Shown: positions 1 through 64,000 of the stretch, piece by piece | Position numbering within the stretch: the stretch's first letter is position 1 | Layout of the letters: each line of letters starts with the position of its first letter | Source: Acidobacteriota bacterium | Lineage (GTDB): Bacteria > Acidobacteriota > Vicinamibacteria > Vicinamibacterales > 2-12-FULL-66-21 | Direction of reading: 5' to 3' | NCBI GenBank assembly: GCA_003222675.1 | Contig: QHWT01000055.1 | Span: 164,287 to 228,286 of the forward strand | DNA length: 64,000 bases | Notes under the pieces: model-generated | Databases searched by the model: none | What the model was told of the DNA's origin: nothing | What the model saw: the letters and a program-made list of their open reading frames with translations, nothing else | Program-made: the position numbers and the translations under genes

Positions 1-2111
1 AGTCGCTTTCTCGCTTCCTCAGCCCCAAGGAGACAACGGAGTTCGTGGCCGCTGTTCGGGAGGTCGTCGAGCGCGGTGTGACGCGCAATGTCCGGCTTGG
101 GCCGCGCAGCGCCTCTGGCGAGATCATTCCCACGGCTCTAAATGCCGCCGTCTTGCGCAACCCTGGCGGCAAGGCAATCGGCGTCATCGGTATCCTCCGC
201 GACATGCGCGAGCTGGACAAGGCGCGGGCATACGCTGAGAGCCTCATAAAGAATGCGCCCGATCCTGTGTTTGTCTCCGATCTCGAGGGGAAGATTCTTC
301 AAGCGAATGACGCGGTGTTCAACCTATTGGGTTTCCGGCCCGACGAATTGATTGAGCAGTCGCTGTCGCGCATCATCTCGGTCGAGGAAACGCGTGACTT
401 CATGACCGCCCTCCGCGAGGTGGTCGAGCGCGGGGCAACTCGAAACGCCCGCCTCCACCCTCGCAGCGCTTCAGGGGAGATCATCCCGACGACGTTGAAC
501 GCATCGGCCCTCCGCGCGATGGGGGGCGATGTCAGCGGGGTCATCGGGATCCTTCGCGACATGCGCGAGCTGGATAAGGCTTGGCGGTACGCGGAGAGTC
601 TCATCAAGGATGCGCCCGATCCGGTGTTTGTGAGCGACCTGCAGGGCAAGATCCTCCAGGCGAATGACGCGGTCTCTGAGCTTCTCGGCTTGCGTGAGGA
701 GCAGGTCGTCGAGCAATCGCTGTCGCGATTCATCGGCCCTGAGGAGACCCGCGAGTTCGTAGCGGCGTTGCGGGAGGTCGTCGAGCGAGGGATCACGCGC
801 AACATCCGCCTCAACCCGCGCAACGCGTCAGGTGATGTGATTCCGACGACCCTCAATGCATCAGCACTCCGCAATACCGGGGGCCGGGTCGCCGGGGCGA
901 TCGGCATCCTGCGCGATATGCGCGCGTACGAGCAGGTGGTACGCGCTCTCGAAGAGTCACGGCGGGAGCTCGAAGCCGCAAACCGGGCGAAGGACCGGTT
1001 TCTGGCGATGGTTTCCCATGAGCTGCGCACTCCGCTGACGGCGATGCTCGGTTGGGCGAGAATGCTTCGCTGTGGCATGCTCGACGACGCCAGCGCTGCC
1101 CGCGCGCTCGAGGTGATTGAGCGCAACTCCAAGCTCCAGGCGCATCTCATCGATGATCTCCTCGACCTCTCTCGGATCGTCACTGGCAAGCTCCAGCTGG
1201 AGCTGCAGCCCGTCGATCCGGTAGGCGTCGTCGAGGCCTCCATCGACGCCGTCCAGGCGTTGGCCGATGCGAAGGGAATTTCGCTCAAAGTGATTCTCGA
1301 TGCCTCGGTCGGATCGGTGCTGGGTGATCCCCAGCGTCTTCAGCAGGTCGTCTGGAACCTTCTCTCGAACGCAATCAAGTTCACGCCGCAGCAGGGGCGG
1401 GTTGAGCTGCGCCTCGAGCGCATGGGCGCGTCGGCGCGCATCAGCGTGCGCGACACCGGGCCGGGCATCAGTCCCGATCTCCTGCCCCATATCTTCGACC
1501 CCTTTCATCAAGGAGAGAACGCGCGCCGTGTCGGCGGTTTGGGACTCGGGCTCGCGATCGTCCGTCACATCGTCGAACTGCACGGAGGCAGCGTGGGCGC
1601 CGAGAGTGCAGGTGAGGGCCGCGGAGCGACATTCGTCGTCGAGCTGCCGGCGTTGCAAGAACTCTACAAGGCCGTGGAGAAAGCGCCCGGCACCGCGGAT
1701 GGTGCATCCACAGGATTCATCAGCCTCGCTGGCATCAATGTCCTGGTCGTCGACGATGAGGCCGACGCGCGCGAGCTGCTGACGACGATTCTGCACCACG
1801 CGGGAGCGAAGGCAGCCGCCGTATCTTCGGCCGCAGAGGCGCTGGAGGTCCTCCATGGGGGCCCGGTGGACGTTCTCGTCAGCGACATCGGATTGCCCGA
1901 AGAGGACGGATGCGCATTTATCCGTAAGGTGCGCGACCTCGGTCCGAAGAAGGGAGCAACGATCCCGGCGATCGCAGTCACGGCGGACGCGCGAGCCGAG
2001 ACTCGCGTGCGGGCGCTCTCAGCCGGATTTCAGCTCTACATCGCCAAACCAATCGATCCTGCAGAGCTGACCAGGCTCATTGCTCAAATCGTCGGTGACA
2101 GTAGTCGTTGA
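1..2111 (+). CDS. PAS-repeat hybrid sensor histidine kinase (5' end outside window)
   Basis: The reading frame is open from base 3, so the start lies upstream; the GTG at 45 is only an internal codon. The visible part has near-identical PAS units repeating every 119 residues: one partial at the edge, then units with the motif APDPVFVSDL at about residues 71 and 190 counted from position 45. Next come a HisKA domain with the phospho-acceptor in SHELRTPLTAM (about residue 325), a HATPase_c domain with DTGPGIS and GLGLGLAIV, and a C-terminal receiver starting VLVVDDEADARELL with phospho-Asp in VSDIGLPEEDG. No membrane segment is visible, so sensing may be cytoplasmic. It stops 25 bp short of a convergent gene. 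The target of the pathway cannot be read here. Confidence 0.93.
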   Translation, partial: SLSRFLSPKETTEFVAAVREVVERGVTRNVRLGPRSASGEIIPTALNAAVLRNPGGKAIGVIGILRDMRELDKARAYAESLIKNAPDPVFVSDLEGKILQANDAVFNLLGFRPDELIEQSLSRIISVEETRDFMTALREVVERGATRNARLHPRSASGEIIPTTLNASALRAMGGDVSGVIGILRDMRELDKAWRYAESLIKDAPDPVFVSDLQGKILQANDAVSELLGLREEQVVEQSLSRFIGPEETREFVAALREVVERGITRNIRLNPRNASGDVIPTTLNASALRNTGGRVAGAIGILRDMRAYEQVVRALEESRRELEAANRAKDRFLAMVSHELRTPLTAMLGWARMLRCGMLDDASAARALEVIERNSKLQAHLIDDLLDLSRIVTGKLQLELQPVDPVGVVEASIDAVQALADAKGISLKVILDASVGSVLGDPQRLQQVVWNLLSNAIKFTPQQGRVELRLERMGASARISVRDTGPGISPDLLPHIFDPFHQGENARRVGGLGLGLAIVRHIVELHGGSVGAESAGEGRGATFVVELPALQELYKAVEKAPGTADGASTGFISLAGINVLVVDDEADARELLTTILHHAGAKAAAVSSAAEALEVLHGGPVDVLVSDIGLPEEDGCAFIRKVRDLGPKKGATIPAIAVTADARAETRVRALSAGFQLYIAKPIDPAELTRLIAQIVGDSSR

Positions 2112-2136
2112 AGGGTTTCCCAACACTTCAGCCCGA

Positions 2137-2916
2137 TCACTGTCTCGAACCTGCGGACATAACGCGCGCAGCTCGCGTTGCGGCGGCGAACGCAATATCG
2201 AGAAAGCGCTGCATGCGCGCATGGTGTGAGCCGCGCCAGTAGACCCGGCCACATTCCGAACATTGCGAGAAGTCGTCGTAGTACTCGCGCGTGCGCCGCA
2301 GGAGCAGATGCTCGACCCGGTCCTTCGGAACCACCTGCAACACACAGCCACACCGCAGACACCGCGTGAACGGCGCTGCGTGCGGCACCAGATCGAAGCG
2401 GCGCAAGACCTCTATGAGTTGGCGGCCGGACTCCGTCTCACGGACGAAATAGCCCCGGATCACCTTACCGTGCTTGAGCACGCCGACGTCACGGGTGAGA
2501 ACGGTCCGGTCCTCGGCAACCGTGATCTCTACGAGCTCACGGTCGCTGTAGTTGTTCCGATACGACGTATCGAATCCCGCAAGCCGCAAGTACGCGGTCA
2601 AGCGTCCCAGGTGCACGTCGGCGACGAAACGGGGATCGGCTTGCGGCGCCGGCCCGAGACGTCCGATTTCGCCGCAATCCAGTAAGCGGAACGGCGGATA
2701 GACGGCCACGCGGTCACCGTCGCGAACGATGTACGCGAAGTCCACGAAGGTGCCGTTCACCAGAATGCGATCGATCTCCGGGTGAGGCACGCGGAGTGTC
2801 TCGATGAAATCCTTGACGGAGGCGCTTCTCTCAAAGCCATAGACGAGCATCGCCTGTCTGTGCGCCGCGGGCAGAAAATCGTTCAGGGCGCCGTAGAAAC
2901 GAAACGATGCGCGCAT
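2137..2916 (-). CDS. Mut7-C ubiquitin/RNase domain protein
   Basis: A 259-residue protein with two parts. Residues 1-85 resemble a ThiS/MoaD-like beta-grasp domain (start MRASFRFYGALNDFLP, then NGTFVDFAYIVRDGDRVAVYPP). Residues 95-240 match the Mut7-C/DUF82 PIN-like RNase domain (FVADVHLGRLTAYLRLAGFDT, TVLTRDVGVLKHG). The C-terminal half carries a split zinc ribbon, CLRCG and CSECG. Mut7-C is the exonuclease domain named after C. elegans mut-7; the bacterial proteins are taken as RNases, but substrates are mostly unknown. The ATG at 2916 gives a full-length domain order. It is monocistronic and convergent with the upstream kinase gene. Confidence 0.85.
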   Translation of the reverse strand: MRASFRFYGALNDFLPAAHRQAMLVYGFERSASVKDFIETLRVPHPEIDRILVNGTFVDFAYIVRDGDRVAVYPPFRLLDCGEIGRLGPAPQADPRFVADVHLGRLTAYLRLAGFDTSYRNNYSDRELVEITVAEDRTVLTRDVGVLKHGKVIRGYFVRETESGRQLIEVLRRFDLVPHAAPFTRCLRCGCVLQVVPKDRVEHLLLRRTREYYDDFSQCSECGRVYWRGSHHARMQRFLDIAFAAATRAARVMSAGSRQ

Positions 2917-3088
2917 CTCGATCTCGCGTGGTCATCGCGATGGGCGGGGTGGTTTCGGCACGGGACGAGGCTGCGGCGGCTGGCCGCGGACGATGTGCAC
3001 CGGTTGACGTGGCGGCGAGGGGCGGCGACCCACGTCAGCGTCCGACGGCGTTCAGCCGTACGATCTCGTTAGGCATGTGGAGGACGAT

Positions 3089-3331
3089 CTAATCGAATGA
3101 GGGGATCGCGACGCGATCGATCGGCGTCAGGGTCTCCAGAAAATTCCGGCCCTTCAACAGCATCCGCTTCAAGCCGACGATGCGCGACGGCTCGAGGTCC
3201 TTCTGAAACAGGAAGACGATCAGACGTCCGAATGGTGTGCCCTCGCTCGAGACCGGTATCTCCCACGAGAGCGCGTCGTCGCTTCGAGAGTGGCGCTCCC
3301 CAATCCAGGTGGCCGTCTCGACCCATGCGGG
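3089..3331 (-). pseudogene. Possible C-terminal fragment of an unrecognised protein
   Basis: In this frame the translation from about 3331 to the stop at 3089 has protein-like composition (for example RLIVFLFQKDLEPSRIVGLK). Upstream of it the frame turns into arginine- and serine-rich shadow sequence and runs into the end of the TPR gene. It has no start codon of its own with a ribosome site. It looks like the tail of a larger gene whose front is gone. I do not recognise the family with confidence. Confidence 0.3.
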
Positions 3332-3393
3332 ACTGATCTCAGAACCATTTCCTCGGTGAACACACCGCGTCCTTGCGGCGTCAGGGATTGCTG

Positions 3394-5073
3394 CTATCGG
3401 CCCGCGGACTGCAAGAACCGCCGCGCTGCCTGTAGCTCGGGGCGATCGGGATCGGCGCTCTTCCACATTTCAATCAGGCGCATGTATTGTGCCCTGGCTG
3501 TGGCTGTGTCCCCCATCGCCTCGGCGGCCTTCGCGATACCGACGATTGCCTTGGGCCGGCCAGGCGTGCGGCGCAGCGTCTCCTCGAACTGCCCGCGCGC
3601 CTCCGCGAGCTTCCCCATGTCCATCAGCATCGACCCATAGAGCTCATGCGCCGGAATGATCGGATACGGCGGCTGCGACAGGCTGTCGATTGAATCCTCG
3701 ATCGCCACGGCGGCTTCCATCTCCGTCACCGCACCCGCCGCGTCGCCACCCGCGTGCGCGGCCCACGCCGCCGCTTCTCTTGCCTGCATGGTCAGAATCT
3801 GCTGCACCAAAGGATGCTGGCCGGGGACGCGCGCCCGTTCCATCATCTCCGCCGCCTTGCTCTTGGCCGTCGCGGCGTCGTTCCGCCTCGCTGCGGCCAT
3901 TGCCTCGAGATGCAGCTTCATCACCACGACATCGCTCGATGGCGCGATGAGCGGCAAGGTGGGCACGTCGCTCCACGATTCGGATTCGGCGATGAAGCGG
4001 GCGAGCGTGTCGAAGTAACCGTAGAGCACGCGATCGGGCAGCGCAAAAATCGTCCGACCACGGACGTGACGCGCCTCAAGGTCCTGCGAATCGGGAGCGG
4101 TCTTCCTGTTCGCGATCGCCGCATACTGTGCCGCGAACAGATCGACCGCCTTCTTCGCGTCTTTGTAGCGGCCGAGCTGAAGGTAGTCGTAGGAGAGGTA
4201 ATTGAGTGAATGGAAGTCGCGCAACTCTCCCGGCTCTCCCGCCTCCTTCACATCGTCGTTTGAAATCTGCCACGCGTTCTCGTTGGCCGTCGCCGCTTCC
4301 TCCCAGTATCCCAGGCGCGTGAAGATGTGCGACGGCATGTGATAGGCGTGCGGCACGGCGGCGGCCGTCCTGGCGTATGCACGTGCAGCAGCCAGACCAG
4401 TTTCGGCATGAACGGGATCGTCGTAGGCGTGAATGAGGTAATGCAGCACTCCCGGATGCCGTGGGTCGTGAGCGTAGACTGATTCGAAGAGGGCGGCCGC
4501 ACGGCCTTGCATCTCGAATCCCTTCGTCCCTTCGCTGATGGTGCCCATGATCGACAGACCATAAAACAGCTTGGTCTCATCGTCGGGATATTTCGCATGC
4601 GTGGCGGCCATCTGCTCGCGGTAAGCCTCGTCACGTGAGCGCTTCGTTCCCGCGCCCCCATCTTTGTAGAGCGCGGCGGTGGCCATGAGGTAGTTGTGTT
4701 CGCGATCGTTCTGCGACTTCGCTTTGAGTCCCTTCTGCACGTACGCCCACCCCGCGGCTTCGTCCTCCCGCGAGGGGGCATCCCAGAGCGGGTGGTTGTA
4801 CGTCATGGCTGCGCCCCAGTAGGCCATGGCACATTCGGGATCCGCCTTCTGGATCTCTTGAAACCGCGTCAGGGCGCGGGCGTACCAGAAGTTATGGAGA
4901 AGAGCCAGGGCGCGATCGAACGCGGCTTGCACAGCGGGAGCGCACGAGGTCTCCATGTGTGCCGTCCCAACACCCTCGGAGCCGTGGCCGTGCTGTGCGA
5001 GTAGACCCGCCAGGTTAAGCGCCGCCAACAGCGTGGCGGACATACACCGACGGATGCGGCGGCGCGCCGTCAT
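3394..5073 (-). CDS. Secreted TPR-repeat protein
   Basis: A 559-residue protein when started at the ATG at 5073, which overlaps the stop of the upstream cytochrome gene in an ATGA arrangement; the longer open frame to 5244 is shadow of that gene. An N-terminal signal peptide (SATLLAALNLAGLLAQ) precedes tetratricopeptide-type helices: ALTRFQEIQKADPECAMAYWGAAM near the start, and GQFEETLRRTPGRPKAIVGIAKAAEAMGD near the end. It resembles the long exported TPR proteins common in Acidobacteria, which likely act as periplasmic scaffolds. Being last in the sulfite oxidase - cytochrome c operon suggests a role tied to that redox system. This link is inference. Confidence 0.82.
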   Translation of the reverse strand: MTARRRIRRCMSATLLAALNLAGLLAQHGHGSEGVGTAHMETSCAPAVQAAFDRALALLHNFWYARALTRFQEIQKADPECAMAYWGAAMTYNHPLWDAPSREDEAAGWAYVQKGLKAKSQNDREHNYLMATAALYKDGGAGTKRSRDEAYREQMAATHAKYPDDETKLFYGLSIMGTISEGTKGFEMQGRAAALFESVYAHDPRHPGVLHYLIHAYDDPVHAETGLAAARAYARTAAAVPHAYHMPSHIFTRLGYWEEAATANENAWQISNDDVKEAGEPGELRDFHSLNYLSYDYLQLGRYKDAKKAVDLFAAQYAAIANRKTAPDSQDLEARHVRGRTIFALPDRVLYGYFDTLARFIAESESWSDVPTLPLIAPSSDVVVMKLHLEAMAAARRNDAATAKSKAAEMMERARVPGQHPLVQQILTMQAREAAAWAAHAGGDAAGAVTEMEAAVAIEDSIDSLSQPPYPIIPAHELYGSMLMDMGKLAEARGQFEETLRRTPGRPKAIVGIAKAAEAMGDTATARAQYMRLIEMWKSADPDRPELQAARRFLQSAGR

Positions 5074-5462
5074 CGTCGCACGCCGTCCGGACCGAAGTGC
5101 TCGGCGAGATACGCGACGAGCGCGGTCTGATCCTCGTCCTGGATCGGGGTGCCCCACGTCCGCATCTGCGTCACGGTTCGTCCCCAGGCTGCAGTGTCCT
5201 TCCGCTGTTGCGCGATCAGCGCGGCACCGTGGCATAGCAGGCATCGCTCGGTAACGAGCGCCTTCCCGGGTCCCTCGGGCAGCCGGGCGATCTCGGCGGC
5301 TTCCGCGGAACCGACGACCGCCTTCAATGCCGGATCGGAATCGCCCTTCGCGCCGGCGCTGGCGGTTCGGCAGCCTGCGGAGAGCGCCGCCGCGAGAAGC
5401 GCGGATGCGATCACGACCGGTCGGACGACGCGGCGCATCCGCGTTGGAGCGTCAGCGCGCAT
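5070..5462 (-). CDS. c-type cytochrome subunit of sulfite dehydrogenase (lipoprotein)
   Basis: A small monohaem cytochrome with CLLCH haem-attachment motif near the middle and an axial Met candidate in VTQMRTWGTPI. The N-terminus has a hydrophobic stretch ending in the lipobox-like LSAGC, so it is probably a lipid-anchored periplasmic protein. The start was set at the ATG at 5462, which overlaps the stop of the sulfite oxidase gene by 11 bp; an ATG at 5438 is an alternative. The arrangement mirrors SorA-SorB sulfite dehydrogenases, in which the molybdoenzyme passes electrons to the cytochrome. The pairing is established for the family; the electron acceptor here is not visible. Confidence 0.88.
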   Translation of the reverse strand: MRADAPTRMRRVVRPVVIASALLAAALSAGCRTASAGAKGDSDPALKAVVGSAEAAEIARLPEGPGKALVTERCLLCHGAALIAQQRKDTAAWGRTVTQMRTWGTPIQDEDQTALVAYLAEHFGPDGVRR

Positions 5463-6594
5463 GGAAGGGCACCTCGTGGATCGAGTTGTTTCCATAGCCG
5501 CCCGGGTTTGGAGCGGCATGCTCGGGCTGCGTGTGCCCGGCCGTGTCGGTTGCGCGAGCGCGCACGCGCTGCTCGCCGGCCGATCTGATGGCCACGTCGG
5601 CTTCCCACAGGCGCCACGTGCCCGTCTGCGACTCGCTCGTGAAGCGTGTCTGCTGCCAGGTGCGACCGCCGTCGCTCGAGATCTCGACCTGCTGGAGCGT
5701 CCCCGCGCCCGTCCAGGCGACGCCGGTCACGCGCGTGGTACCGACGTCCACCCGCTCGCCGTCGAGCGGCGCGGTGATGAGCGACTTGACATGCATCAGA
5801 TCCACGGGGCTTCCGTCCGCGTACCGGTAGCCGCGCGCCATGAAGTGATTGTCCGACTCGGTGGCGCGGGCGTGGATGTGCGTGAGCCACTTCGTGGACG
5901 CCATGCCGTACCATCGCGGCACAACGAGGCGCAGCGGGCCTCCGTGCAGGAGCGGCAGCGGCCGGCCGTTCATCTCGTACGCGATCAACGCCTCGCCGAG
6001 CGCGGTCTCGCGCGGAATGCTGCGGAGGAACCTGGGTGTCGCGGGGTTTGGGCTGCGATCGGCGGCTTCCATCCAGAAGTGCAGTGCCGAGGCCTGGACG
6101 CCGGCCCGTTCGAGCAGAGCGGCGAGGGGCACGCCGGTCCATGTCGCCGTGCTTACCGCGCCGAGGCCCCACTGCACGCCGGAAGTCGCTGGCAGCTCGA
6201 GACGGCCGCGGCCGTTGCCGGCGCACTCGATCGTCACGCTGCGATGGTCGACGCGCATGCGGCGGATGTCGTCGAGACGGAGCGTGACCTGGCGCGCCAC
6301 CTCGCCGTCGATCGTCAGCGTCCACGGCGCAGAGACGTCCGTGGGCAGCGCAAGATGGCTTCGGACGAAGAACAGATCGTTTGCCGTCACGAGCGTCCTC
6401 AGCGCTTCGATCGGCGACTCCGCGTCGAGCGGCCGAGCGTTACGGATCACCAGCCGCAACTCTCTTGCGCCAATCCTGGCGCCGGACTGTCTCGTTGCAA
6501 AGACGAGCTCAGCGGCGTGCGTGCGGCGCACCAACGTTCCGGCGGCAGCCAGGAGCGTAAGGGCCTCGCGCCGGCTGACGGATCGATCGTGCAT
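5452..6594 (-). CDS. Molybdopterin-dependent sulfite oxidase family protein (SorA/SoxC-like)
   Basis: A 380-residue protein with a twin-arginine signal (SRREALTLLAAAG), so it is exported folded. The molybdenum-ligating Cys lies in TIECAGNGR, and WGLGAVSTATWTGVPL and GGPLRLVVPRWYG match the oxidoreductase molybdopterin-binding domain. The C-terminal third (ITAPLDGERV to TARATDT-like strands) is the Mo-co oxidoreductase dimerisation domain. The family oxidises sulfite to sulfate in the periplasm, although YedY-like members act on other substrates, so sulfite is probable rather than proven. It heads a three-gene operon with the cytochrome and TPR genes. Confidence 0.88.
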   Translation of the reverse strand: MHDRSVSRREALTLLAAAGTLVRRTHAAELVFATRQSGARIGARELRLVIRNARPLDAESPIEALRTLVTANDLFFVRSHLALPTDVSAPWTLTIDGEVARQVTLRLDDIRRMRVDHRSVTIECAGNGRGRLELPATSGVQWGLGAVSTATWTGVPLAALLERAGVQASALHFWMEAADRSPNPATPRFLRSIPRETALGEALIAYEMNGRPLPLLHGGPLRLVVPRWYGMASTKWLTHIHARATESDNHFMARGYRYADGSPVDLMHVKSLITAPLDGERVDVGTTRVTGVAWTGAGTLQQVEISSDGGRTWQQTRFTSESQTGTWRLWEADVAIRSAGEQRVRARATDTAGHTQPEHAAPNPGGYGNNSIHEVPFHAR

Positions 6595-6623
6595 GGCACG
6601 TCAGATTAGCAGAAGCATTGACA

Positions 6624-6671
6624 ATCGGGTGATTTGGTGATCGGGTGATTTGGTAATCGGGTGATTTGGGA
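6624..6671. repeat. Three tandem 16-bp repeats
   Basis: Copies of ATCGGGTGATTTGGTA-like sequence start at 6624, 6640 and 6656 and differ by single bases. A fourth partial copy runs into the 92-bp repeat that follows. Degraded inverted forms (AATCACCAAATTACC) recur to 6895. The 379-bp gap between the sulfite oxidase start and the hydrolase stop contains only this repeat island and no gene. Confidence 0.85.
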
Positions 6672-6872
6672 ATCGGGCATGCGCGGCCCTACCGGCTGCG
6701 CTTCAAAGCACGCGCGGTGGCGCGTGCGAAGCAAAATCACCAAATTACCGGGTCACTCAATCACCGGATCGAGCATGAATCGGGTGATTTGGCAATCGGG
6801 CATGCGCGGCCCTACCGGCTGCGCTTCAAAGCACGCGCGGTAGCGCGTGCGAAGCAAAATCACCAAATTACC
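6658..6872. repeat. Two direct copies of a 92-bp palindrome-bearing element
   Basis: Copies at 6658-6749 and 6781-6872 are 92 bp long, 31 bp apart, and differ at only two positions by direct comparison. Each copy has imperfect terminal inverted repeats (GGTGATTTGG against GGTAATTTGG on the other strand). Each also carries an inner hairpin, perfect in the first copy: GCACGCGC, a GGTG loop, GCGCGTGC. The shape is that of a REP or MITE-like non-coding element. There is no open frame worth calling and no transposase nearby. Confidence 0.85.
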
Positions 6873-6973
6873 CAATTTACTAAATCACCAATTAAAGGCA
6901 CCGCATGTTCGTCATTTCAGGAAAGTTCGGACCGGCGCCGGCGTCGTACGGAGCTTCACGGGCAGATTCGACA

Positions 6974-7669
6974 TCACTCTCTGACGGGCGTATTGTCGAA
7001 CGGTTCGTCGTGGCCAGGTACGATCACTCCGTCAAAGTTTCGGATCCTGTCGTGGGATGCACGATACGCGGACACATCCCAGGGGGGCATCAGCGCGACC
7101 CGCGCGTTCAGATCCTCACGGAGAAGGAGCGCGTCGCCGCACACGAGCACGGCGCGTCCGCCCGTTTCGATCGCGAAGGACACGTGATGCGGGGCATGGC
7201 CGGGTGTCTCGATGACGCTGATACCCGACGGCGGCTCGACCTCCTCGAGCCAGATCGCCCGATCGGTCCCGCCCCATCGCGACTCATCCCACAGCAGCTT
7301 CTCGATGGCGAGAAGTTTGCGCACGATTTTTGGGTTATAGGTACTCGCAGCCATGGCCGGATAAAACGGCAGGGCATGCTCGGGCCCCGGCCGGGTCACG
7401 CGCGCGAGCACCTCGTGCAGCGCTCGCGTCCAGTCGCGATCCCGCTTGGAGCAGTAAATTCCGGCGCGCGGAAAAAGCGCATTGTTGTGCGAATGATCCA
7501 CGTGAGCGTGCGTATTGAACACGAGCGTGACGTCCTGTGGCGTGATGCCTTCCAACGCGAGCGCGGCGACCAGGGATGCGGCATGATGGGCCAGCCCGGT
7601 GTCGAAGATGGCGATCTCACCACCGCGCCGCGCCAGCACGCTGCTCGCGCGCAGTGCGCCTCCGCGCAT
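6974..7669 (-). CDS. Metallo-beta-lactamase-fold hydrolase
   Basis: About 231 residues from the ATG at 7669; the longer open frame to 7984 is antisense to the sensor kinase gene. The zinc-binding HxHxDH motif is clear in THAHVDHSHNN, followed by TPGHAPHHVSF and the Asp of VCGDALLL, and VPGHDEPF near the end. No signal peptide is seen, so it is cytoplasmic. The family includes glyoxalase II-like enzymes, lactonases and N-acyl homoserine lactone hydrolases; the substrate cannot be chosen from sequence. It is divergent from the kinase/regulator pair with only 36 bp between starts. Confidence 0.83.
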   Translation of the reverse strand: MRGGALRASSVLARRGGEIAIFDTGLAHHAASLVAALALEGITPQDVTLVFNTHAHVDHSHNNALFPRAGIYCSKRDRDWTRALHEVLARVTRPGPEHALPFYPAMAASTYNPKIVRKLLAIEKLLWDESRWGGTDRAIWLEEVEPPSGISVIETPGHAPHHVSFAIETGGRAVLVCGDALLLREDLNARVALMPPWDVSAYRASHDRIRNFDGVIVPGHDEPFDNTPVRE

Positions 7670-7705
7670 CAGCAGGCTGACGCGCCAGACCGGAGGTAGG
7701 ACCCG

Positions 7706-9271
7706 ATGCGACTCCGATTGAACCTGCAGTGGACGGTCCTCCTGCTCGTGGCGAGCGGAATGACCTTGATTCTGGTGCTCTCCGACTACTTCCACGGGGT
7801 CATGACGCGTTCCATCATCGAGGACGCGCGGTACAACCGAGCGGTCGGTCAGACTGTCGGCATCGCCGAGCGCATCGTCACCTTGCAGCTGTTCATCAAC
7901 GACGACGCGTTGAGGCGCGACATTGGTCTGGTGGCGGCGCGCCGCGATTTCCGGCAGATCGATGTCTTTGAGTCGTCGCCTCACGGGTTACGCCTCGCGG
8001 CAAGCACGGCGCCGGACGCTGAGCGTCTGCCGGCTCTCGACGAGAACAGTCACGACAACGAGCTCGGAGAGATGGAGCACCCCCTCCCGGCGGTCGTGAC
8101 GATGGAGGTGATGCGCGGAGGCGTCCGGCACTGGCTGATTTCGGTCGCGCTCAAAGAGCGCCGCGGAACCGGCTACGTCGCGGCGCTGGTGGCCAAGAAT
8201 TCGGACCGTCAGTTTCTCAGCCGCCTGCAGCTTCAGCATAACCTCGTCGTGGGCGGCGCGATGGCGGTCTGCGTAGGGCTGTTGTGTCTTCTGTTCCTCT
8301 TCTTCTTTCGACGGCCGGCCCGCGACATCGTGCAAGCGATGGCGTTGGCACGCGGCGGCAATCTGGCATCGCGGGTGGAGGTCCGGCGGCGAGACGAGCT
8401 CGGCGCGATTGCGCGCGGATTCAACACGATGATGGACGACATCAGCGCGCGCGACCGCGAGCGCGAGGCGCTGATGACAACGATCAACGGCTTCAACCGC
8501 GACCTGCAGCGGGAGGTAGATGCAGCCACTGGCGAGTTGCGCTCCGCTAATGAGGCGCTGTTTCAATCGCAGCAGCGGCTCGGCCGGTCCGAGCGGCTGG
8601 CCGCCATGGGACAGGTCGCCGCATCGCTGGCGCACGAAATCGGGACGCCCCTGAATTCGATTTCCGGTCATATCCAGTTGCTCGCGCGCCGTCTGCGGCG
8701 GGACGCTGATGCGCAGCGGCGGCTCGACATCGTGAATCAGCAGATTGACTTCATCGTCCGAATCGTACGCGCGCTGCTTCAGCGAACGCACAAACGGTTG
8801 ACCGTGCTGCGGCCTACGGATCTGAATGCACTGGTGGACGAGGTGCTTCGCCTGGTCGGGCCGACGCTCGACGCGCACGCGATCGAAGTGTCTGCCGCGC
8901 TGCAGCCCGCTCTGCCGGCGGTGCTTGCGGATCGCGATGGCCTCCAACAGGTTTTTCTCAACCTGATCAACAACAGCATGGATGCCATGTCGCGCGGTGG
9001 TCGACTGGAGATTGCGACGCGTCTGAACCAGCACGCGCGCATCGCTGAAATCGATGTGCGCGATACAGGCCCGGGCATCCCGCCGGAAGCCGCTGAGCAG
9101 CTCTTCGAGCCGCTGTGCACGACGAAAGCGACCGGCAGCGGGTTCGGCCTGGCCATCGTACGCGAAATCGTGCACGCGCACGGCGGCACGATCGACGTCG
9201 GACAGGAACCTGGTGAAGGGGCGACGTTCCGCCTGCGGCTGCCGCTGGCTCAGGACGTGGCGATTGCATAA
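7706..9271 (+). CDS. Membrane sensor histidine kinase (NtrB/AtoS-like)
   Basis: A 521-residue protein with two membrane segments (about residues 9-27 and 178-200) enclosing a periplasmic sensor region of about 150 residues. A HAMP linker, a HisKA domain with the phospho-acceptor in LAHEIGTPLNS (about residue 310) and a HATPase_c domain with DTGPGIP and GSGFGLAIV follow. It is 18 bp upstream of, and surely co-transcribed with, a sigma54-dependent response regulator, so it is the likely cognate kinase. The periplasmic domain has no recognised fold, so the ligand is unknown. A candidate target promoter lies just downstream of the pair. Confidence 0.93.
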   Translation: MRLRLNLQWTVLLLVASGMTLILVLSDYFHGVMTRSIIEDARYNRAVGQTVGIAERIVTLQLFINDDALRRDIGLVAARRDFRQIDVFESSPHGLRLAASTAPDAERLPALDENSHDNELGEMEHPLPAVVTMEVMRGGVRHWLISVALKERRGTGYVAALVAKNSDRQFLSRLQLQHNLVVGGAMAVCVGLLCLLFLFFFRRPARDIVQAMALARGGNLASRVEVRRRDELGAIARGFNTMMDDISARDREREALMTTINGFNRDLQREVDAATGELRSANEALFQSQQRLGRSERLAAMGQVAASLAHEIGTPLNSISGHIQLLARRLRRDADAQRRLDIVNQQIDFIVRIVRALLQRTHKRLTVLRPTDLNALVDEVLRLVGPTLDAHAIEVSAALQPALPAVLADRDGLQQVFLNLINNSMDAMSRGGRLEIATRLNQHARIAEIDVRDTGPGIPPEAAEQLFEPLCTTKATGSGFGLAIVREIVHAHGGTIDVGQEPGEGATFRLRLPLAQDVAIA

Positions 9272-9289
9272 AAAGGCATAGGTGTACGC

Positions 9290-10681
9290 ATGTCCCGCGA
9301 GCGCCCGCGCATTACTGTCGTCGACGATGACTTGGTGACCTGCGAATTGCTCTGCGAGGTGTTCGCCCAGGAGGGCTTCGACACCGAGTACGCGCAGAGC
9401 GGGGAATCCGCGCTCGTGTCCATGGCCGCCAGCTGTCCCGACGTGCTCGTGAGTGACATCCGTATGAAAACGCGCCTGGACGGGCTCGCGCTCCTCGAAC
9501 GCGTGCGGCACCACTATCCGTCCACTCCCGTCGTGCTGATCACGGCGTTCGGATCGATCGAGACTGCCATTCGAGCGGTCAAAGACGGCGCGTTCGACTA
9601 TGTCAGCAAGCCGTTCGACATCGGCATCCTCGTATCGACCGTGCGGCGGGCACTGTCCATACAATCGTGTCCGGCTCCGGAGCTCGCGCAAGACGACGAG
9701 CCTGCGGCGCAACTCAGCGGAGAGTTGATCGGTCGAAGTCCCGCCATGCTGGACGTCTACAAGCTCGTTGCGCGCGTCGCTGACTCGCCGGCCGCCGTGC
9801 TCATTACCGGCGAGTCGGGATCGGGGAAAGAGCTCGTCGCGCGCGCGATCCACATGCACGGCACGCGCCACAGGCAGCCGTTTGTCGCCGTCAATTGCGG
9901 CGCGCTGCCAGAAACGCTCCTCGAGTCCGAGCTGTTTGGGCATGTCCGCGGGGCGTTCACCGGCGCCGTCGCGAACCGGCGGGGCCTCTTCGAGCAGGCG
10001 GCCGAAGGGACTGTCTTCCTTGACGAAGTCAGCGAGATGAGCCCCGCGCTTCAGGTGAAGCTGCTGCGTGTGCTACAGGAGCGCGAGGTCGTGCCAGTCG
10101 GCGGCAGCGTGCCGGTTCCCGTGCGGGCGCGGGTCATTGCGGCGAGCAACACCGATCTCGAACACCTGTCGCTCGGTGGAGGATTCAGGCGCGATCTGCT
10201 CTATCGATTGAACGTCATCAACATTCAGTTACCGCCGCTGCGCGCGCGCGTCGACGACATTCCGCTGCTCGTGCGTCACTTCCTGCGTAAATACGCTCAG
10301 GACTCGTCGCATCCGACGGCCGTGAGCGAGAGCGCCGCTCGCCTGCTCGCCGCGTACCCCTGGCCGGGGAACGTGCGGGAGCTCGAGAACATGATCGAAC
10401 GGGCGATCACGCTCAGTCCGGGACGCATCATCACCGACGACGATTTGCCGGCGCACATTCGGCAGACGCCCACGACTCAGCCGCCAGCTGACTTGGTGGT
10501 TCCCGATGCCTGCGACGCGGCGATGTTTTCAGGTCTTCCGACCATCGACGCGCTCGAGTGCCGCTACGTGCGCCACGTGCTTCAGGCCGCGAAGGGTAAC
10601 CGGAAGGCGGCCGCAAAAATCCTCGGCATCAACCGCAGAACGCTTTACCGAATGGCGGTTCGCTTCGGCCTTCAGATGTAA
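9290..10681 (+). CDS. Sigma54-dependent response regulator (NtrC family)
   Basis: A 463-residue activator. The receiver domain (residues 1-125) begins ITVVDDDLVTCELL and has the phospho-Asp in VLVSDIRM. The AAA+ domain has Walker A GESGSGKE (about residue 173), the sigma54-contacting loop GAFTGA (about 222-227) and Walker B-like GTVFLDEVSEM. The C-terminal Fis-type helix-turn-helix is in AKGNRKAAAKILGINRRTLYR. With an intact GAFTGA it should remodel sigma54 RNA polymerase. It follows its kinase gene and precedes a perfect -24/-12 promoter at 10807, making the downstream biosynthetic operon its most likely target (inference). Confidence 0.95.
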   Translation: MSRERPRITVVDDDLVTCELLCEVFAQEGFDTEYAQSGESALVSMAASCPDVLVSDIRMKTRLDGLALLERVRHHYPSTPVVLITAFGSIETAIRAVKDGAFDYVSKPFDIGILVSTVRRALSIQSCPAPELAQDDEPAAQLSGELIGRSPAMLDVYKLVARVADSPAAVLITGESGSGKELVARAIHMHGTRHRQPFVAVNCGALPETLLESELFGHVRGAFTGAVANRRGLFEQAAEGTVFLDEVSEMSPALQVKLLRVLQEREVVPVGGSVPVPVRARVIAASNTDLEHLSLGGGFRRDLLYRLNVINIQLPPLRARVDDIPLLVRHFLRKYAQDSSHPTAVSESAARLLAAYPWPGNVRELENMIERAITLSPGRIITDDDLPAHIRQTPTTQPPADLVVPDACDAAMFSGLPTIDALECRYVRHVLQAAKGNRKAAAKILGINRRTLYRMAVRFGLQM

Positions 10682-10683
10682 TC

Positions 10684-10736
10684 TGTGGGGCACATTGTCG
10701 CGCCGCAACGGCCTCGCGCGGACAAAATGCCACACG
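10684..10736. promoter_or_regulatory. Imperfect inverted repeat, candidate activator site or terminator
   Basis: The left arm 10684-10700 (TGTGGGGCACATTGTCG) pairs with the right arm 10720-10736 (GGACAAAATGCCACACG) with a few mismatches, and inner GCGC bases extend the pairing. It begins 3 bp after the regulator stop codon and ends about 70 bp before the -24 element. That distance suits an upstream activating sequence for an NtrC-family protein. It has no T-tract, so it is a poor intrinsic terminator, although that role is not excluded. Confidence 0.45.
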
Positions 10737-10806
10737 GCGCTCCGGCCTTGACGCTGCGAAACAGCACTTCATAAGTCCTGCTGCTGTCGACGACCGGTCT
10801 GTTCGA

Positions 10807-10822
10807 TGGCACCTGGATTGCT
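10807..10822 (+). promoter_or_regulatory. Sigma54 (-24/-12) promoter
   Basis: TGGCAC, five bases, then TTGCT. The GG at 10808-10809 and the GC at 10820-10821 are separated by exactly 10 bp, as sigma54 requires. Predicted transcription start is about 10833, giving a leader of about 45 bases before the GTG of the first operon gene. The preceding gene encodes a sigma54 activator, which strengthens the call. Confidence 0.75.
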
Positions 10823-10878
10823 CCAGCGCAGTCACAGTACCGGCACCCCATCACGGGCATACACGATTCTCGCAATCA

Positions 10879-11295
10879 GTGAAGTTCATCGACGAAATCC
10901 ACGTCGACGTGCCCGGCCGCTCCGCGCTGGCATCGTTGTTCGTCGACCCCGACGCGGATTATCTCGAGGATCACTTTCCGGGGGCGCCCATGCTGCCGGG
11001 ACTTGTCATGCTCGAAGCTGCCGTGCGTGCGGCTGCCGCCATATGGCTCACGCGTGAACAGTCGCCGGTCGCGGTGTCAATGCTCGATCGGCTGGAGCGC
11101 CTCCAAGTCGTGCGGCGCGTCGTGCCGGGTGAAACCGTGGTCGTCAACGCGGAAATCATAGAGCCAACGGAAAACCGCGACACCCAGATGTTCAAAGCCA
11201 CGGGCGATGTGACTGGGCAGATCGTCATGCGCGCGAGATTTCGGCTGCGATCGCTCGATGCGGAGCGTGCGGCATCGCGGTCGACGAGGAGGTGA
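10879..11295 (+). CDS. FabZ-like 3-hydroxyacyl-ACP dehydratase (hotdog fold)
   Basis: A 138-residue hotdog protein starting at GTG. It keeps the FabZ/FabA signature DHFPGAPMLPG with the catalytic His at about residue 32 and the Glu in VMLEAAV. The family dehydrates 3-hydroxyacyl-ACP to trans-2-enoyl-ACP in fatty acid or polyene chain building. It is the first gene after the sigma54 promoter and is followed by an ACP gene 4 bp after its stop, so the two should be co-translated. No strong ribosome site precedes the GTG. A second, degenerate hotdog protein is encoded at 17255, so this copy is probably the catalytic one. Confidence 0.85.
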   Translation: MKFIDEIHVDVPGRSALASLFVDPDADYLEDHFPGAPMLPGLVMLEAAVRAAAAIWLTREQSPVAVSMLDRLERLQVVRRVVPGETVVVNAEIIEPTENRDTQMFKATGDVTGQIVMRARFRLRSLDAERAASRSTRR

Positions 11296-11299
11296 CCAC

Positions 11300-11713
11300 G
11301 TGGTACTGACGCGAGACGAGATCGGCGAACGGGTGGCAGGCATTCTGGTTCAGGCGCTGGGCGTCAGCCGCAGCGAGATCACCACTGAAACATCCCTGGC
11401 GGGCGACCTCGAAGCGGAATCGATCGACTTTCTCGACATCGTCTTTCGGCTCGAGAAGGAGTTCGGGATCGAGGTGTCGCGGGGCGAGCTGTTCCCTCAG
11501 GAGCTGCTGCGGGACGCGGCGCTCGTGACGAATGGGCGTTTGACCGAGGCAGGCGCCGCAACGCTTCGCGAGCGCTTTGCGTTTGCGGACCTTCCTGAGT
11601 TGCGGCAAGGGGCCAGCGTCGATGAGCTGATGACCGATCTGCTGACGGTCAATCTCATCATCGATTACGTCGACAGCAAGCTGCGGCTTGCCGCGACCGT
11701 GCCGCAGGGATAG
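11300..11713 (+). CDS. Acyl carrier protein with C-terminal extension
   Basis: 137 residues from the GTG at 11300, which is preceded by a strong GAGGAGGTG ribosome site overlapping the dehydratase stop. The phosphopantetheine attachment Ser is in LEAESIDFLDI, followed by the usual acidic helix (LEKEFGIEVS). Normal ACPs are about 80 residues; here about 55 further residues continue past helix III, ending in LLTVNLIIDYVDSKLRL. The cluster carries its own AcpS at 12460 that could load it. The extension could be a docking segment for the KS pair or the reductase; that is inference. Confidence 0.88.
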   Translation: MVLTRDEIGERVAGILVQALGVSRSEITTETSLAGDLEAESIDFLDIVFRLEKEFGIEVSRGELFPQELLRDAALVTNGRLTEAGAATLRERFAFADLPELRQGASVDELMTDLLTVNLIIDYVDSKLRLAATVPQG

Positions 11714-11737
11714 CGTCTCCGGCGCTGGTTCGGATCA

Positions 11738-12448
11738 GTGGCCGCGATGAATACGGAAGAAGCCGCCCGACCCGGAGCGTCCTGCGATCGCCAGAGCCCT
11801 CAGCAACTGATCGATGCGGCGGCGCCGGTCTTTGCGGTTCTGGCCGGGCGCCGCAGCGTCAGGCAGTTCTCGCCGGAGATCCCGCCGAGAGAGCTGGTCC
11901 TGCGCGCGATCGAGGCGGCTACGCACGCCCCTTCGGGCATGAACAAGCAGCCGTGGCGATTTGTGGTGATCGCCAACGCGGGCGTCAAGACAGAAATGGT
12001 CGCGAGAGTGAGCCGTGAAATCGAAACCATTCTCGCGCTGCTCGCGGGCGACGAATACGCGGACCGGGTTGCGGACTACCTGCGTAACTACGCGACGCTG
12101 TTTCGCAGCGCGCCGGTGGTCATTGCGGTTCTGTACCGCGAGTACGGACAGGTGATCGCCAGCCTCCTCGAGCGGTCGAATCTCGCGTATGCCGACAACC
12201 AGGAGGAGGCCGCCAACCCGGCCATGCAGAGCGTGTCGGCGGCCATCCAGAACCTGCAGCTTGGGGCGCACGCCGTCGGTCTCGCCACGTGCTGGATGAC
12301 GGCGCCGCTCTTCGCGAGACGACAACTGCACGCGCTGCTCGACGTGGAAGAACCCTGGCAGCTCGCCCCGATCGGCTACGCCGCATCGGTCAACAACAAC
12401 GGACCTCGCCGCCTGCGCCTCGATCGGGTCGTGCGGTTCATCGAGTGA
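11738..12448 (+). CDS. Nitroreductase-family flavoenzyme
   Basis: About 236 residues (GTG at 11738; ATG at 11747 is an alternative). RRSVRQFSPEIPP and ATHAPSGMNKQPWRF are the classic FMN-binding N-terminal motifs of the nitroreductase fold, and NLQLGAHAVGLATCWM is the conserved C-terminal helix. The fold includes nitroreductases, flavin-dependent dehydrogenases such as the azoline oxidases of peptide pathways, and BluB. Inside a ketosynthase operon it could desaturate or reduce a carrier-bound chain. The exact reaction cannot be assigned. It lies 24 bp after the ACP gene. Confidence 0.85.
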   Translation: MAAMNTEEAARPGASCDRQSPQQLIDAAAPVFAVLAGRRSVRQFSPEIPPRELVLRAIEAATHAPSGMNKQPWRFVVIANAGVKTEMVARVSREIETILALLAGDEYADRVADYLRNYATLFRSAPVVIAVLYREYGQVIASLLERSNLAYADNQEEAANPAMQSVSAAIQNLQLGAHAVGLATCWMTAPLFARRQLHALLDVEEPWQLAPIGYAASVNNNGPRRLRLDRVVRFIE

Positions 12449-12459
12449 GACAGGATTCA

Positions 12460-12855
12460 ATGATCGTCGGTGCAGGAATAGACGTCGCACCCATCAGCCG
12501 CGTCTCGCGGCTGGTGCGCGATCACGCGGCCACGCTGGAGCAGGTATTCACCGAGCAGGAGCGAGCCTTCTGCGAAAACGGTACGAGCCGGCATCGGGAG
12601 GCGCGATACGCGGGGATATTTGCTGCCAAAGAGGCCGTCATGAAGGCGCTCGGCACCGGGTGGCGATCCGACGTTCAGTTCGCGCACATCGAGACTCGAG
12701 ATGTCGCCGCGCCCGGCGAAGCCGTGCTGCGAGGCCCCATTCGCAAGGTCGCGCACGACCTGGGGGTCGCTCGCATCCTCCTCAGCATCGCCGCGACGGC
12801 CGATGCCGCCATGGCAGCCGCGGTTGCGACGCGCGGCGACAATGACGCGCGGTAA
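12460..12855 (+). CDS. acpS: Holo-[acyl-carrier-protein] synthase
   Basis: 131 residues from the ATG at 12460, close to the usual AcpS length. The magnesium/CoA motif GIDVAPISRV at the N-terminus and FAAKEAVMKALGTG in the middle are diagnostic. It transfers 4'-phosphopantetheine from CoA to the active-site Ser of an ACP. Its place two genes after the ACP suggests a dedicated loader for this pathway, in addition to whatever copy serves primary metabolism. Its end overlaps the start of the next gene by 14 bp. Confidence 0.92.
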   Translation: MIVGAGIDVAPISRVSRLVRDHAATLEQVFTEQERAFCENGTSRHREARYAGIFAAKEAVMKALGTGWRSDVQFAHIETRDVAAPGEAVLRGPIRKVAHDLGVARILLSIAATADAAMAAAVATRGDNDAR

Positions 12856-13531
12856 GGCGGCCGCGATGGCGCTCACGGTAACGGTTCTCGCGGGGCGGCA
12901 TGCCGAGCCTGCCACCTGGAACGACGTGGTGGAGAGTTACGAGCACGTGCGCGATTACACCGCGGCTTACGAGAAGGAAGAGCGCGCCATCTCCAATGGT
13001 GATCGGCAGACAATCCGTCTGTGGTTTCGAAAGCCCCTGGACGTGCGGCTCGAATGGCTGAACGACAAGGGCCAGATCGATCAAACGGCGGTGTACCGCG
13101 CGGGACACAACGACGGCAAGGTCATGGCGCGGCGCAGCGGGCTGCTTGGCGGCCTCGCGGGCACCGTCGCGCTCGATCCCCACGATCGGCTCGCCCTTCA
13201 GGATTCGCGGCATCCGATTACCGAGGTCGGGCTCGGCCACATCATCGAGCGCGTTTCAGACGGGATTCGGCGCGGGCAGCTCACAGCGGCTCCCGTTCGT
13301 GAGCTCCTTCTCGACGCCAGACCCGCGAATCGGTTTGAGTTCGAAGCCTTGTCAGGCCGCGGCGTGCTCGGGATGGAAGACGCGCGTCGCGCGGTCGTCT
13401 GGATCGATCGCGAGCTGAAGCTTCCGATCAAAGTGGAAGTACTCGGGGCGAACGACACCCTCCTCGAGCGGCATCGCTTCAAGAATCTTCGCGTCAACGT
13501 CGGTCTCACGGACAAGACGTTTGCGCTCTGA
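12842..13531 (+). CDS. DUF1571-type exported protein (LolA/LppX-like)
   Basis: 229 residues from the ATG at 12842, with an N-terminal signal peptide (GKAAAMALTVTVLAGRHA). The body has alternating strands with DYTAAYEKEERAISNGDRQ, RKPLDVRLEWL and GHNDGKVMAR, which match the DUF1571 pattern. I infer a LolA-like lipid-binding half-barrel. LolA-like proteins in aryl-polyene and flexirubin clusters help deliver the lipid product to the outer membrane, so a periplasmic chaperone role is plausible here. The start overlaps acpS. Family assignment is from remembered motif pattern, not a search. Confidence 0.75.
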   Translation: MTRGKAAAMALTVTVLAGRHAEPATWNDVVESYEHVRDYTAAYEKEERAISNGDRQTIRLWFRKPLDVRLEWLNDKGQIDQTAVYRAGHNDGKVMARRSGLLGGLAGTVALDPHDRLALQDSRHPITEVGLGHIIERVSDGIRRGQLTAAPVRELLLDARPANRFEFEALSGRGVLGMEDARRAVVWIDRELKLPIKVEVLGANDTLLERHRFKNLRVNVGLTDKTFAL

Positions 13532-13542
13532 AGGCGAACAGA

Positions 13543-14868
13543 ATGATGTCGAGGCGCATTGTCGTGACGGGCATGGGGGTTGTGACGCCGATCGGCAACT
13601 GCGTTGCTGAGTTCTGGCAGGCGCTCCTCGATGGTCGCTCGGGCGTGGGTCCGGTGCGAGCGTTTGCCGTCGATGGGTTTTGTCCGACGTACGCGTCGGA
13701 GGTGAAAGATCTCGAGACGGACCGCGCGGGGCTGCCGCGAAGGAAGCTGAAGGTGATGGGCCGCCACGCGCAATTGGCGTTCTGCGCCGCGCAGGAAGCC
13801 TGGTCGGACGCCGGTCTGGCAGCGCATCCGCCCGTGGAGGATCGCTCGCGTATTGGCGTCCTCCTCGGTATCGGCATGCTCAACGCGGACGTCGTGGAGC
13901 TCGGCCGCGCGTTCTATGCGACAGCGCATGCGCGGAGTACAAGCGCCGGCCTGTCCGATGCGTCCGGCGATTCATTCGATACAGTCGCCTTTGGCCGGTG
14001 GGGCGCGAGCGAAATGCTGCCTCTCTGGCTGCTGCGGCATATACCGAACCTCGCGGCCGCCCACATTTCCATCGCCCTCGACGCGCAGGGCCCGTCGAAC
14101 ACGATTACTACCGGCTGCGTGTCGGGCGCGAACGCGCTCGGCGAAGCGGCGCGGCTGGTTGCCAGGGGGGCCGCAGACATCATCCTCGCGGGAGGCGCGG
14201 ACGCGCGCGTCAGCCCTCTCGCGATGCTGAGATATCGCGATCTTGGATGGCTGGCGACGCGCGATGACATTGATCCTGCGGCAGTGAGTGCGCCGTTCGA
14301 CGCCGCCGCCGCCGGTTTCGTCACTGGAGAAGGCGCCGGCGTCATGGTCCTCGAAGCACTCGATCATGCACGCGCGCGGGGAGCGCGTGTGTACGCAGAG
14401 CTGGCCGGCTACGGTGCCGCGAACGACGCGCATGATGTTCTGGAGCCGGATCCTGAAGGCCGCGGACTTGCCCGCGCGGTTTCCGTGTGCCTCGAGCGAA
14501 GCGGTCTGCAGCCGCCGAATATCGACGCGCTGTTTTCACCCGCCACGGCCGTCCCTGCGTTCGACCGCGCCGCCGCGTCCGCGCTGACGAGGACGTTCGG
14601 TTCCTTGCGGGCGCGTCCCGCAACAACCGCGACGCGTTCCATCGTCGGGCATACGCATGCCGCATCCGCAGCGCTCGACTGCGTGGCGGCCGTCAAGTCG
14701 ATTGGCGAGTCGAAGCTTCCAGCGACGCTGAATCTTCACCACGCGATCGCCGATCTGCCGCTAGTGACCGGCACACCGTACGCCGGCGACATCTCGACGG
14801 CGCTAGTCTCGGCGTACGGATTCGGCGGACATGCTGCAGCACTCGCGTGGCAAAGGTGTTGCGCATGA
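13543..14868 (+). CDS. Beta-ketoacyl synthase-like protein, degenerate active site (KS-beta candidate)
   Basis: 441 residues with the full FabF/KAS-II fold. The nucleophile Cys192 is kept in ITTGCVSGAN. The first catalytic His of the AHGT motif is replaced: the aligned segment is ALFSPATAV, with Pro333 at the His position. The Lys five residues before the second His is Arg365, while that His is kept (His370 in IVGHTHAAS). The next gene is an intact ketosynthase overlapping by 4 bp. The pair therefore resembles the KS-alpha/chain-length-factor heterodimer of type II systems, except that classic chain-length factors lose the Cys instead. Function as a partner subunit is inference. Confidence 0.88.
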   Translation: MMSRRIVVTGMGVVTPIGNCVAEFWQALLDGRSGVGPVRAFAVDGFCPTYASEVKDLETDRAGLPRRKLKVMGRHAQLAFCAAQEAWSDAGLAAHPPVEDRSRIGVLLGIGMLNADVVELGRAFYATAHARSTSAGLSDASGDSFDTVAFGRWGASEMLPLWLLRHIPNLAAAHISIALDAQGPSNTITTGCVSGANALGEAARLVARGAADIILAGGADARVSPLAMLRYRDLGWLATRDDIDPAAVSAPFDAAAAGFVTGEGAGVMVLEALDHARARGARVYAELAGYGAANDAHDVLEPDPEGRGLARAVSVCLERSGLQPPNIDALFSPATAVPAFDRAAASALTRTFGSLRARPATTATRSIVGHTHAASAALDCVAAVKSIGESKLPATLNLHHAIADLPLVTGTPYAGDISTALVSAYGFGGHAAALAWQRCCA

Positions 14869-16160
14869 ACCGGCACGTGGTCATCACCGGAGTCGGCGTC
14901 GTCTCGCCGGTGGGCATCGGCATCGAGGAGTACTGGCGCGGTCTCACAGGCGGACGCTCGGGAGTCGGACGTATCAGCCGCTATGACGCGTCCGCTTTTC
15001 CCGTGCAGATCGCCGCGGAAGTCCGTGGGTTCATGCTGGCCGACTACACAGATGCTCCCGGGACGTTCGTCGCGAGCGATGGCCGTTCGGTCCCGCTCGA
15101 TCTGCGCACGCAGTACGCCCTTGCGGCGGCGGACATGAGCGTGCGCGACGCGGGAATCGAGGAGTGCGGCGTGTGGAGTGACGCGCATCTCTATTTCGGC
15201 GCGGGGGAAGGGGGCAACGACCTCGCGATGCTCTCGCGCATCGTCACTCCGGCTTCGTCGCGCGTCGACGGATGCGACGTCGCGTCGCTGCTGGCGCGCG
15301 CCGACGCGAGACTGTTCTCGGTGCAGGATCAGTTGATCGAGCCGACGGTTCCCGCGTCGCTCATCGCGCGGCGGTACGGGATCGGCGGCGAAGTGACGAC
15401 GTGCCTGACCGCGTGCGCGGCGAGCGCACAGGCGATCGGCGAGGCGATGCGCCGCATTCAGGAAGGAGACTGCGATCTTGCGCTCGCCGGCGGCGCGCAT
15501 GCGATGACGACGCCGCTCGACGTTCTGGGGTTCGCCATGCTCTCCGCGCTCTCGTGTCGGAACGACGCACCGGCGCGCGCGTCGCGACCCTTCGATCGGC
15601 ATCGCGATGGGTTCGTGCTCGGCGAAGGCGCCGGCGTGCTGGTCCTCGAGGAGTCCGAACGGGCGAGACGGCGAGGCGCGCGCATCTATGGCGAGCTCGC
15701 CGGGTACGGCACGGCCAACGACGCCTACCGTGTGACCGATATGCATCCGGACGCGCGGGGGGCGGCGCGCGCGATAACGAGCGCGCTTGCCGATGCCGGA
15801 ATTGACGCCGAGGAGATTGGCTACATCAATGCGCACGGGACGTCGACCGTTGAGAACGATCGCGCCGAGACGCTCGCGCTCCATCACGTGCTCGGCGACG
15901 CCGCGCGGGAGATTCCAGTCAGCTCCACGAAATCCATGACGGGGCACGCTGTGGCGGCGGCGGGTGCCCTCGAGCTGATTGCCGTGCTCCTCGCGCTTCG
16001 GGAACAGGTGATGCCGCCGACTATCAATCTCGAGACCCCGGATCCCGAATGCGATCTCGATTACGTGCCGAATCGCGCCCGCGCGCACGAGTTCACGACG
16101 GCGCTATCGAACTCGTTCGGGTTCGGCGGACAGAACGTCGCGTTGGTGGTTCGCCAATGA
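14865..16160 (+). CDS. Beta-ketoacyl-ACP synthase, intact catalytic triad (KS-alpha candidate)
   Basis: 431 residues from the ATG at 14865, which overlaps the previous stop as ATGA. Cys184 (CLTACAAS), His324 (INAHGTST), Lys356 and His361 (STKSMTGHAVAA) complete the condensing-enzyme active site. It should catalyse decarboxylative Claisen condensation of malonyl-ACP with the growing acyl-ACP. Translational coupling to the degenerate KS upstream supports a heterodimer. The cluster has no malonyl transferase, so malonyl units probably come through the housekeeping FabD. The next gene starts within its stop codon. Confidence 0.93.
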   Translation: MNRHVVITGVGVVSPVGIGIEEYWRGLTGGRSGVGRISRYDASAFPVQIAAEVRGFMLADYTDAPGTFVASDGRSVPLDLRTQYALAAADMSVRDAGIEECGVWSDAHLYFGAGEGGNDLAMLSRIVTPASSRVDGCDVASLLARADARLFSVQDQLIEPTVPASLIARRYGIGGEVTTCLTACAASAQAIGEAMRRIQEGDCDLALAGGAHAMTTPLDVLGFAMLSALSCRNDAPARASRPFDRHRDGFVLGEGAGVLVLEESERARRRGARIYGELAGYGTANDAYRVTDMHPDARGAARAITSALADAGIDAEEIGYINAHGTSTVENDRAETLALHHVLGDAAREIPVSSTKSMTGHAVAAAGALELIAVLLALREQVMPPTINLETPDPECDLDYVPNRARAHEFTTALSNSFGFGGQNVALVVRQ

Positions 16161-17242
16161 CGGCGCTGCGCATCCTGCTGACCGGGACCGGCACCATCGG
16201 GCGCGAGCTGCTGGTGCCGCTGCTGCGCGCCTCGTCGAACCGTGTCGCGGTGCTGATGCGCGATCGACGGCGGCGGTCGGCGCAACAGCGCGCTGACGCG
16301 CTCTTTCGGGAGCTCGACTTGACCGCATCCGAACGAGCACGCGTGGAAGTCCTTCAGGGCGACGTGACGTGCGCCGGCCTCGGGCTCGACGCCGCGGCGC
16401 AGGTCCGGATCATCGAAGACGTCGATCTCATCATTCATACGGCAGCGGCAACCGCGCTGACCGCGGATCGGGCGCTCTGCGATGCCGTCAATCGCGCCGG
16501 CACCGCGAACGTGCTCGGCCTGGCGGAGCGCTGCTATACGAGGGGACGGCTGAAGCGGCTGGTGCATTTGAGCACGGCACTGGTTGCGGGCGGCGGGTCT
16601 GCCACCCTCGCGTGCGAGGATGAACTGCCGGCCACTCCCGCTCACGCGAACCACTACGAATGGAGCAAGTACGAAGCGGAACGGATCGTTCGCGCCGCAA
16701 TGCACGCAGGACTGCCGGTCACGGTGTTCCGCCCGAGCATGGTGGTCGGCGAGACCGAAACGGGCCGCACCCGCGATTTCAACGTGATCTATCCGCTGAT
16801 GCGAATCATGGCGAGCGGCTACGTCACCAGGTTCCCCGCCGATCCGCGGGCCAGGATCCACCTGGCGCCGCTCGATTTCGTCGTCGGCGCGATTATGCGT
16901 TCTCTGGATGCGGCATGGACGGTCGGCTTGACGTTCCACTTGACCGCGCCGGATCCTCCGACCGTCGCGCAGTTGTTCGATTGTGACGCGTTCTTTCCGT
17001 CCGGTGTATCGCGGCCGCAGCTCTACCCGCCAGCGGAGTTCGATCCATCCGCGTGCACGCCGCGCGAGCGCGATCTGCTCGAGTCGGTGTCGTTCTGTTT
17101 TCCCTACTTCAATTCCCGTCTGTCGTTCGAGACGCGCAACGCCGGTCGGCTCGTCCCGCTGCCGGTGACGGACTCCGCGTACCTGACCCGACTCGGACGC
17201 TACGCCGTCGAAAGCGGCTACCTGCAGCGAACGGCCGGGTGA
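16157..17242 (+). CDS. Extended SDR, thioester-reductase / acyl-reductase-like
   Basis: 361 residues from the ATG at 16157. The Rossmann motif is GTGTIGRELL near the N-terminus and the catalytic YxxxK is within HYEWSKYEAE (about residues 167-171). VTVFRPSMVVGETETG is typical of the NAD_binding_4 (male-sterility/thioester reductase) branch. Relatives reduce carrier- or CoA-bound acyl thioesters to aldehydes or alcohols. In this operon it could release the chain reductively. No FabG-like ketoreductase is encoded in the cluster, so ketoreduction is the competing idea. It overlaps the ketosynthase stop by 4 bp. Confidence 0.8.
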   Translation: MTALRILLTGTGTIGRELLVPLLRASSNRVAVLMRDRRRRSAQQRADALFRELDLTASERARVEVLQGDVTCAGLGLDAAAQVRIIEDVDLIIHTAAATALTADRALCDAVNRAGTANVLGLAERCYTRGRLKRLVHLSTALVAGGGSATLACEDELPATPAHANHYEWSKYEAERIVRAAMHAGLPVTVFRPSMVVGETETGRTRDFNVIYPLMRIMASGYVTRFPADPRARIHLAPLDFVVGAIMRSLDAAWTVGLTFHLTAPDPPTVAQLFDCDAFFPSGVSRPQLYPPAEFDPSACTPRERDLLESVSFCFPYFNSRLSFETRNAGRLVPLPVTDSAYLTRLGRYAVESGYLQRTAG

Positions 17243-17254
17243 AGGCATCCGCGC

Positions 17255-17731
17255 ATGCGCTACGTACTGATCGACCGGATCACGAGCATCGACCCAGGAC
17301 GCACGATCGCTGCGCTGAAGAACGTCGCAGCGGGCGATGGGTTGGTGACGCAGTACTCCTCAGACCTGTGGGCGCTGCCGCCCGCGATGCTGCTCGAGAC
17401 GATGGCGCAGGCGGCCGGTCTGCTCGTGGCGTCAACGATTCACTTTCGGGCCCAGCCCGTGCTCGCAAAGGTGCAGCCGTTCGCTGCCGACCGCCTGGCC
17501 GTTCCCGGCGATCAGGTGCTGCTGCACGCCGAGCTCTGCGAACTGCGTGATGCCGGTTGCCGGACGCACGCGACCGCGCGGGTCGGCCTGACGTTGCTGG
17601 CGGAAGCCACCATTTTTCTCGCGCTCGTTCCGCTCGACGAAAGAGGGCGGCGCGAGCAGCTTCGCGCGCACATGGCGCGACTCTTTCCAGGCTGGTTCGG
17701 CGAGCCGGCGGCGGCCGAGGTCCTACCGTGA
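17255..17731 (+). CDS. Second FabZ-like hotdog protein lacking the catalytic His
   Basis: 158 residues with the hotdog pattern: RITSIDPGRTIAALKNV, then LPPAMLLETMAQAAG where FabZ has its Glu helix, then LAKVQPFAADRLAVPGD. The HFPG segment that carries the FabZ catalytic His is replaced by YSSDLWALPP, while the helix Glu remains. It is either a non-catalytic partner of the dehydratase at 10879, or a hotdog enzyme of another kind such as an isomerase or thioesterase. It follows the SDR by 12 bp and overlaps the radical SAM gene by 4 bp. Confidence 0.75.
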   Translation: MRYVLIDRITSIDPGRTIAALKNVAAGDGLVTQYSSDLWALPPAMLLETMAQAAGLLVASTIHFRAQPVLAKVQPFAADRLAVPGDQVLLHAELCELRDAGCRTHATARVGLTLLAEATIFLALVPLDERGRREQLRAHMARLFPGWFGEPAAAEVLP

Positions 17732-18747
17732 AGGCGTCGTTAATCGTGAAAAACGCTCTCCGTCAAGTACGGCACGGGTTCAGCAGGCCGTTCATGGTCA
17801 TGTTCGAGACGACGCTGCACTGCAATATGAAGTGCGGATACTGCGCGATCTGGCAGAACCAGCAGCCCGAAACACGTGCGGTGCGCGAGCGTGTGTTTCG
17901 GCGCATGGACGAAGCGGCTGACTTCGGCGTGTTCGCCTGGAGTTTCTCCGGCGGCGAGCCGCTGATGAATCCGAATGTACCGGACTACATCGAGTACGCA
18001 GCGCGGAAGGGATTCTTCACGTCGATGCCGACCAACGGGCTGGCGCTGAAGAAATACGCGGCCGCGTGCGCAAAGCTCGATCAGCTCGAGGTGTCGATCG
18101 ACACGCTCGATCGTGAGAAGTTCGCACGGCGGCGGGGCATCGATGGACTCCCGACGATCCTGGCCGCGCTGGATTACCTCCTTGGCCGCTACGAGCATCA
18201 CACGATTCAGATCAACGCCGCGGTGGATCTCGACAACCTGGACGATCTGCCCGCGCTCGCGAGTTTCTGCACCGAGAGAGGCCTCCTGCTTCACACCGAA
18301 GCAGTGCACAACGTGGTGCGTACCACCTGGCGGACGGAGGACGTCGAGCTCGCACGCGCGGACCTGGATCGGGTGGCCGCCGGCTTGGCGGCGCTGCGCG
18401 AGACGTTCAGATGCGTGCGTTTCTACAGCGACTACTACAACTTTTATCGCAATGACGGCTTCACGAAACAGTTCCCGTGTCGTTCTGCATCCCATCTCGT
18501 CAACATGCGGCCCGATGGTTCGATCCAGTTTCCGTGCGCGTTCGTCCACGTGCACCGCGGTGCGCCGGACATGACGCTGCGCGAGATCTATGAGTCTCCG
18601 GATGTCCGGCGGATTATCAGCGAATCGCCGGCGATGTGGGACTTCTGCAAGGGCTGCAAGATTGGCTGTCCCTACGAAGTGTCAGCCTATCGCAACAGCC
18701 CGCTCCTCGCGGTTCGCTCGGCCATCGACTTCCTGCACCTTCACTGA
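17728..18747 (+). CDS. Radical SAM enzyme
   Basis: 339 residues from the GTG at 17728. The [4Fe-4S]/SAM motif CNMKCGYC places cysteines at 32, 36 and 39, and SFSGGEPLMNP is the conserved GGE segment. The C-terminus has further cysteines at 307, 310 and 314 (CKGCKIGC), so a second cluster site of SPASM/twitch type is possible. Overall look and length are near HpnH-like and SPASM-containing enzymes. Intergenic gaps here are too small for a peptide precursor gene, so a lipid or sugar substrate is more likely than a RiPP. The reaction is unknown. Confidence 0.85.
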   Translation: MKASLIVKNALRQVRHGFSRPFMVMFETTLHCNMKCGYCAIWQNQQPETRAVRERVFRRMDEAADFGVFAWSFSGGEPLMNPNVPDYIEYAARKGFFTSMPTNGLALKKYAAACAKLDQLEVSIDTLDREKFARRRGIDGLPTILAALDYLLGRYEHHTIQINAAVDLDNLDDLPALASFCTERGLLLHTEAVHNVVRTTWRTEDVELARADLDRVAAGLAALRETFRCVRFYSDYYNFYRNDGFTKQFPCRSASHLVNMRPDGSIQFPCAFVHVHRGAPDMTLREIYESPDVRRIISESPAMWDFCKGCKIGCPYEVSAYRNSPLLAVRSAIDFLHLH

Positions 18748-18762
18748 CATGAGGATCTCCGT

Positions 18763-19728
18763 TTGATTGTTCCCGCCGATCCGCTGCTCGCCGTTGACTC
18801 GCCCGCCGTGACGCGGCGGAGCGTGGTCCGTGGGTACGAGGTGGCCGTCAGCGCTCGACGATTGGTCAAGCGATACAAGGATGGAACCGAGGCGAACCGC
18901 GGCATCAATATCGATCTGCGCCGTGGCGAGGTAATCGCGATCCTCGGTCCGAACGGAGCGGGCAAGACGACCTTTCTCCGGCAGGTGACGACGGAGCTCC
19001 GCCCCTCGTCCGGCCGCATCACCGTCTTCGGCGTCGACACCGTGCGTGATCCCGAGCGCGCCAGGCAGATGATGGGCATCGCGCCGCAGGAAGCCGGACT
19101 GTTCGAGTCGCTGCGGGTTCGCGATCATCTGGAGCTGTTCGCGCGCCTGAAGGGGCTTTCCCGGCGCGCCGCCGCCGCCGCAGCAGCGAAGACGATGGAG
19201 GATCTCGACCTGGTCGCTGACGCGAACCGGCGCGTGCGCACGCTGTCCGCGGGACAGCGCCGCCGAATCCTCCTTGGACTCGCGCTGGTGGGTCATCCGC
19301 CGCTGCTGGTCCTCGATGAGCCGACCACCGGACTTGATCCGGCTGCGCGCCGTGCGATGTGGAATATCCTCCGCCGCGCCGTTGGCAACGGTGCAAGCGT
19401 TATCCTGTCGACGCATTACATGGAGGAGGCTGAGCGCCTCAGCGACCGAATCGGCATCATCAGCACAGGGCGGTTGATCGCATTCGGCACGCTGGCGGAG
19501 CTCACTGCCTGTCTGGATTGTCGTTATCGACTGACGTTTCACGATTCGTCCGATCCGTCGGCGGACCTGTGCGTCGAGCGCTACGCGACATTTGGTGAGC
19601 TGCAGGCAGAGATCGCACGACGGCGCCTCTCCGAATACTCCATCGCCGGGGCCACGCTGGAGGATGTCTACCTCGAGCTCGTTGGCGAGCGTTTTCCCGA
19701 CGAAGCCGCGCAAGGGGAACGCCGATGA
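18763..19728 (+). CDS. ABC transporter ATP-binding protein
   Basis: 321 residues from a TTG at 18763, with a GAGG ribosome site nearby; the exact start is uncertain and the first 25 residues are unlike the family. Walker A is GPNGAGKTTF, the signature is LSAGQRRRI and Walker B is LLVLDEPTTGLDP, followed by the switch His in STHYMEEAERLSDR. It is of the DrrA/ABC-2 exporter type. It pairs with the ABC-2 permease gene that overlaps its stop, and would power export of the cluster product across the inner membrane. Confidence 0.92.
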   Translation: MIVPADPLLAVDSPAVTRRSVVRGYEVAVSARRLVKRYKDGTEANRGINIDLRRGEVIAILGPNGAGKTTFLRQVTTELRPSSGRITVFGVDTVRDPERARQMMGIAPQEAGLFESLRVRDHLELFARLKGLSRRAAAAAAAKTMEDLDLVADANRRVRTLSAGQRRRILLGLALVGHPPLLVLDEPTTGLDPAARRAMWNILRRAVGNGASVILSTHYMEEAERLSDRIGIISTGRLIAFGTLAELTACLDCRYRLTFHDSSDPSADLCVERYATFGELQAEIARRRLSEYSIAGATLEDVYLELVGERFPDEAAQGERR

Positions 19729-20486
19729 CGCGCAGGGTGAGCGACATCTGGTGTGTCTTCCAAATTCATCTCGAGCGCGTGCGGGCCGAAGCGGGCCCCT
19801 TCATCCTCGCCGCGCTGGTGTTTCCAGCCGCGATGTATCTCTTTGCGACCGCGGTCGGGAGTGAGGCCAGCGCCGGTGTCGACGACACGGAGCGTCGGCT
19901 TCGATTCCTGGCTGGCTCGATCGTCTTTTCATTGTCGCTCACCGCCATCAGCTGGCTTGGTTATCTGTTGCTCGAAAACCGGTTCACGGGACGGCTGCGA
20001 CTGTTCGCGACGCTGCCGCTCGCCGCCTCCTCATATGCGTTCGGCATCCTGCTGTTCGGTCTGGCGCAGGCAGCGCTCGGGACCTCGTCGCTGCTTCTGG
20101 TGTCGCGCTTCTTCGGTGTTCGTACGGCGCTGACGCTGCCAGCCGCGTTCCTGCTCGTCGTGTTGATCGTGCTGATGATGCTGTGCGGCTGCGGCATTGC
20201 GCTCGTGATCGCGTCGCACGCCCGCAGCTTCAGCGAAGGATCGCTTCTGACCGACGCGCTGGGCGCAGGGTTCGTCCTGGTCGCGCCGATTTACTACGCG
20301 CCTGAGTCGCTGCCGCGCGCGCTTCAATATCTCTCGCGCCTCCTGCCCACGACGTATGCGGCGCGCGCCGTCCAGGCGACGCTCACCGGAAGGCATGACG
20401 TGACCGACGACCTGCTGGTGCTGGCGTTCATGGCCCTCGTCACGCTGACTGTCGGCTTTCGCTCCATGCGCTGGCGCGAGGACTGA
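19725..20486 (+). CDS. ABC-2 type permease
   Basis: 253 residues with about six membrane segments, including LAGSIVFSLSLTAISWLGYLL, AFLLVVLIVLMMLCGCGIAL and LLVLAFMALVTLTVG. It starts at ATG overlapping the ATPase stop (ATGA). ALQYLSRLLPTTYAARAVQATL near the end is the usual ABC-2 permease tail. Together with the ATPase it forms a two-gene exporter, probably a homodimer of each. The position between biosynthetic and glycosylation genes suggests it exports a lipid-linked or hydrophobic product. Confidence 0.88.
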   Translation: MTRRVSDIWCVFQIHLERVRAEAGPFILAALVFPAAMYLFATAVGSEASAGVDDTERRLRFLAGSIVFSLSLTAISWLGYLLLENRFTGRLRLFATLPLAASSYAFGILLFGLAQAALGTSSLLLVSRFFGVRTALTLPAAFLLVVLIVLMMLCGCGIALVIASHARSFSEGSLLTDALGAGFVLVAPIYYAPESLPRALQYLSRLLPTTYAARAVQATLTGRHDVTDDLLVLAFMALVTLTVGFRSMRWRED

Positions 20487-20492
20487 GGAGGT

Positions 20493-22802
20493 ATGAAGAC
20501 AAGGCCTTCGCCGCGCGTGATGGTGCTGACGCTGTCGTTCGGCTCGGGCCACGTTCGCGCGGCGCATGCAGTCGCCGATGCCATCAGGGCGCAGGATCCG
20601 GGCGCGGACGTTCGCTGTGTGGATGCACTCAACGGCTGCCGTTTGGCGTTTCGCGCAATATACGTATGGCCGTACTGGGCGATGGTCGGTCACGCTCGCT
20701 GGCTATGGGCGCGGCTGTTTTCGGCCAGGCTGACGCGCGTTCATCGGCAGACGGCTCCCGCCTGGGTCTTTCGCGCGGGCTGCCCGCGGGTGTTCCGTGA
20801 AGTCGCCCGATTCCGGCCCGACTTCATCATCGCTGTCGAAGTTGCCGCGTGCGAGATGGCAACGATCGCAAGGCGGCGCCGTTTGACGGACGCCGCGCTC
20901 ATCAACGTGATCACGGATCACCAGGCGGAGCCCGCGTGGGTGACTCCCGAGGTCGATCGCTATCTCGTCAGCGATTCGAGGGTGCGCGAGCAACTGTGCT
21001 CCTGGAATGCGCTTCCCGAGCGGATCGTCATTTGCGGCATTCCCGTGAGTGAAATCTTCAGCACACGGTTCGATCCCGACGAGACGCGAGCGCGTTATGG
21101 CGTTTCAGGCAGCCGTCCTCTCGTGCTCCTGATGGGCGGCGGCATGGGCCCCACACGGATGGACCAGGTGGCCGAGCGTCTATGCGATGGTGATGTGCCG
21201 ATGCACGTGGTGGCCGTCACAGGACACGACCGCCAGGCGCGTCGCCGCCTCTCGCGTATCCGCGTGCGCGGCAATACGTCGCTAACGGTGCGGGGCTGGA
21301 CCGACGACGTGCCGGCGCTGATGCAGGCAGCAACGGTCCTGGTCACCAAGCCGGGCGGCGTCACCATCGCGGAAGCGGTGGTGTGCGGCACGCCGCTGCT
21401 CCTGTTCGATCCCATCCCGGGGCCCGAAGAACGCAACGCCGCGTTCGTCGTGGAGTCCGGTGCTGGGGTCCTCGCGCCCGGTGCCGAGATGGCAGCCGCC
21501 GTGAAAGCCATGCTGCGCGATCCGGACCGCCGCCGCGCGATGACAGCGGCCGCGCGCCGGCTGGCGCGTCCCGAGGCCGCACGATCGATTGCTCGCATGG
21601 CGCTCGACGCCTGCGAGCAGCGGCCGGGTGCAGGCCCTGTCCTGATTTTCACGATAGGCAACGGCGCGGGCCACACGAGCGTCGCCTCCGCAATCGCCGA
21701 GGCCCTGCACGACGCAGATCGGCGGTCCGCTGTGGTCGTGGACGTCGCTGACTATATGAGTCGCCTGGCGCGCCTGACGCACGTGACTGCGTACTTATGG
21801 CTCGTCAAGCACTGGCCCGCGCTCTGGGACCGCATCGATCGCTATCAGAAACGGCAGCCGCACACGAGCCCGGAGTGGTACTACCGCCGCACATGCCGGC
21901 GCCTGCGGGATCTCGTAGGACAGCTCGATCCCCCGGCGCTGGTCGCTACGGAAGTCGGATGCTGCGAGATCGCTGCCCTGATCAAACGGGACCTGAGGCT
22001 TCGCGTCCCGCTCGTTGCGGTTAACGGCGAGTACGACGTCGATCGCGCGTGGCTACAGCCGGAAGTCGACTTGTTCTGCGTGACGACCGAGGAAATCCGC
22101 GATCGATTGTCGGCGCTGGGGGGGTCGCGCCGTCAGATTCGAGCCTGGGGCGTTCCGCTTGCAGCGTGCTTTCATGTGTTCGACGATCGCGAGCGGCTCC
22201 GCGAGGCTGTGTGCGGCTGGTTGAATCTCGAGACAGAGAAGCCGCTCCTTCTCGTCGCGGGCGGAAGCGAAGGCCTTGGCCGCGTGGAAGCGGCGGCCGC
22301 GCGACTGCTGCGGCTCGAGCACTCGCGCCCGCAAGTCGTCGTGCTGGCAGGGCGCAACGAACGATTGAGGCAGCGCTGCGAACGGCTTGCCACGCGATAC
22401 CCGAATAGACTGCGTGTGCTCGGATGGACGTCGCGCATGCCGGAACTGATGCGCGCCGCCGACCTGATTGTCTCGAAGCTGGGACACACGTTCGACGAGG
22501 CGATCGCGAGCGGCCTGCCGCTCATCGCCCTCGAACCGCCGCCTGGCGCAGAGCGCGTGCAATACCGGATGCTCGACCAATGGGGTGTCGGACGCGCCGT
22601 CCGCAGTCTCGACGAGATGGCACGCGTCGTTGGTGCGCTTCTCACTGACCGCGTCGAGCTCGATGCCATGCGCGCGGCCGCGGCGGCTCGTTCCAGCCCG
22701 CGCGCGGCGCACCGCATCAGCGACTGGATCGACACGGCGACCCTTGACATGCGCGGCGACGCGACGGGCCACGCGATCTATGCGGAGGAGCCTGCGCTGT
22801 GA
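20493..22802 (+). CDS. Tandem (duplicated) MGDG-synthase/MurG-like glycosyltransferase
   Basis: 769 residues built from two homologous GT28-type halves. The N half opens MVLTLSFGSGHVRAAHAVADA and ends with KPGGVTIAEAVVCGTPLL. The C half opens PVLIFTIGNGAGHTSVASAIAEAL (about residue 383) and ends with SKLGHTFDEAIASGLPLIAL. Both keep the GxGH lipid-acceptor loop and the nucleotide-sugar helix. Single-unit relatives (MGD1, UgtP) add sugars to diacylglycerol. Two complete domains in one chain suggest two sequential transfers or one silent domain. A GAGGAGG ribosome site precedes the ATG. The gene follows the ABC permease by 6 bp. Confidence 0.85.
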   Translation: MKTRPSPRVMVLTLSFGSGHVRAAHAVADAIRAQDPGADVRCVDALNGCRLAFRAIYVWPYWAMVGHARWLWARLFSARLTRVHRQTAPAWVFRAGCPRVFREVARFRPDFIIAVEVAACEMATIARRRRLTDAALINVITDHQAEPAWVTPEVDRYLVSDSRVREQLCSWNALPERIVICGIPVSEIFSTRFDPDETRARYGVSGSRPLVLLMGGGMGPTRMDQVAERLCDGDVPMHVVAVTGHDRQARRRLSRIRVRGNTSLTVRGWTDDVPALMQAATVLVTKPGGVTIAEAVVCGTPLLLFDPIPGPEERNAAFVVESGAGVLAPGAEMAAAVKAMLRDPDRRRAMTAAARRLARPEAARSIARMALDACEQRPGAGPVLIFTIGNGAGHTSVASAIAEALHDADRRSAVVVDVADYMSRLARLTHVTAYLWLVKHWPALWDRIDRYQKRQPHTSPEWYYRRTCRRLRDLVGQLDPPALVATEVGCCEIAALIKRDLRLRVPLVAVNGEYDVDRAWLQPEVDLFCVTTEEIRDRLSALGGSRRQIRAWGVPLAACFHVFDDRERLREAVCGWLNLETEKPLLLVAGGSEGLGRVEAAAARLLRLEHSRPQVVVLAGRNERLRQRCERLATRYPNRLRVLGWTSRMPELMRAADLIVSKLGHTFDEAIASGLPLIALEPPPGAERVQYRMLDQWGVGRAVRSLDEMARVVGALLTDRVELDAMRAAAAARSSPRAAHRISDWIDTATLDMRGDATGHAIYAEEPAL

Positions 22803-23530
22803 CGGCCGCTCTGCAGATCCTCATCGGCGGTGCGGCCCTGTGTGGAGGCGCCGCCACCGGCGCCGTTTATTACGCGACGTACGCCGTGCGCACGCAGTGG
22901 CTCGGTCCGGCGGTATGGCGCGGCCGCGGTGACGTTTCTTCCGTCGCTCTGACGTTCGACGATGGTCCGAGCCCCGACACCGAACGGATCCTGGACATCC
23001 TGGAGCAATGTGGCGTTGGCGCGACGTTCTTCATGGTCGGCCGCCACGTCGAGCGCCATCCAGAAACGGCGAGACGAGTGGTCGCATGCGGCCACGATAT
23101 CGGAAATCACTCGTACTCACATCCCATTTACCTGTATCGCCGCGCTCGTGAGACGTATCGGCAGCTTGCGCGCACACAGGACGTTATCAGCGACGTCACA
23201 GGCGTGCGGCCGACGTGGTCACGCCCTCCGTGCGGCGTTCGCACTCGCGCCTATTTCGACGCGGCGCGAGCGCTGGGTCTGTGCACCGTGCAGTGGACCG
23301 TGTCGGGGCTCGACTGGAAGCGAAGAAGCCCGCAATCGATTGCTGGCCGAGTGATTGAACATGCCGCTCCTGGTTCGATCGTCCTGCTCCACGACGGCGA
23401 CAGCGCCGGCAAACGGGATCGCTCCAGGACGGTCGCGGCTCTTCCTCTCATCGTAGACGGGCTCACGCGGCGCGGACTCCATGTCTCGTCGCTGACGCAA
23501 TTGATTCACACTCCGGCGTCTGAAGCATGA
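22799..23530 (+). CDS. Polysaccharide deacetylase (NodB/CE4 family)
   Basis: 243 residues from a GTG that overlaps the preceding stop (GTGA). The CE4 metal motifs are complete: TFDDGPSPDTERILDIL, the HSYSHP motif and RPPCGVRT, with HDGD near the end. An N-terminal hydrophobic segment (LQILIGGAALCGGAATGAVYYAT) would anchor it in the membrane facing the periplasm. The family removes N-acetyl groups from GlcNAc units in glycans or glycolipids. Next to a GT28 glycosyltransferase it probably converts a transferred GlcNAc to glucosamine; that pairing is inference. Confidence 0.88.
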   Translation: MTAALQILIGGAALCGGAATGAVYYATYAVRTQWLGPAVWRGRGDVSSVALTFDDGPSPDTERILDILEQCGVGATFFMVGRHVERHPETARRVVACGHDIGNHSYSHPIYLYRRARETYRQLARTQDVISDVTGVRPTWSRPPCGVRTRAYFDAARALGLCTVQWTVSGLDWKRRSPQSIAGRVIEHAAPGSIVLLHDGDSAGKRDRSRTVAALPLIVDGLTRRGLHVSSLTQLIHTPASEA

Positions 23531-23543
23531 AGGGAGCAATCGC

Positions 23544-24263
23544 TTGAGGGTATTCCTCGATTTCGACGGGACGGTCTCTCGAGAGGACGTCGTTGACACG
23601 ATCCTCGAGACGTACGCGGATCCTGCCTGGCTTCGCGTCGAACAGGACTGGCAGGCGGGCCGAATTGGCTCTCGCGAGTGCCTGCGGGCGCAGATGGCGC
23701 TCGTACGCGCGACCGAAGATGAGATGAATGGCCTCCTCGATCGAATCCAGCTTGACGATGGGTTCGCGGGGCTGCTGGAGATGTGCGTCCGCGACGCGGT
23801 GGCCGTTCATATTCTGAGCGACGGCTTCGACTACTGCATTGGGCGGATCCTGCGCCGCGCCGGACCGGACATCGAGCGGCTCCTCGGCGGAGTGGAGGTG
23901 TGTGCGAGCCACCTCGAGCCGTGCGGCGACCGTGACTGGCGCGTGGACTTTCCGCTTTTCCCGAACATGTGTGCGCACGGGTGCGCCACATGCAAACCCG
24001 CGGCAATGCGTCTGCTCGACGCGGACGACCGGGGACCGACCGTGTTCGTTGGAGACGGCTTGTCGGACCGCTACGCGGCATCTGCGGCAGACGAGGTGTT
24101 TGCCAAAGGCACGCTCGCCCGCTACTGCCGTCGCGAGGGCATCGCCTACAGGCATTACAAAGATCTGCGGGACGTCACCATCTCGCTCGAGAAGATGCTT
24201 CGCGACCGCGCGATCCAGCTGTCGCCCGAACGCATCACGCGAGGCACCCTATGGGCCCGGTAG
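23544..24263 (+). CDS. HAD-IB phosphatase, MtnX-like
   Basis: 239 residues starting at TTG 23544 with an AAGGGAG ribosome site. HAD motif I is FLDFDGTVSREDVVD, motif II is in HILSDGFDY, and motif IV is in VFVGDGLSDRYAA. It resembles MtnX (2-hydroxy-3-keto-5-methylthiopentenyl-1-phosphate phosphatase), but no other methionine-salvage gene is nearby, so a phospho-substrate in this pathway is more likely. Its end overlaps the aminotransferase start by 13 bp. Confidence 0.83.
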   Translation: MRVFLDFDGTVSREDVVDTILETYADPAWLRVEQDWQAGRIGSRECLRAQMALVRATEDEMNGLLDRIQLDDGFAGLLEMCVRDAVAVHILSDGFDYCIGRILRRAGPDIERLLGGVEVCASHLEPCGDRDWRVDFPLFPNMCAHGCATCKPAAMRLLDADDRGPTVFVGDGLSDRYAASAADEVFAKGTLARYCRREGIAYRHYKDLRDVTISLEKMLRDRAIQLSPERITRGTLWAR

Positions 24264-25669
24264 TCGACGACGTTCTGGGGTTGAGCCATAAACCGGACGA
24301 AGCGGAACTGCTCCAGCTCGAACAGAAGTACTGCTCGTGGGGCGATACGGTGCACTATCTGGATCCGCCCAAGTTCTTCGAGCGTGCCGAGGGCAACTAT
24401 CTCTACGACCGCGAGGGCATCCCCTACCTCGATCTGCAGATGTGGTACTCGGCCGCAAGCTTCGGGTACGGCAATTCACGGTTGAATCAATCGCTCAAGG
24501 ATCAGATCGACAGGCTTCCGCAACTCGCCTGTCAGTATCTCCACCCTGAAAAGGTTCAACTGTCGACGGCAATCGCCCGCCTGAACGAATCGAAGTTCGG
24601 GCGTGCGGGGCGCGTCCATTTCAACGTCGGCGGCGCCCAGGCGATCGAGGACTCCCTGAAGATCGTGCGCAATGCGACCGGAAAGAGCGTGGTCTTCGCG
24701 TTCATGGGGGGCTATCACGGCAGGACGCTCGGCGCGAGCGCCATCACGTCGAGCTATCGCTATCGCCGCCGCTACGGCCACTTCTCGGACCGCGCGCACT
24801 TTGTTCCGTATCCATATTGTTTCCGGTGCCCGTACGACAAGAAACGAGAGGACTGCGATCTGTATTGCGTCAAACAGTTCGCGAAGAACTTCGAGACCGA
24901 ATACAACTCCTTCTGGGATGCGAAAGCGCGTGAGTCCGAGTTTGCGGCGTTCTACATCGAGCCGATTCAAGGCACCGGCGGGTACGTCGTGCCGCCCGTC
25001 GGGTATTTTCCGGCACTCAAAAAGATTCTCGACGAGCGCGGCATCCTGCTCGTCGACGACGAGATCCAGATGGGTTTCTTCCGGGCGGGGAAGTTCTGGG
25101 CCATTGAGAACTTCGACGTCGTCCCCGACATTGTCGTCTTCGGCAAGGCGCTGACGAACGGCCTGAATCCGTTGTCCGGCATCTGGGCACGCGAGGAGTT
25201 GATCAACCCGGACACCTTTCCGCCGGGCTCGACGCACTCGACGTTCTCCGCCAATACGCTGGGAACCGCCGTCGGTCTCGAGGCGGTGCGAATGATGACC
25301 GAGACCAACTACGAGGAGATCGTCAGAAGGAAGGGGAGCTATTTCCTGGCGCAGCTCAAAGCCCTTCAGGCCAAGTACCCGAGGGTCATCGGCGACACCG
25401 ACGGGATTGGCCTCGCGCTGCGAATTGAGATCTGCCGCGAAGACGGCCGCCTGCCGGACCGCGAGCTGACGGATCGGATCTTCGCGGAAGGCATGAAAGG
25501 AAACCTCGACGCCCGCGGGCGTCCCATGGGCCTCGTGCTCGATGTCGGCGGCTACTTCAAGAATGTCTTCACCCTGGCGCCGTGCTTCGAGATGACCGAA
25601 GACGAGATCGATCTGGCCGTCGAGCTTTTCGAGCAACTGATCCGCCGATGCGCGCCGGACAGAACCTAG
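24251..25669 (+). CDS. Class III PLP-dependent aminotransferase
   Basis: 472 residues from the ATG at 24251. The PLP Schiff-base lysine is Lys299 in VVFGKALTNGL, with the upstream acidic pair in LVDDEIQMGF and the phosphate-binding GGAQAIEDSLK region. MGGYHGRTLGASAITSSYRYR is the usual class III segment. A Cys-rich insert (CFRCPYDKKREDCDLYC) could bind a metal or be structural. The family transfers amino groups to aldehydes or ketones at terminal positions. It would fit amination of an aldehyde produced by the SDR at 16157 (inference). It overlaps the HAD gene. Confidence 0.9.
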   Translation: MGPVVDDVLGLSHKPDEAELLQLEQKYCSWGDTVHYLDPPKFFERAEGNYLYDREGIPYLDLQMWYSAASFGYGNSRLNQSLKDQIDRLPQLACQYLHPEKVQLSTAIARLNESKFGRAGRVHFNVGGAQAIEDSLKIVRNATGKSVVFAFMGGYHGRTLGASAITSSYRYRRRYGHFSDRAHFVPYPYCFRCPYDKKREDCDLYCVKQFAKNFETEYNSFWDAKARESEFAAFYIEPIQGTGGYVVPPVGYFPALKKILDERGILLVDDEIQMGFFRAGKFWAIENFDVVPDIVVFGKALTNGLNPLSGIWAREELINPDTFPPGSTHSTFSANTLGTAVGLEAVRMMTETNYEEIVRRKGSYFLAQLKALQAKYPRVIGDTDGIGLALRIEICREDGRLPDRELTDRIFAEGMKGNLDARGRPMGLVLDVGGYFKNVFTLAPCFEMTEDEIDLAVELFEQLIRRCAPDRT

Positions 25670-25676
25670 TCAAGAC

Positions 25677-27011
25677 ATGCTTGCCAGCCTGAGCGATCGG
25701 ATCGAGTCGGTGGCGCTGCGAAGCGCCCCGAAAACCGCGGCGCGTGTGCTCGGCGCCATCCCTTCGTCGGCGCTCGAGGCGCTGCAGCGGGTACGTTTCC
25801 GGCGAACCTTGCAGCGCGCCGCCGAGCGGTCGTCCTTCTACCGCGAGCAGTTCCGCCGCCGCGGCATTGATGTCAAACGCGTCGAGCACCCCTCACAGCT
25901 CGGTGACTTCTACACGACGGGCGAGGATATTCGAACCCACGGAGCCGAGGCCTTTACGACCGGTCGAGGAGACACGGCGTTCGAAACGACCGGCACGACA
26001 TCGGCGGTTACCAAGCGCATCGTTTTTTCCCGGCGCGAGCTGGACGCCCTCGGCTGCGCCAGTGCTGCGGCGCTCGCGGTGCTTGGACTGGGACCCGACG
26101 ACATCGTCCTCAGCGCGTTCGACTGCTCGTTCTGGGTGTCTCCCGCAGTCGTGCGAACGGCGCTTCAGTACATCGGATGCTTCCACGTCGAAGCGGGCAA
26201 GATCCCACCGTCTGAGTTCTACGAGCGAGCGCTGCGCTACCGTCCGTCGATCATCTTCGGTGAACCGTCATGGATCGTCCGGTTGTCCGAAGTAGCCGGG
26301 GAGCGCGGCACCTGGCCGGTTAGATTCCTCTGCGCGGGCGGCGAGAATCTGACCGAGGAGGCGCGTCGCAGCGTCGAACGCGCGTGGGGCGCTCCGCTCT
26401 TCTTGAGCTACGGGCAGACGGAAGCGTTCGGATCGCTCGGGCTCGAGTGCCGCGAGCAGCACGGATATCACAGGAACGACTTGCACTTCCTCTTCGAGAT
26501 CGATGCTGCTGACCAGACCGGTCAGGGGGAACTCGTCTACACGACGCTGACCCGCGAGGTGATGCCGCTCATTCGCTACCGCTCGAGCGACGTGACACAC
26601 CTCATCGATGAGCCCTGCGCGTGCGGCCTCTTTGCGCGCCGCATTGCCAAGATTCACGGCCGCGCGGACGAGATGGTCGTCTGCGGCATGGGGAACGTCG
26701 GCCCGTGGGTGTTCGCAGAACTGCTTCGCGGCGTTCCGGTCGCGGGAGACGAGTGGCAGGCGGTGGTGACCTGCGATGGCCGACGCGACATCATCGAGCT
26801 GCGGATGGAATGTGATGCGACCTTGAATCCCGCGTGCGTCCGGCGGACAGTGCTGGAAACTCTAAGATCGAACTTCCCCGACTTTTGGAAGAATCGGGAA
26901 ATGGGCCTCTACGATTTGCGGATGACCGTGTCGCCCGCCGGAACCCTTCGCCGCGAGCGGAAACTGCGTCGCGTTGTCGATCAGCGTGAGATGACGACAG
27001 CGTCACTCTGA
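25677..27011 (+). CDS. Phenylacetate-CoA ligase / CapK-like adenylating enzyme
   Basis: 444 residues. The ATP-binding loop is TTGTTSAVTKR, followed by LSYGQTEAFGSLG (A5-like motif) and GELVYTTLTREVMPLIRYRSSD (A7/A8 region). These match the PaaK/CapK branch of the ANL superfamily, which activates carboxylates as acyl-adenylates and passes them to CoA or to an amine or alcohol. CapK-like proteins occur in surface-polymer and lipid clusters. It is the last gene of the operon, and its stop overlaps the convergent GWxTD gene by 9 bp. The activated acid is unknown. Confidence 0.86.
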   Translation: MLASLSDRIESVALRSAPKTAARVLGAIPSSALEALQRVRFRRTLQRAAERSSFYREQFRRRGIDVKRVEHPSQLGDFYTTGEDIRTHGAEAFTTGRGDTAFETTGTTSAVTKRIVFSRRELDALGCASAAALAVLGLGPDDIVLSAFDCSFWVSPAVVRTALQYIGCFHVEAGKIPPSEFYERALRYRPSIIFGEPSWIVRLSEVAGERGTWPVRFLCAGGENLTEEARRSVERAWGAPLFLSYGQTEAFGSLGLECREQHGYHRNDLHFLFEIDAADQTGQGELVYTTLTREVMPLIRYRSSDVTHLIDEPCACGLFARRIAKIHGRADEMVVCGMGNVGPWVFAELLRGVPVAGDEWQAVVTCDGRRDIIELRMECDATLNPACVRRTVLETLRSNFPDFWKNREMGLYDLRMTVSPAGTLRRERKLRRVVDQREMTTASL

Positions 27012-27632
27012 CTGGACTGCCCGAGCGGCGGCGGCGACGATCGTGTGGCGTGCAATCATCTCCCGCCACCGCTGAAACCGGCTGGAATCGCGGATCTCGT
27101 CGCGGTGTCCGGGCTCAATGGTGAACGCGACCTCGAGTGATGGAATCTCGAGCACGCTCAAAAGATCGCTGCTCGTTTCACGGTTATATACCCACGTATG
27201 GAATTCGGTCGTGTCGAAAGCGTCGTTGGGAACTGACAGCCGGCCAGGCGTGATCATCTCCGGTGCGGCGCCTTTCACCGGCCCAGCGATCTGTTGTTGA
27301 ACCGTTGGCGGGCCCAACACGACGAACACCAGCCCTCTCGCGGAACGGGAGCCGGGCGTCCTGCCGATCGTGAACTGTGCATCGGCGCTACGGATACGCG
27401 CCAAGATGGTGTCCTTGAATTCGTTTCTGTCGGTCCTGGGCGTCGGGTCGCGGCGCTTCCAGTACGTCTCGCGGAACTGCTGGCGCGCCTCCTCCGACTG
27501 AAGATGCTTCCACTCCTGCTTTTCTTCGGACGTGAGAAAGTACGCCTCTGGTGACCTGGACCAATCTTCGGCGCCAGGGACAGTCACGGGTGCGTTGAGC
27601 AACGCGGCGAACAGGAAAAGCTCGAGCGTCAT
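27003..27632 (-). CDS. GWxTD-domain exported protein
   Basis: 209 residues from the ATG at 27632, with an N-terminal hydrophobic signal (LELFLFAALLNAPVTVPG). The core has WKHLQSEEARQQFRETYWKRRDP, FKDTILARIRSADAQF and GLVFVVLGPP, which are typical of GWxTD proteins of Acidobacteria and Bacteroidetes. The family is thought to be periplasmic or outer-membrane linked, with no fixed function. It lies downstream of, and on the same strand as, the sulfatase/TPR gene, 74 bp apart, so the two may share a transcript. It converges on the biosynthetic operon. Confidence 0.75.
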   Translation of the reverse strand: MTLELFLFAALLNAPVTVPGAEDWSRSPEAYFLTSEEKQEWKHLQSEEARQQFRETYWKRRDPTPRTDRNEFKDTILARIRSADAQFTIGRTPGSRSARGLVFVVLGPPTVQQQIAGPVKGAAPEMITPGRLSVPNDAFDTTEFHTWVYNRETSSDLLSVLEIPSLEVAFTIEPGHRDEIRDSSRFQRWREMIARHTIVAAAARAVQSE

Positions 27633-27706
27633 GATCACAGTCTACGACGGCTCTTCGCTGGCCATGGTCTGCGCGGCCAAAGGCTCGATTCGTCGGGCTT
27701 TTGCAT

Positions 27707-29917
27707 TCAATGCGACGCGCCCCCGCGACGCACGTCCGCCAGCGTCCGCGCGATCTCAGGCTGGTTGGGATCGAGGCGCAGCGACTGACGGAGCGCCGCC
27801 TCCGCTCCCGCGCTGTCCCCCACAGCAAGACGTGTCAGGCCCAGCCCGTTCAGCGCCATCGTCGACGGCGGACCGGCCTCGATCGCCCGCTCGAAGTAGG
27901 GGAGCGCCTCCGCGGGATGGCCTCCGGAGGCGAGCGCACCCGCCAGATACAGCAAGGACTCCTGATTGCGCGGCTCGCGCTCGATAGCCTGACGAAAGAG
28001 CTGGACCGCCTGATCCGGATGTCCGCTCCGGACGCGCACGACGCCCAGTTTCGTGAGTGCCGATACATCGCCGCCATCGATCGCGAGGACGCGTTCGTAG
28101 CGCGCACTCGCGGTCGACAGATCCTGGCGCAGCAGAGCAAGGTCGCCGAGACGGCGGAGCGCTTCGATGTGATCCGGAGCGAGCTTCAGGACGTGCTCGC
28201 ACAACGCGGTGGCCTCGCCGTAGTTGTGCTCCTGGATGCGCACCTCGACGAGTGAGATCAAGGGTTGCGCGAACGTCGGGTTCTCGCGTGCGGCGCGTTC
28301 GAGAATCAGCGCCGCTTCGTCGAGGCGGCCGGCGAACCGGAGATTGTCGCCAAGCACGATTGCGTCTTCCGGCGTCAGTTCGCCCTCCTTGTCGAGAGCC
28401 CGAAGGTCCGCGACGGCGAGATCGTGACGTCCAGCGGCGGCGTAGGCGACGGCGCGGGTGCGGCGGGCCATCAGCAAGCCCGGATCGTCTGCGAGCACTG
28501 CGGTCAGCTCTCGAATGGCGACCTCGGGCTCGGTTCGCGCCGTAGACATCCCGCGATTGAGACGCGGCAAGAGTCGGATGCCGTCCTTCGGATCGCGAAG
28601 CGCAGTACCGGCGCGCGAGACACGACCTCCGCTGACGTATCCAAGCGCGCGCAGACGCTCGGCCGCTTCGGCCTCGACTGGAGCTGTCACGGCCGGCGCG
28701 GGCGTACGAAGCAGCGCTTCTTCAAGCTTGCGGCTCAACTCGTTGGCACGCGCATGCTGCTCCTCCACACGGTTCGTCTTCTCTGACGCATCGTGCTCCA
28801 GGTCATACAGCTCCGGGTGCGGCGCCTTGATGAACTTGAGACCCGCGATCCGCCAGGCGAAAAGCGGGGCCCATCCCAACTCCATCTCGGGATACAGCGA
28901 CTCGGCGTACGACGGAGCATCCGACATCTCCTGCCCGTCGGCGGCCGCGCGAAGCGAGCGGCCGTCGACATCGTTGAGGCGCCCGAGCCCCGCGTAATCC
29001 GCAAGCGTTGGCAACACGTCTATCGAACGGGCGACTGTACGGGATAGGTAACCTGCGGGAATCCCCGGGCCCGCCATGACCCAAGGCACTCGAATCGTCG
29101 CGTCGTACAGAAAGATTCCGTGTGTGCCCTCTCCGTGCTCGCCAAGGCTTTCACCATGGTCCGCGGTGACAACGATCATCGTGCGCGCGGTTTCATTCCT
29201 GACATCGAGCGCATTGAGCAGACGTGCAAGCTGCCGATCGACGAAGGCGATCTCGCCGTCGTACGGCGACTGGCGGTACCGTTCCGCCAGATCTGCCGGC
29301 GGCTCGTACGGCGCGTGCGGATCGTAATAGTGGACCCAGAGGAACCAGGGTGGCGCGGGCGCTGCTGCGGAACTCGACGTCTGGAGCCAGCGAAGCGCCG
29401 CGTCGGTGGTCGCATCGGCGAACCGCTCGACGTACGGCGTCCGGCGTCGATCGTTTCCTCTGGGCAGATGATCGTCGTAGGTTTCGAATCCGCGATCGAA
29501 CCCGAACCGGCGATCGAGTGGAAAGCCGGACACGAATGCGGCCGTCCGGTAGCCCGTCTGCCGGAAGTCCTCGGCGGCGGTCCTGACCTGCGGAGATAAA
29601 GTAAAACCGCTGTTGTTCCGAAAACCATGGCCGAGCGGAATCTGGCCGGTCAGAATGGACGCGTGTGACGGTCCGGTCAGCGGCGCGTGGGCGACCGCTG
29701 TCTCGAAGCGGACGCCCCGTCTGGCCAGAGCATCGATCGTGGGCGTGGACGCATTCGTATATCCGTAACACCCGACGTGATCCGCACGAAGCGTGTCGAT
29801 GGTGACGAGCAGCACGTTCGGGCGGGTCGGGGACGAGTCGCGGGACGTGCCTGCCCCGCAGCCGGCGGCCAGCATCACTGCCGTCAGAGCAGAGACGGCC
29901 GTGAACGCGGATCTCAT
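27707..29917 (-). CDS. Sulfatase-fold lipoprotein fused to TPR repeats
   Basis: 736 residues from the ATG at 29917. The signal peptide ends in the lipobox VMLAAGC. Residues from about 30 to 400 are an alkaline-phosphatase-superfamily sulfatase domain: LLVTIDTLRADHVGCYGY supplies the metal Asp and VVTADHGESLGEHGE the second metal site. The segment that normally reads CxPSR is LTGPSHAS, so the formylglycine Cys is Thr and the Arg is His. The last 300 residues are TPR repeats (ALILERAARENPTFAQPLI onward). It may be a phosphatase, a phosphotransferase or a binding scaffold rather than a sulfatase. Confidence 0.85.
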   Translation of the reverse strand: MRSAFTAVSALTAVMLAAGCGAGTSRDSSPTRPNVLLVTIDTLRADHVGCYGYTNASTPTIDALARRGVRFETAVAHAPLTGPSHASILTGQIPLGHGFRNNSGFTLSPQVRTAAEDFRQTGYRTAAFVSGFPLDRRFGFDRGFETYDDHLPRGNDRRRTPYVERFADATTDAALRWLQTSSSAAAPAPPWFLWVHYYDPHAPYEPPADLAERYRQSPYDGEIAFVDRQLARLLNALDVRNETARTMIVVTADHGESLGEHGEGTHGIFLYDATIRVPWVMAGPGIPAGYLSRTVARSIDVLPTLADYAGLGRLNDVDGRSLRAAADGQEMSDAPSYAESLYPEMELGWAPLFAWRIAGLKFIKAPHPELYDLEHDASEKTNRVEEQHARANELSRKLEEALLRTPAPAVTAPVEAEAAERLRALGYVSGGRVSRAGTALRDPKDGIRLLPRLNRGMSTARTEPEVAIRELTAVLADDPGLLMARRTRAVAYAAAGRHDLAVADLRALDKEGELTPEDAIVLGDNLRFAGRLDEAALILERAARENPTFAQPLISLVEVRIQEHNYGEATALCEHVLKLAPDHIEALRRLGDLALLRQDLSTASARYERVLAIDGGDVSALTKLGVVRVRSGHPDQAVQLFRQAIEREPRNQESLLYLAGALASGGHPAEALPYFERAIEAGPPSTMALNGLGLTRLAVGDSAGAEAALRQSLRLDPNQPEIARTLADVRRGGASH

Positions 29918-30015
29918 CGGGTACGCCAAGCGAGACTATCCACCGCTCCATACATATGTTAGAAACGCGTTGACAACAAGCAAGCCGGTTAGAAATTCAC
30001 CTGACGAGGTTGAAG

Positions 30016-33000
30016 ATGATGAGGAGACTCTTCGCCACGATACGTGAAACGCCGCTGGCCAGGCCGGGCGCCATCACATTCGTGCTCCTGATCGCGGCCG
30101 CCTTCGGTACGCCTGCCTTTGCGCAGTCGTTCCTGGGAACGATCCGCGGAACAGTCACCGATCCCCAGGGACAGGTCGTTTCCGGTGCAGCCGTGCTGAT
30201 CACCGATGAGGCGACGGGCGTGCCCCGCGCGCTCGAGACGGATGCGCAGGGTCGCTACGAGGCGCCGAACGTCAGACCCGGGACGTACCGGGTCGAGGTC
30301 GTCACGCAGAACTTCAAGAAGTTCGAGAGGACCGGCGTCGTGCTGCGCGCCGCGGGAACCGCGCTGGTCGACGTCAATCTCGAACTGGGCAACGTGAGCG
30401 AGACGGTCACCGTCGCCGGCGACGCGCTCAACAACATCACGCTCGACAACCCGGCCATCTCCCGCGGCTTCGACGAGCAGCAGCTTCACGATCTTCCGCG
30501 GGATACGCGCGACATCCAGTCGTTCCTGCTCCTCAACCCCAACGTCGTGGGCGGCAGCGACGACATCCAGTTCCTCGGCGGGAAGACCTACGGCGTGTCG
30601 TACATCCAGGACGGCCAGGCGTCGACGAACGCCATCTTCGGAACCGTGGGCAACTCCGCACCGGGCCTCGACGCGGTTTCGGAGATCAGCGTGCTCTCGA
30701 ACTCGTACAGCGCCGAGTACGGCGGTCTCGCCGGCGTCGTCGTCACGACGAAGCGTGGAGCGAGCAGCTATCGCGGCACAGGATTCTACGACTTCAACAA
30801 CAACTCCCTGAACGCCTTGACCTACAACCAGAAACTCTCGGGCGTCGAGCGCGGCGATCCGCTCTCGGACACGCACGAGTATCGCTGGGGTGGGAGCACT
30901 GGCGGTCCTGTGGTCCAGGGAAAGCTGTTCTTCTACGCGAACTACGAGGGATCGAACGACAAGAGCATCTTCGGCGGCGGCCGGGCGACAGTTCCGACCC
31001 AGGCGATGCGGAACGGCGATTTTCGCGGCACTGCGATCGTGCCGAAGGACCCGAACACGGGGCAGCCGTTTCCGGGCCAGGTGATTCCCGGCGATCGGAT
31101 CGATCCGGCAGCAAAGTCCATCATGAACTTCTTCTATCCGCTGCCCAACCAAGGAACGCTCGCGTCCGGCTACGGTGTTTTCCAGCAGTTCGTGCCGGAG
31201 ACGCGCCACCGGCAGCGCGCCGACCTGAGGCTCGATCACGAGGCGACGAAGAACGATTCGTTGTTCATCCGCTCGAGCTATCAGAACAGGGATCCCAACA
31301 GCATCACCTTTGAGGGTGGTGGCGCCCTCACGAATCTGCCGATCCTGAATACCAGGCTCAATACGGCGTCTATCATCGGCGGCTGGACGAAGATTTTCTC
31401 GGCCACGAACGTCAACGAGCTTCGCGCGGGATACAACTATGACAACTCGCGACGGGAAAGCACGTTCCTCGCCGCGGACGTGGCGTCACGGCTCGGTATC
31501 GAAAACGCACCGAGCCTGTCGGCCGACCGCCGCGGGTTCCCTTCGTTTCAATTTACGGCCGGCGCGAACAGGCCCAGCAACATCGCCGACGCTGGCCGCA
31601 ACGTCGACCGCACCGTGCGCCAGAACGCCTTCTCGCTCAGCGACAGCTTCACGTCTATCCTGGGAGCGCATACGCTGAAGAGTGGCGGCCTGTGGACGCG
31701 CAACACCGCTCGCGACGGGTTTGGCTTCGGCGTCAATTTCCGCGGACAGTATCGGTTCCGCGGCACAGCGACCGGAAACGCGTTCACCGACTTCCTGCTG
31801 GGCGTGCCCTTCGACGTGCGCGACCAGGTGACGAACCGCGGGCCGCTGGATGGTCAGTCGAACGACATCGCGTTCTTCAGCCAGGACGACTGGCGCATCA
31901 ACAAGAGCCTGACGCTCTTCCTCGGCCTCCGCTATGAGGTCGTAGGGGCATGGCACGAGAAGGACCACACGCTCGCGAACTTCCTGCCTGTCGACGGCGG
32001 TCATCACGTGGTGCCAAATGCGCAGGTCGCTGCGTTGCTGCCGCCCGGCCTGATCGCGCTCGGCCGCACCCTTACCGCAGATCAAGCGGGCCTGCCCGAC
32101 ACCCTGGTCAATACCGACAAGAACAACTTCAGCCCCCGAGTGGGCTTTGCGTGGCGTCTCGACGAGAGCAACAAGACCGTGCTCCGTGGCGGCTTCGGAT
32201 TATTCCATCCGACCGTCGCGGTCCAGGGCATCCGGGATCTGCTCGCCACCAACGAATTCCGGTTCGTGAACACGCGAACCGGCGGCCGGCTCCGCAATGG
32301 GTTCTCCGGCGGAACCGCGACGGTGGACCTGGCTGATTTCGGCAATCAGGGGATCGACCCGAACCTGGAGAGCCCGGACATTTATCAGTACAACCTCACG
32401 CTGGAGCGCGAGCTGGTCGGCCAGATGGGGCTGCGCGTGAGTTACATCGGATCGACGATGAGGAAACTGCTGGTGGATCAGGACCACAATACGCTGCCCG
32501 CGAGCACGGTCCCCTTCGATCCGTCCGTTCCGTCTGACTATGCGCGTCTGCCCTTTCCCCTGTATGGCTACTTCATGGACGTCGTCGCGAACGCCGGCAG
32601 CGGTCAGTTCAATGCGCTCCAGTTCGAGCTGCAGCGACGGTATCGAAACGGTCTCGCGTTCAACGCGGCCTACACGCTGGCGCACTCGGACAGCAACGCG
32701 CCCGACACGGGCAACAGCACGATCGGCCCCGTGCAGTTCGATCCCTACGACATCGAGAAGGACCGCGGTCCCGATCCGAACGTCGTCAAGCACCGCATCG
32801 TCGCGAACGCCACGTGGGATATTCCGGTGGGGCACGGTCGAGCGCACGGCGCGAACATGGCGAACTGGGCGAACGCGCTCTTCGGCGGATGGACCACGTC
32901 GACGCTGTTCCAGGCGCGCAGCGGTCAGAACCTCACGCCGTTCTTCAGCGGGTTCTATACGACCAGCCCGTGGAATACGGGGAAAGCGCTGGACGGTCTG

Positions 33001-33420
33001 GGGAACTTCTTCTGTTGCGCGTGGCGTCCGGACCAGATCCGGGATCCCAACAGCGGAGGAGCCCGCGACGCGTTCTTCGATCAAACCGCATACGCGATTC
33101 CCGCACCGGGATTGCTCGGCAACGCGAAGAAGGGCAGCCTGAAGGGTCCTGGAACGTGGGTGGTGAACTTCGCGCTCTACAAGGATCTGGTGACGCACGA
33201 TCGCTTCAGACTGCAGTTCTCGGCGCTGCTCGACAACGCGTTCAACCATCCGCAGTTCTTCGCGGAGTATGGAGGCGGATTCGTCGATCTGACGTCGCTC
33301 TTGATCGACGAGGATCCTCACAACGGCACAACCGGCGTGCTGGGTGCGGATGCTATACGCAGTGTGGAGGGGTTCTCGCCGGGACGGGTCATACGCCTGG
33401 GTTTACGAGCGACGTTCTAG
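30016..33420 (+). CDS. TonB-dependent receptor with carboxypeptidase-regulatory domain (Oar-like)
   Basis: 1,134 residues from the ATG at 30016, with GACGAGG upstream as ribosome site. A signal peptide ending AAFGTPAFAQS is followed by a carboxypeptidase-regulatory/CNA-B-like domain (about residues 35-130: IRGTVTDPQGQVVSGAAVLI). The plug region then has a short TonB box and YGVSYIQDGQAS. The rest is a large outer-membrane beta-barrel ending FSPGRVIRLGLRATF, with the terminal Phe expected of barrel proteins. Such receptors dominate acidobacterial outer membranes and are thought to import glycans or siderophores; the ligand is unknown. It is divergent from the sulfatase gene. Confidence 0.9.
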   Translation: MMRRLFATIRETPLARPGAITFVLLIAAAFGTPAFAQSFLGTIRGTVTDPQGQVVSGAAVLITDEATGVPRALETDAQGRYEAPNVRPGTYRVEVVTQNFKKFERTGVVLRAAGTALVDVNLELGNVSETVTVAGDALNNITLDNPAISRGFDEQQLHDLPRDTRDIQSFLLLNPNVVGGSDDIQFLGGKTYGVSYIQDGQASTNAIFGTVGNSAPGLDAVSEISVLSNSYSAEYGGLAGVVVTTKRGASSYRGTGFYDFNNNSLNALTYNQKLSGVERGDPLSDTHEYRWGGSTGGPVVQGKLFFYANYEGSNDKSIFGGGRATVPTQAMRNGDFRGTAIVPKDPNTGQPFPGQVIPGDRIDPAAKSIMNFFYPLPNQGTLASGYGVFQQFVPETRHRQRADLRLDHEATKNDSLFIRSSYQNRDPNSITFEGGGALTNLPILNTRLNTASIIGGWTKIFSATNVNELRAGYNYDNSRRESTFLAADVASRLGIENAPSLSADRRGFPSFQFTAGANRPSNIADAGRNVDRTVRQNAFSLSDSFTSILGAHTLKSGGLWTRNTARDGFGFGVNFRGQYRFRGTATGNAFTDFLLGVPFDVRDQVTNRGPLDGQSNDIAFFSQDDWRINKSLTLFLGLRYEVVGAWHEKDHTLANFLPVDGGHHVVPNAQVAALLPPGLIALGRTLTADQAGLPDTLVNTDKNNFSPRVGFAWRLDESNKTVLRGGFGLFHPTVAVQGIRDLLATNEFRFVNTRTGGRLRNGFSGGTATVDLADFGNQGIDPNLESPDIYQYNLTLERELVGQMGLRVSYIGSTMRKLLVDQDHNTLPASTVPFDPSVPSDYARLPFPLYGYFMDVVANAGSGQFNALQFELQRRYRNGLAFNAAYTLAHSDSNAPDTGNSTIGPVQFDPYDIEKDRGPDPNVVKHRIVANATWDIPVGHGRAHGANMANWANALFGGWTTSTLFQARSGQNLTPFFSGFYTTSPWNTGKALDGLGNFFCCAWRPDQIRDPNSGGARDAFFDQTAYAIPAPGLLGNAKKGSLKGPGTWVVNFALYKDLVTHDRFRLQFSALLDNAFNHPQFFAEYGGGFVDLTSLLIDEDPHNGTTGVLGADAIRSVEGFSPGRVIRLGLRATF

Positions 33421-33427
33421 GGCACGT

Positions 33428-33458
33428 CGTCCGTTCGCGCATCGGGCGCGAACGGACG
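33428..33458 (+). terminator. Perfect 13-bp stem-loop after TonB receptor
   Basis: CGTCCGTTCGCGC (33428-33440), loop ATCGG, then the exact reverse complement at 33446-33458. It starts 8 bp after the receptor stop. No T-tract follows, so it may act as a weak or Rho-assisted terminator, or protect the mRNA end. It lies between convergent genes. Confidence 0.65.
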
Positions 33459-33471
33459 CACACATCAGGCG

Positions 33472-33684
33472 TTACCCGACGATTTCGTTGAAACCGTCGA
33501 TGACTGACGCGTCGGCCAGTCCTTCGTCTGCGAAGCGTTTCTCTCCCAGGTGAAGCTCGGCGTCTCGCGCGAGGCGTTGCAGTTTATCCTTCAACGCGGC
33601 TTCTACGGCCTGGCTGCGATTCCGGAATTTCTGTTTCGGCACGGGCTCGTCGACCGCGAGGGACTCACTTCCGCATGAAGGCAT
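33472..33684 (-). CDS. Orphan ribbon-helix-helix antitoxin-like protein, probably truncated
   Basis: 70 residues. The core FRNRSQAVEAALKDKLQRLAR is the amphipathic helix pair of CopG/ParD-type ribbon-helix-helix proteins. The first 20 residues do not resemble the usual N-terminal DNA-binding strand, and the only ATG (33684) lies inside the hydrolase gene, overlapping it by 20 bp. There is no toxin gene after it, only the stem-loop and the TonB receptor end. It is either a decayed half of a toxin-antitoxin pair or an unpaired regulator. Confidence 0.5.
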   Translation of the reverse strand: MPSCGSESLAVDEPVPKQKFRNRSQAVEAALKDKLQRLARDAELHLGEKRFADEGLADASVIDGFNEIVG

Positions 33685-34573
33685 CCACCTCGGCGACGAA
33701 GCGCTCGGGCTGATCGAGTTGAATGAAATGATAGCTGTTTTCGATTTTGATCAGTCGTGCGCCCGGTGCGTTCGCGAATGAAAGACGCATCGACGCCTCA
33801 TATTGATCCGGCGGAATCGGCGCGTTTGGCGGAACGACGTAGAGCACCGTCATCGGAACGGTGATCCGCGCGAGCTCCGGGCGCAGGTCCGTCACGATTA
33901 ATTCGTGAAATGCATTCGCAACCGTGCGTCGATCGCTGCCGCGCACCTGCTGCAGCAGCACGGGCCGCATCGCCTCAGTACGCGTCATGTTCGGGATCAT
34001 CTGTTCCATCATGCCCGTGGACGAGACCGGCGGATCCGCAAGCATCTGCGCGCGGATCTGATCGGCAACCGGGCGCACGCTTTCCGCCGTGGTCCCTGGC
34101 GGGCCGAACATCATGCCCAGGAATGGCGGCATATCCACGACCATCAGGCGGCCGGCGGTGTCGGGATGGCGCGTGACCAGCATCATGCCGATCGAGCCGC
34201 CCATCGAATGGCCGATGACCGCCGGCCGCTCGAGACCCTGTTCACGAATGTAGCGCGCGATCTCTTCCGCCACAGGTGCGGCGACCGGCCCATCTGCGTT
34301 GGCGCCCGCCGCGAAGCCGGCGAAGCCATTCACCTGCACGAGGCGCAGGCGGTAGCGGTCCTCGAGCATCGCGGCCACGCCGGCCCAGAGGTCGCGATGC
34401 GACGTGAGGCCCGGAATAAGGATGATGTCCGGCCCCTTCCCACGTGTGGCGATGCCGATGCGTTCGGAGATGAAGCCGCGAGCCGGCACGCGCGCATCGT
34501 CGTGCGGGCGCGTCGAGGCGCAGGCCGTCAATGCCAGGGCCGCGCCAGCGAACACGAAAAACCTGCGTGTCAT
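33665..34573 (-). CDS. Alpha/beta hydrolase lipoprotein
   Basis: 302 residues with a lipoprotein signal peptide (FVFAGAALALTACAS). The nucleophile elbow is GHSMGG, the oxyanion-hole region is ILIPGLTSHRDLW, and the catalytic His is in YHFIQLDQPERF near the C-terminus. It is of the AB-hydrolase_1 type, cell-envelope anchored, with an ester or amide substrate that cannot be fixed. It lies 12 bp after the exported protein gene at 34586, so they are probably co-transcribed. Confidence 0.87.
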   Translation of the reverse strand: MTRRFFVFAGAALALTACASTRPHDDARVPARGFISERIGIATRGKGPDIILIPGLTSHRDLWAGVAAMLEDRYRLRLVQVNGFAGFAAGANADGPVAAPVAEEIARYIREQGLERPAVIGHSMGGSIGMMLVTRHPDTAGRLMVVDMPPFLGMMFGPPGTTAESVRPVADQIRAQMLADPPVSSTGMMEQMIPNMTRTEAMRPVLLQQVRGSDRRTVANAFHELIVTDLRPELARITVPMTVLYVVPPNAPIPPDQYEASMRLSFANAPGARLIKIENSYHFIQLDQPERFVAEVDAFMRK

Positions 34574-34585
34574 TTCAGGACGCGT

Positions 34586-35014
34586 TTACTTGCCGGCTGC
34601 CGACGATCGACGCGCCTGGGTGAGCTTTTCCACGTCTTCACCCTTGATTGAGCGGAGAACAATCTCGAACCCGTCAGTGAGGGCGATCGAACGATTTCGA
34701 TAGTCCCGGTAAAAGGCATCCAGTCCGTCGGAAATCTGGCCGACGGTCACGTTCGCAAAGTAGTGTTCGGTCCGGTCTCGGTATGTGCGACGCGGATCGG
34801 GCAGAGAGCCCTGCCTGCCATCCGGCAAGTCCGCTTTGTCGAGTACGCTGAACCTGCTCCCGAGATCCATTCCGTCCATGAAGCCGAGTATGTAGAGCAG
34901 CCTGAAGCCAGCTGATTGCCGATTCCACCAGTTGCCATCGTGGCGGGGTTCTTCGGCGAGCAATCCGATGCAGCAGACCAGCAGAGAAGCGGCGAGTACC
35001 ACTTGCGCTCGCAT
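34586..35014 (-). CDS. Small exported protein of unknown function
   Basis: About 142 residues from the ATG at 35014 (an earlier ATG at 35038 is possible). The signal peptide is RAQVVLAASLLVCCIGLLA. The body has FRLLYILGFMDGMDLGS, VTVGQISDGLDAFYRDYRNRS and DGFEIVLRSIKGED. The spacing of these helices recalls the Rap1a/Tai-type periplasmic proteins, but that likeness is loose and there is no type VI secretion gene here. It sits between the Kelch oxidase and hydrolase genes on the same strand. Confidence 0.65.
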   Translation of the reverse strand: MRAQVVLAASLLVCCIGLLAEEPRHDGNWWNRQSAGFRLLYILGFMDGMDLGSRFSVLDKADLPDGRQGSLPDPRRTYRDRTEHYFANVTVGQISDGLDAFYRDYRNRSIALTDGFEIVLRSIKGEDVEKLTQARRSSAAGK

Positions 35015-35096
35015 CGCGGAACTCCTCATTCGGCACACCTCCAGAGTTCGGACTCGAGAGGAAAGCCCTGGCTCCGCGGCCAGGGCCTTCTCGATC

Positions 35097-36569
35097 TCAC
35101 TGCACGTTGACGGTGATTGGCGCCGAAGGTATGCCGTTCGCGACCACGATGAGATCGCTCAACCCCGTCTCCATTCCAGCCGGCACGTCGTACTCTGTCG
35201 AGGCGGTCCCGGTGTAGGCAATGGCCATCGTGCTGTGATCGTGGGTGCGAGCGTAGAACACGTGGCCCGTCGTGCGGTTGGTGATCCGTACGAGAGGATA
35301 GTTCGTTGCCGCCTGTGCATCGTCGCCGTATGCGGCGCCTTGCGAGAAGCCGTTGAAATTGGTTCCTGAGATTCGATACGTCTTTCCGCGACTGATGTTC
35401 GTGACGGAAGCGGTCGAGGATATTTTCGGCGCCCACGCTGGATTGGGGCTGCCGGTTGACGTGTAGACGAACGCGTTGCCGCTGATGTCGGTCCACAGGA
35501 TTTCACCCGTGGGCAGGACGAGCATGTTTCCCAGGAACGAGGGCTCGCGGAGCGCGGGAGGGGGCGCGGCAACGGGAAGAAAGTTGCTGCCGTCCCATTC
35601 GAAGAATTTCGCTCCGGATTTGAAAATGCCCGGGCTCGTTTCGAGCAGCACGTTGCCATCAGGGAGCAGCGCCGCGGGTCCATCCGAGATATCCAGGGCC
35701 GACGGGAAGTCGGGACCGGGCGTCCAGATGCCCGTGTACGTGTCGAAGATCGATGTGTGGCCCGCCCCGTGCGGTCCGCCGTTCGCGCCGGTGGCTAACA
35801 CCGTGCCATCCGGTCGCAGCACGGCGGGCCCGACTTCGTACGAGGCCTTGTCCGCGCTGGGATACGAGTCCCAGAGTTGGACGACCGTGCTGCCCGCGCT
35901 GCTCCACGTTGCCCTGCGGGGATCGTAGAGTTCGGAGTTCGTGCCGTTCGCGTCGTACGAAAAGACATAGGCATCGACGGTGAGCACGCGTCCGTCGGGC
36001 AGCAGCGTCCATCCTTCCTCATCGTTGACCGTCGCCTTGCCGGCACCCGTTGGAACCCACGTCAGCTTCTTCGCATCGAACAGTGCGGTCTCTTTCGTGC
36101 AGCAGTTCGACACCATGTACGTGCCGTTCGCAAGGACGACACCCTGCGCATCACCGATGGTCTGCCATCCTGCGGGAGGACCGACGGGTGTCCACACATT
36201 TGCCGCCGGATCGTAGATTGCCCCCTTGTTCGTCCAGACCGCCTGACAGAAGTTGTACTCGCCGCCTTCCATGATGACGCGTCCGTCGGCCAGCACCGCG
36301 GAACTGAAATACAGCGGCCCATACCCATCCGGCAGCGATGCGATCCGACTCCATGTGCCGTTGATGTAGCTGCCATGGCTGTCAGGCGTGAGACGCCACC
36401 AGTCGCGCGCGCACCCGTTGTGCGCGATAACGGTGCCATCGGTAAGAAGAAGAGGATTGCTCGCGGCAAACTGCGGCTGGTTGAGCAGCGGTGTCCATGT
36501 CTGCGCGCTGGCGACGCCGGAGCCGAGGACTAGCGCGACCGAGAGGGTGGACAGAATGCCTCTTGCCAT
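35097..36569 (-). CDS. Kelch-repeat galactose/glyoxal oxidase-like exported protein
   Basis: 490 residues with a clean signal peptide (STLSVALVLGSGVASAQ). Repeated blades include LLTDGTVIAHNG, VLADGRVIMEGGEYN, LLPDGRVLTVDAY, VLRPDGTVLATGANG and LLPDGNVLLETS, a seven-bladed Kelch propeller. The C-terminal 90 residues form an Ig-like sandwich (TNISRGKTYRISGTNFNGFSQGAAYGDD, DHSTMAIAY) as in DUF1929 oxidases. Galactose-oxidase relatives use copper and a Tyr-Cys cofactor; I cannot confirm the metal ligands by eye, so catalysis is uncertain. Confidence 0.8.
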   Translation of the reverse strand: MARGILSTLSVALVLGSGVASAQTWTPLLNQPQFAASNPLLLTDGTVIAHNGCARDWWRLTPDSHGSYINGTWSRIASLPDGYGPLYFSSAVLADGRVIMEGGEYNFCQAVWTNKGAIYDPAANVWTPVGPPAGWQTIGDAQGVVLANGTYMVSNCCTKETALFDAKKLTWVPTGAGKATVNDEEGWTLLPDGRVLTVDAYVFSYDANGTNSELYDPRRATWSSAGSTVVQLWDSYPSADKASYEVGPAVLRPDGTVLATGANGGPHGAGHTSIFDTYTGIWTPGPDFPSALDISDGPAALLPDGNVLLETSPGIFKSGAKFFEWDGSNFLPVAAPPPALREPSFLGNMLVLPTGEILWTDISGNAFVYTSTGSPNPAWAPKISSTASVTNISRGKTYRISGTNFNGFSQGAAYGDDAQAATNYPLVRITNRTTGHVFYARTHDHSTMAIAYTGTASTEYDVPAGMETGLSDLIVVANGIPSAPITVNVQ

Positions 36570-36760
36570 CTGGAATCCTCCTGATGAGGAGTTGGGGGCG
36601 CGCCATGATTAGTCGCGCGCCACGAGTCAACGCGACGCATTCGCCATGTGGCCGCGATCTCGTCACGCCTCAGTCGCAGCAACGCAAGGCCGTTGTTGTA
36701 ATGGGAGACGCACCGCCGTCGCCGGCCGCGGACGCCTGCTACGGTGCGCCCGCGCACGTG

Positions 36761-37180
36761 TCAGTCGTCGAGCATGAAGCGGCAGGTGCCGACCCGCACA
36801 GCCGCGCCGACGTGCGTGGTCCGCACGACCTGGCCCGCGCAAACCTGCTTGCCACGCGCCAGTGATCCGATGTGGACGGGAGGCGACACCATGACTTCGA
36901 CGGCGGCGCCGGGTTGCAGCTCAGTCGGACCGAAGAGGATGCCCGACTCGCTCAGGTTCATGACCCTGCTGTGGAACCAGTGGTCGTCGCCCACTCGCCG
37001 GTAGGCGATCGGGATGGAGAGTGCGATGCGGATTGCGCGCGGTGTCAGAGCAATCACGTCACCTTCCTCATGTGATGGAAACCGGGTTTCGTTCGCGCCG
37101 ACATCCTCCCCTGAAGCCGAATCGCTGTCAAATGGTTTGATTGAGCGCGCCGGCCGAATCCTCCTTGTCCTTCCAGGCAA
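36761..37180 (-). CDS. PilZ-domain protein
   Basis: 139 residues, of which about residues 45-138 are a PilZ domain: SIPIAYRRVGDDHWFHSRVMNLSESGILF has the D/NxSxxG motif as NLSESG, and VVRTTHVGAAVRVG is the later strand. The first PilZ signature (RxxxR) is weak here, with only YRR near the expected place. Canonical PilZ domains bind cyclic di-GMP through both motifs, so binding is uncertain. Its 5' end overlaps the start region of the divergent SMP-30 gene; the true start may be internal. Confidence 0.75.
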   Translation of the reverse strand: MPGRTRRIRPARSIKPFDSDSASGEDVGANETRFPSHEEGDVIALTPRAIRIALSIPIAYRRVGDDHWFHSRVMNLSESGILFGPTELQPGAAVEVMVSPPVHIGSLARGKQVCAGQVVRTTHVGAAVRVGTCRFMLDD

Positions 37181-37215
37181 ATTGGAGCAATAGCAATGGA
37201 TGTATGCTCCGCGGC

Positions 37216-38238
37216 ATGGATTCGAGCAGGCGTGCGCTCCTGAGGACGTCAGCCGGTTTCATTGCTGCGTCCCTGCGCGCGCCGCTCGCATTCGCCCAAT
37301 GGCAGGAGAGCCAGCGATATCCGGATCCGCTGATCCAGATCATCGACCCGAGCTTCGCTCAATACCGGATCAACACCGCCAAAGTGGAGCGGCTCGCGTC
37401 CGGCATGCGCTGGTCGGAAGGACCGGTCTGGTTCGGCGACGGTCGACACCTTCTCTGGAGCGACATCCCGAACAACCGGATCATGAAGTGGGAGGAAGAA
37501 ACCGGAGCCATCAGCGTGTTCCGCAAGCCCTCGAACTACGCCAACGGCAACACGCGCGACCGAGAGGGCCGTCTTGTGACGTGCGAGCACGGCGCCAGGC
37601 GCGTCACGCGGACGGAATACGACGGCACCATCACGGTCGTGGCCGACACGTACGAGGGGAAACCGCTCAACTCACCCAACGACGTCGTGTGCCGATCGGA
37701 TGGGTCGATCTGGTTCACGGATCCACCGTTCGGCATTCTCGGCAACTACGAGGGGCACGCCGCCAGGCCGGAACTACCGACGAACGTCTATCGAGCCGAG
37801 TCCGGCACGCGCCGACTGTCGGTCGTCGCGGGCGACGTCAACCGTCCGAACGGCCTGTGCTTCTCGCCTGATGAACGCCATCTCTACATCATCGAGGCCG
37901 GCATCACACCGCGTGTGATTCGCGGGTACGACGTCATCGACGGCGGCGCCAGGATCGCAAACGGGCGCACGCTCGTGACCGCGCAGCCAAACGGTACTCC
38001 CGACGGGATGCGCTGTGACGTCGATGGAAATCTCTGGGTCGGGTGGGGCATGGGTGCGGAAGGTCTCGACGGCGTCGCGATCTTCAATCCCGAAGGGAAG
38101 CTGATCGGCCGCATCAACATGCCGGAGCGGGTCGCGAACGTCTGCTTCGGCGGACTGCACCGCAATCGGCTGTTCATGGCCGCCAGCACATCGCTCTATT
38201 CGCTCTACGTGAATACGCAAGGAGCGCTCGGCGGTTAG
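37216..38238 (+). CDS. SMP-30/gluconolactonase family protein, Tat-exported
   Basis: 340 residues from the ATG at 37216. A twin-arginine signal (SSRRALLRTSAGFIAAS) precedes an SMP-30/gluconolactonase six-bladed propeller: SGMRWSEGPVWFGDGRHLLWSDI, NGNTRDREGRLVTCEHG, SPNDVVCRSDGSIWFTDPPFG and NGLCFSPDERHLYI. Family enzymes hydrolyse sugar lactones with a bound Ca or Zn using Glu, Asn and Asp residues in these blades, all present in the pattern. It is exported, so it acts on periplasmic lactones. It lies 12 bp before the ADOP permease. Confidence 0.87.
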   Translation: MDSSRRALLRTSAGFIAASLRAPLAFAQWQESQRYPDPLIQIIDPSFAQYRINTAKVERLASGMRWSEGPVWFGDGRHLLWSDIPNNRIMKWEEETGAISVFRKPSNYANGNTRDREGRLVTCEHGARRVTRTEYDGTITVVADTYEGKPLNSPNDVVCRSDGSIWFTDPPFGILGNYEGHAARPELPTNVYRAESGTRRLSVVAGDVNRPNGLCFSPDERHLYIIEAGITPRVIRGYDVIDGGARIANGRTLVTAQPNGTPDGMRCDVDGNLWVGWGMGAEGLDGVAIFNPEGKLIGRINMPERVANVCFGGLHRNRLFMAASTSLYSLYVNTQGALGG

Positions 38239-38250
38239 CTGGAGCTCCTC

Positions 38251-40707
38251 ATGATCCGTCTTCAGCTGCGAGAAGCGTCGCGATCGCTCGTCCATGACGG
38301 CCGATTCGCCGCCGTTGCCGTTGCGCTGCTCGCGGTCACGATAGGCGCGGTTACCGCGATCTACGCCATCGTCCATGCGGTCGTGCTGCGGCCGTTTCCA
38401 TTTGCCGATCAGGATCGTCTCGTCGTGATCTGGCAGCGCGACGATCGGCGTGCGCAGCCGGTCATCGAAGTTGCGCGCGGCGAGATGGTGGAGTGGCGTG
38501 CCCGCTCGCGATCCTTCGAGGATCTGGCGGTCGTCGGTTCCGTGAACTGGGGCCTGACGTTCGCAGGCGCCTCCTCGTCCGAGTTCGTGCCATTGTCCGC
38601 GGCGTCCGCGTCGTTCTTCGCGGTCCTTGGGTCGGCTCCCCTTATCGGGCGCGCCTTCGAATCAGCGGACGAGGACGGTCCGATACCGCGCGTCATGGTG
38701 ATCAGCCACGGACTCTGGCGGCGCCGCTTCGGCGGCGATCGCGGGATCGTCGGACGAGCGGTCGCAGTGAAGCTCGATGCCGATGGGCCGGCCATTCCAG
38801 TAGAAATTGTCGGAGTCATGGGGAAGGACTTCGACTACCCGCGTGGCGCCGACGTCTGGGTGCCGGCAGCTCCGCTGATTCGCAAGTACGGCGGCGAAGG
38901 AGCTCTCGCGGGCCTGCGGGTGTTTTATGTCGTTGGGAGAATGAACGACGGCACATCGCTCGAAGCTTCCGCACGCGAGCTTACGGACGTGATGCGCACG
39001 GTGGCGATATCAAAGGGATGGGAACCAAATACAGCCCTCGTGCTGGTTCCGATCGCGACGTATCTTCTCGGTCCCGCCGGACCAGTGCTGTGGACCCTGC
39101 TTGCCGGGGCTGTGCTGATGCTTGCCATCGCGTGCGCCAACGTGGCTGGCCTGCAAGTGTCACGCTCCGCGCGCCGGCAGCGGGCGCTCGCCATTCGCAT
39201 GGCTCTCGGGGCGTCAAACCGTGATCTCGTGTGGCAGACGCTGCTGGAAAGCGCGGCCATTACGGTCGTCGCTGTTCTTGGCTCGATCGTCGTCGCGTTC
39301 GTCGCGGTGCGCGAACTGGTGCTGCTTGCGCCTGACGGCGTGCCGCGGCTCGACAGCGTCGCTCTGAGGCAGCCGTCCGTATTGATGGCTGGTGCGGTCG
39401 CGACGTTCGTGACGCTTCTCCTCTGCGGCCTGTGGCCTGCGTTCGTCGCTCACCGCGTGGACGCCCTGAGCGTCCTCGCGCACGGCAGCAGCGCTGCCGG
39501 AGATCCGCGCGGACGCCGAATCCAGCGCGCAGTGGTCGTCGCGCAAGTGGCCATTGCGCTGACGCTGCTTGCCGGAACGGCGCTCTTCCTGCGCACCCTG
39601 AACGGCCTCGATCGCACTGCGCTTGGTTTCCAGCCGGATCACCTCGTCGCGATCACCGTCACTCCGGCGACCGACGATCTCGCGCGATGGAATGCGTTCT
39701 ACGATTCGCTGATTCCGCGCGTTGACGCTCTGCCGGACGTCACCGCTGCGGGAGCCGTGGCGCTGCGCCCGCTGAGTGGCCCCATCGGCTCGGAGAGTCA
39801 GCCCATCTTCCCCGGCCAGGATCCGACGGCTGCGGCGACAGGACTCAATCCGCACACGAATCTCGAGGTCGTCACGCCGGGTTACTTTCACGCAATGAGG
39901 ATCCGTCTCGTACGCGGGCGGCTCTTCACGGCTCGAGATACGGCAAGAAATCCGGGTGTCGCCATCGTGGGCGAGACCGCCGCGCGTCGTTTGTGGCCCG
40001 GCCGCGAAGCGATCGGACAGCGGCTGCGTGACCCGACGTACAGGACGGATGCGTCGAGATCACAGGCCGAATGGCAAACCGTCGTCGGCGTCGTGGAGGA
40101 CGTTCGCTATCGCGGCCTGAACGACGTCAGGCTGGACCTTTACTTACCGGCAACGCAATCCACCGATCGTGTCCAGCAGCTGATGATCCGGTCGCGCGGA
40201 AATCCTGCCGACCTTGTCGCCTCCATTCGCGCCTCGGCTCGCGAGATCGATCCCAATGCGGGCGTGTCCGGCGCGACGATCATGAGCGAGGTCGTCGCTG
40301 CCGAGAGTGCGCCGTGGCGATTTCTGATGCGAGTATTCGTCTCGTTCGCAGCGCTCGCGGGCTTCCTCTCGAGCGTCGGATTGAGCGCGGTGATCGCGTT
40401 GACCGTGGCCGTGCGGCGCCGCGAGCTGGCCATTCGAGCGGCGCTCGGCGCCGACCGCGCGCGCTTGCGGGCGATCGTGCTGCGTGAAGGCGTGCTGCTG
40501 GTCGGAATGGGCATCGCATTGGGACTGGCCGGCGCATTTGCGCTTGGCCGGGCCGTTGCGCACCTGCTCGTGGGCGTCGCTCCGCACGACCCGCTCGCTC
40601 TGAGCATCGCCGCGTGTGTCTCAGCCGCTGCCGGGTTCCTGGCCAGCGTGCTGCCGGCGCGCCGCGCCGCAAATGCGGATCCTCTCGAAGCGCTCCGAGC
40701 CGAGTGA
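38251..40707 (+). CDS. ADOP/MacB-type FtsX permease (no ATPase partner)
   Basis: 818 residues with the order MacB periplasmic core - FtsX - MacB core - FtsX. Membrane segments include VAVALLAVTIGAVTAIYAI at the N-terminus, LLAGAVLMLAIACANVAGLQV in the middle, and two clusters near residues 330-405 and 690-810. SARRQRALAIRMALGASNRDL and VRRRELAIRAALGADRARL are the repeated FtsX cytoplasmic motifs. This is the acidobacterial duplicated orphan permease layout: both modules in one chain and no adjacent ATPase gene. Substrates of the family are not established. Confidence 0.92.
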   Translation: MIRLQLREASRSLVHDGRFAAVAVALLAVTIGAVTAIYAIVHAVVLRPFPFADQDRLVVIWQRDDRRAQPVIEVARGEMVEWRARSRSFEDLAVVGSVNWGLTFAGASSSEFVPLSAASASFFAVLGSAPLIGRAFESADEDGPIPRVMVISHGLWRRRFGGDRGIVGRAVAVKLDADGPAIPVEIVGVMGKDFDYPRGADVWVPAAPLIRKYGGEGALAGLRVFYVVGRMNDGTSLEASARELTDVMRTVAISKGWEPNTALVLVPIATYLLGPAGPVLWTLLAGAVLMLAIACANVAGLQVSRSARRQRALAIRMALGASNRDLVWQTLLESAAITVVAVLGSIVVAFVAVRELVLLAPDGVPRLDSVALRQPSVLMAGAVATFVTLLLCGLWPAFVAHRVDALSVLAHGSSAAGDPRGRRIQRAVVVAQVAIALTLLAGTALFLRTLNGLDRTALGFQPDHLVAITVTPATDDLARWNAFYDSLIPRVDALPDVTAAGAVALRPLSGPIGSESQPIFPGQDPTAAATGLNPHTNLEVVTPGYFHAMRIRLVRGRLFTARDTARNPGVAIVGETAARRLWPGREAIGQRLRDPTYRTDASRSQAEWQTVVGVVEDVRYRGLNDVRLDLYLPATQSTDRVQQLMIRSRGNPADLVASIRASAREIDPNAGVSGATIMSEVVAAESAPWRFLMRVFVSFAALAGFLSSVGLSAVIALTVAVRRRELAIRAALGADRARLRAIVLREGVLLVGMGIALGLAGAFALGRAVAHLLVGVAPHDPLALSIAACVSAAAGFLASVLPARRAANADPLEALRAE

Positions 40708-40758
40708 GCGCGGCCCACCGCAAAAGCGGATGCGCATGTTCGCAAACAGAACATCGCA

Positions 40759-40960
40759 AAAAGTCACCGCACCGGTGACGTCGTGTTCCTGGTGAATGGC
40801 AGCGTGCTCAGTCAGAGCACGTTGACTGCCAGTGGATCCGTTACGGCAGCGGCAACGTTCAATACCGCGACGCTGCCTCATGGAACCCACCGTGTTGACG
40901 TGGTGTACCTGGGCGTTGCGAGCGTGTGCGGCCGCGATCACGATCGTGGTGAACTAGCCG
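40759..40960 (+). pseudogene. Decayed fragment of a bacterial Ig-like (Big_3-type) repeat gene
   Basis: The frame from about 40759 reads TGDVVFLVNGSVLSQ and TFNTATLPHGTHRVDVVYLG, the pattern of Ig-like domain 3 repeats of secreted adhesins. The frame then shifts near 40920. In the next frame the end reads AITIVVN followed by a stop, which is the usual last strand of this repeat. So a single repeat with its C-terminus survives, with a frameshift and no start. It is a remnant in the 451-bp gap; the rest of the gap shows nothing recognisable. Confidence 0.6.
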
Positions 40961-41158
40961 CGCGGCGTCGGTGCCACTGCGTGTATTTTCTGGATAGCGG
41001 GAGTGAACGGTCCATCGCGCCCAACGTCCGATGGTGCGCGCATCCTCAGGTAAATGGCGATGTCCGGCATGGCGCTGACATTGCTGTGCGGACGTAGCGC
41101 CGACGCCAGCATCAATCCTCAGCACACCTCGGCCGTCGGCTGAAAGGACGGTCTCGTC

Positions 41159-41917
41159 ATGAAACCTCCCTGCCGAACAATCGTCGCGATCGGCGCTGTG
41201 TTCGCGCTTCAGACGTTCGCGGCGGCCGCTCAGGATCCCGTGCAGAGCGTGCAGGCTGCGGCCACGCCGCTGCTCGCTCTGTATCGCTCGGCTCCCGCTG
41301 TCATCCGGACACTCTTTGCCAGGAACGTCAGCAACGAGTTCTTCCCCCTCGTCCGCGGCACGACATTCTTCTACGAGGGGACGAAAGACGGCGCGCCCAC
41401 GCGCGACGAGGTGCACGTCACCAACCAGACGATCCGGATTCTCAACATCAACTGCACTGTCGTCCGCGACCGCGCGTTCGAAGACAACGTGCTGGTCGAG
41501 GACACCTTCGATTACTACGCGCAGGATATCTCGGGGAACGTCTGGTATTTCGGTGAGGACACGAAGGAGCTGGACGAGAAGGGACGCGTCGTCAGCACGC
41601 AAGGTACGTGGAGAGCAGGCGTGAACGGCGCGGCGCCGGGCCTGATCATGGAGGCGCACCCGCTCGTCGGCGATCGGTACTATCAGGAGCTCGCCGCCGG
41701 AGTCGCCGAGGACCAGGCGAATGTTCGCAGTTTGACCAGCTCAACGTGCGTACCGTTCGACTGCTTCCACGACGTGCTGCGGACGAGGGAGACGAGCCGC
41801 TTCGAGCCCGGCGTGGTCGAGCAGAAATACTACGCGAGTGGCATCGGTTTCATCCGGGCCGACATCCTTGCCGGAGGGAACGAACACACGGCGCTCGTTC
41901 GAATCACACACGAGTGA
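41159..41917 (+). CDS. Exported protein of unknown function
   Basis: 252 residues with a signal peptide (IVAIGAVFALQTFAAAA). The body is beta-rich: NEFFPLVRGTTFFYEGTKDG, DTFDYYAQDISGNVWYFGEDT, and GIGFIRADILAGGNEHTALVRI at the end. Two Cys in SSTCVPFDC could form a disulfide. This DYYAQD...YFGED pattern occurs in many unannotated secreted proteins that I know only as hypothetical. It is monocistronic and followed by hairpins. Expected location is the periplasm or outside the cell. Confidence 0.75.
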   Translation: MKPPCRTIVAIGAVFALQTFAAAAQDPVQSVQAAATPLLALYRSAPAVIRTLFARNVSNEFFPLVRGTTFFYEGTKDGAPTRDEVHVTNQTIRILNINCTVVRDRAFEDNVLVEDTFDYYAQDISGNVWYFGEDTKELDEKGRVVSTQGTWRAGVNGAAPGLIMEAHPLVGDRYYQELAAGVAEDQANVRSLTSSTCVPFDCFHDVLRTRETSRFEPGVVEQKYYASGIGFIRADILAGGNEHTALVRITHE

Positions 41918-41921
41918 TCGG

Positions 41922-41950
41922 CACGAACGCGGCTTCAGCCTTCGTTCGTG
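41922..41950 (+). terminator. Stem-loop after exported protein gene
   Basis: CACGAACG (41922-41929) pairs exactly with CGTTCGTG (41943-41950), with an inner GGC-TTCA-GCC pairing. It begins 5 bp after the stop codon at 41917. No T-run follows. Confidence 0.6.
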
Positions 41951-41967
41951 AACAGCAGCCGTGAAGA

Positions 41968-42028
41968 GCTGCGCGACGCCGAGTCGCGCAGCCTTCGGCG
42001 ATAGCGCTCGAGCGCTGCGTCCGCCGAA
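41968..42028. repeat. Two further nested hairpins in intergenic DNA
   Basis: GCTGCGCGAC (41968-41977), loop GCCGA, and its exact complement (41983-41992) form a 10-bp stem. Next, TTCGGCG (41994-42000) pairs with CGCCGAA (42022-42028) around a perfect 14-bp palindrome AGCGCTCGAGCGCT (42003-42016). Together with the preceding terminator this makes three hairpins within about 107 bp. No gene is seen in the remainder of the gap up to about 42240. Confidence 0.7.
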
Positions 42029-42267
42029 TTGTCAGGATCACATCATCATCCGGGTGCCGGGAGCGCGATCGACATGATTGCATCGATCGTGCGCGCGTCA
42101 CTCGACTGATAGCCCACATCGCGCCTCGCAGGCGCCCTGTCACCCACTCTTCGCGCTGGTGCCACAGTGCTGCCACACCTCCGGCGTCTTTCTCTGCACG
42201 TTCGGGCAGGAGAACTCGATATCGCAAGTTTCAGGGAGGTGTTGAGATCCGACGATGGTCCGTTTTC

Positions 42268-42666
42268 GTGATGCTCGGGGCACTCGTGCTGTCGTCTACC
42301 GGGTGTGCTTCATCCTCCGCGGCGACGTCCCCGACCGGGACGCTTTCAACGGAGACCTTTACGGGCGCCGTGGACGTCGGTGGTCAGGCGGCGCACCCGT
42401 TCACCGTCGCGGCGTCCGGATCGTCGGAGGCGACCGTCGATCTGACCACGGCCGGCCCGCCCTCGACGATCTTCATGGGTGTTGGCGTCGGCAGCTACAG
42501 CAACTCGGTGTGCACCCTGCTCACGAACGGTTACGCCATCGTTCAGGCGCGCGCAACGGCGCAGCTATCGGGCACGTTGACCGGCGGCAGCTACTGCGTG
42601 ATGGTGTATGACGCAGGCAATCAGACGGCGCAGGTGAGCTACACGGTCGTCGTGACCCACTACTGA
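42268..42666 (+). CDS. Small lipoprotein, PPC-like beta-sandwich, start uncertain
   Basis: About 132 residues. The lipoprotein signal (MLGALVLSSTGCASS) is followed by a Thr/Ser-rich linker and a beta-sandwich resembling the pre-peptidase C-terminal (PPC) domain: TETFTGAVDVGGQAAHPFTV, ATAQLSGTLTGGSYCVMVYD and VSYTVVVTHY. The GTG at 42268 or ATG at 42271 would cut into the signal peptide. The frame upstream reads VEIRRWSVFVM, a proper n-region, and a GGGAGG ribosome site lies at 42234-42239, but no standard start codon exists between them. A non-standard start or a sequence error is possible. Confidence 0.65.
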   Translation: MMLGALVLSSTGCASSSAATSPTGTLSTETFTGAVDVGGQAAHPFTVAASGSSEATVDLTTAGPPSTIFMGVGVGSYSNSVCTLLTNGYAIVQARATAQLSGTLTGGSYCVMVYDAGNQTAQVSYTVVVTHY

Positions 42667-42859
42667 TCGATCGCGCTCCTGTCTGTCATGCTTTTTTCAC
42701 AACCCGCTCGCGTAATCCTGCGTCTCGTCCTCGGCGGATGACGCCGTGTGCCCTCTGCCGGACGCACACGCACGAACAAAACACGCTGAAGCGAATGCGT
42801 GCTCGCGGCACATCCGTTGCGTGCGCTTTCCGGTCTGCCTGCGAGAAGGAGCAGCCTTG

Positions 42860-43585
42860 ATGCGAAAAATCGTGTGGACACCCGGTACCCTTTCGAGAAG
42901 GTTCGCCAGACTGTTCGCGGCGGCTGCGACGACGGCGGCTGTCTCGCTGCCGGCCGCTGCGCAGCAACCGCCATCCGGCGGCGCGCAGAACACGCCCGCC
43001 GAGGGATCTGTCACCCCGATTGAGAGCGGCTTTTTGATCGCCCCGGACGCCAGGATCACGGAGGTGAACAACCGGTCAGCCACGCTCGTCGGCGCGTACG
43101 GCGGATGGATGACCGAGCACACCATATTGATCGGCGCCGGCGGATATTGGCTCGCAAACGACGCCCGCGACTTCCAGATGGCGTACGGCGGGCCCGTAGT
43201 GGAGTGGCTCGTGCACGGTGAACGGACGATCGCCTTCGGCGCCCGAGGACTGATTGGCGGTGGTCGCGCGACGCTCGGCGGTACGCTGGGCGATCTCTTC
43301 GGCGTGACCACGGATCAGGCGGCCGCTGCATCGATCTCCAGAGACGGACGTCACGGTCGTCCGATCGTGACGGACGGGGGCCGGCGTCTCACCAGTTCGT
43401 CCATTGTGATCGTCAGGGACGATTTCTTCATCGCCGAACCCCAGGCGATCGTGTCCATTCGCGCGGTCAACTGGCTGCACGTGGACGCTGGCGTCGGTTA
43501 CAGGTGGATCGCCGGAGCCAGGAATCTGGACGATCGTTTACGCGGCGTGAGCGGGACCCTCAGCCTGAAGTTTGGCGGTGGCTAA
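42860..43585 (+). CDS. Exported outer-membrane-like protein of unknown function
   Basis: 241 residues from the ATG at 42860 with an AGAAGGAG ribosome site; the longer frame to 42746 is non-coding in look. A signal peptide (RLFAAAATTAAVSLPAAAQ) precedes a low-complexity linker, then amphipathic strands such as EVNNRSATLVGAYGGWM, FGARGLIGGGRATLG and VNWLHVDAGVGYRWIAGA, ending in VSGTLSLKFGGG. This is the look of a small outer-membrane beta-barrel. No family is recognised. It precedes the glycosyltransferase genes by 53 bp and could belong to the same envelope system. Confidence 0.7.
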   Translation: MRKIVWTPGTLSRRFARLFAAAATTAAVSLPAAAQQPPSGGAQNTPAEGSVTPIESGFLIAPDARITEVNNRSATLVGAYGGWMTEHTILIGAGGYWLANDARDFQMAYGGPVVEWLVHGERTIAFGARGLIGGGRATLGGTLGDLFGVTTDQAAAASISRDGRHGRPIVTDGGRRLTSSSIVIVRDDFFIAEPQAIVSIRAVNWLHVDAGVGYRWIAGARNLDDRLRGVSGTLSLKFGGG

Positions 43586-43638
43586 CTTGACACGGGAATC
43601 CTGGACGGATATCCCTAGTTCGCAATCCCGGGATTTCC

Positions 43639-45999
43639 GTGGCACACGCAATTGTCAGCGTCACGATCTGCGCATACAACTCGTTGCGATACATCGACGA
43701 GACGCTTCAGAGTGTGTTCGCGCAGACGTTCCAGGAGTACGAGGTCGTAGTCATCGACGATGGATCCACCGACGGTACTGCGGATCACATTGAACGCGAG
43801 TACCCGGATGCGCGGGTCAAACTCATTCGGCAACCGAACCAGACACTCCGCGTCGCTCGCCCGGTTGCGGTTGCTCACGCCGCAGGAGAATTCATTGCGT
43901 TTCTCGATCACGACGATGTGTGGCTTCCGGAGAAGCTCGAGCGGCAGGTCGCTGCCGCGCGCGCCTCGCCCGCGGCAGCGCTGATCTTCTCGGACTGCTT
44001 CATCATCGATGCGGCCGGCCGCAACCTGGGGCGCCTTTCGGACCAATACGATCTCAGTGCACTTGACCTGACGGCGAGCCGAGGCCACCTCGAACTTCTT
44101 CGCCGCGGCTGCTTCGTCGCGTACCCGACAGCGTTTGCTCGAACATCGGCGGTCCGCGCCGTCGGAGGATTCAGTCGAACGTACCAGTACGTCAGCGACT
44201 ATGATCTCTGGCTTCGTCTGGCGCGACGGCATCAGTTGAAATGCATCACCGATCCGCTGGCAAAGTACCGCGTCCACGAGACGCAGTTCACGCAGCGGCA
44301 CTCGGACATTACGTTGTCCGAACACACCGCGTTACTCTGGCCAATTTACCGGAGCGCCTCGTATCCTCCGGCCGTGAGATCGGCGATCGGCGGCATGCTG
44401 TTCGGCCAGCATCGCATCGCGTTCGGCCTTCTGCTGAGACAACGGCGATTCGCGACCGCTGCTCGGGCGGCAGCGGGAGTGTACCGTTACCCTGCGCTCC
44501 TGCGTAGTTATTGCCGTCATCGGCTGGCGACCACCATTCTGGGTCCGCCAGTACGCCGCGTGAAACAGTCATATCGCGGCGCTATCGGTATCAGTACTCG
44601 CTCGGCGCCGGATCGTCCTCCTCTGACCTCCAATGCACATGTATGGATCGACGGCAGTCCACTTGCCGGCGCGCAAACCGGCTACTTCAATCTCGTTTCA
44701 GAGCTGATCCGTCGCGTGGCGCGGCCGCAATCATCATCATCACGGGTTCATGTGTTCGCGAACGCGGCCGGACGCGCCGCTCTGCTCGAACGGTTGGATG
44801 AAGATGCCGCCTCCATTCGCTTTCACCCGATCGGATGGCGAGCGCTGCACTGGTCGCAGATTCACGGCCTGCTTGTCTGCTGGCCGGTGCAGTTGATGGT
44901 GATGCTGCTCGCGGTCGCTGCCGTCGCGCTCGCCATCTGGGTGGCACATCCTCTCGTCGTCACCAGCGCCATCCTGCTCGTTGCGGTGTACTTCGCAGCA
45001 CTTCTCGATGAACTGCGCGTGAGGGTCGCCGAAGCATCCGGACGAGGTCGCCAGTCTTACAGCGCGTGCGTGGCGCGGTTTCTCTGGCGTCGCCTTCCTG
45101 GCCCGCGGCGACGAGCGCCCGCTCCGAACACGGTGGAGGTCATCGTATGGCGGGGACGATTCAGATGGCGCGATTCGCACCGCATTGCGATCGTACAGGA
45201 CATGACCACCAGGATTCACCCCGAGCTTCACACCGAGGGGAACGTCGCTGAATTCGACGAGTACCTTGGGTATGCCGAACGGCACGCTCACACGATTGCG
45301 ACAGTTTCTGAACACAGCCGGAAGGACATCATCGACCGCGCCGCCGTGTGTCCGGACAGCGTGATCGTGATGCCGATGCCCGTTCATCCGCAATATCACG
45401 CGCCGCATTTCAGTCGAGCCTACGTCACCGGCCACCTCATCACGACGCCGTACATATTGGCGGTCGCGACAATCGAGCCGAGAAAGAATCTGCGCCGACT
45501 CGTTCGCGCGTTCCACCTCCTGAAAGAGGAGGACGCGGCCAGGGACCACGTCCTCGTTCTCGTCGGTCCGCCAGGATGGGATCCCGCGTTTCACGCCTTC
45601 CTCGTCGAGAGCGATGCGTATCGACGCGTGCGCATGCTTGGATTCGTGCCGCTCGAGCACCTGCCGTCGCTCTACCACTTCGCATCCGCCGTGATTTGCC
45701 CGAGCGTTTATGAAGGATTTGGGATTCCTGTCCTGGAAGCGATGTGCTCGTCAGGCGTCGTGCTCGCGTCGCGCGTCAGCTCGCTTCCCGAGGTGCTCGG
45801 TGACGATGGTCTGCTGTTCGATCCGTACGACACCGACGACATCGCACGCATGCTGCTTCACGCGCTGGAACTGCCGGCGTCCGCAGCGGCGAGCTATCGG
45901 AAGCGCTGCCGGCAGCGGGCCGAGACGCACCTGGCCCGCCTGGCAGAGGCACGTCTGCTGCCGGCGCCGCGCCTCGGAACGGTGATCGCCGTCTCGTGA
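43639..45999 (+). CDS. Bifunctional GT2-GT4 glycosyltransferase with central membrane segments
   Basis: 786 residues from a GTG. Residues 1-240 are a family 2 glycosyltransferase: SVTICAYNSLRYIDETLQSV, VVIDDGSTDGT, and the DxD-like FLDHDDVWLP. Around residues 410-460 are hydrophobic segments (LMVMLLAVAAVALAIWVA). The C-terminal third is GT4, with ATIEPRKNLRRLVRAF, LVLVGPPGWD and the EX7E motif in YEGFGIPVLEAM. One chain could add two sugars in succession to a lipid-linked or surface glycan. Another GT4 gene follows 6 bp later, so they form an operon. Confidence 0.88.
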   Translation: MAHAIVSVTICAYNSLRYIDETLQSVFAQTFQEYEVVVIDDGSTDGTADHIEREYPDARVKLIRQPNQTLRVARPVAVAHAAGEFIAFLDHDDVWLPEKLERQVAAARASPAAALIFSDCFIIDAAGRNLGRLSDQYDLSALDLTASRGHLELLRRGCFVAYPTAFARTSAVRAVGGFSRTYQYVSDYDLWLRLARRHQLKCITDPLAKYRVHETQFTQRHSDITLSEHTALLWPIYRSASYPPAVRSAIGGMLFGQHRIAFGLLLRQRRFATAARAAAGVYRYPALLRSYCRHRLATTILGPPVRRVKQSYRGAIGISTRSAPDRPPLTSNAHVWIDGSPLAGAQTGYFNLVSELIRRVARPQSSSSRVHVFANAAGRAALLERLDEDAASIRFHPIGWRALHWSQIHGLLVCWPVQLMVMLLAVAAVALAIWVAHPLVVTSAILLVAVYFAALLDELRVRVAEASGRGRQSYSACVARFLWRRLPGPRRRAPAPNTVEVIVWRGRFRWRDSHRIAIVQDMTTRIHPELHTEGNVAEFDEYLGYAERHAHTIATVSEHSRKDIIDRAAVCPDSVIVMPMPVHPQYHAPHFSRAYVTGHLITTPYILAVATIEPRKNLRRLVRAFHLLKEEDAARDHVLVLVGPPGWDPAFHAFLVESDAYRRVRMLGFVPLEHLPSLYHFASAVICPSVYEGFGIPVLEAMCSSGVVLASRVSSLPEVLGDDGLLFDPYDTDDIARMLLHALELPASAAASYRKRCRQRAETHLARLAEARLLPAPRLGTVIAVS

Positions 46000-46005
46000 C
46001 TTGAC

Positions 46006-47085
46006 GTGACGATTACATTCGTTCTGCCGTTCATCAACCTGACCGGCGGCATTCGGGTGCTGCTCGATTATGCCAACTGGCTGCACGATTACGGTCACGA
46101 TGTCACGGTCGTCTATCCGTGCTGGCCATATCGGTTTCAACTGACGCGAGGCCAGCAGTGGTCGGAGTTCCGCAAGCAGCGTCACAGCGCCATTCGCGTT
46201 CCGTGGCTGGACGTCCGATGCCGGCTGCTTCGCGTGCCTCTGATTCGAACGGGCGTTCTCCCGCGTGCCGACCTCGTCGTCGCGACGGCCTGGCCGACGG
46301 TACACGATGTCGCACGCCTGCACCCATCCCGCGGCAAGAAGCTGCATATCGTGATGCACCACGAGAGTGGCACGGGTCCGGAGAAGAGAATCCGGGCGAT
46401 TTACGGTCTGCCGTTCCACCGAATCGCGTTCTCCCGTTTCGTTCGCGAGACGATCGAACGGCGGTTCGGTTGCGCGATCCAAGCCGTTGTGCCGAACGGC
46501 GTCGACCGGACCGTGTTCTTTCCCGACGGCCGTCCGACGGGCAATTCAGTGCTGTTCCTCTATCATCCGGATCCGCGCAAAGGCGCGGATGACGGCATCG
46601 ACGCGTTATGCAGGCTGCGCTGCCGCAAGCCGCACGTCCGCATTCACGTGTGCGGCACGGTGCATCCGGCCGGCCTGCCCGCGTGGATGCCGTTCGAATT
46701 TCATCCCGACGACGCCACGCTGCGACGTCGTTATTCGACGTCGACAGTGCTGCTCTATCCGAGCAGGTACGAGGGATTCGGGCTGCCGCCTCTCGAGGCG
46801 ATGGCGTGCGGATGTCCGTCCGTGACGACCGCGGTCGGCGCCGTTCCTGAGTACGCGGTGGATCGCCGAGACGCCCTCATTGTCCCGGTTGGCGACGTCC
46901 CATCCATGGTCGATCGACTCGAAGAAGTGCTCGATGATGCCGCCCTGCGGCAGCGGCTTGGCGAGCAAGGACTGAAAACCGCCGCGCGCCTGTCGCTGGC
47001 GCGCGTCGCACCCCTTTTCGGCGCCGCCCTTCAGAAGGCGCACGAAGCGAGGGACTCCAGCGCGCGATTGTGGATTCACGATTGA
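46006..47085 (+). CDS. GT4-family glycosyltransferase
   Basis: 359 residues from a GTG 6 bp after the GT2-GT4 stop. TITFVLPFINLTGGIRVLLDYAN is the acceptor-side GT4 start, FLYHPDPRKGADDGIDAL the donor-domain linker, and RYEGFGLPPLEAMACGCPSV holds the EX7E donor-sugar motif. It is a retaining GT-B enzyme using a nucleotide sugar, likely for the same envelope glycan. The last codons run into a degenerate repeat (ATTCACGATTGAGGATG), which may have altered the C-terminal residues. Confidence 0.9.
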   Translation: MTITFVLPFINLTGGIRVLLDYANWLHDYGHDVTVVYPCWPYRFQLTRGQQWSEFRKQRHSAIRVPWLDVRCRLLRVPLIRTGVLPRADLVVATAWPTVHDVARLHPSRGKKLHIVMHHESGTGPEKRIRAIYGLPFHRIAFSRFVRETIERRFGCAIQAVVPNGVDRTVFFPDGRPTGNSVLFLYHPDPRKGADDGIDALCRLRCRKPHVRIHVCGTVHPAGLPAWMPFEFHPDDATLRRRYSTSTVLLYPSRYEGFGLPPLEAMACGCPSVTTAVGAVPEYAVDRRDALIVPVGDVPSMVDRLEEVLDDAALRQRLGEQGLKTAARLSLARVAPLFGAALQKAHEARDSSARLWIHD

Positions 47086-47136
47086 GGATGAACGATTGCG
47101 GATGATGATCCAGGATCAGGGATCAGGGATTGACGA
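47072..47136. repeat. GATTGAGGAT/GATCAGGGATT short repeat cluster
   Basis: Degenerate units (CGATTGAGGAT, CGATTGCGGAT, GATCAGGGATCAGGGATT) lie between two convergent genes. The same words recur, partly inverted, at 63421-63610. The last codons of both flanking genes fall in it, so the element sets their C-termini. Confidence 0.7.
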
Positions 47137-48159
47137 TTCGAAGAGTTCCGTCCACGCGATCATCGCGTCGGCGAGCCGCGGGAAATAGCCGCTGGGACAT
47201 GGCACCGCCGAAACGCGCTCCGGGAACTCACGCATCCGCCGCGCGAGCACCGTGAACGCGCCCGTGACGCTCAATCCAGGCTCGATCGGCGTGTCCAGAA
47301 TGTACTCCCAGAGATATTCGTGCACCTGGATCCCGAGGGCTTCCTTCCGCAGATTCGTGAAGGCATTCGATCGCTTCACGTGCCTGACGAACGGCTCGCC
47401 CGTCGTGACGTACCACCCCTTGTAGTCAAGGATCCGTTTCAGGAGGATCCCGCTCCAGATGTCGTCGAAACGATCGAAGCCTGCCGTGTCGAGACCCATC
47501 AGCAGGTTGTACGCGGCCGGGATGACACTGCGGTGATAGCACACGTTCATCGCGCAGAGCGGAAACGCCATGCCCGGCGGAACGACCTCATGGCCCGATC
47601 TCAGCGACACCCGTCTCGGCTCCCGCATGCGCATCAGCGACGTCGGCCCATCGAGATCCGGCACGTCAGACCACAGGCCGTGATTGATCCGGACCCCGAG
47701 CTTCCCCAGGCGCTCGTACGGAATGCCTCGCGCCTCGTCACCGTCGATGGTGCGAAACCAGCGGTCTCGCGTGAAGCTCTCGAGATGCGCCGAAAGGTAC
47801 CGGCCTCCGTGTTCCGGTTCCGGGTAGCAGTCGTAGTCCAGCGTGACGATATAGTCGCAGCCCGCTTTCCACGCGAGATACATGGGGAAGCAGCGGCAGG
47901 CGCCGCTTCCTTTCGGGATAATCCATTCGCGTCCGCTCAGCTGGCGCGCGATGTCGTCCTGCGCGGTGTAGGTGACCTCCAGCCCGCGCCACAGGCTGGA
48001 ATCGAGCGTCTTCGTTTGATTGTCTTCGTGGACGAACACGCGGATGCACAAACCGGGACGCTGAGCCTGCCAGCAGGGGCGCCACGCATCAAAGAAATTC
48101 CGTGTCGCCTGCTCACCGACGGTCGGCACGCAGATCCCGATTGTGAGATTTTGTGTCAT
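47116..48159 (-). CDS. Reversibly glycosylated polypeptide (RGP/GT75)-like protein
   Basis: 347 residues from the ATG at 48159. Segments align in order with plant RGP/UDP-arabinopyranose mutase: WIIPKGSGACRCF, the acidic motif DYD at 108-110 (DDD in plants), GIPYERLG with Arg150 near the plant autoglycosylated Arg, INHGLWSDVPDLDGPTSL, GMAFPLCAMNVCYHR, DRFDDIWSGILLKRI, and VRHVKRSNAFTNLRKE. Plant enzymes interconvert UDP-arabinopyranose and UDP-arabinofuranose. Bacterial members are few. It faces the GT2-GT4/GT4 genes and could supply a furanose donor to them; that is inference. Confidence 0.85.
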   Translation of the reverse strand: MTQNLTIGICVPTVGEQATRNFFDAWRPCWQAQRPGLCIRVFVHEDNQTKTLDSSLWRGLEVTYTAQDDIARQLSGREWIIPKGSGACRCFPMYLAWKAGCDYIVTLDYDCYPEPEHGGRYLSAHLESFTRDRWFRTIDGDEARGIPYERLGKLGVRINHGLWSDVPDLDGPTSLMRMREPRRVSLRSGHEVVPPGMAFPLCAMNVCYHRSVIPAAYNLLMGLDTAGFDRFDDIWSGILLKRILDYKGWYVTTGEPFVRHVKRSNAFTNLRKEALGIQVHEYLWEYILDTPIEPGLSVTGAFTVLARRMREFPERVSAVPCPSGYFPRLADAMIAWTELFESSIPDP

Positions 48160-48438
48160 ACGCGACGGGTTCGTGGACCCCGGCAGCTGGCGTGCATGAC
48201 TCGCGTCAGTGCCGAGGCGGACGGAAATCGAGCGAGAGATGGCGCTCGCGGAGAAGCCGATCGCTCCATCCCACCTGTCTTCGCTGAACTGAATCATACG
48301 CCGGGCGGCGTGCGCGATGAGATCGGCCGACGGTTGAACGGTTTTCCACCGTTCGCGCACCGTTGATCCCAGACAATCGCCGGGCGCATTCGAGCGGCAC
48401 GCTGGGGAATTTCGAGTCCGTTGGAAGGCGCGCCTTGT

Positions 48439-48777
48439 TTACTGCTCCATCACGATTGCCAGGTCCGATGGCGCGAGCTTCAGCGGCTGTCCTTTCCTCA
48501 CGACACTGTTCGTCAGAAGGTCGATTCCGTCCCCCGATGGATATGAGATCGATTGCTGCCGGCCGGAGAAGTTGAGGTAATAGTGGACCAGCTTTCCCTC
48601 AGTGTTGCGGCCGTGTCGCACCTTGACGGCCTCGGGGAGATCCTGGTCCGCACCGGCCAGACCGGCGCGCCTCAAGACGTCACGGATGATTTCGTACTGC
48701 AGTAAATCCGTGGGCGCGGTGGCCTCATACGTCAGCGTGCCCAGAACGCCAATCCATCGTGCGCATCGGCCGGGCAC
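48439..48777 (-). pseudogene. C-terminal remnant of a GH42 beta-galactosidase
   Basis: About 105 residues: TLTYEATAPTDLLQYEIIRDV, GLAGADQDLPEAVKVRHGRN, KLVHYYLNFSG, and ILLT-like strands ending LKLAPSDLAIVME. This is the typical tail of GH42 beta-galactosidases (domain C plus end of domain B). The catalytic TIM barrel of about 500 residues is missing, because the frame meets the TonB receptor gene about 30 bp upstream. It has no ribosome site. It is a deletion remnant, not a working gene. Confidence 0.75.
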
Positions 48778-48781
48778 TCGG

Positions 48782-51700
48782 TCAGAAGTACAGGTGCAGG
48801 CCGAGTTGTATCGTCCTGTTGTTGAGCGCCGTTCGCGTGATCCGTCCGAAGGCCGCGTTCGACGGATCCGAAATCGGCTCGGCGAACTGCGGATGGTTCA
48901 GCAGATTGAAGAAGTCGGCGCGAAGCTGCAGACGGGTCTCGCTGCCCGCCGGCAACCTCAGATCCCGCTGGATTGAAAAGTCCAGGTTGTTGACGCCAGG
49001 GTTGCGGATATTCGAAAAGTAGCGCGGCGCATTGCCAAACGCTTTCGTCGTATCCGATGGACCGGTCGGCGCGAGCAGTCCCGGTGCGGGACACGTCCCC
49101 GAGAAATCAAACGCCGTGACGTCGAACCAGTGCGCGATCGTTTGATCGAAGCCGCCCGGAAGGGGGTCTCCGATCATCATCGGACGGTTGGAAAGGGTGT
49201 GCGCGGCGTTGCAGTACCCGTACGAGTTGTCGGTAATCCCGAAGGGAGAACCGCTGCTGAGCGTATAGACGGCGCTGACGCGCCAATCGCCGAAAATCTG
49301 GCTCGGCACACCGTTGTTCAGCCATCGGCGGCCCTTCCCGAACGGCAGTTCGACGATCGGTGCGATGGTCAGGCGCCGCGGAATGTCGCCGGCGCTGACC
49401 GAGCGGTCCGCGGCGCGGTTGTAGAAGTCCTGGCCCAGGACGTCAAGCGACCAGAATCCGCCCCAGTCGGATGACGAATCGTCCTTCAGCGAGCTCCACG
49501 TGAAATTCGCCAGCACCGAAAGCCCACGCGCGAAGCGGCGCTCGAACTTTGCCTGTAGCGAGTGATAGTCGGAGCTCGAGAGTCCCCAATATCCTGGCGT
49601 CACCACGAGGTCGAACAAGTTTCCTCCCGCCGCCGCTACCTTTGCCGCCGCGGCCGGACAGTACGGGCTGGTCGTGGCGTTGTAGCCGAGGCCGGCGGCG
49701 GACTGCGGCGTCTGCTGGCAGATGTTGTAGGCGTAGTTGACCGGCAGATGGCTCCCATGACTGCCCACGTACGAGAGTTGCGCGACGGTGGTGGCGCCGA
49801 GTTGCTTCTCCAGCGTGACGTTCCAGAGTTGAAAGGACGGCGGGGTCTGCTCGCGCGGCGCCCATGATGAAAAGGACACACGTCCGTCGACCGGGATCGG
49901 CGCGGTGATCGCGGACGGATCCGGGTTCGTGATCGCAGGCAGCACCGCCCAATTCGTGCCGGCGGCGATGTTCGTCCTGGCCAGCAGATTTGGTCCTGGC
50001 TGCCCGTCGCCCGCGCGGCCGTGACCGACGGCGCTGGGATACATGATCCCGTAACCGCCGCGCAGGACGAGGCTCCCGATCGGAGTCCACGCGAGTCCGA
50101 CGCGTGGGGCGAACTGCTTCAGCGATGGATCGAACGTTGTGTCAGGCGCGTTGACGCCGAACTGTTCCCACTCGGCGGTGAACGGATTGAAGAACGCCAG
50201 CCCGTTGTGTTCCTCGCGGAACGACTGATCGTACTGCCATCTCAGGCCCAGGTTCAGCGTCAGTTTCGACGAGAGCGAGAAGTCGTCCTGCACGAACAGC
50301 GCATAGCTCCATGCGCTCGTCGAAACCATCGCGTTCTGCACCTCCACGGAGCCGTTGTTCACAACGCCAAACAGGAAGTCGCCGAACGCATTACCCGTTT
50401 GCGATCCGGTAAACGCGAAACTGCTGGCCACGCCATTCGGTTGATAGTTGTCGATCGCATAGTGTCGCGCTTCGCCTCCGATTCGCAGATTGTGCCGGCC
50501 GAGGAGCGTGCTGACCGTATTGCCAATCTGAATCGTGGTCGCGGGCTCGTAGAGGACGGCCCCGGTGCTGAACCCCTGAAACCCGGTGATGCTCACGCCC
50601 GGCGTTCCGCACTTGGTTCCATCAGCCGTATCCGGAACCTCGGACAGGCACGCCGGAATGCCTTGAATGCCGAAGTCCGCTGCGGACGTGAAGCTCTGTC
50701 CCGGGTTCGTTCGATGACCAATCCGGTGCATGTATCCAAGCCTGAAATTGTTCAGCAGCGTCGACGTCAGCGTGCGATTCCAGCCGCCCGTGAACGCGTA
50801 ATCATTGGAGCGCTGAATCTGCTGACCCTCAGGGCCGATGACACTGCCCGGATACGAGATGTTGCGCGCCCACTGGCGGTGAAACGCGCCCGAGATCTGG
50901 TCCGACGCCGACAGCTGGTGATCGACGCGGGCGTTGATCCGGTTCGTCGAACTGTCGAACGGGTTGGCAAAGCTCAACTCGCTCGTTCCGGGATTCGCGC
51001 CCGGTGTCTGCGAGGTTGGCCACAGCGGCAGGAACTTCTGTGCGATCGGACTGATCTGCGCACCAGGGATCCTGTTGAACGGAACCACCGTGGTCGTCCC
51101 GGGGACGTGAATTTGCTGGCTCGTGTTCAGACAGGTGCCCGCACCATCGAAGCCGGCCGTGCACAACCCCGACAGATCACCGGATCTGAAGGCAGGACTC
51201 GGTACCGTGACAGCGGTGACGGGAAAACTTCCATCCGCACGAATCCCCTGGTAATCGGTAAAGAAGAACAGCTTGTTCCTGACGATCGGGCCGCCGACGG
51301 TGCCGCCAAATTCGTTCTGATCGAACGGGTTCTTCGGCCGGCTGCGATCTTCGAAATAGTTACGCGCATTGAGCCCGTCGTTGCGGTTGTACACGTAGGC
51401 CGATCCGCGAAACGCATTCGTCCCCGTCTTCGTGACCGCGATGAGGACGCCTCCGCCCGCCTTCCCATACTCGGCGGACATGCTGTTGGTGTCGATCCTG
51501 AATTCCTGGATGGAATCAATCGCCGGATTGAAGGCCTGACCGCCAAACACCGGCGCCGTCATCGTGGTGCCGTCGAGGATGTAGTCCTGATTGCGCGGCC
51601 GGTCTCCGTTGATGCGCAGATTGCCGTTGTTGCCACATCCATCGCACGCGGCCTGCTGTGACACGCCGGCCGACAACGGGATCAGGCTGAAGAGGTTCCG

Positions 51701-52150
51701 ACCGGTTGGCAGCTGTTCAATCTGCCGCTCGGTCACGGTCTGTCCGAGATTCGTCTGCTGCGTCTGCAGCAGCGGCGCCTCTGCGATCACGTTCACGGCT
51801 TCCGACGTCGCGCCGACTTGCAGAATCACATCGATCTTCGGATTCGCGTTCACCTCCAGAGTGATGGCATCCGCGATCGCCGTCTTGAAACCAGAGAGGG
51901 AGGCCTCGACGTTGTAGAGACCTGGAATGAGGTTCGTGGCACTGTACGCGCCCGCATCGTTCGTGGTGAGTGTCTTCGTAACCTTCGTATCGACATTGGT
52001 CACCTTGACCGTGGCACCGGGAAGCACGGCGCCACTGGAATCGCTGACAGTCCCGCTGATGCTCCCGTAGACGCCTTGTCCGGCTGCCGGCAGGCACCAG
52101 AGGCCGACAATCACCAGCGCGGCGCCGACCGACATTGCTGCTCGTCTCAT
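48782..52150 (-). CDS. TonB-dependent receptor with carboxypeptidase-regulatory domain (Oar-like)
   Basis: 1,122 residues from the ATG at 52150, with GGAGGAG just before it; the frame to 52222 is leader sequence. A signal peptide (SVGAALVIVGLWCLPAAGQ) precedes a regulatory domain (ISGTVSDSSGAVLPGATVKV, LIPGLYNVEASLSGFKT), then a plug (GNLRINGDRPRNQDYILDG) and a barrel ending NRTIQLGLHLYF. The barrel has the RSRPKNPFDQNEFGGTVGGP signature common to acidobacterial Oar-like receptors. It lies immediately upstream of a GH42 remnant and divergent from a LuxR regulator/propeller kinase pair, suggesting a glycan-uptake locus. Confidence 0.9.
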   Translation of the reverse strand: MRRAAMSVGAALVIVGLWCLPAAGQGVYGSISGTVSDSSGAVLPGATVKVTNVDTKVTKTLTTNDAGAYSATNLIPGLYNVEASLSGFKTAIADAITLEVNANPKIDVILQVGATSEAVNVIAEAPLLQTQQTNLGQTVTERQIEQLPTGRNLFSLIPLSAGVSQQAACDGCGNNGNLRINGDRPRNQDYILDGTTMTAPVFGGQAFNPAIDSIQEFRIDTNSMSAEYGKAGGGVLIAVTKTGTNAFRGSAYVYNRNDGLNARNYFEDRSRPKNPFDQNEFGGTVGGPIVRNKLFFFTDYQGIRADGSFPVTAVTVPSPAFRSGDLSGLCTAGFDGAGTCLNTSQQIHVPGTTTVVPFNRIPGAQISPIAQKFLPLWPTSQTPGANPGTSELSFANPFDSSTNRINARVDHQLSASDQISGAFHRQWARNISYPGSVIGPEGQQIQRSNDYAFTGGWNRTLTSTLLNNFRLGYMHRIGHRTNPGQSFTSAADFGIQGIPACLSEVPDTADGTKCGTPGVSITGFQGFSTGAVLYEPATTIQIGNTVSTLLGRHNLRIGGEARHYAIDNYQPNGVASSFAFTGSQTGNAFGDFLFGVVNNGSVEVQNAMVSTSAWSYALFVQDDFSLSSKLTLNLGLRWQYDQSFREEHNGLAFFNPFTAEWEQFGVNAPDTTFDPSLKQFAPRVGLAWTPIGSLVLRGGYGIMYPSAVGHGRAGDGQPGPNLLARTNIAAGTNWAVLPAITNPDPSAITAPIPVDGRVSFSSWAPREQTPPSFQLWNVTLEKQLGATTVAQLSYVGSHGSHLPVNYAYNICQQTPQSAAGLGYNATTSPYCPAAAAKVAAAGGNLFDLVVTPGYWGLSSSDYHSLQAKFERRFARGLSVLANFTWSSLKDDSSSDWGGFWSLDVLGQDFYNRAADRSVSAGDIPRRLTIAPIVELPFGKGRRWLNNGVPSQIFGDWRVSAVYTLSSGSPFGITDNSYGYCNAAHTLSNRPMMIGDPLPGGFDQTIAHWFDVTAFDFSGTCPAPGLLAPTGPSDTTKAFGNAPRYFSNIRNPGVNNLDFSIQRDLRLPAGSETRLQLRADFFNLLNHPQFAEPISDPSNAAFGRITRTALNNRTIQLGLHLYF

Positions 52151-52197
52151 GGACTCCTCCGGGCCGCCACAATACGGGCGAGCCCGGCAGCGTGACA

Positions 52198-52213
52198 CCC
52201 TCCAAAAGGAGGG
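52198..52213 (-). promoter_or_regulatory. Short hairpin in TonB receptor leader
   Basis: CCCTCC-AAAA-GGAGGG forms a 6-bp perfect stem with a 4-base loop, 48 bp upstream of the receptor ATG in the 211-bp divergent gap. It could be a leader hairpin or a repressor site. No strong sigma70 boxes stand out beside it. Confidence 0.35.
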
Positions 52214-52361
52214 GGAGCGCACACCAGGAGCCCCTGTGGCGTAGAATCACGAATAGTTGATGGTTGTCGGATGACGGTTGTTGGAAGAACCCGGAACCCC
52301 CGTCCTCCGTCAACTGCCCTCCCATAACCGACCTGATGGCAGGACCGCCTGGCGGGGTGCG

Positions 52362-52991
52362 ATGGAAACCGGCCGCATCCGCGTGATGATCGTGGACGAT
52401 CACGAGCTCGTCCGGGCAGGCGTGTCTGCCGTTCTCGCCCGCGAGGACCACATTGCGGTCGTCGCCGAGGCCGCGTCCGGTCCCGACGCGGTGTGCCTGT
52501 TCCGGAAGCACCGGCCGGACGTGACGCTGCTCGACCTGACGATGCCCGGCATGGACGGCATCGCAACGATCGGGGCGATCCGTCATGAATTTCCCGACGG
52601 CCGCTTCATCGTCCTCACCGTGCATGACGGCGACGAGGATGTCCATCGGGCCCTCGATGCCGGGGCGCAGGGCTACCTGCTGAAGACGGCATCGGGCACG
52701 GAGATCGTCGAGACGGTCCGCGCCGTGCACGCAGGGCTGCGCCGTGTGTCGCGTGAAGCGACGGAGCGTCTGGAGGAGTACCCGGTTGGCGCGCACCTCA
52801 CGCCGCGCGAGATCGAGGTGCTGCGGCTCCTGACACGGGGCTTGACCAACAACGAAATCGCGGCCGAGCTGCACGTCAGCGGCACGACGGCCAAGTGGTA
52901 CGTCAAAAACATCCTCGAGAAGCTCGGCGTCAGCGATCGCACGGCCGCCGTCACGACCGCGTTCAAGCGCGGGATCCTCCATCAGCCGTAA
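52362..52991 (+). CDS. LuxR/NarL-family response regulator
   Basis: 209 residues from the ATG at 52362. The receiver domain begins RVMIVDDHELVRAGV with the phospho-Asp in VTLLDLTMPGMDG and the switch Lys in GYLLKTAS. The C-terminal GerE helix-turn-helix is LTPREIEVLRLLTRGLTNNEIAAELHVS. It is followed 11 bp later by a propeller-type HisKA_3 kinase, which should be its partner. Divergence from the TonB receptor makes that receptor the likely target gene. Confidence 0.92.
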   Translation: METGRIRVMIVDDHELVRAGVSAVLAREDHIAVVAEAASGPDAVCLFRKHRPDVTLLDLTMPGMDGIATIGAIRHEFPDGRFIVLTVHDGDEDVHRALDAGAQGYLLKTASGTEIVETVRAVHAGLRRVSREATERLEEYPVGAHLTPREIEVLRLLTRGLTNNEIAAELHVSGTTAKWYVKNILEKLGVSDRTAAVTTAFKRGILHQP

Positions 52992-53002
52992 GGCAGGCAG
53001 TC

Positions 53003-55963
53003 TTGAGAACCCCGTTGCTATCCGGGGCACTGCTCGGCGCATTTGTCGCCTTGGCGCCGCAGGCGGCGCTCGCGCTCGACCCATCAAGGCTCATCACGCA
53101 ATACGGCCACGACCTCTGGCTCACGCGCGATGGACTGCCGCAGAACTCGGTCAGAGCGATCCTCCAGACGCGCGACGGGTACCTGTGGCTCGGGACATGG
53201 GGCGGTCTCGCGCGGTTCGATGGCGTGCGGTTCACGATCTTCAATCGCGCGAACACGCCCGCGCTTCGCGACAGCCGCATCACAGCGCTGACCGAAGGAG
53301 CAGACGGCAGTCTCTGGATCGGCACCGCCGCGGGCGGGCTGATTCGGTTGAAGGGAGGCACCTTCGAGACGTATCGCTCAGAAGGCGATATGTCGTACGA
53401 GGAGCGGTCGCGCTGGCAGATTCGATCGATCGCGCGCGGCCGCGACGGTGCGCTCTGGATTGGCACGAGCGGCGGCGGGTTCCGCTGGTTCAAGGATGGC
53501 CGCTTCAGCCGGCTGCTGATGGACCGCCTCGTCGTTCGCGCGATTCTCGAGGATCAGGCACGACACCTGTGGGTCGCAACGTCGAGCGGCGTGCTGGAGT
53601 TGTCCTGGACCGAGCCAGACACCTTTCACATCGAGCGTCACCTGCTCGCCGATCATCTCGTCAACGGTCTCTATCAGGATCGGTCGGGGATGATTTGGAT
53701 TGCCGCCCGCGGCGGGATCACGCGTGTGAGCGGCGACAGCCTCACGACGTTCGGACCGTCAGCCGGATTTCCCGCCAACGCCGCGCTTTCGATCTGCGGC
53801 GATCGCGACGGCAACCTGTGGATTGGAACGGACGGCGACGGCCTCGTACGCATGCGTGGAAACACCTTTGACGTGCTCGCCGTGCGCGACGGCCTGTCGA
53901 ACGGCTCGATCCCGGCGCTCTATGAGGATCGCGAGGGCAGTCTCTGGATCGGCTCGAACGACGGTTTGAACCGCCTCCGCGATACACGGTTCACCGCGTT
54001 CACGATCCGTGAAGGGCTGTCGGCCGACGCGGTCAACTCGCTCATCGCCACTCGTGACGGAATAGTCTGGATCGGAACCGATGGCGGTGGACTGAATCGC
54101 CTGCAGCGTGGCGCGACGACGGTTTACACGACCGCGAGCGGATTGGCCACCAACTACATCGGCGCGCTGTTCGAGGCGAGCGACGGCACGCTCTGGATCA
54201 CCGGGGATGGGGTCGTGATACGCCGGCGGAATGATCAGTTCCGCGTCTACACCGCAGCCGACGGCGTGCCGAGCGGGTTCGTCTCCGCGATTGGAGAGGA
54301 CCGTCGCGGCCGAATCATCATCGGCGGCGAGGGCCCGATTCGAGAGCTGAAAGGCGATCGATTCGTGACCTACACGAATCAGCCGCCGCGCATTGAGTAC
54401 TGCTATTCGATCACGCGCGATCGGCTCGGCGATCTCTGGTTCGCCACCACGGGCGGGCTCGTTCATGTCAGAGACGACCGCTATCAGATCTATACGACGC
54501 GGGACGGACTCCCGGACGAAGGGGTGCACTCGGTGCACGAAGACGGCGACGGGACTCTCTGGGTGGCCACCGTCAGCGGCCTCGCGCGCGTGCGGCACGG
54601 GACAATCACGAACTTCTCAACGGCGGGCCTCCTCGGCGAGATCGTGTTCGAGATCCTCGAGGACGCCGACGGGAACCTGTGGCTGAATGGCCGGCAGGGG
54701 ATCATCAAGGCGAGCAAGCGCGATCTCGAGGCCTACGCCGCGAAGAAACGGCGCGACGTGCCGATCACCGTGTATGGCCTCGCCGACGGATTGAAAAGCA
54801 CCGAGTACAGCGTTGCGTATATTCAACGTGCGGCATGCCGAACGCCGGACGGCAAGCTGTGGTTTGCGACAACGGGCGGCGTCGCGTCGATCAATCCCGC
54901 AGTCAATCGAATCAACACGCTGCCGCCGCCCGTCCTGATTGAAGCGTTCGTCGCGGACCAGCGGCGCGAGGCGCACGGGCCGGTGCAGGTCGGACCCGGC
55001 GGCGGCTCTTTTGAAATCGATTACACGGCGCTCAGCCTGCTCGCCCCGTCTCAGGTCCGTTTCGCATACCGGCTCGAGGGACTCGAGGCCGGATGGACGG
55101 ACGCAGGGACTCGAAGAGTGGCGTCGTACAGCCGTGTCCCACCCGGGCAGTATCGCTTTCGGGTACGTGCCGCCAATAACGATGGAATCTGGAATGAAGC
55201 GGGGGCGGCGCTCGATATCCGCGTGACGCCGCATTTCTATCAGACGCGCTGGTTCCGCGCATTGGTCGTGATGGCGCTCGTGCTCATGGCGGGCGCTCTG
55301 CACCACCTGCGGGTCCGGCGCCTCGAAGCGCAGTTCTCGCTCGTGATGAAAGAGCGCAATCGCCTTGCGCGAGAGATCCACGACGGCCTTGCGCAGGGCC
55401 TCGCCGCCATCGGCCTGCATCTATCGGCGATTCAGAACGATGACCCCGATAGTCAACGTGACCGTCACGTGCAGAAGGCGCGGCAGCTCGTTGAGGCCAA
55501 CCTTCGTGAGGCACGGCGGTCCGTGTGGGATCTGCATCCCCAGTATCTCGATCGGAACGATATCGTCTCCGGCCTCGGCCGCATGACGGCCGATCTTGGC
55601 GAGAACGCGAACATCCGCATCGGAGTCCACACCATCGGATCGCCGAAGCAGCTGACCGCGGACGTCGAAAAGAACTTGTTTCGAATCGCACAGGAAGCCG
55701 TCGCCAACGCGATCCGGCATGCAGCGGCGGGGCACGTCACGATCGAACTGCGCTTCAACCGTCACGATTTGCAAATGACGGTCACCGACGATGGCCGGGG
55801 CTTCGATCCGGCTGCGGCCTCCGATGGATTCGGGCTGCTGAGCATGCGCGAGCGAGCGGCCCAGATTGGCGCGACACTTCGGCTCGTCAGCCGGCCGTCG
55901 GAAGGAACGTCAGTGACCGTAACGGTTCCAGTTCCCTGGCAGGCTGCTGAAAAAACGGCCTGA
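53003..55963 (+). CDS. Two-component regulator-propeller sensor histidine kinase (HisKA_3)
   Basis: 986 residues from a TTG at 53003 that follows AAGGCAGG; the frame from 52895 is shadow of the regulator gene. A signal peptide (LLGAFVALAPQAALALD) leads into about 14 Reg_prop repeats (DGYLWLGTWGGLARFDG, DGSLWIGTAAGGLIRLKGG and so on) forming two propellers. Next come a Y_Y_Y domain (VRFAYRLEGLEAGWTDAG), one membrane segment (ALVVMALVLMAGALHHL), HisKA_3 with the His in EIHDGLAQGL (about 793) and HATPase_c (DGFGLLSMRERA). Relatives in Bacteroidetes sense periplasmic oligosaccharides to switch on uptake loci. Confidence 0.93.
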   Translation: MRTPLLSGALLGAFVALAPQAALALDPSRLITQYGHDLWLTRDGLPQNSVRAILQTRDGYLWLGTWGGLARFDGVRFTIFNRANTPALRDSRITALTEGADGSLWIGTAAGGLIRLKGGTFETYRSEGDMSYEERSRWQIRSIARGRDGALWIGTSGGGFRWFKDGRFSRLLMDRLVVRAILEDQARHLWVATSSGVLELSWTEPDTFHIERHLLADHLVNGLYQDRSGMIWIAARGGITRVSGDSLTTFGPSAGFPANAALSICGDRDGNLWIGTDGDGLVRMRGNTFDVLAVRDGLSNGSIPALYEDREGSLWIGSNDGLNRLRDTRFTAFTIREGLSADAVNSLIATRDGIVWIGTDGGGLNRLQRGATTVYTTASGLATNYIGALFEASDGTLWITGDGVVIRRRNDQFRVYTAADGVPSGFVSAIGEDRRGRIIIGGEGPIRELKGDRFVTYTNQPPRIEYCYSITRDRLGDLWFATTGGLVHVRDDRYQIYTTRDGLPDEGVHSVHEDGDGTLWVATVSGLARVRHGTITNFSTAGLLGEIVFEILEDADGNLWLNGRQGIIKASKRDLEAYAAKKRRDVPITVYGLADGLKSTEYSVAYIQRAACRTPDGKLWFATTGGVASINPAVNRINTLPPPVLIEAFVADQRREAHGPVQVGPGGGSFEIDYTALSLLAPSQVRFAYRLEGLEAGWTDAGTRRVASYSRVPPGQYRFRVRAANNDGIWNEAGAALDIRVTPHFYQTRWFRALVVMALVLMAGALHHLRVRRLEAQFSLVMKERNRLAREIHDGLAQGLAAIGLHLSAIQNDDPDSQRDRHVQKARQLVEANLREARRSVWDLHPQYLDRNDIVSGLGRMTADLGENANIRIGVHTIGSPKQLTADVEKNLFRIAQEAVANAIRHAAAGHVTIELRFNRHDLQMTVTDDGRGFDPAAASDGFGLLSMRERAAQIGATLRLVSRPSEGTSVTVTVPVPWQAAEKTA

Positions 55964-56049
55964 ATACCAAATGCCGAATGCGGAGAGGTCAGCGTCTTCC
56001 GCATTTGACATTCAGCAGTCGGCGTTGACAGTGCCTCTTCAACAACCTT

Positions 56050-59000
56050 CTAGTGCGGCTGCGAGCCCCGAGTCTGTGTCGCCCGGCCGATCGGCGGCAT
56101 CTTCTTGCTCGCAAGCAGTGCGTTAATCGACGTCAAGGTCTCAGTTTCCCACGCCTCGAATTGCTGCTTCACGTCTGCTAGTTCGCGCGCGAGCGCGTCA
56201 GCGCGCCGCACCTGCGCTTCCGACGGAGGTCCCTCGTAATTGATGACACTGCCATAGAGCTGTGCGACGAACTCACGCAGCCGCTCCTCGCCCGTGATCA
56301 TGCCTCCTTCTTTCGTCGCGACAATCTTCTTCCGCTGCTCATCGACGGCGGCTGACGCACCACTCAGCCTGGCCGCCAGCTTGCCGTCTTTCGGAAGTTG
56401 CGCCGCGCGCGCGTCGAGCGACGTCCGCACGGAATTCATGCGATCCACGACGTCGGTCATGTCACCGAGCACGCGATATAGACGCACTCCGAGCTCGTAC
56501 TGCTGCTGCCGGTCAGCGACGCTATGAGTAGACCGCGGATCGGGCACAACGGTGAGCTGTGACGTATAGACGCCCTGATTCTTCGTCAACTTCACCGTGT
56601 AAATTCCCGGCAGGAGACGCGGCCCCACGAATGCGCCGAATGCGGCGGCGGCAGCCGCCGGCACTCGCGGCGGCGGAAGGCGCATCGACCATGTCACCCG
56701 GCTCAGGCCGCGACGATTCGTGCTGGGCAACGTACTAACGAGCGTGCCGCTCGAGTCGAACACCTCCAGCTTCAAGTCTCCGAAGATATGCCGCTTCTGC
56801 TGGTAATACGTGATCACCGCGTCGTCTGGTGGATTTGGTCCCGCAAAGGACGCGTCGCCGCGAGCCCAGCCGCCGAATGCCGACATGTGCTGTTCCACGG
56901 GCCGGCTTTCGATGAATGCGGCCTCCGCGGAAAGCGTCGCTGGCGTGAGCGCGCGCAGCGGAGTGATGTCATCGACAATCCAGATGCCGCGCCCGTGCGT
57001 CGCCACGACGAGATCGTGATCGCGCGGATGAATCGCGAGATCGCGAACTGCCACACTGGGGAAGTTGTTGCCTTTGTATCTCGACCAGTTCTGGCCGCCG
57101 TCGAGCGTAAGCCACAGCCCGAATTCCGTCCCGAGGTAGAGCAGGCGCGGGTTGACGGGATCTTCCTTGATGACGTGCGCGTAGCCGCGCACCGGACCGT
57201 CGAGCGGGACCAGCGACGTCCACGTCTTGCCGTAGTCCGTCGATTTGCAGGCATACGGGCGCATGTCGCCGAACATATGCAGATCGAATGTGGCGTAAAC
57301 AGTGCCGGCGTCGAAGTGCCCTGCATCGATGGATGATACCCATGGGTTCCTCGGCAGTCCCGTGATGTTCCCGACAAGGTTCGTCCAGCTCTTTCCCTCG
57401 TCGCGCGTGATCTGCAGGTTGCCATCGTCGGTCCCCGCCCAGATGATTGAAGGATCGGTCGGAGACTCGGCGATCGCGTAAATAGTCGTGTGCATCTCGG
57501 CGGACGAGTTGTCGACGGTGACGCCGCCTGATTGCTCCTGTTTCTGCTTCTCAGGATCGTTGGTTGTGAGGTCCGGCGAGATACGGTCCCAGGTCTGTCC
57601 GAAATCGCGCGAGCGGAAAAGATATTGCGCCCCGATATAGAGGGTGCCTTTGCGTGTTGGACTCAGGTGGATCGGCGTATTCCAGTTGAAGCGGAGCTTG
57701 GCTTCCTTGTAGCCGGGCAGCGGCTGGATGGATCTCGTCTCGTGAGTTCTGCGGTTCACCCGGCCGATGTAGCCGCCCTGCGATTCGGCGTAGATGTAAT
57801 CGGGATCGGTCGGGTCGGCGAACATCCAGAATCCATCTCCGCCGAACATGTTCTCCCACTGGCTGCTGGTAATGCCGCCGGGGTATTGCGAGTCACCCAC
57901 CCAGGAGCTGTTGTCCTGTAGCCCTCCGTAGACCCGATAAGGACGGTCCATGTCGAGGCTTACGTGATAGAACTGCGACACGGGCAGGTTGTCCGCCTTC
58001 CACCACTTGTTGCCCGCATCGTACGAATACCAGAGTCCGCCGTCGTCGCCCGTGATGAGACGGTCCGTGTTCGTTGGATCGATCCACACATCGTGAAAAT
58101 CGCCATGCGCGCCGCCGCTGATCGCGCTGAAGCTCGAGCCGCCGTCATTGCTGACCACCAGTCCGCCGCCTGGTTTGTAGACGCGGTTTTCGTTCTTCGG
58201 ATCGATGATGAGGTTCGAGAAGTAGAACGGCCGCCAGATCACGTCCGGGCTGCGGTCCCGCATCTCCCACGTGAGCCCGCCGTCGCTCGAGCGGTACAGC
58301 GCATTGCGAGGCGGAGCGCTCTCGAGGACGGCATAGACGACGCTGGCGTTGGATGGCGCGATGGCCACGGCGACGCGTCCCCACGGTTTGGGCGGCAATC
58401 CTTTTGCGCGGCGATCGTCGAGCTCGGTCCACGTCGTTCCGCGATCGGCGCTCTTGAACAGGCCGCTTCCGCTCGGCGCGCCCGGCTCGTCACCTCCAGA
58501 GCGGAACGTCCATCCCTTGCGCCGGAAATCCCACATCCCTGCAAAGAGCGTCTTCGGGTTCGTCGGATCCATCGACATCATCGAGCAGCCGGTGGACAGG
58601 TTGGCGCCAGCGAGGATCTTCGTCCACGATTTTCCGGCGTCTGTCGTCCTGTACACGCCACGCTCGCTGCTGTCACTCCAAAGCTTCCCGGGCACGCACA
58701 CGTAGACCGTGTTGGAGTCGGTAGGATCGACGAGAATTTTTGCAATGCGCTCGGACTCGCGAAGTCCCATGTGGGTCCACGTGTCGCCCCCGTCAACGGA
58801 CTTGTAGATGCCGTCGCCGATCGAGACGCTGTTGCGCGTCCACGATTCGCCAGTGCCCACCCAAATCGTTTTCGGACTGGTTGGATCGATCGTCACCGCG
58901 CCGATGGACTGAACAGGTTCTTTGTCGAATACCGGCTTGAACGTCGTGCCACCGTTCATCGACTTCCACACGCCACCGCTCGCAGAGCCGACGTAGATTG

Positions 59001-59964
59001 TGAGTCGCGCACCTTCGTGCACCGCGTCGAGCGCCGCAATGCGCCCGCTCATGGCGGCCGCTCCGATGTTGCGGGCGCCGAGGCCGGCGATCGTCTCGGC
59101 GTCAGCGACGATCACGCTGGACGATTCGCTGTTCCGGCGGGCCGCCGGCCCGGCGGACGATTGCGCGTTGCGGGCTACGGCGCCGGACTCCCGCGCGGCG
59201 GGTCGGGGTTGCACTTGTGGCGACGGCGCCCCCTGGGCCGGACGGTCGAAGCTCCGATCGTCTATGGCGACGTTCGCCTCGACGGTTTGCCACGTAAACG
59301 TTGTTTTGTCCGGAATTCCTTTGACGCCCACTTCGACCACGTACGGGACGTACCAGCCGCTGACCTCTTTGTAGTCGCCGAGCGAGAGCTCGAAGTCTCG
59401 CTGATCGCCGCGAACGGTGCGCTTGATGTCGATCTTGATAGGGACAAACGAATCGGCGTCGATGTAATAGGTGCGGACGTCGCCGTTCGACGCCAGTATG
59501 GCCTTGACCTTATAGACCTTCGTCCCCTCGATCTCGTCGTTGCCGAGGAACTCAACCCTGTTTCCCTTGACCTTGTAGTCGATGAGCGGATCTTCGAATT
59601 GGGCATCATCGATGATTGACTTCAGCTCGTCTTCGCCGAGCGACACCGGATCTCTGTTGCCTTGCCACGGCTCGATCTTCCAACCAGCCTTGCCGTCGTA
59701 GACCGTGACGCCGGTGAGCCCCTGGAAGGTTATTTCCGCGCGTACTTTGTTGGGCCGCTTGTTCTCCTGGCGGTATGCGACTTCGAAACCGCCCCCTCCG
59801 ATGAGCTTGCCTGTTCGGCGCAGTGACTGGACCGCGCGAATGCGGTCCATGCCGCCGACGCTTTTGATGTAGCCGCCGATGATGTCATCCACTGACGGTG
59901 CTGACTGCGCCGCAAGCGGACCGACGAACATTAACAACGTGATAGCGAGGCGGGCGATCTTCAT
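56050..59964 (-). CDS. Sortilin/VPS10-like beta-propeller protein with N-terminal LolA-like domain
   Basis: 1,304 residues from the ATG at 59964 (GAGGA ribosome site). A signal peptide (MKIARLAITLLMFVGPLAA) is followed by a LolA-like domain, about residues 25-250 (GGMDRIRAVQSLRRTGKLIGG, TGVTVYDGKAGWKI, GYKE-type strands). A Ser/Ala linker leads to the VPS10/BNR part: VGSASGGVWKSMNGGTTF, YKSVDGGDTWTHMGL, VYRTTDAGKSWTKIL and many further Asp-box repeats to about residue 1000. The C-terminal part has Ig-like and helical segments. Such exported propellers are often labelled glycosyl hydrolases without proof. The joined LolA-like domain is unusual. Confidence 0.85.
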   Translation of the reverse strand: MKIARLAITLLMFVGPLAAQSAPSVDDIIGGYIKSVGGMDRIRAVQSLRRTGKLIGGGGFEVAYRQENKRPNKVRAEITFQGLTGVTVYDGKAGWKIEPWQGNRDPVSLGEDELKSIIDDAQFEDPLIDYKVKGNRVEFLGNDEIEGTKVYKVKAILASNGDVRTYYIDADSFVPIKIDIKRTVRGDQRDFELSLGDYKEVSGWYVPYVVEVGVKGIPDKTTFTWQTVEANVAIDDRSFDRPAQGAPSPQVQPRPAARESGAVARNAQSSAGPAARRNSESSSVIVADAETIAGLGARNIGAAAMSGRIAALDAVHEGARLTIYVGSASGGVWKSMNGGTTFKPVFDKEPVQSIGAVTIDPTSPKTIWVGTGESWTRNSVSIGDGIYKSVDGGDTWTHMGLRESERIAKILVDPTDSNTVYVCVPGKLWSDSSERGVYRTTDAGKSWTKILAGANLSTGCSMMSMDPTNPKTLFAGMWDFRRKGWTFRSGGDEPGAPSGSGLFKSADRGTTWTELDDRRAKGLPPKPWGRVAVAIAPSNASVVYAVLESAPPRNALYRSSDGGLTWEMRDRSPDVIWRPFYFSNLIIDPKNENRVYKPGGGLVVSNDGGSSFSAISGGAHGDFHDVWIDPTNTDRLITGDDGGLWYSYDAGNKWWKADNLPVSQFYHVSLDMDRPYRVYGGLQDNSSWVGDSQYPGGITSSQWENMFGGDGFWMFADPTDPDYIYAESQGGYIGRVNRRTHETRSIQPLPGYKEAKLRFNWNTPIHLSPTRKGTLYIGAQYLFRSRDFGQTWDRISPDLTTNDPEKQKQEQSGGVTVDNSSAEMHTTIYAIAESPTDPSIIWAGTDDGNLQITRDEGKSWTNLVGNITGLPRNPWVSSIDAGHFDAGTVYATFDLHMFGDMRPYACKSTDYGKTWTSLVPLDGPVRGYAHVIKEDPVNPRLLYLGTEFGLWLTLDGGQNWSRYKGNNFPSVAVRDLAIHPRDHDLVVATHGRGIWIVDDITPLRALTPATLSAEAAFIESRPVEQHMSAFGGWARGDASFAGPNPPDDAVITYYQQKRHIFGDLKLEVFDSSGTLVSTLPSTNRRGLSRVTWSMRLPPPRVPAAAAAAFGAFVGPRLLPGIYTVKLTKNQGVYTSQLTVVPDPRSTHSVADRQQQYELGVRLYRVLGDMTDVVDRMNSVRTSLDARAAQLPKDGKLAARLSGASAAVDEQRKKIVATKEGGMITGEERLREFVAQLYGSVINYEGPPSEAQVRRADALARELADVKQQFEAWETETLTSINALLASKKMPPIGRATQTRGSQPH

Positions 59965-60007
59965 GGCGCGTCCTCGAGATAGAGTGCGCTGAAAGGTGAC
60001 GGCGGCG

Positions 60008-60035
60008 ATTATCGCTGTGAAGAATGCGTTGTCAA
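60008..60035 (-). promoter_or_regulatory. Sigma70-type promoter for the sortilin-like gene
   Basis: On the minus strand, TTGACA (60035-60030) and GATAAT (60013-60008) are separated by 16 bp, an almost consensus vegetative promoter. The expected transcript start near 60001 leaves a leader of about 37 bases before the ATG at 59964. It lies in the 137-bp gap shared with the divergent GMC gene. Confidence 0.65.
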
Positions 60036-60101
60036 GGAGAGAGGCACGCGTCGCACATTTTGTCTTCTCGAGGCCCATCCGGGTGCCATAGTAGGTGCAC
60101 C

Positions 60102-61754
60102 ATGCAAATCATCGCCCGTCCGACCGTCCATCCCGTGATCGTCATCGGCAGCGGCGCGTCCGGCGGCATGGCCGCCTGGAACCTGACCCGTCAGGGGATC
60201 GACGTGCTGCTGCTCGATGCGGGAGAGAAATTCGACCGCACAAAGTACTGGACGCACGTGCAGCCCTGGGAGGCGAGAGAACGCGGCATGCGCGGCGAGC
60301 GTCCGCCGCAGTTCTTCCTCGACACGAAGGAGCAGCCGTACCTGACTCCCGACGGCCGTCCCTTCGATTTGACGCGCGTGTGGGGGCACGGCGGCAAGAC
60401 GAATGTCTGGGGACGCGTCAGCCTGCGCTATTCCGACATCGATCTGAAAGCGGCGGATCGCGACGGCTGGGAAATTCCGTGGCCGATCTCGTACGCGGAC
60501 ATCGCGCCGTATTACGACCGCGTCGAGCAGCGCATTGGGGTCTGCGGTGGCACGGACGATTCCGACGTGCTGCCGGGCAGCAAATTCCTCCAGCCGCCGC
60601 CTGCGCCGCGCTGCGGTGAACGGCTCCTGCAGAAAGCGATGGGCAAGCTGGCCATCCCCGTCGTCGCGGGACGCCGCGCCAACATGACGCGCGTCACAAA
60701 TGGCTTTCCTCCATGCCATTACTGCGGCAACTGCGGCGCGGGCTGCGACACCGCATCGTTCTTCTGCTCGGCCGATCATCTCCTGCCGTTTGCCTTGAAG
60801 ACCGGGCATCTCGAGATCCGATCGAATTCGGTGGCAGCGCGGATTCTGACCGACGAGAACGGTCTCGCAAAGGGCGTCCAGTATTTCGATCGGCAGACCG
60901 GGGAAGAGCGACAGGCCCTCGCCAAGGTCGTTATCGTCGGCGCGAGCTGCGTGGACTCGACGCGCCTCCTGCTCAACTCGACGTCGGAGCGGCATCCAAA
61001 CGGCCTCGGCAACGGTTCTGACGTCATCGGGCGATATCTCTGCGAGCAGATACGGCTGAACGTTACGGGCTATCTTCCCGCGCTCGTCGGCACGCCGACG
61101 CGCAACGATCGCGGTATCGGGGGCGAGCACATCTACATGCCGCGCTTCAACCATCGTCCCGGCCGGGGCCGGGATTACCTGCGGGGTTTCGGCGCGCAGT
61201 TCTGGAACACCGGCGCGAGCGCGTCGGGCGCGCATTACGGCTCCGAGCGGGTTCCGGGATTCGGCGCGGCGCTGAAGAAGGAGATCAAGCGGCGGCATCC
61301 TGCCTGGTTCGAGATTCATCCGTTCGGCGAGGCGCTCCCGTACGCGCACAATCGAATCACCGTCGATCCCTCGCGTGTCGACAAATACGGCGTGCCGCTG
61401 CTGAAGATCGACTATCAGGTTGGCGAGAACGAGCGGAAGATGACCGAACACATGGCCGATACCGTTGAAGAAATCGTCAAGGCGGCGGGCGGCGTGCTCG
61501 TCAACTATCGCCGTGGCGCTCGCGACGCGAACGGCTCGGCGATCCACGAACACGGAACTTGCCGGATGGGGGCGGACCCGAAGCGATCCGCGCTGAACGC
61601 ATTCAACCAGATGCACGAGGTGAAGAATGTGTTCGTGGTCGATGGATCCGCATTTCCGACCGCAACCGAGAAGAACCCGACGTTGACCATCCTCGCGCTG
61701 TCCTGGCGCGCGACCGATCACCTCGCAGAGGAGATCAAACGTGGCAACCTTTAA
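60102..61754 (+). CDS. GMC-family FAD-dependent oxidoreductase
   Basis: 550 residues from the ATG at 60102. The FAD-binding motif is [15 protein letters not shown], the GMC segment is [16 protein letters not shown], and the C-terminus has [13 protein letters not shown] and [18 protein letters not shown], the GMC_oxred_C signature. [11 protein letters not shown] is a Cys-rich insert like that in gluconate/fructose dehydrogenases with a cytochrome partner. No signal peptide is seen; export may be by hitch-hiking with the Tat-exported subunit 3 encoded next. It probably oxidises a sugar or sugar acid in the periplasm. Confidence 0.9.
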
Positions 61755-62457
61755 TGCAGATCTGAATCGCCGCGAGGCGCTCCGAAGGCTGGCGATCGGC
61801 GCGGTTGGTGCGGCGACGTCGCCGATGTGGCCGGACTCGCTTATTGCTCTGGCGCGCGAGCACGCGCAGACGCATGCCGCCAGCGGCGCAATCGCAGCAC
61901 CGCAATGGTCGCCAAAGGTTCTGTCGACACATCAGAACGACACGGTTGTCGCGCTGGCGGAGCTGATCATCCCGGAGACAGACACGCCCGGCGCGAAGGC
62001 CGCGAACGTGAACAGGTTCATCGACTGGGTGCTGTTCGAAGCACTGCCCGCGGACCGTGAGAAATTCATGAGCGGTCTGACCTGGATCGACGAGCGGAGC
62101 ACGGCTCGTTATCAGAAGGATTTCATGTCGGCGAGCGGAGAGCAGCAGACGGCGCTCCTCGTACCTTTCGCTGATGAAACGAATCACGCTGCGGACGCGA
62201 ACGAGCGAAAGCGAGTGAGCCACGCGAGCGGAGCGGGGCCTGGGGCCCCCGCGAGCGAGCGTGTAGGGGGGACCGGCGGGGCGAAGCCCCCCGGACTAGA
62301 AGACGCGACCGGCGTCACCTTCTTCCAGGCGATCAAGTCGATGACGATCAGCGGCTACTATTCAACCCAAATCGGCCTACAACAGGAGCTCGGCGACGAC
62401 GGGGTCATGGTCAACGGGGTCTTCAAAGGCTGCGACCATCCGGAACATCAGGCGTGA
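61741..62457 (+). CDS. Gluconate 2-dehydrogenase subunit 3-like protein with repeat insertion
   Basis: 238 residues from a GTG overlapping the GMC stop by 14 bp. The N-terminus is a twin-arginine signal ([17 protein letters not shown]) and [31 protein letters not shown] matches the subunit 3 family, which partners GMC dehydrogenases and carries them across the membrane. Between ETNHAADA and [11 protein letters not shown] the protein has about 36 Gly/Pro/Arg-rich residues with no counterpart expected in the family. They are encoded by a GC-rich palindromic insertion (62196-62302) that keeps the frame open. Confidence 0.85.
62196..62302. repeat. GC-rich palindromic element inserted in frame in a coding gene
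   Basis: The stretch holds GGGGCC-T-GGGGCCCCC and CGGGGC-GAA-GCCCCCCG hairpins together with GCGAGCG-type tandem words, and is much richer in G+C than its surroundings. It codes for a Ser/Gly/Pro/Ala-rich segment. The flanking protein sequence on both sides fits the family, so the element looks inserted without breaking the frame, as Rickettsia palindromic elements do. Confidence 0.7.
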
Positions 62458-62492
62458 TCCGGGAGGCGGGGTGCGGGATGCGGAAGGACAAG

Positions 62493-63416
62493 ATGCTGAA
62501 TCACGAAGTTCGTTCAATGACGCGGCGCGAGTGGCTGCAGTTGACGGCGATGGGTGCGGTCGGGACGGCGACACTGCCGTCGCTGTTCGCACAGGGCAAG
62601 CGGCCGCTCGGCGTGCAGCTCTATACCGTGCGCGACAGGCTCGGAGCGGACGCGGATGCGACGCTGCAGGCAATCGCGTCCATCGGATACAAGGAGGTCG
62701 AGCTCCTGCGCGCGCACGCCGCGAGGATCGCGCCGCTCGCGAAGGCGCACGGGCTGGACTGCGTCAGCATGCACATCGAGCCTCCGCTCGTCACCGGAAA
62801 CTGGGATCCGTGGGCCGATGCCGTGAAGCCCGAGGACCGGTCCACGCTCGAGCGGGCGCTGGATGAAGCGAAGTCGTACGGCGCGCAATACGCAGTGGTG
62901 AGCTATCTGATGCCCTCGGAACGCGGCGGCGGCGAGGCGTTCTTCGAGAAGTTCGCCGACCAGCTGAATCGCGCGGGGGAAGCCGGAAAGAAGGCGGGCG
63001 TGCAAATCGGCTATCACAACCACGGATTCGAATTCGAGCCGCTGCCCGACGGTCGGCGTCCGCTCGACGTGCTCGTCTCGCACACCGATCCGTCGCTGGT
63101 TCGATTCGAGCTCGACGTGTTCTGGGTCGGGATCACCGGAGCGAGTCCGGTCGATCTCCTCACGCAGTACAAAGGGCGCGTCGCGCTCGTGCATTTGAAG
63201 GACAAGGCCAAGGAAGCGGCGCGCACGACCGACGAAAGGCAGGTGCCGGCGGAGATGTTCAAGGAAGTGGGCAGCGGCTCGCTCGATTTCCGCGCGATCC
63301 TCAAGGCCGCCGACGCGGCGGGCGTGGAGCACTATTTCGTCGAACAGGATCACACGCCCGGCGATCCGATTGCGAGCCTGCGCAAGAGCTACGAGTACCT
63401 GCAGAGTATCGCGTGA
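62493..63416 (+). CDS. Xylose-isomerase-like TIM-barrel sugar epimerase/isomerase, exported
   Basis: About 307 residues from the ATG at 62493, chosen for its GGAAGGA ribosome site; an ATG at 62517 directly starts the twin-arginine signal MTRREWLQLTAMG. GVQLYTVRDRLGADADATLQ begins the AP-endonuclease-2-type barrel. GYHNHGFEF, FELDVFWVGITGA and VHLKDK carry the His/Glu/Asp metal ligands, and HYFVEQDHTPGD ends the barrel. Exported members of this family are frequent beside GMC oxidoreductases and may act on oxidised sugars. It follows the subunit 3 gene by about 35 bp. Confidence 0.87.
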   Translation: MLNHEVRSMTRREWLQLTAMGAVGTATLPSLFAQGKRPLGVQLYTVRDRLGADADATLQAIASIGYKEVELLRAHAARIAPLAKAHGLDCVSMHIEPPLVTGNWDPWADAVKPEDRSTLERALDEAKSYGAQYAVVSYLMPSERGGGEAFFEKFADQLNRAGEAGKKAGVQIGYHNHGFEFEPLPDGRRPLDVLVSHTDPSLVRFELDVFWVGITGASPVDLLTQYKGRVALVHLKDKAKEAARTTDERQVPAEMFKEVGSGSLDFRAILKAADAAGVEHYFVEQDHTPGDPIASLRKSYEYLQSIA

Positions 63417-63420
63417 GAGG

Positions 63421-63610
63421 TCGACAATCGCCAATCCCTGATCCCTAATCCGAGATCCCTGATCCTCAATCGGCAATCCCGAATCCCTAATCCGAATCCC
63501 TAATCGCATCCGCGATGCGATGGGGCGGGATTGGATTCGGGATAAGGATGCGGGATTCGAGATTGACGATTGAGGATCAGGGATTCCGGATCAGGGATCT
63601 GGGGATGAAC
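63421..63610. repeat. 190-bp inverted array of AATCCCTAATCC / GGGATTGAGGAT words
   Basis: The left half repeats AATCCCTAATCC-like words, the right half their complement. GATCCCTGATCCTCAATCG (63454-63472) is matched by its reverse complement at 63567-63585 at 18 of 19 positions. The centre is a perfect hairpin ATCGCATC-CGC-GATGCGAT (63503-63521). It fills the gap between convergent genes. The same words occur at 47072-47136. Confidence 0.85.
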
Positions 63611-63613
63611 GAT

Positions 63614-64000
63614 TCACATGCCTAGTAGCCGCGCGGCGTTGTCGTGATACACCTTGCGCAGGATCGTGTCGGACAGCCCGAGGCCATAAATCCGCCAGCG
63701 GCCCTGCGGCGGCGTTGGCGCCGGCGCATAGTCGAAATATTCGTCTTCGGTCTCCAGGAAACGGAAGTAGATTCCGTAGAGCGCTTCACCGAAAATCTGC
63801 TGCGGCGTCTCGGTGCCGTGCGGTACTGCATCCGTACCGAACAGCACGCGATCCTGGTAGCGATCGAAGAACCGTCGAGACCCGCGCGGCTGACGCCCGA
63901 GCTCTCCGATGCGCGCGGCTGTCTCGACGAACATGTTCGGGTACTTGTCGAGGCACTCCGACACGAAGCCGAGGTTCTCCGCATTGTTGCCTACGTGCAG
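63614..64000 (-). CDS. Amidohydrolase family 2 protein, C-terminal part (continues past window)
   Basis: The frame is open to base 64000, reading HVGNNAENLGFVSECL then FVETAARIGELG and DRVLFGTDAVPHG. The Asp in LFGTDA is the metal-binding residue of the amidohydrolase_2 (decarboxylase-like) TIM barrel, and ETEDEYFDYAP and VYHDNAARLLGM are the usual tail. The start is outside the window. The family includes aminocarboxymuconate-semialdehyde-decarboxylase-like enzymes and hydrolases of cyclic or phenolic acids; the substrate is not readable. It is convergent with the isomerase operon. Confidence 0.85.
   Translation of the reverse strand: MHVGNNAENLGFVSECLDKYPNMFVETAARIGELGRQPRGSRRFFDRYQDRVLFGTDAVPHGTETPQQIFGEALYGIYFRFLETEDEYFDYAPAPTPPQGRWRIYGLGLSDTILRKVYHDNAARLLGM

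Follow-up and report, generated by a model that had tools for sequence, protein, structure and literature searches.

The window (the whole 64-kb stretch of DNA analysed) contains a sensor histidine kinase gene that ends 18 bp before the gene for an NtrC-type response regulator, followed by an intergenic region with a sigma54-type promoter and then by a putative operon of 17 genes (10879–27011; 16.1 kb; Table 1). The gaps between the operon genes are of 24 bp or less, and many of the genes overlap; for this count the start codons of three genes were adjusted by reading the sequence. The regulator combines the features of the NtrC family, i.e. a receiver domain, an AAA+ domain with a GAFTGA motif and a Fis-type HTH. 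GAFTGA (residues 221–226) is intact and Walker A runs from residue 174, so that its description in a first-pass annotation of this DNA as an adjacent NtrC-type regulator with intact GAFTGA is borne out. The only rpoN gene of the 7.16 Mb genome codes for a 477-aa protein whose RpoN box (ARRTIAKYRE) is intact. Of 44 matches to sigma54 activators, about 36 were convincing. Beyond the operon lie a stretch coding for a carboxypeptidase-regulatory plus large outer-membrane beta-barrel protein (PF25183; 30010–33417) and a gene for an 818 aa MacB/FtsX-type permease (38251–40704).

Table 1. Features of the locus, with their positions in the window.
Feature	Position	Strand	Basis or remark
Sensor histidine kinase, presumed signal input	7706–9271	+	Pfam HAMP, HisKA, HATPase_c; N-terminal membrane segment by eye
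NtrC-type response regulator / bacterial enhancer-binding protein	9290–10681	+	Pfam receiver, AAA+, Fis-type HTH
Possible inverted copy of upstream site, AATGTGCCCCAC	10685–10696	-	2 mismatches to site
Degenerate direct copy of upstream site, CAACGGCCTCGC	10706–10717	+	By eye; weak match, 8/12
Main upstream activator site (putative), AAAATGCCACAC	10724–10735	+	Conserved as AAAAAGCC(A/C)CAC in nine genomes
sigma54 -24/-12 promoter, TGGCACCTGGATTGCT	10807–10822	+	Motif read; GG-N10-GC counterpart in eight other genomes
Predicted transcription start	10833	+	About 12 nt past the -12 GC
FabA/ApeI-like hotdog dehydratase, first gene, optional module	10879–11295	+	Pfam; GTG start
Acyl carrier protein, optional module	11300–11713	+	PF00550
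Nitroreductase-family flavoprotein, optional module	11738–12448	+	PF00881
Holo-ACP-synthase-like phosphopantetheinyl transferase	12460–12855	+	PF01648
DUF1571 protein, presumed exported, core	12842–13531	+	PF07608
Ketosynthase 1, optional module	13543–14868	+	Pfam; residues read from translation
Ketosynthase 2, optional module	14865–16160	+	Pfam, translation; complete Cys-His-His by eye
Thioester-reductase-like NAD_binding_4 protein, optional module	16157–17242	+	Pfam; NCBIfam match below cut-off
Second hotdog-like protein, optional module	17255–17731	+	G097 orthologue; similarity to L032 hotdog genes
Radical SAM protein, core	17728–18747	+	PF04055; 78–82% identical in relatives
DrrA-like ABC ATPase, core	18763–19728	+	Domain match
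ABC-2 permease, core	19725–20486	+	Domain match
Two fused MGDG-synthase-like glycosyltransferases, core	20493–22802	+	Domain match
Polysaccharide-deacetylase-family protein, core	22799–23530	+	Domain match
HAD-family phosphatase, core	23544–24263	+	Domain match
Class III PLP aminotransferase, core	24251–25669	+	About 80% identical in relatives
AMP-ligase, PaaK/DVU_1553-like, core, last gene of unit	25677–27011	+	Below curated cut-offs

The inspection of related operons separated the genes into a core and an optional module. The controlled unit is the core, which comprises the genes for the DUF1571 protein, the radical SAM protein, the ABC exporter, the glycosyltransferase, the deacetylase, the HAD protein, the aminotransferase and the AMP-ligase. 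The ketosynthase genes belong to the optional module: of four operons read at length, two have them. The DUF1571 gene is the first core gene past the promoter in genomes G392 and G086. The glycosyltransferase occurs as two fused units in the window, as one unit in G392 and as separate genes in G086 and G097. The dehydratase has an orthologue that is likewise first in the operon of G097, and none at loci L169 and L170; the second hotdog-like protein gave no Pfam match. By eye, ketosynthase 1 differs from ketosynthase 2: its active-site Cys is kept, but the first His motif is missing. Since both ketosynthases keep this Cys (by eye), neither corresponds to the Cys-less chain-length factor by which type II polyketide or aryl-polyene systems are recognised, and no ketoreductase was recognised among the 17 operon genes. 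The first-pass annotation had spoken of a secondary-metabolite-like operon. This label fits only in part, because what is conserved as the target is a core of envelope/export type, with the ketosynthase genes as an optional extra. A hotdog-ACP-hotdog-ketosynthase-ketosynthase gene set, in that order and 26–44% identical, was seen on a Sedimentisphaerales contig (L032), and may be related to the optional module.

The proposed promoter, TGGCAC-N5-TTGCT with an exact GG-N10-GC spacing, had been placed at 10807–10822, 126 bp past the end of the regulator gene and 57 bp ahead of the first operon gene. Rereading gave the same sequence (TGGCACCTGGATTGCT), coordinates and distances (regulator stop, 10681; GTG start, 10879). 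A zero-mismatch scan found TGGCACN5TTGC once in the whole 64-kb window, namely at this position. With up to two mismatches allowed, 49 matches were found versus 60 expected by chance; looser matches are thus not above chance, and the motif by itself is suggestive rather than decisive. In the 150 nt past the upstream site described below, a perfect match appeared in 0.15% of dinucleotide shuffles.

Sites for activators of this type are usually palindromes. A palindrome of the form GNCAN3TGNC was considered for the window, where arms near 10690–10731 fitted by eye, but it was not common to the relatives and was discarded in favour of a tandem AAAAAGCCMCAC. This candidate activator site, a non-palindromic direct repeat, was absent from the first-pass annotation and was found here by comparison. 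In the window, a single copy is good; it lies 83 bp ahead of the -24 element, and a degenerate second copy stands 18 bp before it, a spacing that fits the 17–20 bp of the relatives. The non-palindromic form and the single good copy both count against the proposed switch. The possible inverted copy has an orientation not seen in relatives and may be a chance match. The inverted repeat around 10685–10738 could alternatively form an RNA hairpin that ends the regulator transcript, rather than a protein site. A long stem can indeed form on this strand (-30.8 kcal/mol), but its stability is not above that of shuffled sequences (z -0.47), a T-run is absent, the relatives have direct and not inverted repeats, and in genome G097 the site is retained at a locus remote from the regulator gene; this explanation is hardly credible.

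The protein-binding reading of the upstream site draws on a comparison of nine genomes, the window and eight of one other order. Each has a AAAAAGCC(A/C)CAC-like site followed, 82–110 bp on, by a GG-N10-GC sigma54 site (distances from the start of the last site copy to the start of -24; in G606 the GG-N10-GC at flank position 228, tied at three mismatches, was taken). Two or three clear site copies are present in seven of the nine genomes, and one in the window and in G097; operon genes directly follow the promoter in eight. The best promoter matches in the 150 nt past the last site copy had 0, 1, 2, 2, 3, 0, 1, 3 and 1 mismatches, summing to 13, versus 31.0 ± 2.0 (minimum 23) in 2000 shuffled sets, a contrast that overstates independence since the genomes compared share ancestry. 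The matches in G606 and G632 (three mismatches each) are weak and not significant alone.

In G392 and G086, the kinase, the regulator, an intergenic region with three site copies and a GG-N10-GC promoter, and the core operon are all in place, while the dehydratase, ACP, ketosynthase and reductase genes are missing (the core was seen from DUF1571 to AMP-ligase in G392; the G086 stretch ends within the aminotransferase gene). Genomes G624, G606, G565, G631 and G632 have two or three site copies plus the promoter, directly followed by the radical SAM gene in all but G565; there (L198), a search over about 1.5 kb showed none of the operon genes. Regulator orthologues (62–69% identical) were found in 10 genomes of this other order; in G622 and G625 the regulator is unlinked. 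At L166, L169 and L170 the gene ahead of the NtrC orthologue codes for a kinase orthologue with about 55% identity. Where no operon lies behind the regulator orthologue (L129, L201 and L202), neither the site nor a sigma54 promoter was found.

In genome G097, from a different family of the same phylum, the operon genes keep their order and are 46–80% identical, and no match to the phosphopantetheinyl transferase of the window was found there. Its operon lies next to an OmpR-type regulator pair, and its NtrC orthologue (62%) and kinase (55%) are on another contig. Upstream of its first operon gene stand TGGCGCGACGTTTGCT and GGACAAAAAGCCACAC; the latter matches GGACAAAATGCCACAC of the window at 15 of 16 positions, and the upstream sites of both genomes have GGACAAAA(T/A)GCCACAC in common. 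The site was not found at the unlinked NtrC orthologue. The G097 operon keeps site and promoter away from the regulator gene, so the site travels with the operon promoter and not with the regulator gene.

These comparisons bear on whether the 16-bp match arose by chance in GC-rich DNA, with transcription of the operon coming instead from a sigma70-type promoter or running on from the regulator gene. Loose matches are indeed common in the window. Nevertheless, nine genomes retain the position, spacing and sequence, control flanks lack them, and a simple scan of 9000–12000 found no sigma70-type promoter; a chance match therefore appears very improbable. The sigma54 promoter proposed by the first-pass annotation thus gains support from its conservation in nine genomes and from its absence at regulator genes that are separate from the operon.

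Some loci that resembled the operon were set aside. Six from a contig scan showed ketosynthase similarity, mostly without the remaining operon genes. Those of G265 and G053 (L177 and L178) have an aminotransferase gene (67–69%) and a HAD gene near a ketosynthase gene but no upstream site, and are possibly a related operon under other control. No copy of the upstream site was found in the more distant class relatives of the regulator (about 48–56% identical), despite a similar recognition helix. Behind one more distant regulator (G446; L091, around 2959–3081), a palindrome, GGGGCAAAGTGCCCC, and a sigma54-like TGGCAGCGAAGTTGCG are followed by a presumed secreted-protein gene, an arrangement that may be a further linked switch acting through a site of its own.

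Across four whole genomes, 17 exact copies of AAAANGCCMCAC were counted, and a same-strand sigma54 match in the 150 bp downstream was confined to those at the operon; this search covered exact sites, and degenerate ones would escape it. The promoter and the repeat enhancer might be real and yet be served by a different enhancer-binding protein, with the neighbouring pair regulating something else. The presence of about 36 enhancer-binding proteins in the genome makes cross-activation possible, and the orthologue in G097 is unlinked to the operon. Against this, an orthologue stands directly ahead of the site, promoter and operon genes in seven genomes (the window, G392, G086, G624, G606, G631 and G632). 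Further, in a 396-genome sample of the phylum a close relative of the regulator was present in four genomes (the window, G392, G086 and G097), all four of which have the operon. A different activator is thus improbable, and the earlier proposal that the adjacent gene codes for the likely activator is favoured by the nine-genome conservation, which includes the tandem upstream site.

In a phylogenetic tree, the regulator of the window is nested in the clade formed by the other order, with weak support for its placement within that clade, while a paralogue from the same genome (contig C109) groups with its own class. Among 12 genomes of its family, only this one gave a close match to the first operon gene, the others giving generic hotdog matches. 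This suggests that the regulator was acquired laterally, transfer being the simplest reading of the tree and the family distribution.

Taken together, a functional sigma54 promoter is proposed to drive the operon at 10879–27011 from near 10833, activated from the upstream site by the NtrC-type regulator once phosphorylated by the adjacent kinase; from the sequence comparisons, a probability of about 0.87 is assigned to this reading. The phosphorylated regulator would oligomerise on the main site, probably together with the degenerate copy, and DNA looping would bring it to the sigma54 polymerase. ATP hydrolysis by the regulator would then open the promoter, all 17 genes would be carried on one transcript, and the operon would be nearly silent without the signal. 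Since the arrangement recurs in eight other genomes, a sigma54 switch of this 17-gene biosynthesis-and-export operon is very probably real. As to the product, a speculative and rather doubtful proposal is a glycosylated (amino)lipid of an undescribed kind that is exported, with the acyl-chain module being optional, made under a dedicated sigma54 two-component switch that moves with the operon between distant lineages and whose activator acts on non-palindromic tandem repeats.

Comparable switches have been described before; the new elements are the particular regulator, site and operon. In Myxococcus xanthus, the enhancer-binding protein Nla28 and sigma54 control natural-product genes through tandem upstream repeats (PMC7910581). 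The promoter described here resembles those of Nla28 in its sigma54 elements, its upstream half sites, whose tandem repetition is clear in seven relatives and degenerate in the window, and the biosynthetic genes behind it, and its site-to-promoter spacing agrees with the 80–150 bp described for tandem repeats of enhancer-binding proteins (PMC7910581). However, Nla28 promoters are mostly intragenic, Nla28 is a global developmental regulator and its repeat is CTSCGSAG (PMC7910581), whereas here the promoter lies between genes, the regulator gene is its neighbour, with only this operon as a target in the strict-motif search, and the repeat is AAAAAGCCMCAC. In Desulfovibrio vulgaris, motifs were inferred by the same comparative method for enhancer-binding proteins with linked target operons, again from a conserved regulator motif and a sigma54 promoter ahead of the target genes; the organism group, the motif and the target operon differ (PMC4641369). 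As far as the accessible part of the report goes, the RpoN-dependent PEP-CTERM gene involved in floc formation is similar in placing an envelope or extracellular function under sigma54 and differs in gene content (PMC9850573), no PEP-CTERM or exosortase gene having been recognised in the present operon. Like NtrC of the NtrBC system, the regulator has the receiver-AAA+-Fis HTH order, GAFTGA and a kinase next door; unlike it, the target is not nitrogen assimilation and the site is a non-palindromic tandem repeat.

The ketosynthase genes that draw attention to this locus are an add-on to the regulated core. For lineages in which no published sigma54 regulon was found, the analysis names an activator together with its probable binding site, the promoter and the operon that it would control, and with these in hand the switch can be forced on to reveal the product of the operon.
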